Positions 1-43,369 of a stretch of DNA of 43,369 nucleotides are shown here, one piece after another. Both the position numbers and the translations under genes were made by a program. Position 1 is the stretch's first letter. Each line of letters starts with the position of its first letter. The stretch is taken from assembly GCA_025350915.1 (NCBI GenBank), contig JANXWX010000114.1, forward strand, positions 1-43,369, written 5' to 3'. A model generated the notes under the pieces. That model saw nothing but the letters and a program-made list of their open reading frames with translations. It was not told the DNA's origin and did no database searches. The stretch comes from Nitrosomonadales bacterium. GTDB taxonomy: Bacteria > Pseudomonadota > Gammaproteobacteria > Burkholderiales > Gallionellaceae.

Positions 1-252
1 CAGCGTAGAACGTCTGACCGGGTCGCGAAAGCCCATTCCATAAAGCTTTGCCTGGTTGGACAGCAAGCAGGTTTCGATGTCGCGCAGACTCTCGCGGTAA
101 GTCAGTTGCGCAAAGGCCATCGCGCGAAACTGCTCGGTGCAACTCAGACTGCGAACACCGGAATCGCCGCCATAACGAGTAACGATTCGTGCAAAACTCG
201 TCCATGGTACAAATTCCATCAACTGCGCGAACAACGTCTTGCCAAAGTTCAT
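1..252 (-). CDS. IS4-family transposase, N-terminal fragment (84 codons visible)
   Basis: Reading on the minus strand from the ATG at 252, the frame is open to the window edge. It begins MNFGKTLFAQLMEF and contains FRAMAFAQLTYRESLRDIE and the downstream GFRDPVRRSTL. This N-terminal region, with its MAFAQL-YRESLRDIE block, is typical of the DUF4372-containing IS4 transposases; the DDE catalytic core would lie outside the window. A strong ribosome binding site, GGAGGT, sits 5 bases before the ATG, which fixes the start. Whether the copy is intact cannot be judged. It is transcribed away from the hemerythrin-like gene at 446. Confidence 0.75.
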   Translation of the reverse strand, partial: MNFGKTLFAQLMEFVPWTSFARIVTRYGGDSGVRSLSCTEQFRAMAFAQLTYRESLRDIETCLLSNQAKLYGMGFRDPVRRSTL

Positions 253-402
253 AGCTTACCTCCAGAGATATTGACCCCTGGAGGTTACTTGAAGCTGAAT
301 ATGGGTAAACTGATTTCAAATCGGCACCAAATTATTTACGCTGCAACTCGCACTAATACAGGGCTGTAGGGTTTCAATATGCAATTTAACCGGACACTAC
401 TG
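1..402 (-). mobile_element. IS4-family insertion sequence, 5' end, cut by window edge
   Basis: The transposase gene at 1-252 runs off the left edge. Upstream of its start codon are about 150 bp of non-coding DNA that end in a sequence reading, on the minus strand, CAGTAGTGTCCGGTTAA. That resembles the terminal inverted repeat of IS4-type elements, so I place the right boundary of the element near 402. The exact boundary and any target-site duplication cannot be fixed because the other end is outside the window. Confidence 0.6.
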
Positions 403-445
403 AAATAACTCAATTCATCACATAGCTTTCATTCAAAGGCACCCC

Positions 446-976
446 ATGATCGATTTAAACCAAAACAAGATTGCACCCACTTTTGACTCACCGCTGGATA
501 TGCTGCATGCCTGCCATGAGCGCATCATGGATCAGTGTGCGACATTGCAAAAACTCATGCGACATCTGCCCATGCATGGTTGCGATGCCCAGGCACAACA
601 AACTGCGCAGGCCATCATGCGCTATTTTGACACGGCGGGAAAATTTCACCACCAGGATGAAGAAGTCGACTTGTTTCCACTGCTAAAATCTGCTCGCCAT
701 AAAGAAGCCGAAGATCTCGCGCTACGCCTGGAAGATGAACATTTGTACCTGGACGAAATCTGGCTGGCATTGCGCGTTAAATTGGGAGAAATTAGCCTGG
801 GCAAGCTGGCATCACTTGATCACAAGATGATAGGAGATTTCAGCCTTGCCTACGGACGCCATATCATGCTTGAAAATACAAGGCTGCTTCCCCTTGCCTT
901 AAAAATTCTCGATGAAACCCAATTGCAACAGATGGGAAAAAATATGGCTGCTCGACGAGGTGTATCACTTCCCTGA
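446..976 (+). CDS. hemerythrin HHE domain protein
   Basis: A 176-residue soluble protein with the spaced His/Glu pattern of the hemerythrin cation-binding family: His24 (ACHERIMDQ), His68-His69 with Glu72-Glu73 (FHHQDEEVDLFP), His99 (EDEH) and His139 with Glu143 (YGRHIMLENTRLLP). These residues would form a four-helix bundle with a di-iron site. Family members bind O2 or NO or store iron. Next to nitrate respiration genes, an NO- or oxygen-linked role is plausible but inferred. No signal peptide is visible, so it should be cytoplasmic. It appears monocistronic, with the IS element upstream and about 250 bp of non-coding DNA downstream. The ATG at 446 gives a full-length family protein, though the Shine-Dalgarno (AAAGGC) is weak. 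Confidence 0.85.
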   Translation: MIDLNQNKIAPTFDSPLDMLHACHERIMDQCATLQKLMRHLPMHGCDAQAQQTAQAIMRYFDTAGKFHHQDEEVDLFPLLKSARHKEAEDLALRLEDEHLYLDEIWLALRVKLGEISLGKLASLDHKMIGDFSLAYGRHIMLENTRLLPLALKILDETQLQQMGKNMAARRGVSLP

Positions 977-1034
977 GTATCAAATTTTCAACAATAATTT
1001 ATCAGCCATAACCCAATATAAAATTTATTCTTGC

Positions 1035-1062
1035 TCAAATCCTCTAGTTACAAAGGATTTGA
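1035..1062. repeat. 9-10-9 inverted repeat downstream of the hemerythrin gene
   Basis: TCAAATCCT at 1035-1043 and AGGATTTGA at 1054-1062 are perfect inverted copies separated by 10 bases, 60 bp after the hemerythrin stop. No U-tract follows, so it is a poor intrinsic terminator. It could be a weak terminator or a protein-binding dyad for the next gene at 1226. The rest of the 977-1225 gap is AT-rich and shows nothing else I can support. Confidence 0.4.
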
Positions 1063-1225
1063 AATGTAAAGTCTAAGCTAAATCATTGCTAAATATCCTG
1101 CACAAAATTAACCAATGGCCGATTAACTGCGACGAACGGTTATTGCTTTATATTCCAAGTAATTAAGCCAAATTAACACTGTTCGGATGGAGTAAAATTG
1201 CGCTATGTGAATATAGGATTCAATT

Positions 1226-2194
1226 ATGGTTTGGCGGTTTGTTGTTATTTTTGCGATTTTTTCCCTGCAAGGTTGTGCCAAGATGCCGCCGCCGCAGAGC
1301 CCTGTGGTTATCCCGGAGCGCAAGCCAGCCCCGCCAGCACGGGTCGCAAAAAAAACCACCCTGCCTCATGTTGTTATTCTTGTCAGCGAAAATATTCCGG
1401 CCTATAGTGAGGTTGCAAAGGCACTCGGAAAATTATTGGGTAAGCGCGCCTCGGTTCAGATGATGTCATCCAACATGATGGATAACATCAAAGCCATTGC
1501 CAACCTTAAAAACGATGACAATGTGCAAATCGTCAGTATCGGGCTTAATGCGGCGATTGCCGCTAAAACGCTGACGGAGAATCAGGTTGTTTTTTGCCAG
1601 GTGTTTAACTTTCAGGATTACGCTTTGTTATCACCGAACCACAAGGGTGTAAGCATGATGACGTCTTTCAGCAAAACTTTCAGCACCTGGCGTAGCCTGT
1701 CAATAAATGCCATAGACATAGGCGTGATCAGCGGGCCCGGCTTTGAAGAAGTGGTGCAAACGGCAAAAACGGCTGCAATAACGCAGGGTTTCAGACTGCA
1801 CCATGAAACGGTAAACTCTGACAAGGAATACCAGTATGCGTTTAAACAAATGAGTGCCAAGGTTCAGGGTTTCTGGATGATTCCGGATAATCGGGTTCTA
1901 AGCGAAGATATTTTGCGCGACCTGATGACCTACAGCGTCCGCAACGGTAAACAGGTAGCCGTCTTTAGCGACGAATTATTAAAGCTGGGCGGCTTGTTCA
2001 GCATACAAAGCAATTACAGGGATATTGCCCAGCAGGTATATGACAGGCTTGAACAAGCCCAGTCGCAGGAAACTATTCCGGGACCTGATATAGTTTATCT
2101 GGAGAAGCAGGAACTTCGCATCAATTCCGTGATGGCAAAACATCTGGATGTCACCATACCCAAGAAATACCGGAAGTATGAAAATTCGAACTAA
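1226..2194 (+). CDS. ABC-transporter substrate-binding-like lipoprotein
   Basis: A 322-residue protein with an N-terminal hydrophobic segment ending in a lipobox (LQGC, Cys17), so a lipid-anchored periplasmic protein. The body resembles the ABC_sub_bind family (COG2984 type): VVILVSENIPAYSEVAKAL near the start, then an IVSIGLNAAIAA block, a VISGPGFEEVVQTAK segment and FWMIPDNRVLS, the alternating beta/alpha pattern of periplasmic binding proteins. No ABC permease or ATPase is nearby. Instead the gene overlaps the next one, a membrane-bound GGDEF-EAL protein, by 17 bases, so the two are probably co-translated. The likely job is ligand sensing for that c-di-GMP protein rather than import. The ligand is unknown. 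The ATG at 1226 is preceded only by a weak AGGA. Confidence 0.75.
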   Translation: MVWRFVVIFAIFSLQGCAKMPPPQSPVVIPERKPAPPARVAKKTTLPHVVILVSENIPAYSEVAKALGKLLGKRASVQMMSSNMMDNIKAIANLKNDDNVQIVSIGLNAAIAAKTLTENQVVFCQVFNFQDYALLSPNHKGVSMMTSFSKTFSTWRSLSINAIDIGVISGPGFEEVVQTAKTAAITQGFRLHHETVNSDKEYQYAFKQMSAKVQGFWMIPDNRVLSEDILRDLMTYSVRNGKQVAVFSDELLKLGGLFSIQSNYRDIAQQVYDRLEQAQSQETIPGPDIVYLEKQELRINSVMAKHLDVTIPKKYRKYENSN

Positions 2195-4373
2195 ACTTTC
2201 GTATTTGCAAAGCCGGTATAGCGAAGCGGCTAGCTATATCGGTCATCGCGTTGCACCTGTAAAACAATCCAAAGTATTCCGTAAAGCCGTTGACCTCATC
2301 GAGCAGCGTGCGCCCCGCAGCCTCGCCAATCGTATACTTGCCTTGCAATTAGCCTGGGCGTTAATCATTTATATTTTAGTGATCGTCGCATTATGGTTCG
2401 CCACCAACCTGGTTATTGAAAGCAATGTGCGCCATCAGGGTGAAGGCTGGATTTCAAAACTGGATGAACTTGGCATACCCGTTTATGCCACCAATGATTC
2501 CACTCAGCTTGCGGATGCAATCAGTTATGTACATAACTTTCCGGAGGTGCTGCGTGCCCAGTATATGGATGTATCCGGGGGAAAAATAATTTCAGGGTAC
2601 ACAAGGAAAAATGTTCTCATAAATGATTTTCCTACCTTGGCTGACAATGCAATTGTGGAGCTGAAACGCACTGATCTGCCACAAAAATTCGTGCGCTTTG
2701 AAAAAGGCGACAATTCCCAGATGCGAGTCAGCGCACCCATCTGGATAAAATCCATTTCTAATGACGGCATGATAGATTTCAGTCTCACTAAAAAGGGAAG
2801 TGAAAAGATTGAAACGATCGGCATAATTGATCTTGTTATTGACTATAGCCAGATCTCATCCAATCTCAAGCGCAATCTAGCCTATGCCAGCGTATTAATT
2901 GCCGTGATGATGCTGATCGCCGCGTTCATCGGACGCATCATGATACGCTGGGCTCTAAACCCCTTATCCGATCTTGAGGAACCACTGACCCGGCTTGCCA
3001 ACGGTGAAACTAATGTCACCGTAAAGAGCTCGGGTGACAAGGAAATTGCCCGCATAGGTATGGCGCTCAATACAACGATCAGTGCGCTGAAAGAACGCGA
3101 TGAGGCGCTGCGTCGCATGGCGAATCACGACAACCTTACCGGTCTCGTCAACCGGAAATATTTTGTTGAGCAGCTTGAAAATGAAGTTAGCCGGATTGCG
3201 ACAACCGGCGGCAGCAGCGCGCTGTTTTTTTTCGACCTTGATCGTTTCAAGTACATTAACGATACTTATGGCCATGCTGCGGGTGATCGCCTGCTTGTGC
3301 AGATTGCCACACAGCTCAGCCAACGTATTCGCGGCAGAGATCTCGTCGCCAGATTTGGAGGGGACGAATTTACTTTGCTCGCCTACAACACCAACTTGAA
3401 GGGCGCCCAGGATATCGCGGAGTCATTCCTGCAATTGATGCGTGATTTCACTTTCTACGAAGCGGGTGATTCACTCAAAATTTACTTTAGCATTGGTATT
3501 ACGATCATTGATGCCGGCACGCATACCTCTCATGAATATCTGAAAGAAGCTGATACCGCCGTGCATGATGCAAAATCTCATGGCAGGAATGGCTACAAAA
3601 TATTTCATCGAAAAAATGCGGACACCTCGCGGGAATCCGGGACAGGCTGGCATGAGCGCCTCCAATCTGTTCTCGTTCTGGATCAAGTTATACCCTACTA
3701 CCAGCCGCTCACGGGTCTTAAAAACCAGAGTATGCATATTCATGAAGTTTTATTGCGCTTGCCCGATACTGATCAAGGCGTAATCAGGCCAGGCGCATTT
3801 ATGTCCGCCGCTGAACGCTTCGGGTTGATGGGAGAATTTGATCGTCACATGATCAAAAAAGTCGCTCGGGTGCTATCCGTTCAAAAAGATCCGGATTTGA
3901 TCTTCTCCCTGAATCTATCCGAGCAATTTTTTACCGAAAAAAACTCAATCGAGTTTCTCAAAACACTTATCATTGAATATCGTGTTTCACCCGCACACTT
4001 TGTATTTGAAATTTCAGAACAACACATCCTGAAAAACATCGAGAAATTAAAGATTTTTATACCGGCTCTTTCTGAGATTGAGTTTCGTTTTGCCATTGAC
4101 GACTTTTGTGCCGGCTTCGGCTCGCTGAATTACATCAAGCACTTTCCGGTACACTTCATCAAGATTGACAGCTCTCTGATAGAGCACGTTACAGAAGACA
4201 ATATCGACCGTATAACCGTCAGCGCAATCGTTGAAATCGCCGCCAGCCTGAACATGCAGACGATAGCTAAATTTGTTCCGGACCAGAAAAGCATCAGCTT
4301 GTTGAAGAAACTGGGTGTTGATTTCGCGCAGGGTAACTTTGTCGGCGAACCCTCATCAATACTAAAGATCTAA
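2178..4373 (+). CDS. membrane GGDEF-EAL protein with degraded EAL site
   Basis: 731 residues from the ATG at 2178 (an alternative in-frame start lies at 2148). Order: TM helix about 54-80, periplasmic sensor about 80-230, TM helix about 233-255, HAMP, GGDEF domain, EAL domain. The cyclase domain looks intact: FFDLDRFKYINDTYGH, GGDEF at 394-398, and an upstream RxxD inhibitory site (RGRD). In the EAL domain, EVLLR (from 523), the Asn of NLS, the Glu of FEISE, the DD pair (IDDFC) and the Lys of IKID are kept, but the usual A-E-G-V-E loop reads AKFVPD (Lys698), losing both acidic residues. I infer c-di-GMP synthesis with impaired or absent hydrolysis. The start lies inside the upstream lipoprotein gene, implying coupled expression and possibly a physical partnership. 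Confidence 0.85.
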   Translation: MKIRTKLSYLQSRYSEAASYIGHRVAPVKQSKVFRKAVDLIEQRAPRSLANRILALQLAWALIIYILVIVALWFATNLVIESNVRHQGEGWISKLDELGIPVYATNDSTQLADAISYVHNFPEVLRAQYMDVSGGKIISGYTRKNVLINDFPTLADNAIVELKRTDLPQKFVRFEKGDNSQMRVSAPIWIKSISNDGMIDFSLTKKGSEKIETIGIIDLVIDYSQISSNLKRNLAYASVLIAVMMLIAAFIGRIMIRWALNPLSDLEEPLTRLANGETNVTVKSSGDKEIARIGMALNTTISALKERDEALRRMANHDNLTGLVNRKYFVEQLENEVSRIATTGGSSALFFFDLDRFKYINDTYGHAAGDRLLVQIATQLSQRIRGRDLVARFGGDEFTLLAYNTNLKGAQDIAESFLQLMRDFTFYEAGDSLKIYFSIGITIIDAGTHTSHEYLKEADTAVHDAKSHGRNGYKIFHRKNADTSRESGTGWHERLQSVLVLDQVIPYYQPLTGLKNQSMHIHEVLLRLPDTDQGVIRPGAFMSAAERFGLMGEFDRHMIKKVARVLSVQKDPDLIFSLNLSEQFFTEKNSIEFLKTLIIEYRVSPAHFVFEISEQHILKNIEKLKIFIPALSEIEFRFAIDDFCAGFGSLNYIKHFPVHFIKIDSSLIEHVTEDNIDRITVSAIVEIAASLNMQTIAKFVPDQKSISLLKKLGVDFAQGNFVGEPSSILKI

Positions 4374-4401
4374 GCTGCCTGCATAAATTCCACGCCCGTT
4401 T

Positions 4402-4824
4402 TTAATCTTCCCCGGCCAACTCCCGACTGCCAGGAACCTGGAATATCCCTTGCAGGCTTAAAAGTTCATCGCGATGTTTACGTGCGATTTTCTCCACAGC
4501 CTTTAAACCCGCAGGAGTGAGATGAACCTCTATCACCCTCTTGTCACTTTCACTTTTCTGCCGGGCAACCAGGCCCAGTTTTTCACAGCGAGTAACCAGC
4601 GAAACAACACCGTGATGATGTGACTGTAACCGCTCAGCCAGCTCACCGACCGAAGCCCAGCCTTTGCCCTGATAGCCCTTGATATGCAAAAGCAACAAAT
4701 ATTGCAGGTTGGTAATCCCCATTTCATGGGTTATTGTTTCGCTAAAGCGCAGAAACCTGCGTAACTGGTAGCGGAAGTGAGAAAGCGTCTCAAACTCTTT
4801 TTTGCTCAACATGTTATTCGACAT
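4402..4824 (-). CDS. MarR-family transcriptional regulator
   Basis: A 140-residue winged-helix protein. After an N-terminal helix (FRYQLRRFLRFSE) come GITNLQYLLLLHI, the DNA-recognition region SVGELAERLQSHHHGVVSLVTRCEKLGLV, and the wing with the MarR signature DKRVIEVHLTPAGLKAVEKI. MarR proteins are usually dimeric repressors released by a small ligand or by thiol oxidation. This one has only one Cys, in the recognition region (RCEKLGL). It diverges from a dsrC-like gene, and a perfect palindrome sits between them, so it probably controls both. No good Shine-Dalgarno precedes the ATG at 4824; an internal ATG at 4812 is an alternative. It is convergent with the GGDEF-EAL gene. Confidence 0.88.
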   Translation of the reverse strand: MSNNMLSKKEFETLSHFRYQLRRFLRFSETITHEMGITNLQYLLLLHIKGYQGKGWASVGELAERLQSHHHGVVSLVTRCEKLGLVARQKSESDKRVIEVHLTPAGLKAVEKIARKHRDELLSLQGIFQVPGSRELAGED

Positions 4825-4858
4825 AAATTTGTAAATTCGATAAAGTTCGTGTTGTTAT

Positions 4859-4877
4859 TATATCAAGCTGTGATATA
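4859..4877. promoter_or_regulatory. palindrome between marR and the dsrC-like gene, probable MarR operator
   Basis: TATATCA-AGCTG-TGATATA is a perfect 7-5-7 inverted repeat in the 100-bp gap between the divergent genes. Its size and position fit a MarR-dimer operator that would repress both genes. The binding protein is inferred from position only. Confidence 0.55.
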
Positions 4878-4924
4878 TAATTTGCATACCGGTCTAATTT
4901 AACATTTTATCAAAGAGGTGTGTA

Positions 4925-5251
4925 ATGGATACTGCAACTCATTTTCCCGATGTGGATGCTGAAGGTTACCTGGTTGAACCGCAGGAATGGAATGAAGAAG
5001 TCGCAAAAGTGCTGGCAGAACAGGAAAATATCGTGCTGAACGACGATCACTGGGATGTGCTCAATTTTATGCGCGAATACTATGCCGAGCATCAAATTAC
5101 AGTGGATGTACGCCACGTGATCAAGCATTTGGCGGTCAAACACGGGCCTGAGTCGCGCAATATGGTGTTTGAGTTATTTCCCTATGGCTACGTCAAACAG
5201 GCCTGTAAAATTGCCGGTATGAAGCGCCCAAGGGCATGGAGTACGGGTTAA
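4925..5251 (+). CDS. DsrC/TusE-family protein lacking the penultimate cysteine
   Basis: A 108-residue protein with the DsrC/TusE fold signature: DAEGYLVEPQEWNEEVAKVLA at the start, HWDVLNFMREYY, and the C-terminal arm QACKIAGMKRP. Classical DsrC carries two cysteines on this arm, CysB and the near-terminal CysA 11 residues later; TusE keeps CysA. Here CysB is present (Cys94) but the CysA position is Trp105, and the protein ends AWSTG. It therefore cannot form the CysA-CysB trisulfide used by DsrC or act as a TusE-type carrier through CysA. A regulatory or single-thiol role is more likely. The start is well supported by AGAGGTG seven bases upstream. It is divergent from a MarR gene with a palindrome between them, and no dsrAB or tusBCD is nearby. 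Confidence 0.85.
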   Translation: MDTATHFPDVDAEGYLVEPQEWNEEVAKVLAEQENIVLNDDHWDVLNFMREYYAEHQITVDVRHVIKHLAVKHGPESRNMVFELFPYGYVKQACKIAGMKRPRAWSTG

Positions 5252-5315
5252 AAGTCCGTTTTATGCGGTTCATCACATACATAAACTTTCAGTTTAAGCC
5301 GACTTCTGATGAGCG

Positions 5316-5345
5316 AAGCAACAGGCCTCGATATGCACGTTGCTT
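5316..5345. repeat. inverted repeat between convergent dsrC-like and ppiC genes
   Basis: AAGCAAC (5316-5322) and GTTGCTT (5339-5345) are perfect inverted copies with a 16-base spacer, followed by TCTTAAAGG. It lies in the 105-bp gap between two convergent genes, so a weak terminator is possible. The loop is long and the U-tract poor. Confidence 0.25.
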
Positions 5346-5356
5346 TCTTAAAGGCG

Positions 5357-6136
5357 CTATGACAATACAAACTCTACTCCCTGAATATCGGCCAATGCAA
5401 CCAGCCCCTTCAGGTATTGCCTGAGCGCGCGTTTTCTTTTTTGTTCCATCAAGTGCGCGCTCAATTGTTCCTTGACCATTTCAAACGGAAACACTTTTCC
5501 CTGTGCACGCCGGGCAGCCCGGACGATATGCAGACCAAACGGGCTCTCTACCAATGTTGGCGAAATGGTGCCTGCTTCCAGACTGAATATCACACGCTCA
5601 AATTCCGGCACGGTATCCCCTGGTGACAATTGCCCCAGATTACCGCCGACAGACGCTGAAGTACAGGTTGAATGAATACGCGCCAACGCTTCGAACTCAC
5701 TTGGATTTTGCATCACTTGCTGCAGAACTTGCTCAGCCTGCTCACGCAAGGCCGGCGATATAGTGCCCGGTTTAGCCTCAAAAAGTATATGCCCCGCTTC
5801 CACCAGATCACTCTGGCGGAATTGCTCCGGATGGTTCTGGTAATAAACGAGACACTCCTCTTCAGCCAAAGTCGGCTTCACCACTTCCCGCTCAATCAAA
5901 CGCTCGACCATGGTTTCTTCAATAAAGGCTTCTGCATCACGGGTGGTCGCATTGACTGCCTGTTGCTTGACCTCATTTGCTTCGGCAAGTTTGTCATGCG
6001 CTTCCTGACGCAGCACTTCGCGCACGACCAGGGCCTCAATGGCCGCCCGGCGCGGTGCTGGCGCACGGACGTGACCCGACATTTCCAGTTCGATTTCCTT
6101 TTCTGAAATAGTGACACCATTGACGATAATTGGCAT
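5357..6136 (-). CDS. PpiC-type (parvulin) peptidyl-prolyl isomerase of the nar operon
   Basis: A 259-residue protein with no signal peptide, so probably cytoplasmic. The N-terminal half is helical and SurA/NifM-like (VNGVTISEKEIELEM). The C-terminal half is a rotamase domain: EAGHILFEAK, FEALARIHSTC, GGNLGQLSPGDTVPEFERVIFSLEAG and SPFGLHIVRA, the standard parvulin blocks. It follows narI by 86 bp on the same strand. A ppiC gene at the end of narGHJI is a recurrent arrangement in betaproteobacteria, where it is thought to help fold or mature the reductase. A GGGGA Shine-Dalgarno precedes the ATG at 6136. The substrate is inferred from position, not from the sequence. Confidence 0.88.
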   Translation of the reverse strand: MPIIVNGVTISEKEIELEMSGHVRAPAPRRAAIEALVVREVLRQEAHDKLAEANEVKQQAVNATTRDAEAFIEETMVERLIEREVVKPTLAEEECLVYYQNHPEQFRQSDLVEAGHILFEAKPGTISPALREQAEQVLQQVMQNPSEFEALARIHSTCTSASVGGNLGQLSPGDTVPEFERVIFSLEAGTISPTLVESPFGLHIVRAARRAQGKVFPFEMVKEQLSAHLMEQKRKRALRQYLKGLVALADIQGVEFVLS

Positions 6137-6222
6137 TTAGATCCCCTCGATTAATTCCACGAATCTGTAGGCGAAGTAGCCAGCACAAGACCGGCTAACG
6201 TTGTATTCAACTGTCTCGTTGA

Positions 6223-6915
6223 TCAGACCCTGACACGTTTTGCACGCACGATCTGGTAAGCACGGAAGAGATAACCAAACGGCGCGCTCCATACATGTAC
6301 CAGACGAGTGAATGGGAAGAAAAGAAACACCGACATACCAAAGAATATATGTATTTTGTAGACCATATCCACGCTCAATAGCAGATCGGGATTGGGATGC
6401 AAGTACACAATGCTCTGCGCCCATTCGGCCAGCACGATCATCACGCCGGCATTGTTTTCATGTGCATGTCCAATTGAAACCGGCAGCGTCGACAGGCCAA
6501 GCATCAGTGTCAGCATTAACCAGCCAAGGATATTGATATCCATCCAGCGACTTGCCGCACGTACCCGCACATTCAGCATTCGGCGCAACCACAGGGTGAC
6601 GCCACCAATCAGGCACAGGCCGCCGAAAACCGCACCGGCCAAAATTGCAACCCACTGATGTGTCATATCGCTTACACCCAACGTCCCGAAAATTGCGTGC
6701 GGTGTAAGCAAGCCGGCCATATGGCCAAAGAAGATCGCAATGATCCCGACGTGAAACAGATTACTGGCCATACGCATATATTTTTTGGACAGCAGCTGGC
6801 TCGAATCGCTCTTCCAGGTGTATTGTTCCTTGTCAAAACGTATCCAGCTACCCAGAAAAAATACAACCAGCGCCACATACGGGTAAACCCCAAAAATCAA
6901 TTTATGCAAATCCAT
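6223..6915 (-). CDS. narI: respiratory nitrate reductase gamma subunit NarI (cytochrome b)
   Basis: A 230-residue membrane protein with about five TM helices that oxidises quinol and passes electrons through two b haems to NarH. The four haem-ligand histidines are visible: His55 and His65 (NLFHVG...FFGHMAG) and His189 and His207 (YKIHIFFG...RLVHVWS), matching the E. coli pattern. I chose the ATG at 6915 because GAGGAG lies just upstream; the frame is also open from 6960, which would add 15 unlikely residues. narJ ends 10 bases upstream, so the genes are co-transcribed. Length is normal for the family. Confidence 0.96.
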   Translation of the reverse strand: MDLHKLIFGVYPYVALVVFFLGSWIRFDKEQYTWKSDSSQLLSKKYMRMASNLFHVGIIAIFFGHMAGLLTPHAIFGTLGVSDMTHQWVAILAGAVFGGLCLIGGVTLWLRRMLNVRVRAASRWMDINILGWLMLTLMLGLSTLPVSIGHAHENNAGVMIVLAEWAQSIVYLHPNPDLLLSVDMVYKIHIFFGMSVFLFFPFTRLVHVWSAPFGYLFRAYQIVRAKRVRV

Positions 6916-6925
6916 GGTTCTCTCC

Positions 6926-7456
6926 TCAAACAGTAATGGATGCCCCGGAAACAGGAGCAAGTTGGCCGCGTTTTTCGATCAACCTGATAAGCGGCGCATA
7001 GGGACTTTCTGCGGTCTCCAGATTGGCAGCCAGCTGGGTCAGCACCTTGACAGTTTGTCCCAAAAATACCTTGGCTTCAATTTCTTCAAGGGTGGAAGCA
7101 AACTCCAGTATCAGCGGCAAATAATCCGGCAGTTCCTTGGCATCCGCCTCCAGACCATAGCCCCGATAATACTCACTCAGGTCTATCAGCGCAGGGCCGC
7201 GGCCGCGGTCATCGCCAAACAGGTGATGGGTGAGATGCAGGCTATGCTCCGGATTCATGTCAAACGTCGTGACATAACTTGCCTGCAGATCGGTCACATC
7301 TTGTGCATCCAGCCATTGCAAAAAACGTTTCAGGGTGCTGCGTTCTTCCGCTGAAATTTCATTGACGTATAACAACGAGGTAATTTCAGGCAAGGCGGAT
7401 TTCAGTTCCTGATCGGGATATTCCAGCAAGGCTGAAGCGATTTTATATAGCATCAT
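6926..7456 (-). CDS. narJ: nitrate reductase assembly chaperone NarJ
   Basis: A 176-residue acidic cytoplasmic protein of the NarJ/TorD chaperone family, which holds apo-NarG during insertion of the molybdenum cofactor and the FeS cluster and before membrane docking. Family blocks include LLEYPDQELKSALPEI at the start, YVTTFDMNPEHSLHLTHHLFGDDRGRGPALIDL in the middle, and DYLPLILEFAS. It lies between narH (13-base gap) and narI. Two adjacent ATGs (7456 and 7453) follow AGGAGATGAG; either could be the start. Confidence 0.95.
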   Translation of the reverse strand: MMLYKIASALLEYPDQELKSALPEITSLLYVNEISAEERSTLKRFLQWLDAQDVTDLQASYVTTFDMNPEHSLHLTHHLFGDDRGRGPALIDLSEYYRGYGLEADAKELPDYLPLILEFASTLEEIEAKVFLGQTVKVLTQLAANLETAESPYAPLIRLIEKRGQLAPVSGASITV

Positions 7457-7469
7457 GTCTCATCTCCTG

Positions 7470-9020
7470 TTATGGGCGTTCATCGGCGGAAGGTGCTTCC
7501 TGCAACGAATCCACGGTTTGTTTGCGTCGCTCAGGGAACAGCGAGTTGGCACTAATACCGGCCGAACTGTCATTGCCGAAGGTGAAGCCGTTCTGTCCCT
7601 GGAAGCTGTAGAAATCTTCCAGGCTGACTTCAGCATGACCTGTCGGAATTACAAAGCGATCTTCATAATTGGCGATCGCCAGATAACGATACATTTCCAT
7701 GGCCTGCTCTTCGGTAATACCTGCCGCTTCCAGCGCACGGGTATCGGCCTTGCCTTCCACATGAATCGAGCGTTGATAGCTGCGCATCGCGATCAGACGG
7801 TTCAATGCGGAACGGATAGGTGCTTCCTTGCCGGCGGTAAGCAGATTCGCGAGGTACTGCACCGGCAAACGCATCGTGTCGCCGCGCGGGATCGCACCAT
7901 CGGGACCGACGGGAAGATTGCCCTGATCGATCTGCGACTGCACGGGTGACAGAGGCGGCACATACCAGACCATAGGCAAAGTGCGGAACTCTGGATGCAT
8001 CGGGAACGCAATTTTCCAGTCGATCGCCATCTTGTAGATCGGTGATTTTTGCGCGGCAATAATCCAGTCTTCCGGTACGCCATCCAGACGCGCCTGCTTG
8101 ATTACCTCGGGATCATTCGGGTCGAGGAAGATGTCGAGCTGGGCCTGATACAGATCCTGCTCATTTTCCTTGCTCGCCATCGCTTCAATCTTGTCCGCGT
8201 CATACAGCATGATGCCGTTGTAACGGATGCGTCCCACGCAGGACTCGGAACAGATAGTTGGCATACCGGATTCAACACGCGGATAGCAACCGATGCATTT
8301 CTCGGCCTTGCCGGACTCCCAGTTGTAGTAGACCTTTTTGTACGGACAGGAACTGATACACATACGCCAGCCGCGGCACTTGTCCTGATCTACCAGCACA
8401 ATGCCGTCTTCTTCCCGCTTGTAGATAGAGCCTGAAGGACAGGCTGCCACGCAGGAAGGATTAAGACAGTGATTACACATACGCGGCAGATACATATGGA
8501 ATGTATTTTCAAACTGGGCGTACATTTCCTTGTCGATTTTGGCCATATTCACATCAACCATGCGCTTGTCAGCTTCGCCTGCCAGATCATCTTCCCAGTT
8601 GGGTCCCCAGGTGATTTTTTCCATGCGGGTACCATCGATCAGCGAACGCGGACGCGCTGTCGGTGTTGCCTCGAGCAAAGGCGTTTTCTGCAGATGTGCA
8701 TAATCGAAGGTGAATGGTTCGTAGTAATCGTCGATTTCAGGCATATCGGGATTGGCGAAAATATTCAGCAACCGTTCCAGCTTGCTGCCGGACTTGAGCT
8801 GTATCTTACCGTCTTTCATTTCCCAACCGCCATTCCATACTTCCTGGTTTTCCCACTGTTTCGGATAACCGACACCGGGTTTCGATTCAACGTTGTTGAA
8901 CCAGGCATACTCAACCCCTTTGCGATTGGTCCACACGTTCTTGCAGGTGACCGAACAGGTGTGGCAACCGATGCATTTATCGAGGTTAAACACTAAAGCA
9001 AATTGTGCACGTACTTTCAT
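7470..9020 (-). CDS. narH: respiratory nitrate reductase beta subunit NarH (FeS protein)
   Basis: A 516-residue cytoplasmic subunit that relays electrons from NarI haems to NarG. Four cysteine groups for FeS clusters are visible: C16-x2-C-x2-C-x3-C (CIGCHTCSVTC), CNHCLNPSCVAAC, CRGWRMCISSC, where Trp replaces one Cys as expected for the 3Fe-4S cluster, and CIGCYPRVESGMPTICSESC. The length is normal. The start ATG at 9020 is preceded by GGAGAATTAAA. It lies 56 bp after narG and 13 bp before narJ in one operon. Confidence 0.97.
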   Translation of the reverse strand: MKVRAQFALVFNLDKCIGCHTCSVTCKNVWTNRKGVEYAWFNNVESKPGVGYPKQWENQEVWNGGWEMKDGKIQLKSGSKLERLLNIFANPDMPEIDDYYEPFTFDYAHLQKTPLLEATPTARPRSLIDGTRMEKITWGPNWEDDLAGEADKRMVDVNMAKIDKEMYAQFENTFHMYLPRMCNHCLNPSCVAACPSGSIYKREEDGIVLVDQDKCRGWRMCISSCPYKKVYYNWESGKAEKCIGCYPRVESGMPTICSESCVGRIRYNGIMLYDADKIEAMASKENEQDLYQAQLDIFLDPNDPEVIKQARLDGVPEDWIIAAQKSPIYKMAIDWKIAFPMHPEFRTLPMVWYVPPLSPVQSQIDQGNLPVGPDGAIPRGDTMRLPVQYLANLLTAGKEAPIRSALNRLIAMRSYQRSIHVEGKADTRALEAAGITEEQAMEMYRYLAIANYEDRFVIPTGHAEVSLEDFYSFQGQNGFTFGNDSSAGISANSLFPERRKQTVDSLQEAPSADERP

Positions 9021-9076
9021 TTTAATTCTCCTTGGAGTAACCGATTTTGTTTAGGTTTTTTTCCAATACTTATCAG

Positions 9077-12000
9077 TTAACGAGGGCCGATGCCGACAGG
9101 ATTAAGCTGTGCTTCACGTGCCGCAGTGAGCGGACGCTCCAACCAATCGATGTTCTGATCCTCAATCTTGTGCAGGATCACCACCTCGTCACGCTGGCTG
9201 CCCACCGTGCCGTAATAGTTGAAGCCGTAAGCCAGTTGCGCATAGCCACCCACCATATTGGTCGGTTTGACGGTCACGCGGGTTACCGAGTTGAGAATAC
9301 CGCCGCGCTTGCCGGTGGAGTTGGCACCGGGCACGTTGATATTTTTTTCCTGTGCGTGGTACATCATCGCCACACCGCGCGGTATACGTTGCGACACCAC
9401 TGCTCTGGCCATCGTTGCACCGTTGGCATTCACCGCTTCCACCCAGTCGTTGTCCGCAATGCCGATAGACTTGGCATCCAGCTCGGAGATCCACACATAC
9501 GGGCCACCACGGAACAGCGTCAGCATGCGCAGATTGTCCTGATAAGTTGAGTGTATGCCCCACTTGGAGTGCGGTGTAATCCAGGCCAGGGTCAGGTGCG
9601 GTTTTGCACGCACACTGGCGGGAACAATCTCATGCGCCCGGAAATCGACCGGCGGCTTGAAGGTGCAGAAGCCTTCGCCGAAATCGAGGAACCACTCATG
9701 ATCCTGATAAAAGTGCGCACGACCAGTTAATGTCCTGAACGGAATGTGTTCATGGATGTTGGTATAACCTGCCGTGTAGGAGACATGCTCGGACTCGATA
9801 CCGGACCAGGTTGGCGCCGTAATAATCTTGCGCGGTTGCGCCTGGATATCACGGAAGGTGATCTTGTCTTCATGACGCCCTGCATACAGGTGATGGTGAT
9901 CGATGCCGGTTTTCTTCGACAGTGCACTCCATGATTTGTGTGCGACTTCACCATTGGTTTCCGGTGCCATGCGCAACACGGCTTCACACACTGAAATATC
10001 TTCTTCGAGGGAAGGCATGCCGAATGAAACGCCTTTTTCCTTCACCGTATGATTGATCTTTTTCAGCTCTTCATATTCCTGTTCGGTGTTCCAGTCGATA
10101 CCCTTGACGTTGTTGCCGATCTTGGTCATTAACGGACCCAGCGCGATAAACTTCTTGTAGGTGTCTGCAAAGTTGCGCTCGACCACTTTCAGCAGCGGCA
10201 TGGTCTTACCCGGGATAGGTTCGCATTCACCTTTTTTCCAGTCTTTAACCTGGCCGAAGGGCTGGGCCATTTCAAATGCGGAGTCATGCTGTATCGGGTG
10301 TGCAATCACGTCCTTGCGGATTCCCAGGTGTTTGCCGGACAAAGCGGAGAAAGTCTTGGCAATTGTCTTGAAAATCTGCCAGTCAGACTTGGACTCCCAA
10401 CCCGGTGACACCGCTTCTGACAGGGGGTGAATGAAGGGATGCATGTCGGTGGTGTTAAGATCGTTCTTCTCATACCAGGTTGCCGTCGGCAGGATGATGT
10501 CGGAATAAGCACCGGTGGAATTAAGACGGAAGTTGATATCCACCATCAAATCCAGTTTGCCGATCGGCGCATTTTCATGCCACTTGATTTCCTTGTTGTC
10601 GCGACCCAGACCACCTTCCTGCAGCACGCCGTTTTGTGCACCCAATAAATGCTTGAGGAAATACTCGTGGCCCTTGGCCGAGGAGCCGATCAGATTGGCG
10701 CGCCACACAAACAGGTTACGCGGCCAGTTCTTTTCATTATCGGGATCAGCAAAGGCCACATCCAGCTCGCCCGACTTCAGCTTGCCCACGATATGCTTGG
10801 CGATACTGGCTTCATCGGTTGCACCGGCTTTTTCAGCTTCGCTCACCAGATCGAGCGGGTTCGCATTCCAGTGTGGTGCGGAAGGCAGCCAGCCCAGACG
10901 GGTCGACACCACGTTGTAGTCGGCGAGTGAATAACCTTTGTATTTTGCTTTCGCACCGGGATGCATCAGGTCATCCGCCTTGATGGTTTCATAGCGCCAC
11001 TGGTCGGTATGGAAATACCAGTAGGAGGTTGAGTTCATCTGGCGTGATGGACGCTGCCAGTCCAGTGCAAACGCAATCGGTGCCCAACCGGCCTGGGGAC
11101 GCAACTTTTCCTGTCCCACATAGTGGGCCCAACCGCCACCTGATTGGCCGACACAACCGCACATATGCAACAGGTTCATGATCGAGCGATAGGTCATGTC
11201 GTTGTGATACCAGTGATTGATCGCCGCACCCATAATCACCATCGACTTGCCCTTGGTTTTGGAAGCGTTGTAGGCAAACTCACGGCCGGTGCGCTCGATA
11301 TCCGCAGCCTTGACCCCGCTGACTTTAGATGCCCAAGCCGGTGTATAAGCGACATTCTCATCGTCATAGGACTTGGCCACATTGCCACCGCCGAGCCCGC
11401 GATCAACACCATACTGTGCAATTTGCATGTCAAACACGGATGTCACCAGTACCTCTTCGCCACTGGCCAGTTTCAGTTTGCGTGCGGGAACGTTGCGGTA
11501 CAGCAACTGTTCTTCACCGGGCTGATAATGCGGGAAGCCTACTGATACAACCTGATCTTTGCTGTCGATACAGCTCAACTCGGCCTCGATTTCCTGCTGC
11601 CCAGCTGCATTTTTCGGCAACAGATTCCACTTGCCCTCCTCGCCCCAGCGGAAGCCGACAGAGCCATTCGGTGCGACAAAGGCTTTGCTCCTGGTGTCGT
11701 ATACAATTGTTTTCCATTCCGGATTATTGTTTTCGCCGAGATTATTGGCGAAGTCTGACGCGCGCAGATTGCGGTCTGATACATAGCCCTCACCGAATTT
11801 ACGCAAGATCACTTGCATCGGCAAGTCGGTATATTTGCGCGAATATTCCTGGAAATACGGATCCTGTTTGTCGACAAAAAATTCTTTCAGCGCCACATGG
11901 CCCATCGCCAGGAATACGGCTGTGTCAGTACCCTGTTTCACCGGCATCCACAGATCGGCAAACTTTACATACTCGGCATAGTCGGGCGACATAGACACGA

Positions 12001-12832
12001 CTTTCGCACCCTTGTAGCGCACTTCAGACAGGAAGTGCGCGTCCGGTGTGCGCGTCATCGGCAGGTTTGCACCGGTGATGATGACGTAGGTAGAGTTATA
12101 CCAGTCTGCCGCTTCCGGCACGTCGGTCTGCTCACCCCAGGTTTGGGGTGAGGCTGCAGGCAAGTCGCAATACCAGTCATAGAAAGAACCGCACGCGCCG
12201 CCGATCAACGACATATAACGTGAACCCGCAGCATAAGAAATCATCGACATCGCAGGGATAGGCGAGAAACCATAGATACGATCCGGCCCCCATTTTTTGA
12301 TGGTGTGCACGTTGGCGGCGGCGATGATTTCTGTCATCTCGTCCCAGCTGGCGCGAACAAAGCCGCCCAGGCCGCGTACACCCACATAGGATTTGCGCTT
12401 CTTCTCATCAGCCTGAATCGCTTGCCACGCTTCAACCGGATCTTTGCCGGTCTTACGCTCTGCGCGATACAGGTCGAGCAGTCGACCGCGTATCAACGGA
12501 TGCTTGATTCGGTGCGGGCTGTACAGATACCAGGAGAAACTGGCGCCGCGCTGGCAACCGCGCGGCTCATGGTTGGGCAAATCTTCGCGTGTACGCGGAT
12601 AGTCTGTTTGCTGCATCTCAAAAGACACCAGGCCATTCTTCACAAATATTTTCCATGAACAGCCGCCGGTGCAATTCACGCCATGGGTGGAACGCACTAT
12701 CTTGTCATGTTGCCAACGATGGCGGTAGGCATCCTCCCAGTTGCGGTCCTCATTGGTGACGATACCGTGATCGCCGGAAAATGTGTCTTTGATTTTCTCA
12801 AAAAACTTTAGTCTGTCTAAAAAGTGGCTCAT
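9077..12832 (-). CDS. narG: respiratory nitrate reductase alpha subunit NarG (molybdenum catalytic subunit)
   Basis: 1251 residues, close to the E. coli length. It reduces nitrate to nitrite at a bis-MGD molybdenum centre on the cytoplasmic side. The N-terminal FS0 cluster ligands are visible as His50, Cys54, Cys58 and Cys93 (STHGVNCTGGCSW, EPRGCQRG). Asp223 in WYCDLPAASPQTWGEQTD corresponds to the molybdenum ligand. No long Tat signal is present, which fits a cytoplasm-facing Nar enzyme rather than a periplasmic Nxr-type enzyme. AGGAG precedes the ATG at 12832. Upstream is narK2, 42 bp away. No frameshift or missing ligand was seen. Confidence 0.97.
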   Translation of the reverse strand: MSHFLDRLKFFEKIKDTFSGDHGIVTNEDRNWEDAYRHRWQHDKIVRSTHGVNCTGGCSWKIFVKNGLVSFEMQQTDYPRTREDLPNHEPRGCQRGASFSWYLYSPHRIKHPLIRGRLLDLYRAERKTGKDPVEAWQAIQADEKKRKSYVGVRGLGGFVRASWDEMTEIIAAANVHTIKKWGPDRIYGFSPIPAMSMISYAAGSRYMSLIGGACGSFYDWYCDLPAASPQTWGEQTDVPEAADWYNSTYVIITGANLPMTRTPDAHFLSEVRYKGAKVVSMSPDYAEYVKFADLWMPVKQGTDTAVFLAMGHVALKEFFVDKQDPYFQEYSRKYTDLPMQVILRKFGEGYVSDRNLRASDFANNLGENNNPEWKTIVYDTRSKAFVAPNGSVGFRWGEEGKWNLLPKNAAGQQEIEAELSCIDSKDQVVSVGFPHYQPGEEQLLYRNVPARKLKLASGEEVLVTSVFDMQIAQYGVDRGLGGGNVAKSYDDENVAYTPAWASKVSGVKAADIERTGREFAYNASKTKGKSMVIMGAAINHWYHNDMTYRSIMNLLHMCGCVGQSGGGWAHYVGQEKLRPQAGWAPIAFALDWQRPSRQMNSTSYWYFHTDQWRYETIKADDLMHPGAKAKYKGYSLADYNVVSTRLGWLPSAPHWNANPLDLVSEAEKAGATDEASIAKHIVGKLKSGELDVAFADPDNEKNWPRNLFVWRANLIGSSAKGHEYFLKHLLGAQNGVLQEGGLGRDNKEIKWHENAPIGKLDLMVDINFRLNSTGAYSDIILPTATWYEKNDLNTTDMHPFIHPLSEAVSPGWESKSDWQIFKTIAKTFSALSGKHLGIRKDVIAHPIQHDSAFEMAQPFGQVKDWKKGECEPIPGKTMPLLKVVERNFADTYKKFIALGPLMTKIGNNVKGIDWNTEQEYEELKKINHTVKEKGVSFGMPSLEEDISVCEAVLRMAPETNGEVAHKSWSALSKKTGIDHHHLYAGRHEDKITFRDIQAQPRKIITAPTWSGIESEHVSYTAGYTNIHEHIPFRTLTGRAHFYQDHEWFLDFGEGFCTFKPPVDFRAHEIVPASVRAKPHLTLAWITPHSKWGIHSTYQDNLRMLTLFRGGPYVWISELDAKSIGIADNDWVEAVNANGATMARAVVSQRIPRGVAMMYHAQEKNINVPGANSTGKRGGILNSVTRVTVKPTNMVGGYAQLAYGFNYYGTVGSQRDEVVILHKIEDQNIDWLERPLTAAREAQLNPVGIGPR

Positions 12833-12874
12833 TTATAACTCCTAACTTTATTCAGAAAATACTGTGGAAAATTA

Positions 12875-14260
12875 TCAGCATGGCATCGGCGCATTTTTGC
12901 GAGAGTAGAACCACCAGGTTACGGCAATGCAACTCGCGTAAAAAACGATAAATCCATATATCGCTGCATCTGCCCCGCCGGTTAGTTCAATAGATGTGCC
13001 AAACATTCTTGGAATAAAGAATGCACCATAGGCAGCGAAGGCAGCGGTAAAGCCAAGCACTGCGGCAGCCTCTTTGTTGGCGTCCTTGATTGCCTGCTCT
13101 TCAGCAGCCTTACCTTTCCCTGCGGCGTCCTTCTGCCGCTCATGCAGGAATATCACAGGGATCATGCGGAAAGTTGAAGCGTTGCCCACACCGCTTGCTG
13201 CAAACAGAATCATAAACATAGTGAAGAACATCCAGAAGTTGCCACTGATGCCGCCATGCGGCAGGAACATAATCACACCGTATGCTGCACCGCACATAAT
13301 CAGGAAGGTCCAGAAAGTAACCGCGGCACCACCCAACTTGTCTGCCAGCCAGCCGCCGCCTACCCGGGTAAGCGCGCCTACCAGCGGTCCGAGGAAGGCA
13401 TATTGAATGGGGTTGATGTCGGGAAATTGGGTCTTGGTCAGCAATGCAAAACCTGCTGAGTAACCGATAAATGAACCGAAGGTGCCGAGGTAGAGCCAGC
13501 ACATAATCCAGGTATGCATGCGTTTAAAAATAATCGACTGCTCGGAGAACGAAGCCTTGGCCGAGGCAATGTCATCCATGCCAAACCAGGCAACAAGTGT
13601 TGCTACAACAATAAAGGGCACCCAGATAAAACCGGCATTTTGCAGCCACATATCTTTATGCAGATCACCTTTTACCCAGCTTTGGGGATCGCCACCCAGG
13701 GCGCCAAATACACCCGCAGTGATCACCAGCGGCACCAGAAATTGCATCACCGATACACCCAGATTACCCAGACCTGCGTTCATGCCCAGTGCCATGCCCT
13801 TTTGCGCCTTGGGGAAGAAGAAACTGATGTTGCCCATGCTGGAAGAAAAATTTCCGCCGCCAAAACCGCACAGCAAAGCCAGCACCAGGAAAGAGATATA
13901 GGGCGTATTTGGATTTTGCACAGCCAGACCAATACCGATTGCCGGCAACAGCAACGATGCGGTGCTGATCGTCGTCCACTTGCGCCCGCCAAATATCGGC
14001 ACCATGAAAGAGTAAAAAATACGCAAGGTTGCGCCGGATAGTCCCGGCAATGCGGCCAGCCAGAACAACTGGTTGTTATCGAACTTGAAACCGACATTGG
14101 GCAGATTCACCACCACCATGCTCCACACCATCCACACGGAGAATGCGAGCAAAAGCGCCGGGATGGATATCCACAGATTGCGGCTGGCGACTGCCTTGCC
14201 TTCTTTTTCCCAAAACGCTTTGTCTTCGGGTTCCCACTTGGTTAGCACATGAGATGACAT
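12875..14260 (-). CDS. narK2: nitrate/nitrite transporter, NarK2-type MFS
   Basis: A 461-residue, 12-TM major facilitator of the nitrate/nitrite porter family. Signature segments include GFGGGNFSSSMGNISFFFPKA with the nitrate-signature glycines, and GVGNASTFRMIPVIF in the second half. The hydrophilic stretch RQKDAAGKGKAAEEQ between late helices is typical of the NarK2-like group, usually taken to exchange nitrate for nitrite. The start is placed at 14260 (MSSHVLTKWEP) because GGAGG sits five bases upstream; an in-frame ATG at 14272 lies before that site. It lies between narK1 (45 bp upstream) and narG. The symbol is assigned by position and type; transport direction is inferred. Confidence 0.9.
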   Translation of the reverse strand: MSSHVLTKWEPEDKAFWEKEGKAVASRNLWISIPALLLAFSVWMVWSMVVVNLPNVGFKFDNNQLFWLAALPGLSGATLRIFYSFMVPIFGGRKWTTISTASLLLPAIGIGLAVQNPNTPYISFLVLALLCGFGGGNFSSSMGNISFFFPKAQKGMALGMNAGLGNLGVSVMQFLVPLVITAGVFGALGGDPQSWVKGDLHKDMWLQNAGFIWVPFIVVATLVAWFGMDDIASAKASFSEQSIIFKRMHTWIMCWLYLGTFGSFIGYSAGFALLTKTQFPDINPIQYAFLGPLVGALTRVGGGWLADKLGGAAVTFWTFLIMCGAAYGVIMFLPHGGISGNFWMFFTMFMILFAASGVGNASTFRMIPVIFLHERQKDAAGKGKAAEEQAIKDANKEAAAVLGFTAAFAAYGAFFIPRMFGTSIELTGGADAAIYGFIVFYASCIAVTWWFYSRKNAPMPC

Positions 14261-14305
14261 TGAGACCTCCATTAATTAAATCAATAAAAACGTATTAAAT
14301 AATTG

Positions 14306-15556
14306 TTAAGCTGCCTTGATCTTTTCCTGCTCTGCGTGTAATGGGCGAACTTCGGTAAAGTACATCCACATCAGCGATACCCACACCACACCAAACATCA
14401 GCATAAAGGCGGATGAGCGTATGCCTGTCAGATCAACCAGTGCTCCAAACATGATCGGCATCAGAAACCCGCCCATGCCGCCGGCCAGACCAACCACGCC
14501 CGATACCACACCGATGTTTTTCGGATAATCGTCCGAGATATATTTAAAGACCGAAGCCTTGCCGAGCGCGAAGGCGATACCCATGGTGAACATGATGATT
14601 GTGAACATGGTTGGGCCGAGACCGATATGGAACGTAGAAGGGCCGGTCACGGTCATGATCGTGAACGTTGTTTGCGGATATGACAGGAAAAACAGGCAAA
14701 CCAGAGAGATCCACAACACCCACCAGGTCATGGTATGCGCGCCAAATTTATCGGAGAAGTAACCACCAACGGCACGCAACAGTCCGCCGGGAATACTAAA
14801 TGCGGCAGCGAGCATGGCGGCTGTTTTTAAATCAAAGCCATATTCACTCACATAATATTTTGTCATCCACAGCGCCAGGGCCACATAACCGCCAAACACG
14901 ATTGAGTAGTACTGGCTGTAACGCCATACTGTCGGATCTTTAAGCGCCAGCAGTTGCTCTTTCACACTGACGTTAGCGCCGGCGATATGGGATTTATCAG
15001 AGTAGGTGAACATCCAGAACAGGATGGCTGTTGCGAGCATCAGCCCCGCATAGGCTTTGGGCACCATGGTCCAGGTGCCGTATGCCACGATGATGAGCGG
15101 GGTCACCAGCTTGGTAATGGCCGCCCCGGTGTTGCCGGCGCCGAAAATGCCCATAGCCAGGCCCTGCCTGTCTTTGGGGAACCAGCGTGCACAGTAGGCG
15201 ATGCCAACGGTGAATGAGCCACCCGCCACGCCCACAAATAAACTGGTCACCAGAAAATGCCAATATGCAGTGGCTTGCGAAATCATCCAGATTGGTACCA
15301 CGGTAGACAGCATCAATACTAAAAATACAATGCGTCCGCCAAATTTATCCGTCCACATACCCAGGGGAAGGCGTATCAGCGAACCTGTGAGAACCGGCAT
15401 CGCTATTAACAGTCCAAATTCGGTTTCATTTAAACTCAGCATTGCTTTAATCGGAATGCCGATCACTGCGAACATCATCCAGATCATGAAGCAGACGGTA
15501 AAGGCAACCGTACTTGCCGTCACGACAGACCATGCTTTGTATTGTTGTGTTGCCAT
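14306..15556 (-). CDS. narK1: nitrate transporter, NarK1-type MFS
   Basis: A 416-residue, 12-TM major facilitator of the nitrate/nitrite porter family: GLLIAMPVLTGSLIRLPLGMWTD near the first loop, the nitrate signature GVAGGSFTVGIAYCARWFP followed by GMGIFGAGNTG-like glycines, and a second signature GVVSGVVGLAGGMGGFLMP. The shorter type without the inter-helix insert corresponds to NarK1, commonly regarded as a proton-nitrate symporter. It is the first gene of the nar operon. The start ATG at 15556 is preceded by GGGAG. The upstream 433-bp region holds NarL-type sites. Confidence 0.92.
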   Translation of the reverse strand: MATQQYKAWSVVTASTVAFTVCFMIWMMFAVIGIPIKAMLSLNETEFGLLIAMPVLTGSLIRLPLGMWTDKFGGRIVFLVLMLSTVVPIWMISQATAYWHFLVTSLFVGVAGGSFTVGIAYCARWFPKDRQGLAMGIFGAGNTGAAITKLVTPLIIVAYGTWTMVPKAYAGLMLATAILFWMFTYSDKSHIAGANVSVKEQLLALKDPTVWRYSQYYSIVFGGYVALALWMTKYYVSEYGFDLKTAAMLAAAFSIPGGLLRAVGGYFSDKFGAHTMTWWVLWISLVCLFFLSYPQTTFTIMTVTGPSTFHIGLGPTMFTIIMFTMGIAFALGKASVFKYISDDYPKNIGVVSGVVGLAGGMGGFLMPIMFGALVDLTGIRSSAFMLMFGVVWVSLMWMYFTEVRPLHAEQEKIKAA

Positions 15557-15646
15557 TTCTCTACTCCCTGCAAGTTAGCCATTGGATTCATTGAAACTGG
15601 CTGGAGTATAGAAGTTGAGAATAAGGGAGACTAGAGGAGTAGTTGC

Positions 15647-15665
15647 TACATTGGCTGACAATGTA
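15647..15665. promoter_or_regulatory. 7-5-7 palindrome upstream of narK1
   Basis: TACATTG-GCTGA-CAATGTA is a perfect inverted repeat that abuts and overlaps the NarL-type site by two bases. Its half-site spacing (TTG-N5-CAA) does not match an FNR/CRP site (TTG-N8-CAA), so the binding factor is unknown. Confidence 0.45.
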
Positions 15666-15679
15666 CTACTAAAGTGGTA
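15664..15679. promoter_or_regulatory. NarL-type 7-2-7 binding site
   Basis: TACTACT-AA-AGTGGTA consists of two heptamers that both fit TACYNMT, arranged as an inverted repeat with a two-base spacer. This is the preferred architecture for NarL/NarP dimers. It lies about 110 bp before the narK1 start codon, and narL is encoded next door, so nitrate-dependent control of the nar operon is the natural reading. Confidence 0.7.
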
Positions 15680-15989
15680 TAGGGGGAAAAAACCTATCCG
15701 ATTGTTATTAAATAGCAATTAAATTACTTGCTGCCAATGTGATGCGTGTATTATTTCTTTGGTAGTACTCGCACTCATGATGCGAATCATGGCCTATGTG
15801 TTGGCGATCACGCTTAATTTCATTACATCTGATTTTCAGTTGTGCGGATAAATGATTCGGTAGGCGCAGGCAAACCCGGCCCGAAACTATTAATTTTCAC
15901 AACTATTTCAGGCTTAAATCGTGCTTTATCGGGCTATACTCACACTGATATAGATTTCAACACAGTATTCTTCAACAGGGGTTTGTGAA

Positions 15990-17915
15990 ATGAGAAAAAT
16001 CCTCAGCAACCTATTTGATCACTCGTTGCTATTGCGTCTGGGCATGGGTATGGGAACCATTGCCTTTCTCGGCATAGTCGGCATGACCAGCTCAATCATC
16101 ATCGCGGGCATATCCCAGGGCAGTGCAGCGGCAATCAATCAAACCGGTTCCTTGCGCATGCAAAGTTATCGTATCGCCAGCCTGGTTCAACTTGCGCAAA
16201 CCGACAACACGTCAACGCACTGGAACGATGTAGAAAACAGCCTGGAACAGTTTGAGCGTACGCTTTATAGCCCCGGCCTGCTTGATATTGCCGTGTCAAG
16301 ATCGCAAACCAAATCTGCCCTAAACTACCGCAAAGTTGCATCAGACTGGCAAACCCAGCTCAAGCCAAAAGTATCTGCCATTATTGAGCACGGCTTGCAT
16401 ACTTGGCTGCCTGCCCGGCAGCTGGATGCCACCCTTCTCGTTGATATCAATACATTTGTAGCAAGCATAGACACACTCGTTCAGGATTTGGCACATCAGG
16501 CTGAAAATAGAATCGCACTATTGAGCGCCATCCTGGGTATATCCCTGTTCATGACCCTGATCGTCGTGTCTGTCACCATGTTCATGGTATATACGGATGT
16601 ACTCATCCCCTTGCGCGATTTGTTGACCTGCACGGAAAATTTTGGGCACGGCGATCTTGATGTCCGAACCCTGCACATCAGCGATGATGAGTTGGGCCGT
16701 CTGGGCGTAGCGTTTAACTCGATGGCGGAAGACATGTCTAAACTGTATCGCAACATGGAATCACACGTCGCTATAAAAACGGCCGATCTGGAACGCAGTA
16801 ACAAATCACTTGAGCTCCTCTACCAATCCATCTCCAGATTGAACGTAGCCCCCGTCGCCGAAAACACCTACGTAACACTATTGAGAGATCTTGAAACGGT
16901 CCTGGGTGTCGGCCATGGCGCAACCTGTTTGATTGAGAATGACAGCAACAAGGCTGTACTACTGGCCTCTACCCTGCTCCCGCAAAAAGGTGATGCAAAT
17001 TTGTGCAAGCTGAACAATTGTGCGGAATGCTTGAACGTCGACTCGTTAAAAATTCGGCGTATTGGCAAACATGGAGAAAAACAAATATTGTCTATACCCT
17101 TGCGGGATGCGGATAGACATTATGGTGTGATGCAAATGGAAGTACCGCGGGGAAAAACGCTGGAGGACTGGCAAATGCAGCTGCTTGAAGCATTGAGCAG
17201 GCATATCGGCATTGCAATAGGAACCGCACAACGCGCCGGGCAAAACAGACGCCTCTCGTTGCTGGAAGAGCGCGGCGTGATCGCGCGCGAGTTGCATGAC
17301 TCGCTGGCACAATCATTGTCGTATATGAAAATTCAGGTCAGCCGCTTGCAGAATGTTTTGCATACCCATAGTGTGGAAGAAGAAGCCCACACCATCTTGG
17401 GCGAGTTACGCGAAGGCCTGAACAGCGCTTACCGCGAGTTAAGAGAGTTGCTCACCACCTTCCGCCTTAAAATTGAAGGCAATGGCCTGGTCCCAACACT
17501 ACAAAAGACTGTTGCGGAATTTTCAACTCGCGGAAATATTCCGATCAGTATCGAAACCAAGCGGTCCGGTTTCGTGCTGTCGGCGAATGAGGAAATTCAT
17601 ATCATGCAAATCGTGCGTGAAGCGCTGGCCAATGTTGTACACCACTCCAAGGCCAGCCATGCCAATGTATCCGTTGAGCATAGCGGCGACAACTTGATTA
17701 GCGTAACTATCGACGACGACGGAATAGGTATGGATTCCAGACAAACCGAAACACATCACTATGGCATCAACATTATGAATGAACGCGCACTCAGCCTGGG
17801 GGGAACTTTCAATATGCACACGCGTGCTGTGGGCGGCACCCGTGTCACGCTCCGCTTTCATGCCGGAGAACGACATCAACTACGCCCATTACAACAAGGT
17901 TCTTACACAGTATGA
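15990..17915 (+). CDS. narX: nitrate/nitrite sensor histidine kinase NarX
   Basis: 641 residues. TM helix about 18-42, periplasmic nitrate-sensing domain with the P-box (INQTGSLRMQSYRIA, about 50-63), second TM helix about 175-202, HAMP, then a central module with a cysteine cluster (LCKLNNCAEC) as in NarX proteins. The kinase core has the HPK7 H-box ARELHDSLAQSL with phosphorylated His436, the N-box REALANVVHHSKA and the glycine box DDDGIGMD. It senses nitrate/nitrite in the periplasm and phosphorylates NarL. The start ATG at 15990 follows AGGGG. It overlaps narL by four bases (ATGA), and the pair is divergent from the nar structural operon. Confidence 0.93.
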   Translation: MRKILSNLFDHSLLLRLGMGMGTIAFLGIVGMTSSIIIAGISQGSAAAINQTGSLRMQSYRIASLVQLAQTDNTSTHWNDVENSLEQFERTLYSPGLLDIAVSRSQTKSALNYRKVASDWQTQLKPKVSAIIEHGLHTWLPARQLDATLLVDINTFVASIDTLVQDLAHQAENRIALLSAILGISLFMTLIVVSVTMFMVYTDVLIPLRDLLTCTENFGHGDLDVRTLHISDDELGRLGVAFNSMAEDMSKLYRNMESHVAIKTADLERSNKSLELLYQSISRLNVAPVAENTYVTLLRDLETVLGVGHGATCLIENDSNKAVLLASTLLPQKGDANLCKLNNCAECLNVDSLKIRRIGKHGEKQILSIPLRDADRHYGVMQMEVPRGKTLEDWQMQLLEALSRHIGIAIGTAQRAGQNRRLSLLEERGVIARELHDSLAQSLSYMKIQVSRLQNVLHTHSVEEEAHTILGELREGLNSAYRELRELLTTFRLKIEGNGLVPTLQKTVAEFSTRGNIPISIETKRSGFVLSANEEIHIMQIVREALANVVHHSKASHANVSVEHSGDNLISVTIDDDGIGMDSRQTETHHYGINIMNERALSLGGTFNMHTRAVGGTRVTLRFHAGERHQLRPLQQGSYTV

Positions 17916-18556
17916 GTTCGGATTTATCGCAAACGATCCTGATCATTGATGATCACCCCCTGTTCCGAAAAGGGCTGATGCAGCTGATTCAAAGCGCTGC
18001 CGAATTTAAAATCGTCGGCGAAGCTTCCGGCGGTAATGAAGGCGTTAAACTTGCGCTAGCCCTGCATCCTGACATGATCTTGCTTGATCTGAACATGAAG
18101 GATATGAGCGGTATTGATGTGCTGAAAGCGCTGAAAGCGACTGATTTGGATGCCCGCATTATCATGCTGACCGTGTCTGACAATGCGGATGACCTTGCCG
18201 CGGCCATACGTGCCGGGGCAGATGGCTACCTGCTTAAAGACATGGAACCCGAAGATTTGCTCGACAATATTCGCGCGGGTGCAATGGGCAAGATGACCCT
18301 TAATGACCAATTGACCGGCATGCTGGTCAGGGCACTGAATGAAGGAAACAAACCAAAAAGTGCGAGTGAGGCGGGGTTAACCGAGCAGGAGGAAAAAATT
18401 CTCAAGCTGATTTCCACCGGAAAAAGCAACAAGCTCATCGCATACGATCTGGGCATTACCGAAGGTACGGTGAAAGTACATGTCAAACACATACTCAAAA
18501 AACTCAATCTGAAGTCGCGTGTCGAAGCGGCGTTGTGGGCATTCGGAAACAAATAA
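17912..18556 (+). CDS. narL: nitrate response regulator NarL
   Basis: A 214-residue two-component regulator. The receiver domain has acidic residues Asp13-Asp14, phosphorylation site Asp59 (MILLDLNM), Thr87 and Lys109 (GYLLKD). The C-terminal LuxR/FixJ-type helix-turn-helix is LTEQEEKILKLIS...NKLIAYDLGITEGTVKVHVKHIL. Its start codon overlaps the narX stop (ATGA), showing translational coupling. The assignment as NarL rests on the NarX partner and the adjacent nar operon with a 7-2-7 heptamer site. Confidence 0.92.
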   Translation: MSSDLSQTILIIDDHPLFRKGLMQLIQSAAEFKIVGEASGGNEGVKLALALHPDMILLDLNMKDMSGIDVLKALKATDLDARIIMLTVSDNADDLAAAIRAGADGYLLKDMEPEDLLDNIRAGAMGKMTLNDQLTGMLVRALNEGNKPKSASEAGLTEQEEKILKLISTGKSNKLIAYDLGITEGTVKVHVKHILKKLNLKSRVEAALWAFGNK

Positions 18557-18584
18557 AGTGTCAAGAATGATCCTTACTACCCCC

Positions 18585-19748
18585 TCAGTTCACTGAACCG
18601 GCATACAAAGCGGCTATCAAATCTGACTGCGTAACCATCCCAACCAGTCTGCGCTCGGCATCCACAATGGGTATGTGATGTAATCCACGTTCTGATAATA
18701 GCGGCACCAGCTCGACAATATGCATCGTCTCCTTCGCCGAATATACCGGAGCAGCCATAATCTGCCCGACCACTTCCGGTTTCTGCGAGTCCATGCCGGG
18801 TGTACGCTTGATGAATTTGATTAATTTATCCTCAAACGTCTCATAGGTTTTTAAATTCGCCCGCTTGAGAAAATCCACCAGCGTAATTATCCCGATCACC
18901 CGCTGCGCCTTGTCAACAACCGGTATAGCCTTGATCTTGTGATAGCGTAACTGTGCCCAAGCCTCCTCCAGCTCCGTGCCGTATTCCGCCGTCACCAAAT
19001 CACGCGACATGATATCGGCACAGGTAATTTCGCCCATCTTGCGGCGATATGCCTGCATTCCCGCCATTTTATAAATCTGCCCGAGATCTTCTTCCGTTAC
19101 GTCAAGAAATGTATTCATCTGCTTTAAAGCATTGTGTAAGTCAGCCTGATTCACGCCTAACCTGTCCAGTGCGGCAGGATCATCGTGTTTATGTATATCT
19201 TTGCTAACAATAACTGTGCGCGCAGGATAACGGCGTCCCGGTAACAGATTGTTGAACACAAACCCCAGCACGAGCAGTAACAAGACATTTAAACCGACCG
19301 GCTCCAAAACGAACTGATATCCCAGTTCGTGCACACCGGTTCCGCCCAGCAAGGGCAACAAAGCCAAAGCACCCCCAGGGGGATGCACACAACGCAACAG
19401 TTGCATAATCAGCAGGGACAACGAAAGTGAGACAGCTGCCGCCAGCACCACATCTTGTATTAGCTTGCCACAGGTTACAGCGATCAGTGCAGGCAAGATA
19501 TTACCGGCAGTCATAGGCCAGGGTTGCGATAACGGACTGTGATAAACCGCAAACATTAATATTGATGATGCGCCGATAGATGCGACCAGCACCGGCAATG
19601 CAATACCACTGACAAATATACTGGTAACATAGCCAACCACTAGAATTGCGACAAATGCCGCCAACACGGAGCGCAGTTTCTCTCCCGTGCTTAATGTCAC
19701 CGCCTCAGGCATGAAAGTCTGGAATAATTTAAATAAGCGTGCTTGCAT
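18585..19748 (-). CDS. HPP-family membrane protein with tandem CBS domains
   Basis: 387 residues. The N-terminal 170 residues form four to five TM helices with the HPP-family motif CVHPPGGALAL, and a GASSILMF block. The C-terminal half is cytoplasmic with two CBS domains (ITCADIMSRDLVTAEYG...HKIKAIPVVDKAQRVIGIITLVDFL and VGQIMAAPVYSAKETM...LHHIPIVDAERRLVGMVTQSDLIAAL), which usually bind adenine nucleotides. HPP proteins in plants and cyanobacteria have been linked to nitrite transport. Lying beside narXL, a nitrite or nitrate channel gated by energy charge is attractive, but inferred. It is convergent with narL, 28 bp apart, with no clear terminator between. Confidence 0.88.
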   Translation of the reverse strand: MQARLFKLFQTFMPEAVTLSTGEKLRSVLAAFVAILVVGYVTSIFVSGIALPVLVASIGASSILMFAVYHSPLSQPWPMTAGNILPALIAVTCGKLIQDVVLAAAVSLSLSLLIMQLLRCVHPPGGALALLPLLGGTGVHELGYQFVLEPVGLNVLLLLVLGFVFNNLLPGRRYPARTVIVSKDIHKHDDPAALDRLGVNQADLHNALKQMNTFLDVTEEDLGQIYKMAGMQAYRRKMGEITCADIMSRDLVTAEYGTELEEAWAQLRYHKIKAIPVVDKAQRVIGIITLVDFLKRANLKTYETFEDKLIKFIKRTPGMDSQKPEVVGQIMAAPVYSAKETMHIVELVPLLSERGLHHIPIVDAERRLVGMVTQSDLIAALYAGSVN

Positions 19749-19889
19749 AAATAATCGTTATCTACTCTGTATGTTTTTAATAGGATATTCAGGACAAAAC
19801 CTGACGGATATTGCCATAAACCAAGTATTATTAATACCTCATCCATAGCTCATAAAATTGAACAACACCTTCACCTTGAAAGGAATATT

Positions 19890-20276
19890 GTGTCCGCCCT
19901 AGTTATTAAAACCCTGCATATCACTTTTGTAGCGATGAGCTATAGTTTGTTTTTCTTGCGGGGGATATGGATGCTGCGAGCATCACCACTGCTACATCAG
20001 CGCTGGGCAAAGATAGTACCGCATGTTGTAGATACCGCGTTGCTGGCCAGTGCAGTTACCCTGGCAATCCAGCTTTCCATTTCACCCTTCGATGCCCCAT
20101 GGCTACTGGTAAAAATAATTGCACTGTTGATATATATTCTTTTGGGAACATTTGCGATTAAACGGGGCAAAACATTGAAAATTCGCTTACTGGCATGGCT
20201 GGCGGCCCAACTGGTTTTTATTTATATTGTCCTGGTTGCCATCGCGCATAACCCGCTACCCTGGCAAGCGCTATAA
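19890..20276 (+). CDS. SirB2-family membrane protein
   Basis: 128 residues, four TM helices. It matches the SirB2 family: IKTLHITFVAMSYSLFFLRGIWML, PHVVDTALLASAVTLA and PWLLVKIIALLIYILLGTFAIKRG. Function is not established; many proteobacteria carry it. It starts with GTG at 19890, six bases after AGGA; no in-frame ATG gives a complete first helix. The 141-bp gap upstream has a small palindrome GTATTA-T-TAATAC (19825-19837) but no promoter I can assign. The patatin gene follows 57 bp downstream on the same strand. Confidence 0.85.
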   Translation: MSALVIKTLHITFVAMSYSLFFLRGIWMLRASPLLHQRWAKIVPHVVDTALLASAVTLAIQLSISPFDAPWLLVKIIALLIYILLGTFAIKRGKTLKIRLLAWLAAQLVFIYIVLVAIAHNPLPWQAL

Positions 20277-20333
20277 TTTATTTCAAGCCAATACGCCTCG
20301 CTCACTTTTTTATCTTTTTAAGGTTTTATCGCC

Positions 20334-21230
20334 ATGTTGAAAATGCACACCCTAGTCTCCGCGCTTTTCCTGTTTGCTTTATCAGCATGCAATAGCGCAT
20401 CGCCACCCACAACGGGTGTTGCCCCACCCCAGTTTAAAGTTGCGCTAGCACTGGGTGGCGGTGCCGCCCGCGGCTTTGCCCACATTGGTGTTATCAAGGC
20501 ACTGGAGGCGCAAGGAATCATTCCCGACATCATAGTCGGCACCAGTGCCGGTTCAGTCGTCGGTGCGCTGTATGCTGCCGGTTATAACGGCTTTGAGCTG
20601 CAACAATTATCCATGCAAATGGATGAAAGCCAGGTGAGCGACTGGTCCATGCCTAACCGTGGCATGATCAAGGGTGAAGCGTTGCAGGTGTTTATCAACA
20701 ATGCAGTGAAAAACCGTACGCTGGAAAAAATGAACAAGGTCTTCGCGGTCGTTGCAACAGACTTGAACAGCGGGGAAATGATCGTCTTTCGAACCGGCAA
20801 CACCGGCATGGCGGTACGGGCTTCCAGCTCCGTTCCCGGCATATTCCAACCCGTCAGCATTAACGGCCATGAGTATGTCGACGGCGGCCTTGTATCGCCC
20901 GTTCCTGTTCGCGTTGCGCGCTCACTTGGCGCTGATTTCGTGATTGCCGTGGATATTTCCGACAAACCCATCAATAACAAAACTGAAAGCAGCATTGAAG
21001 TGATGTTGCAAACGTTTAACATCATGGGTCAATCAATCAGCCGTGGCGAGCTGCCCGAGGCAGACATCGTGATACGCCCCGTTACGCCCGGCATAAGCTC
21101 AACCGATTTCAAGGACAGACATATGGCGGTTTTGCAGGGAGAGAAAGCCGTTGCAGCCATCCTGCCTGAACTGAAGGAGAAACTGATGAAGAAAGCTGCA
21201 ATGCTGAACCCACCTGTTATAGTCAAATAA
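20334..21230 (+). CDS. patatin-like phospholipase, lipoprotein
   Basis: 298 residues. An N-terminal signal with lipobox LSAC (Cys19) predicts a lipid-anchored protein. The patatin catalytic signature is complete: oxyanion loop GGGAARG (41-47), nucleophile elbow GTSAG (Ser71) and the catalytic Asp in YVDGGLVSPVPV. It belongs to the RssA-like bacterial group of serine acyl hydrolases with a Ser-Asp dyad; the substrate is probably phospholipid or lysophospholipid, not shown. It is followed by a strong terminator at 21304-21331. Its start ATG is preceded by AAGG, with 9 bases between. Confidence 0.92.
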   Translation: MLKMHTLVSALFLFALSACNSASPPTTGVAPPQFKVALALGGGAARGFAHIGVIKALEAQGIIPDIIVGTSAGSVVGALYAAGYNGFELQQLSMQMDESQVSDWSMPNRGMIKGEALQVFINNAVKNRTLEKMNKVFAVVATDLNSGEMIVFRTGNTGMAVRASSSVPGIFQPVSINGHEYVDGGLVSPVPVRVARSLGADFVIAVDISDKPINNKTESSIEVMLQTFNIMGQSISRGELPEADIVIRPVTPGISSTDFKDRHMAVLQGEKAVAAILPELKEKLMKKAAMLNPPVIVK

Positions 21231-21303
21231 CAAGTTATTCACCCCCGCTAACGCTTTAAAAATTTCCACATCCAATTAGTTACCATTCCGCTACACTCAA
21301 ACA

Positions 21304-21331
21304 AAAAGGCCGGGATCTCTCCCGGCCTTTT
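21304..21331. terminator. bidirectional intrinsic terminator between patatin and soxA
   Basis: AAAAGGCCGGGA and TCCCGGCCTTTT form a perfect 12-bp GC-rich stem with a TCTC loop. T-runs follow on both strands, so it can stop the patatin transcript (plus) and soxXA (minus). Confidence 0.92.
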
Positions 21332-21371
21332 ACGATAACGACAATGATATCGTTATATCGCTATGTTTAGC

Positions 21372-22265
21372 TTACTTCCTCATTACACCTGTGCTCAATG
21401 GCATGCCATTGCTGATGTAAGTATGGAAATATTCAAGGTCGTTCGATGCATCAGAACCTTCCTTGATAGGCTTCTCTACACCAGTGCTCTTCTGGCACCC
21501 CTTATAACGCTCTTGCAGCGAAACCAGCTTCAAACCATCGGTACCTTTGTCCAGGCGGTAAACCGGGAAGTGTGCCGCCTGACCAATAACAGGGGAAAGC
21601 TCTTCAGTACGTGCAGTATCACCGGCATGCTGGATATGACAGTGAGCACAAGCCTGATCAGCCGAACCGGTACGACCGTAGAAAATTTCCTTGCCACGGT
21701 TGAACGCTGCCAACTCTTTGTCTGTCTTGACCTGAATATTGATACGCATTCCATCGGACAAATGACGCGCATACACAGAAAGTGCACCCATCGTCTTCAT
21801 GTCGCTGTAATCCAATGCTTTCTCGCCATTGTCTGTCAGACATTTGTTCAATGCATTTTCAAAGGTCAGCACTTTGCCGGTAGTTGGATCAACTTTAGGA
21901 AAGTCATTTGCAGCACCTTTACCGCCATGGCCGAAGCAATCAGCAAATTTTTTGCCATTGGCAAATGGGGTTTCCCACAGTTTCTTGCCTTCCGCTTCAG
22001 ACTTGCCATAACCTTCAGGCTGGTCGAATGAGTCATTCATACGGGCTGTCCAATATTTATTGGACTCGACAGAAGCCGGGTTAAAGTTTAACGAACCATT
22101 CACAAATCCATCACCTTTAACTTCAGGAAATTTTTTATGGGATGCTTTTTGAATTGCTTTTAAAGTCGCTTCAGGTGTCTTTTCTGCATAACCGTCAGTC
22201 ATGACTGGCTCGGCAAAAACGGGCAGGCTAAAAGCAAGCAATAGTACGAGAGTAAATTTTTTCAT
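21372..22265 (-). CDS. soxA: SoxA-like monohaem cytochrome c
   Basis: 297 residues from the ATG at 22265, chosen for AAGAGGT upstream and the signal peptide MKKFTLVLLLAFSLPVFA. The first cytochrome half has lost its haem site (KKFADCFGHGGKGAANDFP instead of CxxCH) but keeps Cys110 and Cys142, as in known single-haem SoxA proteins. The second half binds haem through CAHCH (206-210) and carries the SoxA active-site cysteine in RYKGC (Cys257). The ending EYFHTYISNGMPL is also SoxA-like. SoxXA couples thiosulfate or another thiol to the carrier SoxYZ. soxX lies 10 bp upstream. No soxYZBCD is in the window, so this pair may serve a distant sox set or act alone. Confidence 0.82.
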   Translation of the reverse strand: MKKFTLVLLLAFSLPVFAEPVMTDGYAEKTPEATLKAIQKASHKKFPEVKGDGFVNGSLNFNPASVESNKYWTARMNDSFDQPEGYGKSEAEGKKLWETPFANGKKFADCFGHGGKGAANDFPKVDPTTGKVLTFENALNKCLTDNGEKALDYSDMKTMGALSVYARHLSDGMRINIQVKTDKELAAFNRGKEIFYGRTGSADQACAHCHIQHAGDTARTEELSPVIGQAAHFPVYRLDKGTDGLKLVSLQERYKGCQKSTGVEKPIKEGSDASNDLEYFHTYISNGMPLSTGVMRK

Positions 22266-22275
22266 TCGTGACCTC

Positions 22276-22641
22276 TTAATATTGATAGATGTATTGAGCA
22301 AGAACATCAATTTGCTCTGGCGTCAGCAGCTTATTGCGTCCAAACGGAGGCATCATGGTATCTGGAGAAAACACTTTCTGATCAGCGATGGCTGCTTTCA
22401 GCTTGGCGATATCAGGGAAGCGCGCTTTCATACCGATGAATGGTGGGCCCATATTACCCGCAACCAACTCAGGGCGGCTAGGAACTGCATGGCATGCCAG
22501 GCAATTACCATGTCCTGCAGCGCTGGAAGTCATCAATTTTTCAGGATTCATTTCAAGCGGTTTTGCTTCTTTTTGTTCAGCTGTCTTGCAGCCCTGCAGT
22601 AACAGGGCGCCAAGTATGGCTATAAATATCATTCTTTTCAT
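22276..22641 (-). CDS. soxX: SoxX-like monohaem cytochrome c, predicted lipoprotein
   Basis: 121 residues. The signal ends in a lipobox LLQGC (Cys18), unlike the usual soluble periplasmic SoxX. One c-type haem site, CLACH (Cys47, Cys50, His51), and a probable axial Met in DTMMPPFGRNKLLTPEQID. GNMGPPF and the terminal TPEQIDVLAQYIYQY pattern are SoxX-like. It is transcribed with soxA directly after it and would be the electron-accepting half of SoxXA, here tethered to a membrane. AGGAGAGGG lies about 10 bases before the ATG. Assignment is by motif; a generic class I cytochrome c cannot be fully excluded. Confidence 0.8.
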   Translation of the reverse strand: MKRMIFIAILGALLLQGCKTAEQKEAKPLEMNPEKLMTSSAAGHGNCLACHAVPSRPELVAGNMGPPFIGMKARFPDIAKLKAAIADQKVFSPDTMMPPFGRNKLLTPEQIDVLAQYIYQY

Positions 22642-22703
22642 AAAAAATACCCTCTCCTAAATGATTCGGTTTGTAAAAGCGTAATCAATCAAAAAATGAC
22701 AAA

Positions 22704-22717
22704 ATACAATTGTGTAT
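22704..22717. promoter_or_regulatory. small palindrome upstream of soxX
   Basis: ATACA-ATTG-TGTAT is a 5-4-5 inverted repeat about 65 bp before the soxX start codon, flanked by ATGAC and TCATC. Position fits an operator or activator site for soxXA. No factor is assigned. Confidence 0.3.
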
Positions 22718-22766
22718 CATCGATTAAACCGCCCTAGATTATTGCAGAATACTTTCCATTGCGCAA

Positions 22767-22798
22767 CCCGCTAGCCCAATAAAATATGTCCTAGCGGG
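22767..22798. repeat. 8-16-8 inverted repeat in the soxX upstream gap
   Basis: CCCGCTAG (22767-22774) and CTAGCGGG (22791-22798) are perfect inverted copies separated by a 16-base AT-rich spacer. It lies in the 314-bp gap (22642-22955) between the metallo-hydrolase stop and soxX on the minus strand. No T-run follows, so it is more likely a binding site or weak terminator. Nothing else codes in this gap. Confidence 0.4.
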
Positions 22799-22955
22799 CA
22801 AATCGACTGTTTTTTTAATTCACAAAACCCCGCTGTTTACTGATATCACTTGTATATCACCAAAGACTAATATAATTTCAGTTTTTCCCAGCCGCGAGTT
22901 AGTTAATATTGAACATTCATCCCGGATACATTTATTACAATGTATTTTCCGGTAT

Positions 22956-23912
22956 TCAATATTCGAGGCCTTCGCTCTCCATTAACAAATAGGTGTTATA
23001 GGCATTGGCCCGATTGGCATCTGGAAAAGCAGGCAATTTCGAATAAAGTGTCCAGTCTGTATTTGCATAAGCCTCTTCGAAAGGTACAAAGTTTTTAACC
23101 GCTTTGCCCATGGCCTGGCGCACATAACTTAAATAATTTCGTGTCAGCTTGAGGTCTTCTACCGGCGTAGTGGAAGCAGCTCCATGGCCGGGTATCATGT
23201 ACTTTGGTGTTAATGCAATCAGCTTTTCCAGTGCCTGCAGCCACAGACGGCTGTCAGCATTTCCGACAAAGGGAACACGGCCCTTAAATACCAAATCACC
23301 TGAATACAACACACTGTCTTCTTTCACCAGCATGACCATGTCTTCCTGTGAATGTGCCGGCCCCACATGCTGCAATTCAAAATGTAAGCCGCCCATTTCA
23401 AAAGCGGTATCGCCGGATAACCATTTATCTGCAGGTAATACTTGCGTATTTTTATCCACCCACGGGTTTAACATTACCCGGCGTTGATCAAGACGCGCCA
23501 ACGCTTCGGTCGACCCTATATATTGCTGTCCGTCTGCATGGGCCCATATTTCAGCACCAAGGGCTTTAAAGACCTGCATGCCGTATATATGGTCCGCGTG
23601 ATAGTGGCTGATGATGACAAGCTTGATTGGCAGCTTGGTAATTTTCGCAATTTCATCGATGAGCTTTTGTGCCAGCACCGGCGTACCCAGTGTATCAAAC
23701 ACCACAACGCCTGCTTTGGTTACAACAAAACCCGCATTGGACATAAAGCCCTGATTGTCCGGCGAGACAGCGCCAGCCTGTCCCTGGACATAATAACTGT
23801 GAGGCGCAACTTTAACCGGCTCAAATTCTATAGCCACGATTGGGCTACTGATTTCAGCAATGGATAAAAGAGGCACTGCGCATAAACAAGTCAAGAAAAG
23901 TAGCCTGAACAT
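22956..23912 (-). CDS. periplasmic MBL-fold metallo-hydrolase, SoxH-like
   Basis: 318 residues with an N-terminal signal peptide (LLFLTCLCAVPLLSIAEIS). The metallo-beta-lactamase fold has the zinc motif SHYHADHIYG, then a His in VGPAHSQED, an Asp in LYSGDLVF and a His in MIPGHGA. These are the ligands for a binuclear metal site. The layout resembles SoxH and the quinoprotein-associated periplasmic MBL proteins. Lying upstream of soxXA on the same strand suggests a sulfur-oxidation accessory role, but the 314-bp gap argues for separate promoters. Start at the ATG 23912, with GGAGTGAGTG upstream; a GTG directly before it is less likely. The substrate is unknown. Confidence 0.82.
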   Translation of the reverse strand: MFRLLFLTCLCAVPLLSIAEISSPIVAIEFEPVKVAPHSYYVQGQAGAVSPDNQGFMSNAGFVVTKAGVVVFDTLGTPVLAQKLIDEIAKITKLPIKLVIISHYHADHIYGMQVFKALGAEIWAHADGQQYIGSTEALARLDQRRVMLNPWVDKNTQVLPADKWLSGDTAFEMGGLHFELQHVGPAHSQEDMVMLVKEDSVLYSGDLVFKGRVPFVGNADSRLWLQALEKLIALTPKYMIPGHGAASTTPVEDLKLTRNYLSYVRQAMGKAVKNFVPFEEAYANTDWTLYSKLPAFPDANRANAYNTYLLMESEGLEY

Positions 23913-23955
23913 CACTCACTCCGTCGAAGTCAAAAAGCCCCAGCAGGCCCAAATT

Positions 23956-24851
23956 TCACGCGTTCAAATTTCCTTCTTCATGCAGTGTTTGTATTCCCTT
24001 TACAATGGACGCAATGTCCGCAGCGTTTATTCCCAAACTCTGCATTACCCAGTGCTCGCCCTTCTGCCATTCACATGTATGGTTCAGGCCTGTGATAAGC
24101 TGTATCGTCCTTTCGGCCAGCAACGCTACCGCGACAAGATCCCGACTCGCATCTGAAATAAACGCTTTGTCTGCCAGCGAATCATGTTCGTGATGGAAAC
24201 GTATCGCCTGATACATTGACTCGGGCAGCCCCCCAGCTTTTGGCTAAAACAAAACCGATCATTGCGTGATTATGACCATGCGCTTCTTCTTCAACATCGG
24301 TAAATTTTTGTTCAAGTGCATCATTAGCTCTACCCAACGTGTCCTTGTATCCCGGATGCTGATTCAACATGATCGGTATGCCGCAATCCTGGAATAATCC
24401 ATAGGTATAGGCTTCATCTTTGTCTATTGGGCGCCGATTATTTTCGTAAACAATGTAAGGCAATCTGCCTGGCAATATAGGAGGAGATGATCGCGACCTT
24501 GGTCGAGGCATCCCAAAAGCGCCCCATATCGACTTTGCTCAATCCTTTTAATACATCACGCAAAACCATTGCGGTCACAATAAGCGACAATTGTGTCAAG
24601 CCCAGCATGTGTGTTGCCTGCATGATGGAATGTACCTTGTTGCGCAAACCGTAAAATGGAGAATTAACCGTTTTGATCAAGGCGACCGACAACCCCACAT
24701 CTTCACTGATAAACTTCTCGATTCGTTGCATATCAGGCTCGCCATTCCGTGCTTCTGCCGCCAGGTCTACTAAAATTTTCGGGCAGGGCGGTATTCCCAA
24801 CCCAAGTACAGTCTTTTCGTATTCTTTATCAAACTTGCCACCATCACTCAT
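23956..24851 (-). pseudogene. HDOD-domain protein gene, broken by two frameshifts
   Basis: Three overlapping frames on the minus strand together encode one HDOD protein of about 297 residues. The N-terminal part (from 24851) has PPCPKILVDLAAEA and VGLSVALIKTVNSPFYGL. The middle has EAYTYGLFQDCGIPIMLNQHPGY. The last has MYQAIRFHHEHDSL and the C-terminus. The first break lies near 24455-24475 (after SYIARQI). The second is in a run of six G near 24226-24231, where five would restore the frame (AKSWGLPESMYQ). Each requires skipping one base. HDOD proteins act in signalling through protein interactions. Either the gene is decaying or the homopolymer hints at a sequence error. Confidence 0.8.
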
Positions 24852-25134
24852 CTACTCTCCCGCCCAACACAAAAGCAGATACTTGCCTGCCTTCTATTAT
24901 ACTAATTCTTGCACTGACTTCAGCGAGGGTGAGTTTATATGAATGTGCCAAACGATAGGCAATACCAATCAAAATATATTCGTTTTAGAACGCTGCGTTT
25001 GAAAATAATTATCTTAACTATTTCTCCATTAAAACAAGATGGTTCAAGAGCATCTATTCATCAGTCCAACTTTCCAGTACCATCTCCAACACTACTTTTT
25101 CGCCTATTGTAAAGTCGGCATTGCTTCCAACATC

Positions 25135-25169
25135 AAAAAAATAAAATGCTGCATCAAACTGGCAGCATT
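25135..25169 (-). terminator. orphan intrinsic terminator on the minus strand
   Basis: AATGCTGC (25145-25152) and GCAGCATT (25162-25169) form a perfect 8-bp stem with a 9-base loop. On the minus strand it is followed by TTTATTTTTTT. No complete minus-strand gene ends just upstream of it. It may be a remnant of a lost gene or shield the HDOD locus from transcription. Elsewhere in 24852-25187 I see no gene. Confidence 0.6.
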
Positions 25170-25198
25170 AGTTGATTAATAACCTTAATGCCGTACCC

Positions 25199-25218
25199 AA
25201 GTACTGAATCAAGTACTT
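25199..25218. promoter_or_regulatory. dyad upstream of merR-like gene, probable MerR operator
   Basis: AAGTACT-GAATCA-AGTACTT is a perfect 7-6-7 inverted repeat, 26 bp before the ATG at 25245. It would fall inside the coding region if the earlier ATG at 25188 were used, which supports the later start. GTAC-containing dyads are typical of mercury-type MerR operators. Confidence 0.5.
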
Positions 25219-25244
25219 TTATTGTTAACGACACTTCTCTGCCG

Positions 25245-25652
25245 ATGAAAACAAAAAATGTAAACTTCTTAACGATAGGAGAACTGGCCAAATCAGCTGA
25301 TGTACACATTGAAACGATCCGTTTTTATCAGCGCAGAGGCCTTCTTGCCGAGCCCAAGAAGCCTATGGGCGGTATCAGGCATTATGGTGAAGCTGACTCT
25401 GCGCGAATTCGTTTTATCAAATCTGCCCAAAGGCTGGGCTTCAACCTTGATGAAGTACAGCAATTATTATCACTGGACGATGGCACCCAATGTCATGAAG
25501 CCAGTAAAATTGCGCAGCAGAAATTAGTTGAGGTTCGTGACAAGCTGGCCGATTTACAGCACATCGAAACAACACTGACTAAATTACTGCATGAATGCGG
25601 TCAGGGAGACGGCAAAATTTGCTGCCCTATCATTAATTCGCTTCAGGGATAA
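25245..25652 (+). CDS. MerR-family regulator, mercury type
   Basis: 135 residues. MerR helix-turn-helix: LTIGELAKSADVHIETIRFYQRRGLL, then GGIRHYGEADSARIRFIKSAQRLGFNLDEVQQLL. The three cysteines that bind Hg(II) in MerR are present: Cys83 (DGTQCHEA), Cys118 (HECGQ) and Cys126/127 (GKICCPIINSLQG). No merTPA genes are in the window; instead a PagP-like outer-membrane gene follows 3 bp after the stop. So it is an orphan metal-responsive regulator, or it responds to another thiophilic metal. An alternative ATG at 25188 exists but would include the operator dyad. No clear ribosome binding site was seen at either start. Confidence 0.82.
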   Translation: MKTKNVNFLTIGELAKSADVHIETIRFYQRRGLLAEPKKPMGGIRHYGEADSARIRFIKSAQRLGFNLDEVQQLLSLDDGTQCHEASKIAQQKLVEVRDKLADLQHIETTLTKLLHECGQGDGKICCPIINSLQG

Positions 25653-25655
25653 TAA

Positions 25656-26174
25656 TTGTTCGCTATCAAAATAAAAATCGGCTGGAATTCCATTCTGGGC
25701 ATAGTCATCTTCCTGGTTGTCTGCCCTGCAAAAGCTGAAGATATCGAAAACAGCGCGACTCAAGCAATCAATGTCAAACCACTTGAAGAGCTTTGGCTTA
25801 ACGCTGGTTTTTATTCTTATCACTTTGAACGTGATAAGAATCTTGATGACAACAATATCGGCCTGGGTGCTGAGTACCGCTACTCTTCCGTAAACTCGGT
25901 TACGGCTGGCAGATTTCATAACAGCGACAGGCAAATATCCAGTTACACAGCCTGGCTTTTTCAACCGTATCGCTGGGGAAACATACGCCTGGGTTTATTG
26001 CTTGGGGTGATTAACGGTTATCCCAAAGCGAATAATGGTGGCTGGTTTCCGCTGGCATTACCTGTTGCCAGTTTTGAATATAAGTACGTCGGCTTTAACT
26101 TCACTGCCGTCCCGGCCTATCAGGATATGTTGCATGGCTCGTTGTCGCTACAGTTAAAATTAAAAGTTTATTAA
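25656..26174 (+). CDS. PagP-like outer-membrane protein
   Basis: 172 residues starting with TTG at 25656, eight bases after AGGGA. A signal peptide (GWNSILGIVIFLVVCPAKAED) leads into a small beta-barrel-like protein: LWLNAGFYSYHFERDKNLDDN, GLGAEYRYSSVNSVTAGRFHNS, and SLSLQLKLKVY at the end. The N-terminal SYHFERDK and GAEYR blocks recall the PagP-like group annotated as lipid A acylation/outer-membrane proteins; the PagP family transfers palmitate to lipid A. The match is by eye and moderate. It follows the merR-like gene by 3 bp, so the two are probably co-transcribed, which is unusual for MerR. It is convergent with batD. Confidence 0.6.
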   Translation: MFAIKIKIGWNSILGIVIFLVVCPAKAEDIENSATQAINVKPLEELWLNAGFYSYHFERDKNLDDNNIGLGAEYRYSSVNSVTAGRFHNSDRQISSYTAWLFQPYRWGNIRLGLLLGVINGYPKANNGGWFPLALPVASFEYKYVGFNFTAVPAYQDMLHGSLSLQLKLKVY

Positions 26175-26192
26175 CTGCCACACCAATGGAAA

Positions 26193-27743
26193 TTATTTTC
26201 CACTTGTCACTGGCTGACGAAATAGGGTTCGCAACAAGGTTTGAATTTCTGTTGGGTGGGCACTCGTTTTTTTGAGAGCAATTTTTCTCAGATATTGAGC
26301 GAAGTCAGCTGCTAACGGGGTCACGTTAATATCTGTAATTTCCTCACCATACTGTACACTGTTCAATACTGTTACCAGCTCAACAAGGCGCTTATCAACC
26401 GTATACTTTTGCTGCAGCCATTCCAACCATTGCCGCAATGTAGGGTGAGGTCGCAAAACAACATCACCATAAAATTGCAGCAAACTTGCACTTAACCCAT
26501 CCATGGTTTTGGAAATTTCAATCGCACGCAAACATTGACGCTGGCGCCGGATATTCCGCATTTTTTTAAAACCCTGATATCCCGCAATCACTAATCCGGC
26601 AAACACCAGCAAGACAAGTGCGATCAAGCCTATACGCTGCCACACGGGATCAAACACGTCGACCGTAGCACCCGGAAGCAGCACAGACTGTATCATTCCG
26701 CGTTCAGGATCGTAATAGGGCAGATTTATGTCAGGCAGGGTCAACTTGCCTGTACGCAAAGGAACCAAGGGCAGCGTGACCCGTAAAAGTTGCGCGGCGG
26801 TAGTGGCGCGATTATTCGCATCCGCGCTAATCTCAGGCGGATAAAAACGAATCGATTCGTTGCTGTGCAGTACAGACAGCAGCTTGCTTATCCCCTCCGC
26901 ACTTAGTCCGGTAGCGCTCACGCTAAACGCCCAATTTATCGGCCGGTTGAGCGCCAGTTCTGCAGGCAGGGGCTCCAGTATCACTTCAGGCTTGTCGATG
27001 GGTACATGTACCGGCAAGTAGGCCGGTACTGGCGCTGCATCTAATTTAACAGCGGCAACCGGGTAGCGCAGTCGTACACCAAATTTAAACGCATCCAGCA
27101 TCGGGAATGAAATTTTCAGCTTGCCGTCACGCAGCGGCATCAACGACCACGCGTACCGGTGTATTGTATATCTGACGCCTGCAATACTTTCCTCACGCTG
27201 TGTTTCTGCCAGCCGGTGCTGATACAACCCTGTCGCCTCAAGTTCTGGCGGTGCAGTCCACTGCCGGCTGCCATCGTCCAAAATCTCCAATGTCAGTGTG
27301 AAAGCCTGGCGCACAACGGGATTCGAGGTGTCTATCACGGTTTTGAAAGTTACCTGTGGTGTTTGCTTGCCTGCTTCTCCGATGGCGATCTCCAATGCCC
27401 TGCTTTGCTTTCCGTGAAAGCTCAACGCGGGTAAACGCAATTTTCCTGAGTGCAGTGGATACAAAGTCAGCGACATCGTTTCTATTTTTAGCGCACGTCC
27501 TTTTAACTTTTGTGTCTGCACGTTGCTACTGACGCTAAAAATATTAAAGTCCTGTTTAAGCTTGTCCATATTCATACTGCTCAAGGACTCGGGGAAGTCG
27601 ATAGCTTTAAATTCAACCAGCACAGGCTCACCCGGCAGGCTGGTTGTTTTGCCCACTTTTACCTGCAACTGTGGTGCAGCCAATGTAAAGCCGGAACAAA
27701 TCAGGCACACCAAAAACAGTGACAGTGACAATCTGCTTACCAC
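26193..27743 (-). CDS. batD: BatD-family oxygen-tolerance protein
   Basis: 516 residues. Signal peptide (LSLSLFLVCLICSGFTLAAP), a long periplasmic beta-rich region (VKVGKTTSLPGEPVLVEFKAIDF, repeated SLTLYPLHSGKLRLPALSF and VTLPLVPLRTGKLTLPDINLPYYDP blocks), then one TM helix (IGLIALVLLVFAGLVIAGY) and a basic cytoplasmic tail. This is the BatD/oxygen-tolerance layout, where repeated immunoglobulin-like domains sit outside the membrane. It is the last gene of the MoxR-Bat operon and overlaps the upstream batB/C gene, starting with GTG at 27743. Its role is envelope stress or protein quality control in the Bat system, known in outline only. Confidence 0.88.
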   Translation of the reverse strand: MVSRLSLSLFLVCLICSGFTLAAPQLQVKVGKTTSLPGEPVLVEFKAIDFPESLSSMNMDKLKQDFNIFSVSSNVQTQKLKGRALKIETMSLTLYPLHSGKLRLPALSFHGKQSRALEIAIGEAGKQTPQVTFKTVIDTSNPVVRQAFTLTLEILDDGSRQWTAPPELEATGLYQHRLAETQREESIAGVRYTIHRYAWSLMPLRDGKLKISFPMLDAFKFGVRLRYPVAAVKLDAAPVPAYLPVHVPIDKPEVILEPLPAELALNRPINWAFSVSATGLSAEGISKLLSVLHSNESIRFYPPEISADANNRATTAAQLLRVTLPLVPLRTGKLTLPDINLPYYDPERGMIQSVLLPGATVDVFDPVWQRIGLIALVLLVFAGLVIAGYQGFKKMRNIRRQRQCLRAIEISKTMDGLSASLLQFYGDVVLRPHPTLRQWLEWLQQKYTVDKRLVELVTVLNSVQYGEEITDINVTPLAADFAQYLRKIALKKTSAHPTEIQTLLRTLFRQPVTSGK

Positions 27744-29542
27744 GGCGACATCTCTACAGTCGGCACATATTCTCTTGCTGCCTCAATCTTGATCAGCGAT
27801 TTATGCAAAGGCACGGGGTTGTCTATCGCCAATTCCAGTTTCTTCAATGCGGCACGATACGTCATATCGCGTTCAAGCTGCGAACCGGCAGCACTGCTTA
27901 ACGCTGACTTACTGCCAGAAGCCAACAGAGCTTTTTCTGTTTCAGCCAGATCGCTACCGGCACGCAAGGCGCTATTATTCTTGTCATCGCTCGTATCCAT
28001 AGCCAACGACTGATCAGCGGCATCGACACCCATCGCACCGCCGATTTCACGACCGCGCCGCCCTAAAATTCCCTGTGATTTTTTATCAACTTTGCCGAGC
28101 TGTGCCAGTATTCCGGCAGTCAAAGCCAGATTGGCCCTGGCGTTATTGTTATCCGGCGCATAACGAAGTACACCCATAAACGCATCCGCAGCAGCGCGAT
28201 ACCCCGCTGCCATAAAATAACTGTTGCCGAGATTGAACAAAGCCTGCTCACGCTGCCGGTCATTGCGTGCGTCAAGCAAGGCATTGCTGTATTGCTTGAT
28301 CGCATATTGATAATCCTTGCGCCGGTATGCAGCGGCGCCCTCACCCATACGCCCGCCATACCCTGCTTGCTCGCCGTATAAAGTTTGCGCCTGCGTGTAA
28401 TTTTTGTTGCGATAGGCGGCATAGGCATCGGCTTCCGCTGCAATTACTTCATGCACATCGCTCGTTGCAAGCAGCACACCAACAAGCATGGCGATAGCCA
28501 AAGGTTGCATTTTTTTCAATCTGAACGGAATGGTTATCCACACAAATGACAACAATGCGGGCAGTAAAAACAGGGCATACATTTCCTGCCAGGCTTGCAC
28601 ATTTTCTGTGGAAGGTTTGCCACCGGGCAGCGTCAACAAGCCACTATCATACAGGCTGCGCCAGTCGCCCTCACCATCTTCAACCTGAACAAATTTACCA
28701 CCGGTCTTGCTGGCCAATTCGCTGAACCCGGCCTGATCCATGCTACTGATGACCTCCACCCCTTCATCCACCAACAGGCTGCCATTTTCCTGGGGGATGG
28801 TAGAGCCCGCCGCAGTACCTACACCCAAAATAAGCAGTTTGATGCCGGCTGTCTTGAGCTTGTCTGCTGCCTCCCATGCGGCCGCACCCGCAGGGCCTGA
28901 CAGTGCGCCGGCCTCGGCATCGGTCAGCAATAGGATGGCGCGGCTGGCAGATTTTTGCTGGGGTAGCTGTCGTATCGCCAGCTCAAGTGCCGTGCCGATT
29001 GCGGTGCCGGGTGTGTCAAACAAACCGGGCTCGGCAATATTCAGGTAATAACGCAATGCGTTGTAATCGCGGCTCAAGGGCATGACCAAGCCTGCACTAC
29101 CGGAGAAGGCGATTAAGCCCAATCTCTCACCCTGCAATCTTGGCAGCAAATCAAGCAATTCCAGTTTGGCTCGCTGCAGCCGTTGCGGCGAGATATCCCG
29201 TGCCTGCATCGATGGCGACACGTCCAGCAAAACCATGACATCCATTTCATGCCGTTGCATTTCCGGTTTTGTATTGTCAACGGCCACCAATGGTAGCCGC
29301 GGCCCGGCAGCGGCACAGGCCAGCAGCAACCATGCGGCCATACTCAGCAGGCCCTTCCATCTGGACTGATATCTTCCCTCGCTGCCGCGCACCGCCCATG
29401 CCAGCAAATGGGCATCGGCATAGCGCAACACCTGGTTGCGGCGCAACGTGAGCAACAGTGCCATTAACAGAGGTTGCAGCGCCAGCAACGTCCACCACGG
29501 GTGCGACCACTCCAGGTTTGATAGCATGCTCCAGTTCATCAT
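27737..29542 (-). CDS. BatB-BatC fusion: VWA domain plus TPR repeats
   Basis: 601 residues from the ATG at 29542, which overlaps the batA stop (ATGA). N-terminal TM helices (15-35, 63-80), then a von Willebrand A domain with an intact MIDAS start DVSPS (107-111) and a LLLTDAEAGA block. A further TM region at about 315-365 (ALFLLPALLSFVWITIPF) is followed by a TPR region (AYRNKNYTQAQTLYGEQAG, GAAAYRRKDYQYAIKQYSNAL, ALFNLGNSYFMAAGYRAAADAFMGVL) and a charged tail. In Bacteroides the BatB and BatC parts are separate genes; the fusion is common in proteobacteria. It likely forms a membrane complex with BatA. Confidence 0.88.
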   Translation of the reverse strand: MMNWSMLSNLEWSHPWWTLLALQPLLMALLLTLRRNQVLRYADAHLLAWAVRGSEGRYQSRWKGLLSMAAWLLLACAAAGPRLPLVAVDNTKPEMQRHEMDVMVLLDVSPSMQARDISPQRLQRAKLELLDLLPRLQGERLGLIAFSGSAGLVMPLSRDYNALRYYLNIAEPGLFDTPGTAIGTALELAIRQLPQQKSASRAILLLTDAEAGALSGPAGAAAWEAADKLKTAGIKLLILGVGTAAGSTIPQENGSLLVDEGVEVISSMDQAGFSELASKTGGKFVQVEDGEGDWRSLYDSGLLTLPGGKPSTENVQAWQEMYALFLLPALLSFVWITIPFRLKKMQPLAIAMLVGVLLATSDVHEVIAAEADAYAAYRNKNYTQAQTLYGEQAGYGGRMGEGAAAYRRKDYQYAIKQYSNALLDARNDRQREQALFNLGNSYFMAAGYRAAADAFMGVLRYAPDNNNARANLALTAGILAQLGKVDKKSQGILGRRGREIGGAMGVDAADQSLAMDTSDDKNNSALRAGSDLAETEKALLASGSKSALSSAAGSQLERDMTYRAALKKLELAIDNPVPLHKSLIKIEAAREYVPTVEMSPW

Positions 29543-30528
29543 GCGGCCATCCTGCGTATCTGTAAAAGCCGCGCCAGGGTAAACAAACAACACGCCAGCA
29601 ACAGGGCTGCACCATACCACTCATCAACATGGCGTCGGGTGGAAGGCCGAATGATTGTCTGCTCCAGCTTGCCGATATCCTCCACCACACTTTGCAGTGA
29701 GCCGCTATTGTCGGCACGGTAGTAGCGGCCTCCCGTGAGGGCAGCGATCTGTTGCATATCAGGCTCGGCTTGTTGATTCGGTTTGGCTGGTGCGCGTCCC
29801 CCGGCAAACATATCGCTGCCTACCTGCACCGTATAAATCGCCACACCCATGCGTTTGGCGAGCTCAACTGCTTCGGTCGGCGTCAGGCCTCCCGCATTGT
29901 TATCGGTATTGTCGCTGAACAGGATCAGCGCGGGTCGCAGGGCCTGACGTTCGCGCAATTGCTTGAGAGCCAGGCCTATCGCATCACCCATCGCGGTGTT
30001 ATCACCGGCAATGCCGACCTGTATTTGCTGAACCATGCCGGTGACCAGATCATGGTCAAAGCTGGGCGGCACCATGGTGGCGGCCGTGCTGCCAAACACA
30101 ATAACGCCAAAGCGATCACCCTGCCGTGCCTCCACAAATCGGCTCACCACGCCTTTCAATACCGCAAGTCGATCGATGCGCTGGCCCTTCAATTCAAAGT
30201 CCTCTATGCTCATGGTTTTGGAAGTATCGATCAGCATCACGATCTCACGCCCTTCCGGTTTTTCCGGAATCAGCTCGCCGATTTGTTGCGGCTGTGCCAG
30301 CGCCAGCGCCAGACAACTCAAGCCGGCACCATTCAATATTTGGTACCAGCGGGATGTGGTAGCCGGCAAATCCTTTTCTTCAGGCAAGGGGCTGAGATCG
30401 GGATGGATAAGCAATATGCTTGTCGTGCCTGCATCCTCTTCAACGCCCTGTTTTCGTTCAACGTGCCACAATGCAGCCAGCAGAATAGGCACCAGCAGCA
30501 ACCAGGCGGGATGGACGAATTGCCACAT
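29539..30528 (-). CDS. batA: BatA-like VWA-domain membrane protein
   Basis: 329 residues from the ATG at 30528, directly after the TauE stop. An N-terminal TM helix (PAWLLLVPILLAALW), then a VWA domain: MLIDTSKTMS holds the MIDAS motif (DTSKT, with Thr replacing the third-position Ser), and PALILFSDNTDNNAGG and GRYYRADN follow. A C-terminal TM segment (WYGAALLLACCLFTLARLL) closes the protein. A GTG at 30564 is an alternative start with poor support. The four-base overlap with batB/C indicates coupled translation. The MIDAS substitution is conservative and probably still binds metal. Confidence 0.88.
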   Translation of the reverse strand: MWQFVHPAWLLLVPILLAALWHVERKQGVEEDAGTTSILLIHPDLSPLPEEKDLPATTSRWYQILNGAGLSCLALALAQPQQIGELIPEKPEGREIVMLIDTSKTMSIEDFELKGQRIDRLAVLKGVVSRFVEARQGDRFGVIVFGSTAATMVPPSFDHDLVTGMVQQIQVGIAGDNTAMGDAIGLALKQLRERQALRPALILFSDNTDNNAGGLTPTEAVELAKRMGVAIYTVQVGSDMFAGGRAPAKPNQQAEPDMQQIAALTGGRYYRADNSGSLQSVVEDIGKLEQTIIRPSTRRHVDEWYGAALLLACCLFTLARLLQIRRMAA

Positions 30529-30530
30529 GC

Positions 30531-31286
30531 TTAGTGCACCGCCATTTGCGAGATCTGGCTCCACAAACCCAGCACACTGATCACCGCCACGCCACCACCC
30601 ATCCAGCGCTTGAACGCAACATCATTCCGGCTGATTGCATTATGTGCCTTCAACCCGGTGTAATGACCGATAGCGGCAATCGGCAACAGACTTAGTGCCA
30701 GTAAAAAATGCAGGTCGACTTTCAATATCACAAAGGTACTCATTTTTATACTGACCAATACAAACCATAAAACAAACAGCGTGTCGCGCAGTTGCTCCTT
30801 GCGCACCTTGCGCATAAATACGGCAACCATCAAAGGTGCGCCCGTTAGCGACGTACCCGCGATATAACCGCCCAGCACCAACAGTATTTTATCTACCCAG
30901 TCATGATGACTCTCGATCACATAATTCAAAAACCAGATGACGCCATAAAACAGCGTGATCGAATAAATAAAAATATTGAGCCAGGAGGCAGGCAGGCTCA
31001 CCAGCCCTATCACCCCAACAATAGCTGGCGGCACGATATAGACTGAGGCATAACGCAGATATCTCCAGTCAACGTTATTGAGACGTGTAAACAAGGTCAG
31101 GCCGGAAAAAAACAGCAAATGCACGCTGATGATGGGCAGCCAGAACAGCGGCTGGTTGCTGATAAACAGCAACAAAGGCAAGCCCAGCGCGGCGCCGCCA
31201 AAGCCCAGACCGGTGCGGACGAAACCGGTCCACACAAACAGCAGGGCAATCAGGATAATTTGATACAGACTAAAATCAAGCAGCAT
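30531..31286 (-). CDS. TauE/SafE-family membrane exporter inside the Bat operon
   Basis: 251 residues, about seven to eight TM helices with the family's two-glycine-block pattern: GFVRTGLGFGGAALGLPLLLF near the N-terminus and LVLGGYIAGTSLTGAPLMVAVFM in the second half. TauE/SafE proteins are proposed exporters of sulfite, sulfoacetate or other organosulfur anions. It lies 25 bp after the DUF4381 gene and ends 3 bases before batA, so it is within the MoxR-Bat transcription unit. Substrate is unknown. No clear Shine-Dalgarno is seen at the ATG (31286). Confidence 0.88.
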   Translation of the reverse strand: MLLDFSLYQIILIALLFVWTGFVRTGLGFGGAALGLPLLLFISNQPLFWLPIISVHLLFFSGLTLFTRLNNVDWRYLRYASVYIVPPAIVGVIGLVSLPASWLNIFIYSITLFYGVIWFLNYVIESHHDWVDKILLVLGGYIAGTSLTGAPLMVAVFMRKVRKEQLRDTLFVLWFVLVSIKMSTFVILKVDLHFLLALSLLPIAAIGHYTGLKAHNAISRNDVAFKRWMGGGVAVISVLGLWSQISQMAVH

Positions 31287-31311
31287 ATTTCATGTTAGTA
31301 ATTAAAAATGA

Positions 31312-31761
31312 TCATCGACAATAGCGCCGCAGCCAGATCTCTATCTGTGCCGCCGCAATGTTTATCTGGGTAACAGTCAAGGCTTCACCCGACCGGTAAC
31401 GCAGCGCGTCAAGATGTTGCATAAACACCGACCACAGTTGCCTGTCTTTCTGTGCAAAAAATTCGGGCGCCTGCTTGGGTAATTGTTGTGCCAACTTTAA
31501 GCCCTGGCGTAATTCTTGGGTTAACAGAACCAGGCCATCGGACAGCGGCATCTCCCCACCCACAATCCGTTGATGCAATTTTTGAAAGCGTTTAACCGCA
31601 CGATACGCCGGCCACTTCTTTTTCCATAGCATCAGCAACACAACAATCAACAGCAGCAAGAGTGCAAGTGATGCGGCAAGCCAGAGTGCGTTAGTTGCCA
31701 CAGCAACAGCAGGGACTGCAGGTTCAATAATGTCGATCAGGCTGCTGGCAGATTCATTCAT
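31312..31761 (-). CDS. DUF4381-type membrane protein of the Bat operon
   Basis: About 149 residues from the ATG at 31761. A short periplasmic N-terminus, one TM helix (NALWLAASLALLLLLIVVLLMLW), then a basic cytoplasmic helical region (KKKWPAYRAVKRFQKLHQRI...TQINIAAAQIEIWLRRYC). This matches the small DUF4381 protein usually found between DUF58 and BatA genes. The start overlaps the DUF58 stop by eight bases; ATGs at 31767 and upstream are also possible. Function is unknown. It is likely a structural component of the Bat membrane complex. Confidence 0.75.
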   Translation of the reverse strand: MNESASSLIDIIEPAVPAVAVATNALWLAASLALLLLLIVVLLMLWKKKWPAYRAVKRFQKLHQRIVGGEMPLSDGLVLLTQELRQGLKLAQQLPKQAPEFFAQKDRQLWSVFMQHLDALRYRSGEALTVTQINIAAAQIEIWLRRYCR

Positions 31762-32740
31762 AGCCATAAACTCTGGCAAACAGATTATATATATCGCCAT
31801 CCGTACTGCAGCGATGCACATTCACGCCGATGCGCTTGAACAGTTCGTGTTGCCGCATATGCAAGGCTTCTGCCTGCTTGCCGAAGATACTGCGTACCTG
31901 CTGGCTACCCGTGTCCAGCCAGCGGGTTTTATTTGTCGCGACATCAAAGAAACGCATCATGCCCACATTGGGCAGCGTTACTTCTGCATTGTCGATAACC
32001 TGCAAGGCAAGCAAACTATGATGTGCAGCCAGGCGCATCAATACCGGCAAGTCTTGCTCGTGCAATTGTGAAAAATCACTGATCAACACCAGACGGGTTC
32101 CGCGCGGCAGCAAATCATCCAGTTCGCGCAACACTTCGGAAAATGTACGCGCCTCTGCATGCGTGTCTTCAAGCAAGGGAGGACAGGCTGCAAGCGCGGC
32201 CTGCACCAGTTGCGTTGCGCCCTCTTCGCCATTGCGGCAGGGCAAACTGAAACCGCCGGGCTGCCACATCGTGCCGCCTATACAGGTGTTGGCCGGCATT
32301 GCCGCAAAAGCAAACAACGCGGCAATACGCGCGGCAACCGTCACTTTAAGTTGCTTGCGTGTGCCAAAGCGCATGCTGGCACCGCGATCCACCACGATAT
32401 GCAAAGGGGGCTGGTGTTCTTCGCGATACACTTTTAGGTACGGTTTGCCGGTGCGTGCAGTAGTGCGCCAATCCATATCGCGCATTTCATCGCCATGCTG
32501 ATAGGGACGCACCTCTTCAAAATCAAGACCGCGGCCGAGATAGACAGAACGGTAATTTCCTGCCTGCCGATAGTGCACATCTTTGGTTTGCTGATGTGCC
32601 AGGTTCATAGCCTGCACATGGCTGATAATTTCACTGAGTTCATCATCATTCAAAAGCGGCGCATGCACCCGCTCGGCCCAACCAGTTGCCTGGGCAGGAA
32701 GCAGCCGTGAAGCCATGCTACGAAGACGATTTAACATCAT
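31754..32740 (-). CDS. DUF58 domain protein (VWA-like) of the MoxR operon
   Basis: 328 residues, soluble. The DUF58 signature is clear: GNYRSVYLGRGLDFEEVRPYQHGDEMRDMDWRTTARTGKPYLKVYREE. It is followed by a VWA-like region starting HIVVDRGASMRF, where DRGAS replaces the MIDAS DxSxS with a changed first serine, and RLVLISDFSQL later. Such proteins almost always follow a MoxR ATPase and may be its substrate or adaptor. It lies 14 bp after moxR, and two adjacent ATGs (32740, 32737) mark the start. Confidence 0.9.
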   Translation of the reverse strand: MMLNRLRSMASRLLPAQATGWAERVHAPLLNDDELSEIISHVQAMNLAHQQTKDVHYRQAGNYRSVYLGRGLDFEEVRPYQHGDEMRDMDWRTTARTGKPYLKVYREEHQPPLHIVVDRGASMRFGTRKQLKVTVAARIAALFAFAAMPANTCIGGTMWQPGGFSLPCRNGEEGATQLVQAALAACPPLLEDTHAEARTFSEVLRELDDLLPRGTRLVLISDFSQLHEQDLPVLMRLAAHHSLLALQVIDNAEVTLPNVGMMRFFDVATNKTRWLDTGSQQVRSIFGKQAEALHMRQHELFKRIGVNVHRCSTDGDIYNLFARVYGYE

Positions 32741-32754
32741 GAGGTAAGTCTCAA

Positions 32755-33717
32755 TCAGGGAACCGGCACAACCTCGAGCAGGGTCCTGACCATGTCGTCA
32801 CGCGAGACTTTTTCCATGCGCGCAGTAAAGCTGGGGATGATGCGGTGGCGCAGACAATCCGGCGCCACCGCAAGTATATCGTCGGGAATGACATGCTCGC
32901 GTCCCTGCATATAAGCCGTGGCGGCGGCGGCATGCACTATCGCCAGGGAGCCGCGCGGACTGGCGCCCACTTCGATGAACCCTGCAAATTGCGGCAGCCA
33001 TTTGTCTATCTGCCGCGTCGCCCCCACCAGCGCAACAATATATTGCTCCAACGCGGGTGCGATATGAATTCGTTTCACTTCTTCACGCGCAGCAAGCACG
33101 GTGGCCACATCAAGCACTGCACCCTGCGCTGCCGGCAATGTGCCGGTCATACGCTCGCGATCTCGCTGCAAAATGAGCAACTCGTCTTCCGTGCTGGGAT
33201 AGTCCAGCATCACATGCAACAGAAATCTGTCCATCTGCGCTTCCGGCAAGGGATAAGTTCCCGCCTGGTCCAGTGGATTTTGGGTCGCCATCACCATAAA
33301 TAATTCCGGCAACGGGCGCGTCACGCCACCCACCGTAATCTGTTTCTCCTGCATGGCCTCCAGCAAGGCTGCCTGTACTTTGGCAGGCGCACGGTTGATC
33401 TCATCCGCCAGAATAATTTCATGAAACAGCGGCCCCTCGGAAAAACTGAAATTACCCGCCTGCTGGTTGAAGATTTCGGTGCCGGTCAAATCACTCGGCA
33501 ACAAGTCAGGCGTGAACTGAATGCGCCGGAAACTGCTGTGCACGCCATTTGCCAGTGTCTTTACTGCGGTGGTCTTGGCCAACCCCGGCAAGCCTTCCAC
33601 CAGGATATGCCCGCCGGTCAGCAGGCTGATCACCAGCTTGTCGAGCAGGTCGGCCTGGCCGACGATGGTGTTTTCCAAAAATTTTCGTAAAGCGATGATG
33701 TTGGGTTGATTGGTCAT
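32755..33717 (-). CDS. MoxR-family AAA+ ATPase
   Basis: 320 residues. Walker A is GLPGLAKT (42-49), Walker B is IILADEINRAP, and the sensor-1 region is MVMATQNPLDQAGTYPLPEAQMDRF, all standard MoxR blocks. A C-terminal helical domain carries GASPRGSLAIVHAAAATAYMQGREHVIPDD. MoxR ATPases act as chaperones in the maturation or activation of partner proteins, and the partners here are probably the DUF58 and VWA proteins that follow. The start is at the ATG 33717; a frame extension to 33738 adds basic residues without support. It is the first gene of the operon. Confidence 0.93.
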   Translation of the reverse strand: MTNQPNIIALRKFLENTIVGQADLLDKLVISLLTGGHILVEGLPGLAKTTAVKTLANGVHSSFRRIQFTPDLLPSDLTGTEIFNQQAGNFSFSEGPLFHEIILADEINRAPAKVQAALLEAMQEKQITVGGVTRPLPELFMVMATQNPLDQAGTYPLPEAQMDRFLLHVMLDYPSTEDELLILQRDRERMTGTLPAAQGAVLDVATVLAAREEVKRIHIAPALEQYIVALVGATRQIDKWLPQFAGFIEVGASPRGSLAIVHAAAATAYMQGREHVIPDDILAVAPDCLRHRIIPSFTARMEKVSRDDMVRTLLEVVPVP

Positions 33718-33751
33718 GATGTATGGGCGACGCCTCAATAGTCTAGCGATA

Positions 33752-33781
33752 TAAAAATTGAATTCTAGCCTGTTAATTCAA
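33752..33781 (-). terminator. intrinsic terminator of the methyltransferase gene
   Basis: On the minus strand TTGAATT and AATTCAA form a perfect 7-bp stem around a 10-base loop, followed by TTTTTAT, starting 10 bp after the methyltransferase stop. It separates that gene from moxR. Confidence 0.65.
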
Positions 33782-33790
33782 CTACAGGTT

Positions 33791-34417
33791 TTATGTGCCG
33801 GCCTTTTCCTTGCGGAAATTACAATAAACAAACTGCTGAACCGAGCCGGATGGTGTGAGATGCGCTTCAAGTTCATACCCAATCAGCGCAAAGGTATCTC
33901 CAAATTCTGCATGCAATGTCTCCGGCCGATAGTGCGCCACCGGCAGACCGCTGCATTTTTCCGGACCATTTTCCCCAAAGGTGGCAATGATCACGTACCC
34001 ACCCGGGCGAACCGCTCGCATGGCCTGAGCTACATAAGACTGCCGGTCAGTAGCCTCTGTCAAAAAATGAAACACGGCACGGTCATGCCAAATATCGAAA
34101 CGGTGCAGTGGTAAATCAACCCGGATTATATCTCCTTCGATCCAGCGTATGGCATTCGCATGTTTTCCCAAGCGCTGCTTTGCGACAGCAAGTGCAGATG
34201 ATGACAGGTCGAGTACGGTGATATCTGAATAGCCCTCGACTACAAGGTCATCGGCCAGTTTTGAAGCACCGCCACCGACATCAATAATAGCAGCGTCTTT
34301 GCCCAAACCAGTGTTGTGAATCAGGTTAATCGATTGCTCGGCATGCTCCTGGAACCAGCTGACAGTGTCAGAAACTTTACTGGTATAAATCTGCTCCCAA
34401 TGCTGTTTGCGATCCAT
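33791..34417 (-). CDS. class I SAM-dependent methyltransferase
   Basis: 208 residues. SAM-binding motif I is AAIIDVGGGASKLADDLV, motif II region ITVLDLSSSALAVAKQRLG, then IRWIEGDII and RFDIWHDRAVFHFL, and VRPGGYVIIATFGE. The WHDRAVFHFL block and size are typical of the small methyltransferases of the thiol/thiocyanate or tellurite-type group, although the substrate cannot be read. A near-perfect Shine-Dalgarno, AAGGAGG, precedes the ATG at 34417. It follows the MFS gene by 30 bp on the same strand and is ended by the terminator at 33752-33781. Confidence 0.85.
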   Translation of the reverse strand: MDRKQHWEQIYTSKVSDTVSWFQEHAEQSINLIHNTGLGKDAAIIDVGGGASKLADDLVVEGYSDITVLDLSSSALAVAKQRLGKHANAIRWIEGDIIRVDLPLHRFDIWHDRAVFHFLTEATDRQSYVAQAMRAVRPGGYVIIATFGENGPEKCSGLPVAHYRPETLHAEFGDTFALIGYELEAHLTPSGSVQQFVYCNFRKEKAGT

Positions 34418-34447
34418 GAAACAACCTCCTTAACGCAAAATATCCAT

Positions 34448-35659
34448 CTATGAATTTGGTGATAGCAATACAGCTGCTGAGATTATCCGTGCGCGTTTGC
34501 GCTGTATCGCCAGGATGATGATCATCATCAACGCCACAGCCAGGAATGGCAGCACGGCAAAATTGACCGCTTGCCAGCCAAAGTTGCTGAGCAGGCTACC
34601 CGATGAAAATGTGGCAATCGTCACTGCGCCATACATCAGAAAATCATGCATGGCTTGCACCTTGGCGCGCTCACTGGGTCGGTATGCTTCAGTAAGCAGG
34701 GTAGTGCCGCCAACAAACAGGAAGTTCCAGCCCACCCCAAGCAAAGTCAGGCCGGAGAGGAAATGCAAAAACTCCATACCCGACAAAGCGATGGCGATAT
34801 GGCCCAGCAGCAAGACAACGCCTGTGCCCATAATCGTTAACACACCAAAGCGCCGGATCAGATTGCCGGTAAAAAACGAGGGGGCAAACATTCCCAGCAC
34901 GTGCCACTGAATCACCGTAGCCGCAGCGCCTATCGGTTGCCCGCATATCTGCATGGCTAACGGTGTGGCCGTCATCACCAGCAGCATCACGGCAGCGCCC
35001 ACGGAAGAGCCTGCCAGCGCCGTCAAAAATATGGGTTGCCGCATGATGACCGGCAAGGTGCGCGCCGGTTCATGCGATTCTGTAATACTCACGGCTGGCA
35101 AGGCCAGTCGCGATAACAGCACGATAGCGAGGACAGCCAATACCGCCATGATGAGATAAGTCAATGCGGAGGGAACGGTTCCAATATTTTGCGTAAAACG
35201 CACCAGATTCGGCCCTGCCACTGCGGCAATAACGCCGCCTGCGATCACCCATGAAATCGCTCTGCTTTTGGCGTTTTCACTGGCCGCATCTGCCGCTGCA
35301 AAACGGTAATATTGCGCAAAAGCCTGATAACAACCCACCAGCATATTGGCCGCCACGAACAGGAAAAAACTTTCCAGCCAGATTGAGATTGCAGCCAGCA
35401 ATCCCGCTACGACTCCCAATGCTGCACCCAGTATAAATCCCGCTTTACGGCCAAAGCGTTGCATAAAAAGTGAAGCCGGTATCATGGTTACCGCCACCGC
35501 CACCATCATCATGGCAATCGGCAACGTAGCCAGACTTTTGTCCGTAGCCAGCATCCAGCCCACAATACCGGAGATGGTGATCACCATCACTGAAACGGTT
35601 TGAAACAATGCCTGCGTACCCGCGAGTATCAGTACGTTGCGCTTTTCAACATTAATCAT
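34448..35659 (-). CDS. MFS transporter
   Basis: 403 residues, 12 predicted TM helices. The intracellular-loop motif FMQRFGRKAGFILGAALG after TM2 and repeat-like RRFGVLTIMGTGVV in the second half mark the major facilitator superfamily. A Tyr/Phe-rich AFAQYYRFAAADAASENAKSRAISWVIAGGVIAAVAGPN stretch in TM4-TM5 matches the group commonly annotated only as MFS transporter. The substrate is unknown. It sits between a broken dsrE and the methyltransferase, probably one operon, since the gap to the next gene is 30 bp. GAGAGTGA lies upstream of the ATG. Confidence 0.85.
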   Translation of the reverse strand: MINVEKRNVLILAGTQALFQTVSVMVITISGIVGWMLATDKSLATLPIAMMMVAVAVTMIPASLFMQRFGRKAGFILGAALGVVAGLLAAISIWLESFFLFVAANMLVGCYQAFAQYYRFAAADAASENAKSRAISWVIAGGVIAAVAGPNLVRFTQNIGTVPSALTYLIMAVLAVLAIVLLSRLALPAVSITESHEPARTLPVIMRQPIFLTALAGSSVGAAVMLLVMTATPLAMQICGQPIGAAATVIQWHVLGMFAPSFFTGNLIRRFGVLTIMGTGVVLLLGHIAIALSGMEFLHFLSGLTLLGVGWNFLFVGGTTLLTEAYRPSERAKVQAMHDFLMYGAVTIATFSSGSLLSNFGWQAVNFAVLPFLAVALMMIIILAIQRKRARIISAAVLLSPNS

Positions 35660-35689
35660 AATTCGTCACTCTCACGGACATGTATGAAT

Positions 35690-36038
35690 TTAAAAAACCG
35701 GCACCTTATCCGCCCACATCGTCCATTCAGCCAGATGCTCAAGCGTGCTGTGTGTCACACCGGGAATCAGCTCTTCATCCTTGATGCCGCGCGCTTCCAG
35801 GCACACGCCGCAGGCGCCGATTTCGGCTTTACTCCTGAGGATGCTTTGCGCAAAGAACCCGATGTTGCAGTAGCCCTGCGGCACTTTCTGGCCCGCCTTG
35901 CCGCACAATGCTGCATCACCCAGCAGGAACACTTTTACTTCATTGCCTTCATGTTTCAACACCCCCGCGCCAGGCGAAAACCGTTGTAGCTGCGCTCGGT
36001 TCCATAGGTGGATCATTCAAAACAAATAACGTTTTCAT
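35690..36038 (-). pseudogene. DsrE-family gene disrupted by two one-base deletions
   Basis: Starting at the ATG 36038 (GGAGG upstream), the reading begins MKTLFVLNDPP and then loses the frame. A second frame gives YGTERSYNGFRLA and a third gives VLKHEGNEVKVFLLGDAALCGKAGQKVPQGY through to the stop. Joined, they form a DsrE/DsrF-like protein of about 116 residues with a CGVCLEARGI cysteine pair. Both breaks lie within about 60 bp (near 36007 and 35968, the second beside a G-run), each consistent with one missing base. The remaining open frame from 36016 would lack the N-terminal strand. Function of the intact family: cytoplasmic sulfur transfer. Decay or sequence error are both possible. Confidence 0.75.
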
Positions 36039-36078
36039 GATGCTTCCTCCTGAGTTAGGTCTGGATTCAACCAGACAA

Positions 36079-36546
36079 TTACTTTGCGGATTTTTTGCTG
36101 GCAATGCTGTTGGCTTCAAACCCGCCCTTGGCCTTCCATTCAGTAAATCCACCCTGCAAAATGCGCACGTTTTCCATACCTGCCACACGCAAGGCTATCG
36201 CCGCCTGTGAAGAAAGCGTACCCGCATTGCAATACAACAGAATCATTTTGTTGCCGGGTAATTTGTTGCTCTGGCCTAGCACCTTGCGCCAATCGATATT
36301 CACTGCCCCTGGAATATGTGCCTTTTGGTATTGCTCGGCATCGCGTGTGTCGACAACATGGATATTTTTCCAGTCTTCGGCAGGTATTTGTTCAGGCAGA
36401 ATCGTGCCGCCTTCATATTCAGAAAAATCAAAATAGGCTTCCAATGCCGAGATTGCGGCTTTATCTTCGACATTAGCGGTGGCTGGCGCAGACACAACCG
36501 TGACTGCAGCAAGAAGAAATGCAGAAAATAATTTTGTAAGTTTCAT
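36079..36546 (-). CDS. periplasmic rhodanese-like protein
   Basis: 155 residues from the ATG at 36546, preceded by AGGTG. Signal peptide (MKLTKLFSAFLLAAVTVVSAPATA), then one rhodanese domain: HVVDTRDAEQYQKAHIPGAVNIDW, active-site LLYCNAGTLSSQAA with Cys106, and ILQGGFTEWKAKGG. The loop CNAGTLS is of the single-domain type that binds persulfide. It would transfer or trap sulfane sulfur in the periplasm. It is separated from the upstream MFS gene by 12 bp and from the broken dsrE by 40 bp, so one operon is likely. Confidence 0.88.
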   Translation of the reverse strand: MKLTKLFSAFLLAAVTVVSAPATANVEDKAAISALEAYFDFSEYEGGTILPEQIPAEDWKNIHVVDTRDAEQYQKAHIPGAVNIDWRKVLGQSNKLPGNKMILLYCNAGTLSSQAAIALRVAGMENVRILQGGFTEWKAKGGFEANSIASKKSAK

Positions 36547-36558
36547 CTTTATCACCTG

Positions 36559-37884
36559 TTATTTATTTTCTGGAGCGGGGTTTAAACGCGGATGCGTTTC
36601 TTCTCCCCATATATGTACCACCAGGCCGGAAAGCAGCATCGATACCGCAACAAACCAGAAAGCCTGTTCGATAACACCGTTAAGACTGGCCACAATGCCG
36701 AGCGCCAATGCGCCGATGCCGTAGCCGAGGTCACGCCAGAAACGATATATGCCGATGGCCGAACCGCGCCAGTTGGGGTGGGCAATGTCAGACACCGCCG
36801 CCGACAGATTGGGATAAAGCAATGCCATGCCGAAGCCCGTTATTGCAGCCGACACTGACCACCACACAACGCCCTCGCCCAACAACATCATCGCCACACC
36901 CGCACCGCAGATCCACATGCCCCAGACAATAGGCATTTGCCTGCCGATGTGGTCGGAAAGCTTACCTGTGAAGAATTGCGAGACTCCCCACATAATCCCA
37001 TATACGCCGATGACCCAGCCGATGCTAGCTAAAGACAGGCCATGCCGGTACAGGAAAACCGGGTAGAACACCCATACCAGTGCATCCACAAATTTTTCCA
37101 CCAGTCCTGCCTGACTCAGCGCCGCCATGCGCTTGTCGCGCCATGACATCAGCGAGAAAACTTCCCAGGTGGTGGGTTTATCGGAGATGTTGGTGGGATA
37201 GCGAGGTATGGGCCCGATGGATTTTCCGGTTGCATGTTTGGCGCCTTCTGCCTTGGCCCAGGATAAAGTGTCCTTGACCCATAACAGGGTGAGCAAGGTT
37301 GCCAATGCGATCACCGCGATACCAAATATCAGCAAGCCATGGCGCGGCCCATAGGCGGTTGCCATGTAGCCGGTGATGATGCCTGCTATCGCAAGCCCGA
37401 CATAGCCAGAAAACTCATTCAGGCCAATCACAAAACCACGTTGATCCGGGCGTGTGAGATCCAGCTTTGAAGTCTGGGTCATCGACCAGGTCAAGCCCTG
37501 ATTCACGCCAAGTAATACGGTGGCAGCGACGATCCAGTTCCAGCTTGGCGCGTACAGAATCATGAATGGAATCGGTATCGCTGCAGCCCAGCCTATCAGC
37601 AATACTTTTTGCCGCCCGATACGCTCAGACAATCGACCCGCAACAAAATTGAGCGTGCCTTTGACGAAACCAAACGCCACCACGAAGGTGGTCAGTAACA
37701 TGAAGGAATTTTTGGGCACGCCGAACTCGCTCTCGCCCAAGGCAGGCACGACTGTACGCATCATGCCTATGGTCATGCCTACCAGAAACACCTGAAACAA
37801 CTGGTGTGCAAATTGGGTGAAATTGTAGCGAATACCGTGGCTATAGTGCTTGTAACTATCCGGCATCGAATGGGACGTGTTCAT
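36559..37884 (-). CDS. MFS transporter
   Basis: 441 residues, 12 TM helices. MFS motifs: FVAGRLSERIGRQKVLLIGWAAAIPIPF after TM2 and FFTGKLSDHIGRQMPIVWGM in the second half. A soluble central loop (WAKAEGAKHATGKSIGPIPRYP) separates the halves. The GFGMALLYPNLSAAVSDIAHPNWRGSAIG segment resembles the drug/sugar-type group, but no substrate can be assigned. It lies between the MBL gene and the periplasmic rhodanese on the same strand, so a sulfur-compound or metal-stress substrate is possible by context. Start at 37884; an internal ATG at 37866 is an alternative, neither with a strong ribosome binding site. Confidence 0.85.
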   Translation of the reverse strand: MNTSHSMPDSYKHYSHGIRYNFTQFAHQLFQVFLVGMTIGMMRTVVPALGESEFGVPKNSFMLLTTFVVAFGFVKGTLNFVAGRLSERIGRQKVLLIGWAAAIPIPFMILYAPSWNWIVAATVLLGVNQGLTWSMTQTSKLDLTRPDQRGFVIGLNEFSGYVGLAIAGIITGYMATAYGPRHGLLIFGIAVIALATLLTLLWVKDTLSWAKAEGAKHATGKSIGPIPRYPTNISDKPTTWEVFSLMSWRDKRMAALSQAGLVEKFVDALVWVFYPVFLYRHGLSLASIGWVIGVYGIMWGVSQFFTGKLSDHIGRQMPIVWGMWICGAGVAMMLLGEGVVWWSVSAAITGFGMALLYPNLSAAVSDIAHPNWRGSAIGIYRFWRDLGYGIGALALGIVASLNGVIEQAFWFVAVSMLLSGLVVHIWGEETHPRLNPAPENK

Positions 37885-37912
37885 AAATATTTAGCAGTTA
37901 AAAAGTAAAAAG

Positions 37913-38647
37913 TCAGGCTGCAATGTTTGCTGCAACCATTTTGTCCATCTCGGCCGGACGCGGGGGGATGTCGCCAGTCACCAGTTTGATAAATTCATTT
38001 TTGTCAGTAAGGCGCAACGCAGGATTAAAGCGCTTCTCAAAACCAATAGAGGAAGAAGGTTTGCCGGAAATGCCCGCTCCGCACACGCTGCCCGCCTGGT
38101 GGCCGGGGAAAATTTCAGTTTCATCCGGCAGGCTCAGTAACTTGGCATGCAGGCTGTCGAACAGCTTGCCCGCCATTTCCTGCTCGCGTCCTGCCAAGTC
38201 GGGACGCCCCACGCTGCCGACAAATAATGTGTCACCGGTAATCACAAACCAGGTCTGATCGGTGCGGCGGTTATCGGTAACTGCCAGACAGGTGCTGTCC
38301 TGTGTGTGACCGGGCGTATACAACACGGTCACTTTCACATTTCCAACATCAATGACATCACCATCGCGCAGCGGGTGGAATGGAAACTTGACGAAGTCTG
38401 CATCACTTTCATGCAAACAATAAGGTGCGCCCACCATCTCTGCCAGCTTGCGTCCGCCGGAGTAGTGATCAGCATGCACATGGGTATCGATTACATGGGT
38501 AATGGTGACGGCCGCTTTTTTTGCTTCTTCAATAAACCAGGCTTCATCGCCGGCCACCACATCTACCGCGATGGATTTGCCCAGCGTGCCACATCCCAAA
38601 AAATAAGACAGTGATGAGTCTTTAGCGGGCAATTGTTTGAAGAACAT
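37913..38647 (-). CDS. persulfide-dioxygenase-like MBL-fold hydrolase
   Basis: 244 residues from the ATG at 38647, set by AGGAG seven bases upstream. Metallo-beta-lactamase motifs: DTHVHADHYSGG (His56-His61), PGHTQDST (His114), ITGDTLFVGSVGRPDL (Asp139) and FPGHQ (His183). The GDTLF...GRPDL run is characteristic of ETHE1-type persulfide dioxygenases and related glyoxalase II-like enzymes, which oxidise glutathione persulfide to sulfite. It shares a strand with an ArsR-rhodanese fusion 38 bp upstream and with a periplasmic rhodanese downstream, supporting a sulfane-sulfur detoxification role. Cytoplasmic; no signal peptide is visible. Confidence 0.86.
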   Translation of the reverse strand: MFFKQLPAKDSSLSYFLGCGTLGKSIAVDVVAGDEAWFIEEAKKAAVTITHVIDTHVHADHYSGGRKLAEMVGAPYCLHESDADFVKFPFHPLRDGDVIDVGNVKVTVLYTPGHTQDSTCLAVTDNRRTDQTWFVITGDTLFVGSVGRPDLAGREQEMAGKLFDSLHAKLLSLPDETEIFPGHQAGSVCGAGISGKPSSSIGFEKRFNPALRLTDKNEFIKLVTGDIPPRPAEMDKMVAANIAA

Positions 38648-38685
38648 AATGAGCTCCTGATAATGAGTTAAATAAAATTGAAAAA

Positions 38686-39381
38686 TTAACGTTGAATGGA
38701 AAGCCCCCGTGCCTGCCATTCGGCAACGCCGTCTTCCAGGCGCAGGGCTTTATGCCCGGCTTCATGCAGAATGTTTAGCGCTTCGCCGGCAAGCAGGCAG
38801 AATGGGCCGCGGCAATACGCCACGACGGTTTTGTCTTTGGGAATTTCAGCGATGCGTTTTTTCAGCTCAGCCACGGGTATCGAGCGGGCAAATGGCAAAT
38901 GTCCAGCTGCATATTCGGTTTCAGGCCGTACATCGATGACAACAACTTCACCGCTGGCGGCTTCACGCAACAACATCTCCCTGTCCATCACTGCAAGGCT
39001 GCCGGAACCTGCAACCAAACTACCCAGTGCTGCCTGCAAATCAAGCAGTCTTTCCTCGGCGAGTGAGCGGAGTTCTACCCAGAATTTGGCAACTTCAGGT
39101 GCGGCCAAACTGTAATAAATATTTTTCCCGTCGCGTCGGGATACAACCAGACTGGACGATTTCAATACGCTCAAATGCGAGCTGGCGAGCTTGACGCTAA
39201 TCTCGGCTTTTACAGCAAGCTGCTCCACATTCATTTCTCCCTGGCACAGCAACTCCAGCAACTCCAATCGCTTGGGACTGGAGGCAGCCTTGCCGATGCG
39301 GGCTACCTGTTCATATAAGCCGTCCTTGATCTGACGAGAGCTGTGTTTTGAAACAACGGTTTTAATGGCTAACTTGTTCAT
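38686..39381 (-). CDS. ArsR-type regulator fused to a rhodanese domain
   Basis: 231 residues. N-terminal winged helix of the ArsR/SmtB type (SSPKRLELLELLCQGEMNVEQLAVKAEISVKLASSHLSVLKSSSLV) with Cys46 in the recognised ELLCQGE position. The C-terminal rhodanese domain has VVVIDVRPETEYAAGHLPFARSIPV and active-site AYCRGPFCLLAG (Cys190, Cys195). Fusions like this are believed to sense persulfide or thiol state and control sulfur-oxidation genes. It is the first gene of the minus-strand unit leading to the persulfide-dioxygenase-like protein, and divergent from chrB. The start is at the ATG 39381 with a weak ribosome binding site. Confidence 0.88.
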   Translation of the reverse strand: MNKLAIKTVVSKHSSRQIKDGLYEQVARIGKAASSPKRLELLELLCQGEMNVEQLAVKAEISVKLASSHLSVLKSSSLVVSRRDGKNIYYSLAAPEVAKFWVELRSLAEERLLDLQAALGSLVAGSGSLAVMDREMLLREAASGEVVVIDVRPETEYAAGHLPFARSIPVAELKKRIAEIPKDKTVVAYCRGPFCLLAGEALNILHEAGHKALRLEDGVAEWQARGLSIQR

Positions 39382-39398
39382 GGTGATTATTATTCATA

Positions 39399-39420
39399 CA
39401 TTCCAGTAAGTATTAGAATG
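39399..39420. promoter_or_regulatory. candidate ArsR-type operator between the arsR-rhodanese gene and chrB
   Basis: CATTC (39399-39403) and GAATG (39416-39420) are inverted copies 12 bases apart, flanked by more AT-rich ATTC-like copies, just before the arsR-rhodanese start. The pattern resembles ArsR-family dyads. The rest of the 192-bp gap is AT-rich and otherwise empty. Confidence 0.35.
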
Positions 39421-39573
39421 ATATTCAGCATGTACAACTATGTCAATAGCTCGAAGCTATACAAATAAACCGTTTAAATTAATATATATAATTATCAATT
39501 AGATGCAGTTATTTCATGGTTCGACTGCAGAATATATTTGTAACAGCTATTACCTTATTGTAATATTTTATAC

Positions 39574-40542
39574 ATGAGCATATCAACCAACTGGCTTTCG
39601 CTGATCATTAGTCTACCCACTTCCAACGCAACTGCCCGTATGCGTATCTGGCGTGCGCTAAAGAGCATGGGCTGTGGCGTGTTGCGTGACGGAGTTTATC
39701 TGCTGCCGGATAGTGAAGATGCCGCACTCAGCCTTGAACAGCAGGCCGCAGAAATTATTGATGCCGGTGGTAACGCACAGATCGTAAAACTGCAAAGCAC
39801 TCAACCTGCCCAGGATCTTGTCTTTCGCAAATTGTTTGACCGAACTGACGATTATGTCGTACTTAAACAGGAAATCGACGCCTTTCTCGGCACTTTGCCT
39901 GCACAGAACCTGCTCGCGAGCAAACGGCTATTGAAACGGCTGGCGCGTGACTTCGCCGCTATTTCTGCGATTGATTTTTTCCCCGGTTCCGCACGCGATC
40001 AAATCGCGCTTTCACTGGAAAAGGCTACGTCCGAACTGGCCGCTGCGAGCAATGCTGACGAACCCCAACCCGCACAGGGGAAAATCAAGAAATTGAAACG
40101 CGAGGATTACCAGCAGCGCATCTGGGCAACGCGAAGAAGAATGTGGGTAGACCGTATGACAAGCGCATGGCTGATCAGGCGATTTATTGATCCTGCTGCG
40201 AAATTCATGTGGCTGCAGATGCCACAGGATTGCCCGGAAAATACATTGGGTTTTGATTTTGATGGTGCGACGTTCACTCATGTTGGCGCACTGGTGACCT
40301 TTGAAGTACTGCTGACTACATTCGACCTCGAGCGCGATCCCGCACTGGCACGAATGGCTGCTGTGGTGCATTACCTCGATGTAGGCGGTATTCCGGTAGC
40401 TGAAGCAGCGGGGCTGGAAATAATTTTGAAAGGCATGCGCGAACGCTGTGCCGACGATGATGGTTTACTTCGTGAAGCGGCCATTATTTTTGACGACTTG
40501 TACCAGACCTATTCCAGCGAGGAGAACACGCATGAACAATGA
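39574..40542 (+). CDS. chrB: chromate resistance protein ChrB
   Basis: 322 residues. The N-terminal half (WLSLIISLPTSNATARMRIWRALKSMGCGVLRDGVYLLP) is a winged-helix-like domain found in ChrB regulators. The C-terminal ChrB domain has RIWATRRRMWVDRMTSAWLIRRFIDPAAKFMWL, FDFDGATFTHVGALVTFEVLL and VHYLDVGGIPVAEAAGLEIIL. ChrB is the chromate-responsive regulator that controls chrA. It overlaps chrA by 11 bases and begins a plus-strand operon. The ATG at 39574 has no strong Shine-Dalgarno. Confidence 0.92.
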   Translation: MSISTNWLSLIISLPTSNATARMRIWRALKSMGCGVLRDGVYLLPDSEDAALSLEQQAAEIIDAGGNAQIVKLQSTQPAQDLVFRKLFDRTDDYVVLKQEIDAFLGTLPAQNLLASKRLLKRLARDFAAISAIDFFPGSARDQIALSLEKATSELAAASNADEPQPAQGKIKKLKREDYQQRIWATRRRMWVDRMTSAWLIRRFIDPAAKFMWLQMPQDCPENTLGFDFDGATFTHVGALVTFEVLLTTFDLERDPALARMAAVVHYLDVGGIPVAEAAGLEIILKGMRERCADDDGLLREAAIIFDDLYQTYSSEENTHEQ

Positions 40543-41917
40543 AACAATACCCACGATACCACCTCCGCCCGTTACATTTTGGGAAGCTTCCCAATATTGG
40601 CTGAAACTGGGTTTTATCAGCTTTGGCGGCCCGGCCGGACAGATTTCCATGATGCACCAGGAGTTGGTAGAACGCAGGCGCTGGATTTCTGAACACCGTT
40701 TTTTGCATGGCCTCAACTATTGCATGATGCTGCCGGGGCCGGAAGCCCAGCAGCTTGCAACCTATATAGGCTGGCTGATGCATGGTGTGAAGGGTGGCAT
40801 TGTTGCGGGCGTTCTGTTCGTGCTGCCATCACTGTTTATCCTGATCGCCCTGACCTGGATTTATCTGGCTTTTGGTAACGTGCCCGCAGTAGCCGGAATT
40901 CTATATGGCATCAAACCGGCTGTCACCGCGATTGTCGTGTTTGCAGCTTATCGCATCGGCTCGCGTGCGCTTAAAAATGGCGTGCTGTGGACAATTGCAG
41001 CGGCCGCTTTCATCGCGGTCTTTGCTTTCAACCTGCCCTTCCCTCTAATTGTGCTGGCAGCGGGACTCACCGGATATCTGGGCAGCCGCATCGCACCAGG
41101 TAAATTCAAGGCGGGTAGCGGCCATGGCGCATCCGATAAAAGTTACGGCCCTGCGATCATTGATGACCACACGCCACCGCCCCTGCACGCACAGTTCAAA
41201 TGGCCACGCTTCATACGATTATTGCTGATCGGCGTTGGCATATGGGCGGCAATCATGGGCGGGCTTGTTACTGCTTATGGCTGGCATGGCGTGCTGACGC
41301 AGATGGGCTGGTTCTTCACCAAGGCGGCAATGGTGACCTTTGGTGGCGCCTATGCGGTATTACCCTATGTATTTCAGGGCGGCGTGATCGACTTTAACTG
41401 GCTTACCGCAACGCAAATGATAGATGGCCTCGCGCTGGGTGAAACCACACCCGGCCCGCTCATTATGGTAGTGGCCTTTGTCGGCTTTGTCGGCGGATGG
41501 ACCAAGGAGTTGTTCGGTCCCGAGGCACTATTCATCGCTGGCGCAGCAGCGGCCAGTGTGGCAACCATCTTCACCTTTTTACCTTCGTTCCTGTTTATTC
41601 TAGTGGGTGGTCCGGCAGTGGAAGCAACGCGTGGCGACCTGAAGTTCACCGCACCACTCACCGGCATTACCGCGGCTGTAGTAGGCGTAATACTGAACCT
41701 CGCTATTTTTTTTGCATACCATGTGCTGTGGCCTAAGGGCATTAGTGCACCGCTGAATATTCATAGCCTGTTCAGCGGATTTGAATGGTTTAGTTTACTG
41801 GTGGGATTAGTGGCATTCATCGCCTTATTTCGCTATAAGATCGGCATCATGCAGGTCATCGGCGCCAGCGCCGCAGTGGGCCTGGCTTTTTCATTTATCA
41901 AACCTTTACTGGGATAA
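40532..41917 (+). CDS. chrA: chromate efflux transporter ChrA
   Basis: 461 residues from the ATG at 40532, with GGAG upstream. The long CHR type with two homologous halves, each with about five to six TM helices. The CHR signature LGFISFGGPAGQISMMHQELVERRRWISEHRFLHGLNYCMMLPGPEAQQLATYIGW is present, and the second half repeats MVTFGGAYAVLPYVFQGGV and GLALGETTPGPLIMVVAFVGFVGGW. It expels chromate from the cytoplasm. A charged loop (SDKSYGPAIIDDHTPPPLHAQ) joins the halves. It lies between chrB and a rhodanese gene, all on one strand. Confidence 0.95.
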   Translation: MNNETIPTIPPPPVTFWEASQYWLKLGFISFGGPAGQISMMHQELVERRRWISEHRFLHGLNYCMMLPGPEAQQLATYIGWLMHGVKGGIVAGVLFVLPSLFILIALTWIYLAFGNVPAVAGILYGIKPAVTAIVVFAAYRIGSRALKNGVLWTIAAAAFIAVFAFNLPFPLIVLAAGLTGYLGSRIAPGKFKAGSGHGASDKSYGPAIIDDHTPPPLHAQFKWPRFIRLLLIGVGIWAAIMGGLVTAYGWHGVLTQMGWFFTKAAMVTFGGAYAVLPYVFQGGVIDFNWLTATQMIDGLALGETTPGPLIMVVAFVGFVGGWTKELFGPEALFIAGAAAASVATIFTFLPSFLFILVGGPAVEATRGDLKFTAPLTGITAAVVGVILNLAIFFAYHVLWPKGISAPLNIHSLFSGFEWFSLLVGLVAFIALFRYKIGIMQVIGASAAVGLAFSFIKPLLG

Positions 41918-41930
41918 GGAGAGATAAAAA

Positions 41931-42251
41931 ATGAACAGAACAATCAATCCGCAAGAATTTAAATCGATAGTTGGCAGCAAAGACGTGACCGTGCTTGATG
42001 TGCGGCGCAAAGAGGACTACGCGGCCGACAACAGTGTCATACCAGGCTCTACCTGGTTTGACCCCGCGAATATTGACAACTGGTGCACTACATTACCGAC
42101 AGAGAAAGAAGTCGTGTTGTATTGCGTGCGTGGCGGTGGTGTTAGTAATTCGGTGGTGGACACTTTGCAGGCCAAAGGACTTAAGGCTCGCTTTATCGAA
42201 GGCGGCATCGCCGCATGGAAGGATGCCGGCGGTACTGTAAAACCAAAATAG
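41931..42251 (+). CDS. chrE: rhodanese-like protein of the chr operon (ChrE-like)
   Basis: 106 residues, one rhodanese domain without a signal peptide. VTVLDVRRKEDYAADNSVIPGSTWFDP, active-site VVLYCVRGGGVSNSVVDTL with Cys65, and FIEGGIAAWKDAGG. In Cupriavidus, ChrE is the rhodanese-like protein of the chromate operon, proposed to handle Cr-glutathione or thiol damage. A strong AAGGAGAG precedes the ATG at 41931, 13 bp after chrA. The symbol follows position and type; function is inferred. Confidence 0.8.
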   Translation: MNRTINPQEFKSIVGSKDVTVLDVRRKEDYAADNSVIPGSTWFDPANIDNWCTTLPTEKEVVLYCVRGGGVSNSVVDTLQAKGLKARFIEGGIAAWKDAGGTVKPK

Positions 42252-42265
42252 CCGCGGAGACAAAC

Positions 42266-42724
42266 ATGAAATGGGTAACCCGTGAACGTCCAAAAATAGA
42301 CCGCATTGCGTGCCCGTGGCTGATCGCACGCTTCATTGATAAAGAGCCTGAATTTCTTTATGTCGCATCGAACAAAGTACTTGAAATCGCCAAAGAGACG
42401 GGTGCTACCCCCTATGACATTCCGGGTGTTGAAATGGGGCATGATGGTGAATTTTGCAGCTTTGATACATTTATCAAAAAATACAAATTGGCAGACCCGG
42501 CGCTTACTCAACTTGCCACCATCGTACGTGGTGCAGATACAGGCCGGCTTGATCTTGCGCCTCAGGCAGCGGGATTGCTTGCTATCTCATTGGGACTCTC
42601 ACGCAACTTTAGCAATGATCATGAAATGCTGGCTCAGGGCATGATTTTGTATGATGCGCTGTATGCATGGTGTCGTGAATTACAAGGGGAGACACATAGT
42701 TGGTACCCCAATAAAATCCTCTAA
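42266..42724 (+). CDS. stand-alone ChrB C-terminal-like domain protein (ChrF-like)
   Basis: 152 residues from the ATG at 42266, with GGAG upstream. It resembles the C-terminal half of ChrB: WVTRERPKIDRIACPWLIARFIDKEPEFLYV matches the ChrB WVDRMTSAWLIRRFIDP block, and FCSFDTFIKKYKL and IVRGADTGRLDLAPQAAGLLAI match later parts. It has an extra Cys in RIACPWLI. It could be a chromate- or redox-sensing partner that acts without a DNA-binding half, comparable to ChrF of Cupriavidus. It follows chrE by 14 bp in the same operon. Confidence 0.85.
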   Translation: MKWVTRERPKIDRIACPWLIARFIDKEPEFLYVASNKVLEIAKETGATPYDIPGVEMGHDGEFCSFDTFIKKYKLADPALTQLATIVRGADTGRLDLAPQAAGLLAISLGLSRNFSNDHEMLAQGMILYDALYAWCRELQGETHSWYPNKIL

Positions 42725-42756
42725 ATTTCCATACATCCATTTACCCAGGTTCTGAA

Positions 42757-42790
42757 AATACCTCGACTGCGAAACCCCGCTTGAGGTATT
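42757..42790. repeat. inverted repeat between the chr operon and the PCu(A)C gene
   Basis: AATACCTC (42757-42764) and GAGGTATT (42783-42790) are perfect inverted copies around an 18-base spacer, 32 bp after the chr operon stop. It may be a weak terminator or a control site for the copper chaperone gene. No T-run follows directly. Confidence 0.4.
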
Positions 42791-42817
42791 CTAGATCCAA
42801 ATTTTTTGGAGCTTGAT

Positions 42818-43273
42818 ATGTTTAGTAAATTGAAACCTGTTGTTTTTGTGGCTGGGCTTTTGTTGTTATCTGCCCAAGTGTATGCGGGCGAAGTTGATGT
42901 TAAGGATGCATGGGCTCGCGCGACCGCTCCGGGACAGGTAAATGGCTCTGTGGGCGTAGTCATCACCAGCAAAAAAGATGCACGCCTCATTGCAGTTAAA
43001 AGTGCAGTAGCGGAAAGTGCCGAAATACACACCATGTCGATGGACAACGGTGTGATGCAAATGCGTCAACTCGACTATCTTGAGTTGCCTGCCAAACAAC
43101 CGGTTACGCTGGGTCCGGGCGGCAATCATCTGATGCTGTTTGGCCTCAAACATCCCCTTAAAGCAGGCACCACCCTGCCGCTGACCCTCACGGTACAGTA
43201 TGCCGACAAGCGAACCGAGGACATTAAAATCAAGGCCCAGATTCGCAGCCTTACGGCAGTACAACAACATTAA
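42818..43273 (+). CDS. periplasmic copper chaperone PCu(A)C
   Basis: 151 residues from the ATG at 42818, placed by TTGGAGC ten bases upstream. Signal peptide (PVVFVAGLLLLSAQVYAGEV) then the DUF461/PCu(A)C domain: VKDAWARATAPGQVNGSVG and the copper motif H-x10-M-x21-H-x-M, seen as His71, Met82, His104 and Met106. It binds Cu(I) in the periplasm and delivers it, for example to cytochrome oxidase. A likely partner gene starts 67 bp downstream. The chr operon lies upstream on the same strand. Confidence 0.93.
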   Translation: MFSKLKPVVFVAGLLLLSAQVYAGEVDVKDAWARATAPGQVNGSVGVVITSKKDARLIAVKSAVAESAEIHTMSMDNGVMQMRQLDYLELPAKQPVTLGPGGNHLMLFGLKHPLKAGTTLPLTLTVQYADKRTEDIKIKAQIRSLTAVQQH

Positions 43274-43339
43274 ATAATGTGACACTGGATGCAGCTTTAA
43301 CAAACCGGTGCATGAATTAAACTTCAGAGGAGAGTCACA

Positions 43340-43369
43340 GTGTTAAATAAAATCGTCTGTACGTTAACA
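43340..43369 (+). CDS. start of an unidentified gene, cut by window edge
   Basis: A GTG at 43340 follows AGAGGAGAG and opens a frame of ten codons (VLNKIVCTLT) that runs off the right edge, reading like the start of a signal peptide. The position after PCu(A)C suggests a linked gene, but too little is visible to name it. Confidence 0.4.
   Translation, partial: MLNKIVCTLT

Follow-up and report, generated by a model that had tools for sequence, protein, structure and literature searches.

A putative accessory DsrC-like subfamily with a Cys/Trp C-terminal arm in sulfur-oxidising proteobacteria and its possible link to nitrate respiration

The DsrC-like gene that lies divergent from a MarR-family regulator in the window (the whole stretch of 43,369 nucleotides analysed here) appears to represent an accessory subfamily of DsrC paralogues, carried by rDsr sulfur-oxidising proteobacteria and linked to nitrate respiration or the handling of NO; confidence in this reading as a whole is about evenly balanced. 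It draws on the conservation of the C-terminal arm, on the genes found around the subfamily and on the genomes that carry it. Sulfur-driven denitrification matters in groundwater and wastewater, and the genomic distribution of the subfamily suggests that sulfur oxidation and nitrate respiration may be connected. No role has so far been assigned to additional dsrC copies in sulfur oxidisers; for the four such copies of A. vinosum, involvement remains to be established, according to an excerpt of the source (PMC3368242). With its fixed arm, its nitrate/NO genomic link and its predicted operator, the subfamily defined here makes the role of such copies directly testable. Current annotation (TIGR03342) labels the members as sulfur relay proteins, although they lack the sulfur-bearing cysteine of DsrC. 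A search of the open literature, with the main family review and the T. denitrificans papers outside its scope, found no description of a CysB/Trp subfamily or of a nitrate link, and the novelty of the subfamily is provisional.

Table 1. Features of the window, with positions counted from its first letter
Feature	Position	Strand	Evidence
Hemerythrin-domain protein, upstream	446..976	+	PF01814, E 2e-13
MarR-family regulator, divergent from the DsrC-like gene	4402..4824	-	PF12802, E 1e-12, 48.5 vs 27 bits
Predicted sigma-70-like promoter TTGTTA-18-TATAAT, spacer filled by the operator	4852..4881	+	Consensus match 10/12
Predicted palindromic operator TATATCA-AGCTG-TGATATA, core ATATCA-N5-TGATAT at 4860-4876	4859..4877		Conserved at divergent MarR loci
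DsrC-fold protein, Cys94 (CysB) kept, Trp105 at CysA	4925..5251	+	Profiles, alignment, model, family counts
PpiC-type peptidyl-prolyl isomerase, downstream of narI	5357..6136	-	PF00639, E 2e-20
narI, narJ, narH, narG and two narK-type transporters	6223..15556	-	PF02665, PF02613; TIGR01580 (narG) over cut-off
NarX/NarL-like sensor kinase and response regulator	15990..18556	+	Inspection of the sequence and marker labels

The DsrC-like protein and its arm

The DsrC-like open reading frame scores above the curated cut-offs of both PF04358 (E 2e-32, 112 bits against 24.9) and TIGR03342 (103 bits against 53.5), and these scores together with a predicted DsrC fold place it in the DsrC/TusE superfamily. 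An AlphaFold model built from 25 sequences has a mean pLDDT of 83, falling to 54 in the last block at the end of the arm. The best match in the PDB is the DsrC structure 1yx3, by profile and also, for the predicted model, by Foldseek (E 4e-7); below E 0.001 the Foldseek search returned only DsrC structures. The arm reads FPYGYVKQACKIAGMKRPRAWSTG. In the profile alignment to 1yx3, Cys94 falls on CysB of the A. vinosum protein. Trp105 follows 11 residues later, the same spacing as that between CysB (Cys100) and CysA (Cys111) in A. vinosum, as numbered in an excerpt of PMC3397948. The preliminary description of this DNA had assigned the two residues to the CysB and CysA positions, and both the assignment and its coordinates for the two genes stand.

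The same description proposed looking through the family for members with Cys at the CysB position and an aromatic residue at CysA. Such members are abundant: 134 of the 135 copies have Cys at CysB (the remaining one has Val), all 135 have Trp at CysA, and Cys at residue 105, which would have spoken against that description's proposal, occurs in none of them. The Trp count depends to some extent on how the copies were recognised, since the C-terminal motif played a part in this for 128 of them; the seven that the motif filter missed were added by eye for the tree and for the counts over all 135 copies. Ten duplicate loci were excluded from the arm, operator, tree and neighbour counts, as was one broken copy (L059:8320-8595), whose reading frame leaves the family pattern before the arm. 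Cys94 and Trp105 are invariant in all 25 aligned orthologues. In a tree built with the arm cut off, the subfamily forms one clade (SH-aLRT 98), which spreads over many families of the class. Scores in a survey of the class are bimodal: subfamily members align as far as residue 108 with at least 122 bits, and other DsrC/TusE proteins reach at most about 121 bits, in alignments that end at 102-104.

As judged from these sequences, loss of CysA is common to the whole clade, and the Cys/Trp arm is not a product of decay, because Cys is kept in all copies but one and Trp in every copy, and because the clade holds together even without the arm. The gene could instead be a degenerate, functionless dsrC copy that hitchhikes with nearby nar genes, and the broken copy mentioned above shows that a member can leave the family reading frame at its end. 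However, the arm residues do not vary among the 25 aligned members, and the clade is represented in many families of the class; because of this conservation, degeneration is highly improbable.

The missing cysteine bears directly on sulfur transfer. In A. vinosum, persulfuration of DsrC occurs exclusively at the penultimate cysteine, CysA, and both the interaction of DsrEFH with DsrC and the transfer of sulfur between them depend on that residue, according to the part of the paper available (PMC3397948). By analogy, the window protein is unlikely to carry persulfide in the way DsrC does, since it has replaced the only residue that is persulfurated in A. vinosum DsrC; on this point the preliminary description, which had doubted a sulfur-carrier role, is borne out.

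The MarR regulator and its predicted operator

The product of 4402-4824 contains a MarR domain (PF12802). Between its gene and the DsrC-like gene lies the perfect 7-5-7 palindrome that had been noticed earlier; both arms match perfectly, and 0.13 such palindromes, allowing up to two mismatches, are expected by chance per window. The core sequence is present in all 27 intergenic stretches in which a MarR gene diverges from a DsrC-like gene (18 exact, nine with one mismatch), against none of 68 regions upstream of DsrC-like copies that lack a divergent MarR, with at most one mismatch allowed. First-order Markov resamplings contained the site at this threshold in 0.4% of cases. In seven of eight relatives with MarR, the genome holds a single exact site, the one between MarR and the DsrC-like gene, and in the eighth the site at that place has one mismatch. 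This pattern is strong evidence that the palindrome is a functional operator, as predicted from sequence. At three loci (L130, L131 and L133) an extra gene apparently separates the operator from the DsrC-like gene.

Repression is suggested because the operator sits between the -35 and -10 elements of the predicted promoter. MarR would bind at 4860-4876 and repress the DsrC-like gene by covering the spacer, would repress its own gene as well, and would release the operator in response to a signal tied to nitrate or NO respiration.

The preliminary description had gone further and proposed a one-thiol regulator controlled by this MarR or signalling through it, which amounts to a dedicated pair; a regulatory role of the DsrC-like protein itself is conjectural. 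Its simpler part, a conserved link to MarR, survives: the divergent pairing recurs in 27 of the 135 copies, each with the predicted operator. That linkage is conserved in just one part of the tree, however. The other 108 copies have no divergent MarR, 29 copies have a divergent LysR gene, and a few have NsrR-like neighbours; the regulator labels require 27 changes on the tree. MarR orthologues (51-76% identity) were found in 16 of the 99 other relative genomes searched, and the gene adjoins the DsrC-like gene in nine of these. In four of the remaining seven genomes the operator precedes MarR (three exact, one with one mismatch), and one of the seven orthologues adjoins an NnrS gene. Orthologues without a DsrC-like gene fit a transcriptional regulator that has this gene as one of its targets. 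The dedicated pair is therefore very doubtful and was rejected, because of the LysR and other contexts and of the MarR orthologues elsewhere. MarR is, on the evidence of these gene neighbourhoods, one of several regulators of the subfamily, and the DsrC-like gene is probably a frequent target of MarR, not an exclusive one, because MarR orthologues occur without it, several of them fronted by the operator.

Some of these loci deserve separate mention. The same exact operator accompanies a MarR orthologue that faces a membrane-protein gene in L335 and one that faces a gene for an enzyme resembling those of PLP-dependent Cys/Met metabolism in L336 (both labels taken from sequence). In L329 / L046:7991-8500 an in-frame TAA interrupts the MarR gene shortly before its end, and the operator is still intact.

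The genome from which the window comes has two exact operator-type sites and seven with one mismatch; a reversed-pattern control gave two. Two of the additional sites fall in promoter regions. One of them is exact and lies 88 bp before a gene for a molybdopterin reductase; the family scores of this enzyme are intermediate between formate dehydrogenase and the assimilatory nitrate reductase NasA, below both cut-offs, and it is read from its sequence as NasA-like. The other has one mismatch and lies 66 bp before NnrS, a gene present once in the genome and divergent from a hemerythrin gene; this shared promoter region is on a different contig from the window, close to a U32-peptidase gene. In MarR-bearing relatives, operator-type sites were found before NnrS at none of four loci and before NasA-type genes at none of seven. 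In relatives, 20 of the one-mismatch sites, a selection from all such sites, were examined together with the loci of the site survey itself, and none of them precedes a nitrogen marker. Because the NasA and NnrS sites are absent in MarR-bearing relatives, a wider MarR regulon is a lead and not a result.

Nitrate and NO genes around the subfamily

No dsr or tus genes lie near the pair within the window, as the preliminary description had stated, but that description overlooked the narIJHG genes, the two narK genes and narXL, which begin 1.0 kb from the DsrC-like gene. A hemerythrin-domain gene, like the one upstream in the window, is also found near the nar locus of a relative (L062). Adjoining the NarX/NarL-like pair, at 18585-19748, is a gene for an HPP-family membrane protein, apparently fused to CBS domains; in many relatives the gene that comes after the DsrC-like one encodes a free-standing HPP protein. 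Farther along, inspection of the sequence indicates a chromate-resistance-like cluster at 39574-41917 and 42215-42724, with a transporter-like open reading frame and two ChrB-like ones.

Neighbourhoods were mapped with one marker set at 94 loci (79 distinct loci from the best 80 of 513 relatives, 14 more and the window) and at 40 class-wide loci; the set leans to close kin because of this choice from the best 80. Gene maps came from a gene finder based on amino-acid composition, followed by marker searches, and markers were counted at 30% identity within 8 kb, with HPP left out. At least one of NarGHIJ, NnrS, NirS-like, NorD, NorQ and NasA lies within 8 kb of 41 of the 135 copies, compared with none of 39 control windows (Fisher p 8e-6). 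The controls were 16-kb windows placed at set fractional positions along ten carrier genomes; 40 were taken, and one (L256) was dropped for overlapping a focal locus. The class-wide loci by themselves give 7/40 against 0/39 (p 0.012). The direction of this enrichment is secure; the p values are generous, because the markers were chosen from these loci after inspection and the loci are mutually related. Most copies (94 of 135) lack any strict nitrogen marker inside that distance; many contigs are short, and the marker set is small. Nitrogen contexts require 20 changes on the tree, and therefore the association has, to judge from the tree, arisen or persisted in many branches.

Several arrangements recur. 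In the Thiobacillus type, narKGHJI is followed by a pyridine-nucleotide-disulfide oxidoreductase (weakly sulfide:quinone reductase-like), the DsrC-like gene and NnrS. Other arrangements have NorQ/NorD, cytochrome cd1, a TonB receptor, the DsrC-like gene and NnrS; an NsrR-like Rrf2 gene, the DsrC-like gene and NnrS; a LysR gene divergent from the DsrC-like gene, which is followed by a TM_HPP gene; or the divergent MarR gene already described. At four loci (L055, L056, L186 and L206) the copy adjoins dsr genes instead, as labelled from sequence and from the dsrA match in the window's own genome. Two side observations may be added. The oxidoreductase of the Thiobacillus nar operons, which lies between narI and the DsrC-like gene (L081:2576-4123, L097, L085 and others), is a 515-aa FAD protein weakly like type III sulfide:quinone reductase. 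NnrS genes, and in several cases hemerythrin genes as well, surround the DsrC-like gene in L043, L051, L057, L191, L205 and L296.

The genomes that carry the subfamily were surveyed across the class (369 genomes, including that of the window). Apart from the window's own genome, 42 of the 368 are carriers, chosen by hand as having a match that reaches residue 108 at 122 bits or more. The dsrA gene, counted down to fragments of about 114 bits, is present in 40 of the 42 carriers and in 78 of the 326 non-carriers; the two carriers without it are fragmented or incomplete assemblies. Among genomes with dsrA, narG occurs in 16/40 carriers and 12/78 non-carriers (p 0.005), and NnrS in 34/40 and 55/78, an enrichment that is not significant (p 0.11). 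Four of the 42 carriers have neither narG nor NnrS. The subfamily therefore appears, from this co-occurrence with dsrA and narG, to belong to rDsr sulfur oxidisers, preferentially to those with nitrate reductase. The genome of the window itself has a dsr operon with its own DsrC on another contig, C104. That contig also carries a second CysA-less DsrC paralogue (L060:2719-3048), which ends in KQGCKVGGLPQPLGKGGY and is divergent from the dsrAB operon; neither arm cysteine is present in the relatives of this paralogue from L055 and L056.

What the protein might do in such cells is best put conditionally. Under the favoured reading of an accessory paralogue linked to nitrate respiration, the protein could not accept persulfide from DsrEFH as DsrC does, for want of CysA; the DsrC fold and the arm may be kept for docking on a DsrC partner (DsrAB, DsrK or similar) or on DNA, Cys94 might act as a single redox- or NO-reactive thiol, and the protein might adjust sulfur oxidation during denitrification. 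A much more specific version is rather unlikely: a respiration switch, in which a DsrC look-alike made under nitrate or NO would dock through its arm like DsrC, with Trp in place of CysA and Cys94 sensing NO or persulfide, and would slow or divert sulfur oxidation by rDsr as denitrification yields NO, the gene having been put repeatedly under MarR, LysR or NsrR-like control.

The position of the gene beside molybdoenzyme operons could also point to a sulfur carrier of another kind, in which a persulfide on Cys94 would serve some task of nitrate respiration, such as cofactor or Fe-S maturation or the repair of nitrate reductase. Cys94 is almost always kept, and single-cysteine carriers do exist, as in TusE with CysA, but Trp is conserved even more strictly than Cys, and in A. 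vinosum both the persulfuration of DsrC and its interaction with DsrEFH need CysA (excerpt of PMC3397948). This alternative is unlikely.

The retained fold, the conserved arm length to the CysA position and the presence of dsrA in nearly all carriers would also suit a structural plug. CysA reaches the siroheme in DsrAB-DsrC structures, and Trp105 in its place might block the DsrAB channel and make the protein a competitor of DsrC during denitrification. However, the end of the arm is the part of the model with low confidence, and binding to DsrAB is purely hypothetical; such a plug is decidedly unlikely.

Relation to known systems

The closest comparison is with DsrC itself, as known from the rDsr system of A. 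vinosum. The window protein shares with DsrC the fold, the Pfam family, the sequence that precedes the arm (45-55% identical, approximately, to the DsrC of relatives) and CysB. It differs in having Trp at CysA and a C-terminus two residues longer (W-S-T-G), and its gene lies outside a dsr operon, in a subfamily that forms a separate clade. DsrC in the strict sense has both arm cysteines and is encoded in a dsr operon, and neither is true here.

TusE, the sulfur relay protein of tRNA thiolation, belongs to the same superfamily and likewise has one arm cysteine. However, TusE retains CysA and the window protein retains CysB, and the score against the TusE equivalog model NF008562 is 83.9 bits, against a cut-off of 191, which places the protein outside TusE. 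RspA, reportedly put forward by Venceslau et al. (2014) as a regulatory DsrC-like group without either arm cysteine, shares with the window protein the DsrC-like character, the lack of CysA and a probable place outside sulfur transfer. It is said to lack both cysteines, whereas CysB is kept in nearly every member of the window subfamily, which thus falls outside RspA.

A resemblance is also found in viruses. The viral dsrC_1 of SUP05 phages lacks the second C-terminal cysteine, as stated in an excerpt of PMC4164917, and in this it resembles the window subfamily; among phage DsrC proteins, the pattern with the first cysteine only was found in 1 of 141, according to the part of PMC8190135 available. 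A scan of viral contigs with the subfamily alignment found no relative, and a viral origin of the gene was rejected on that result.

On the regulatory side, the locus resembles those of autoregulated MarR repressors, with a divergent gene pair and a palindrome in the shared promoter region. The difference lies in the predicted target, which here is a DsrC paralogue.
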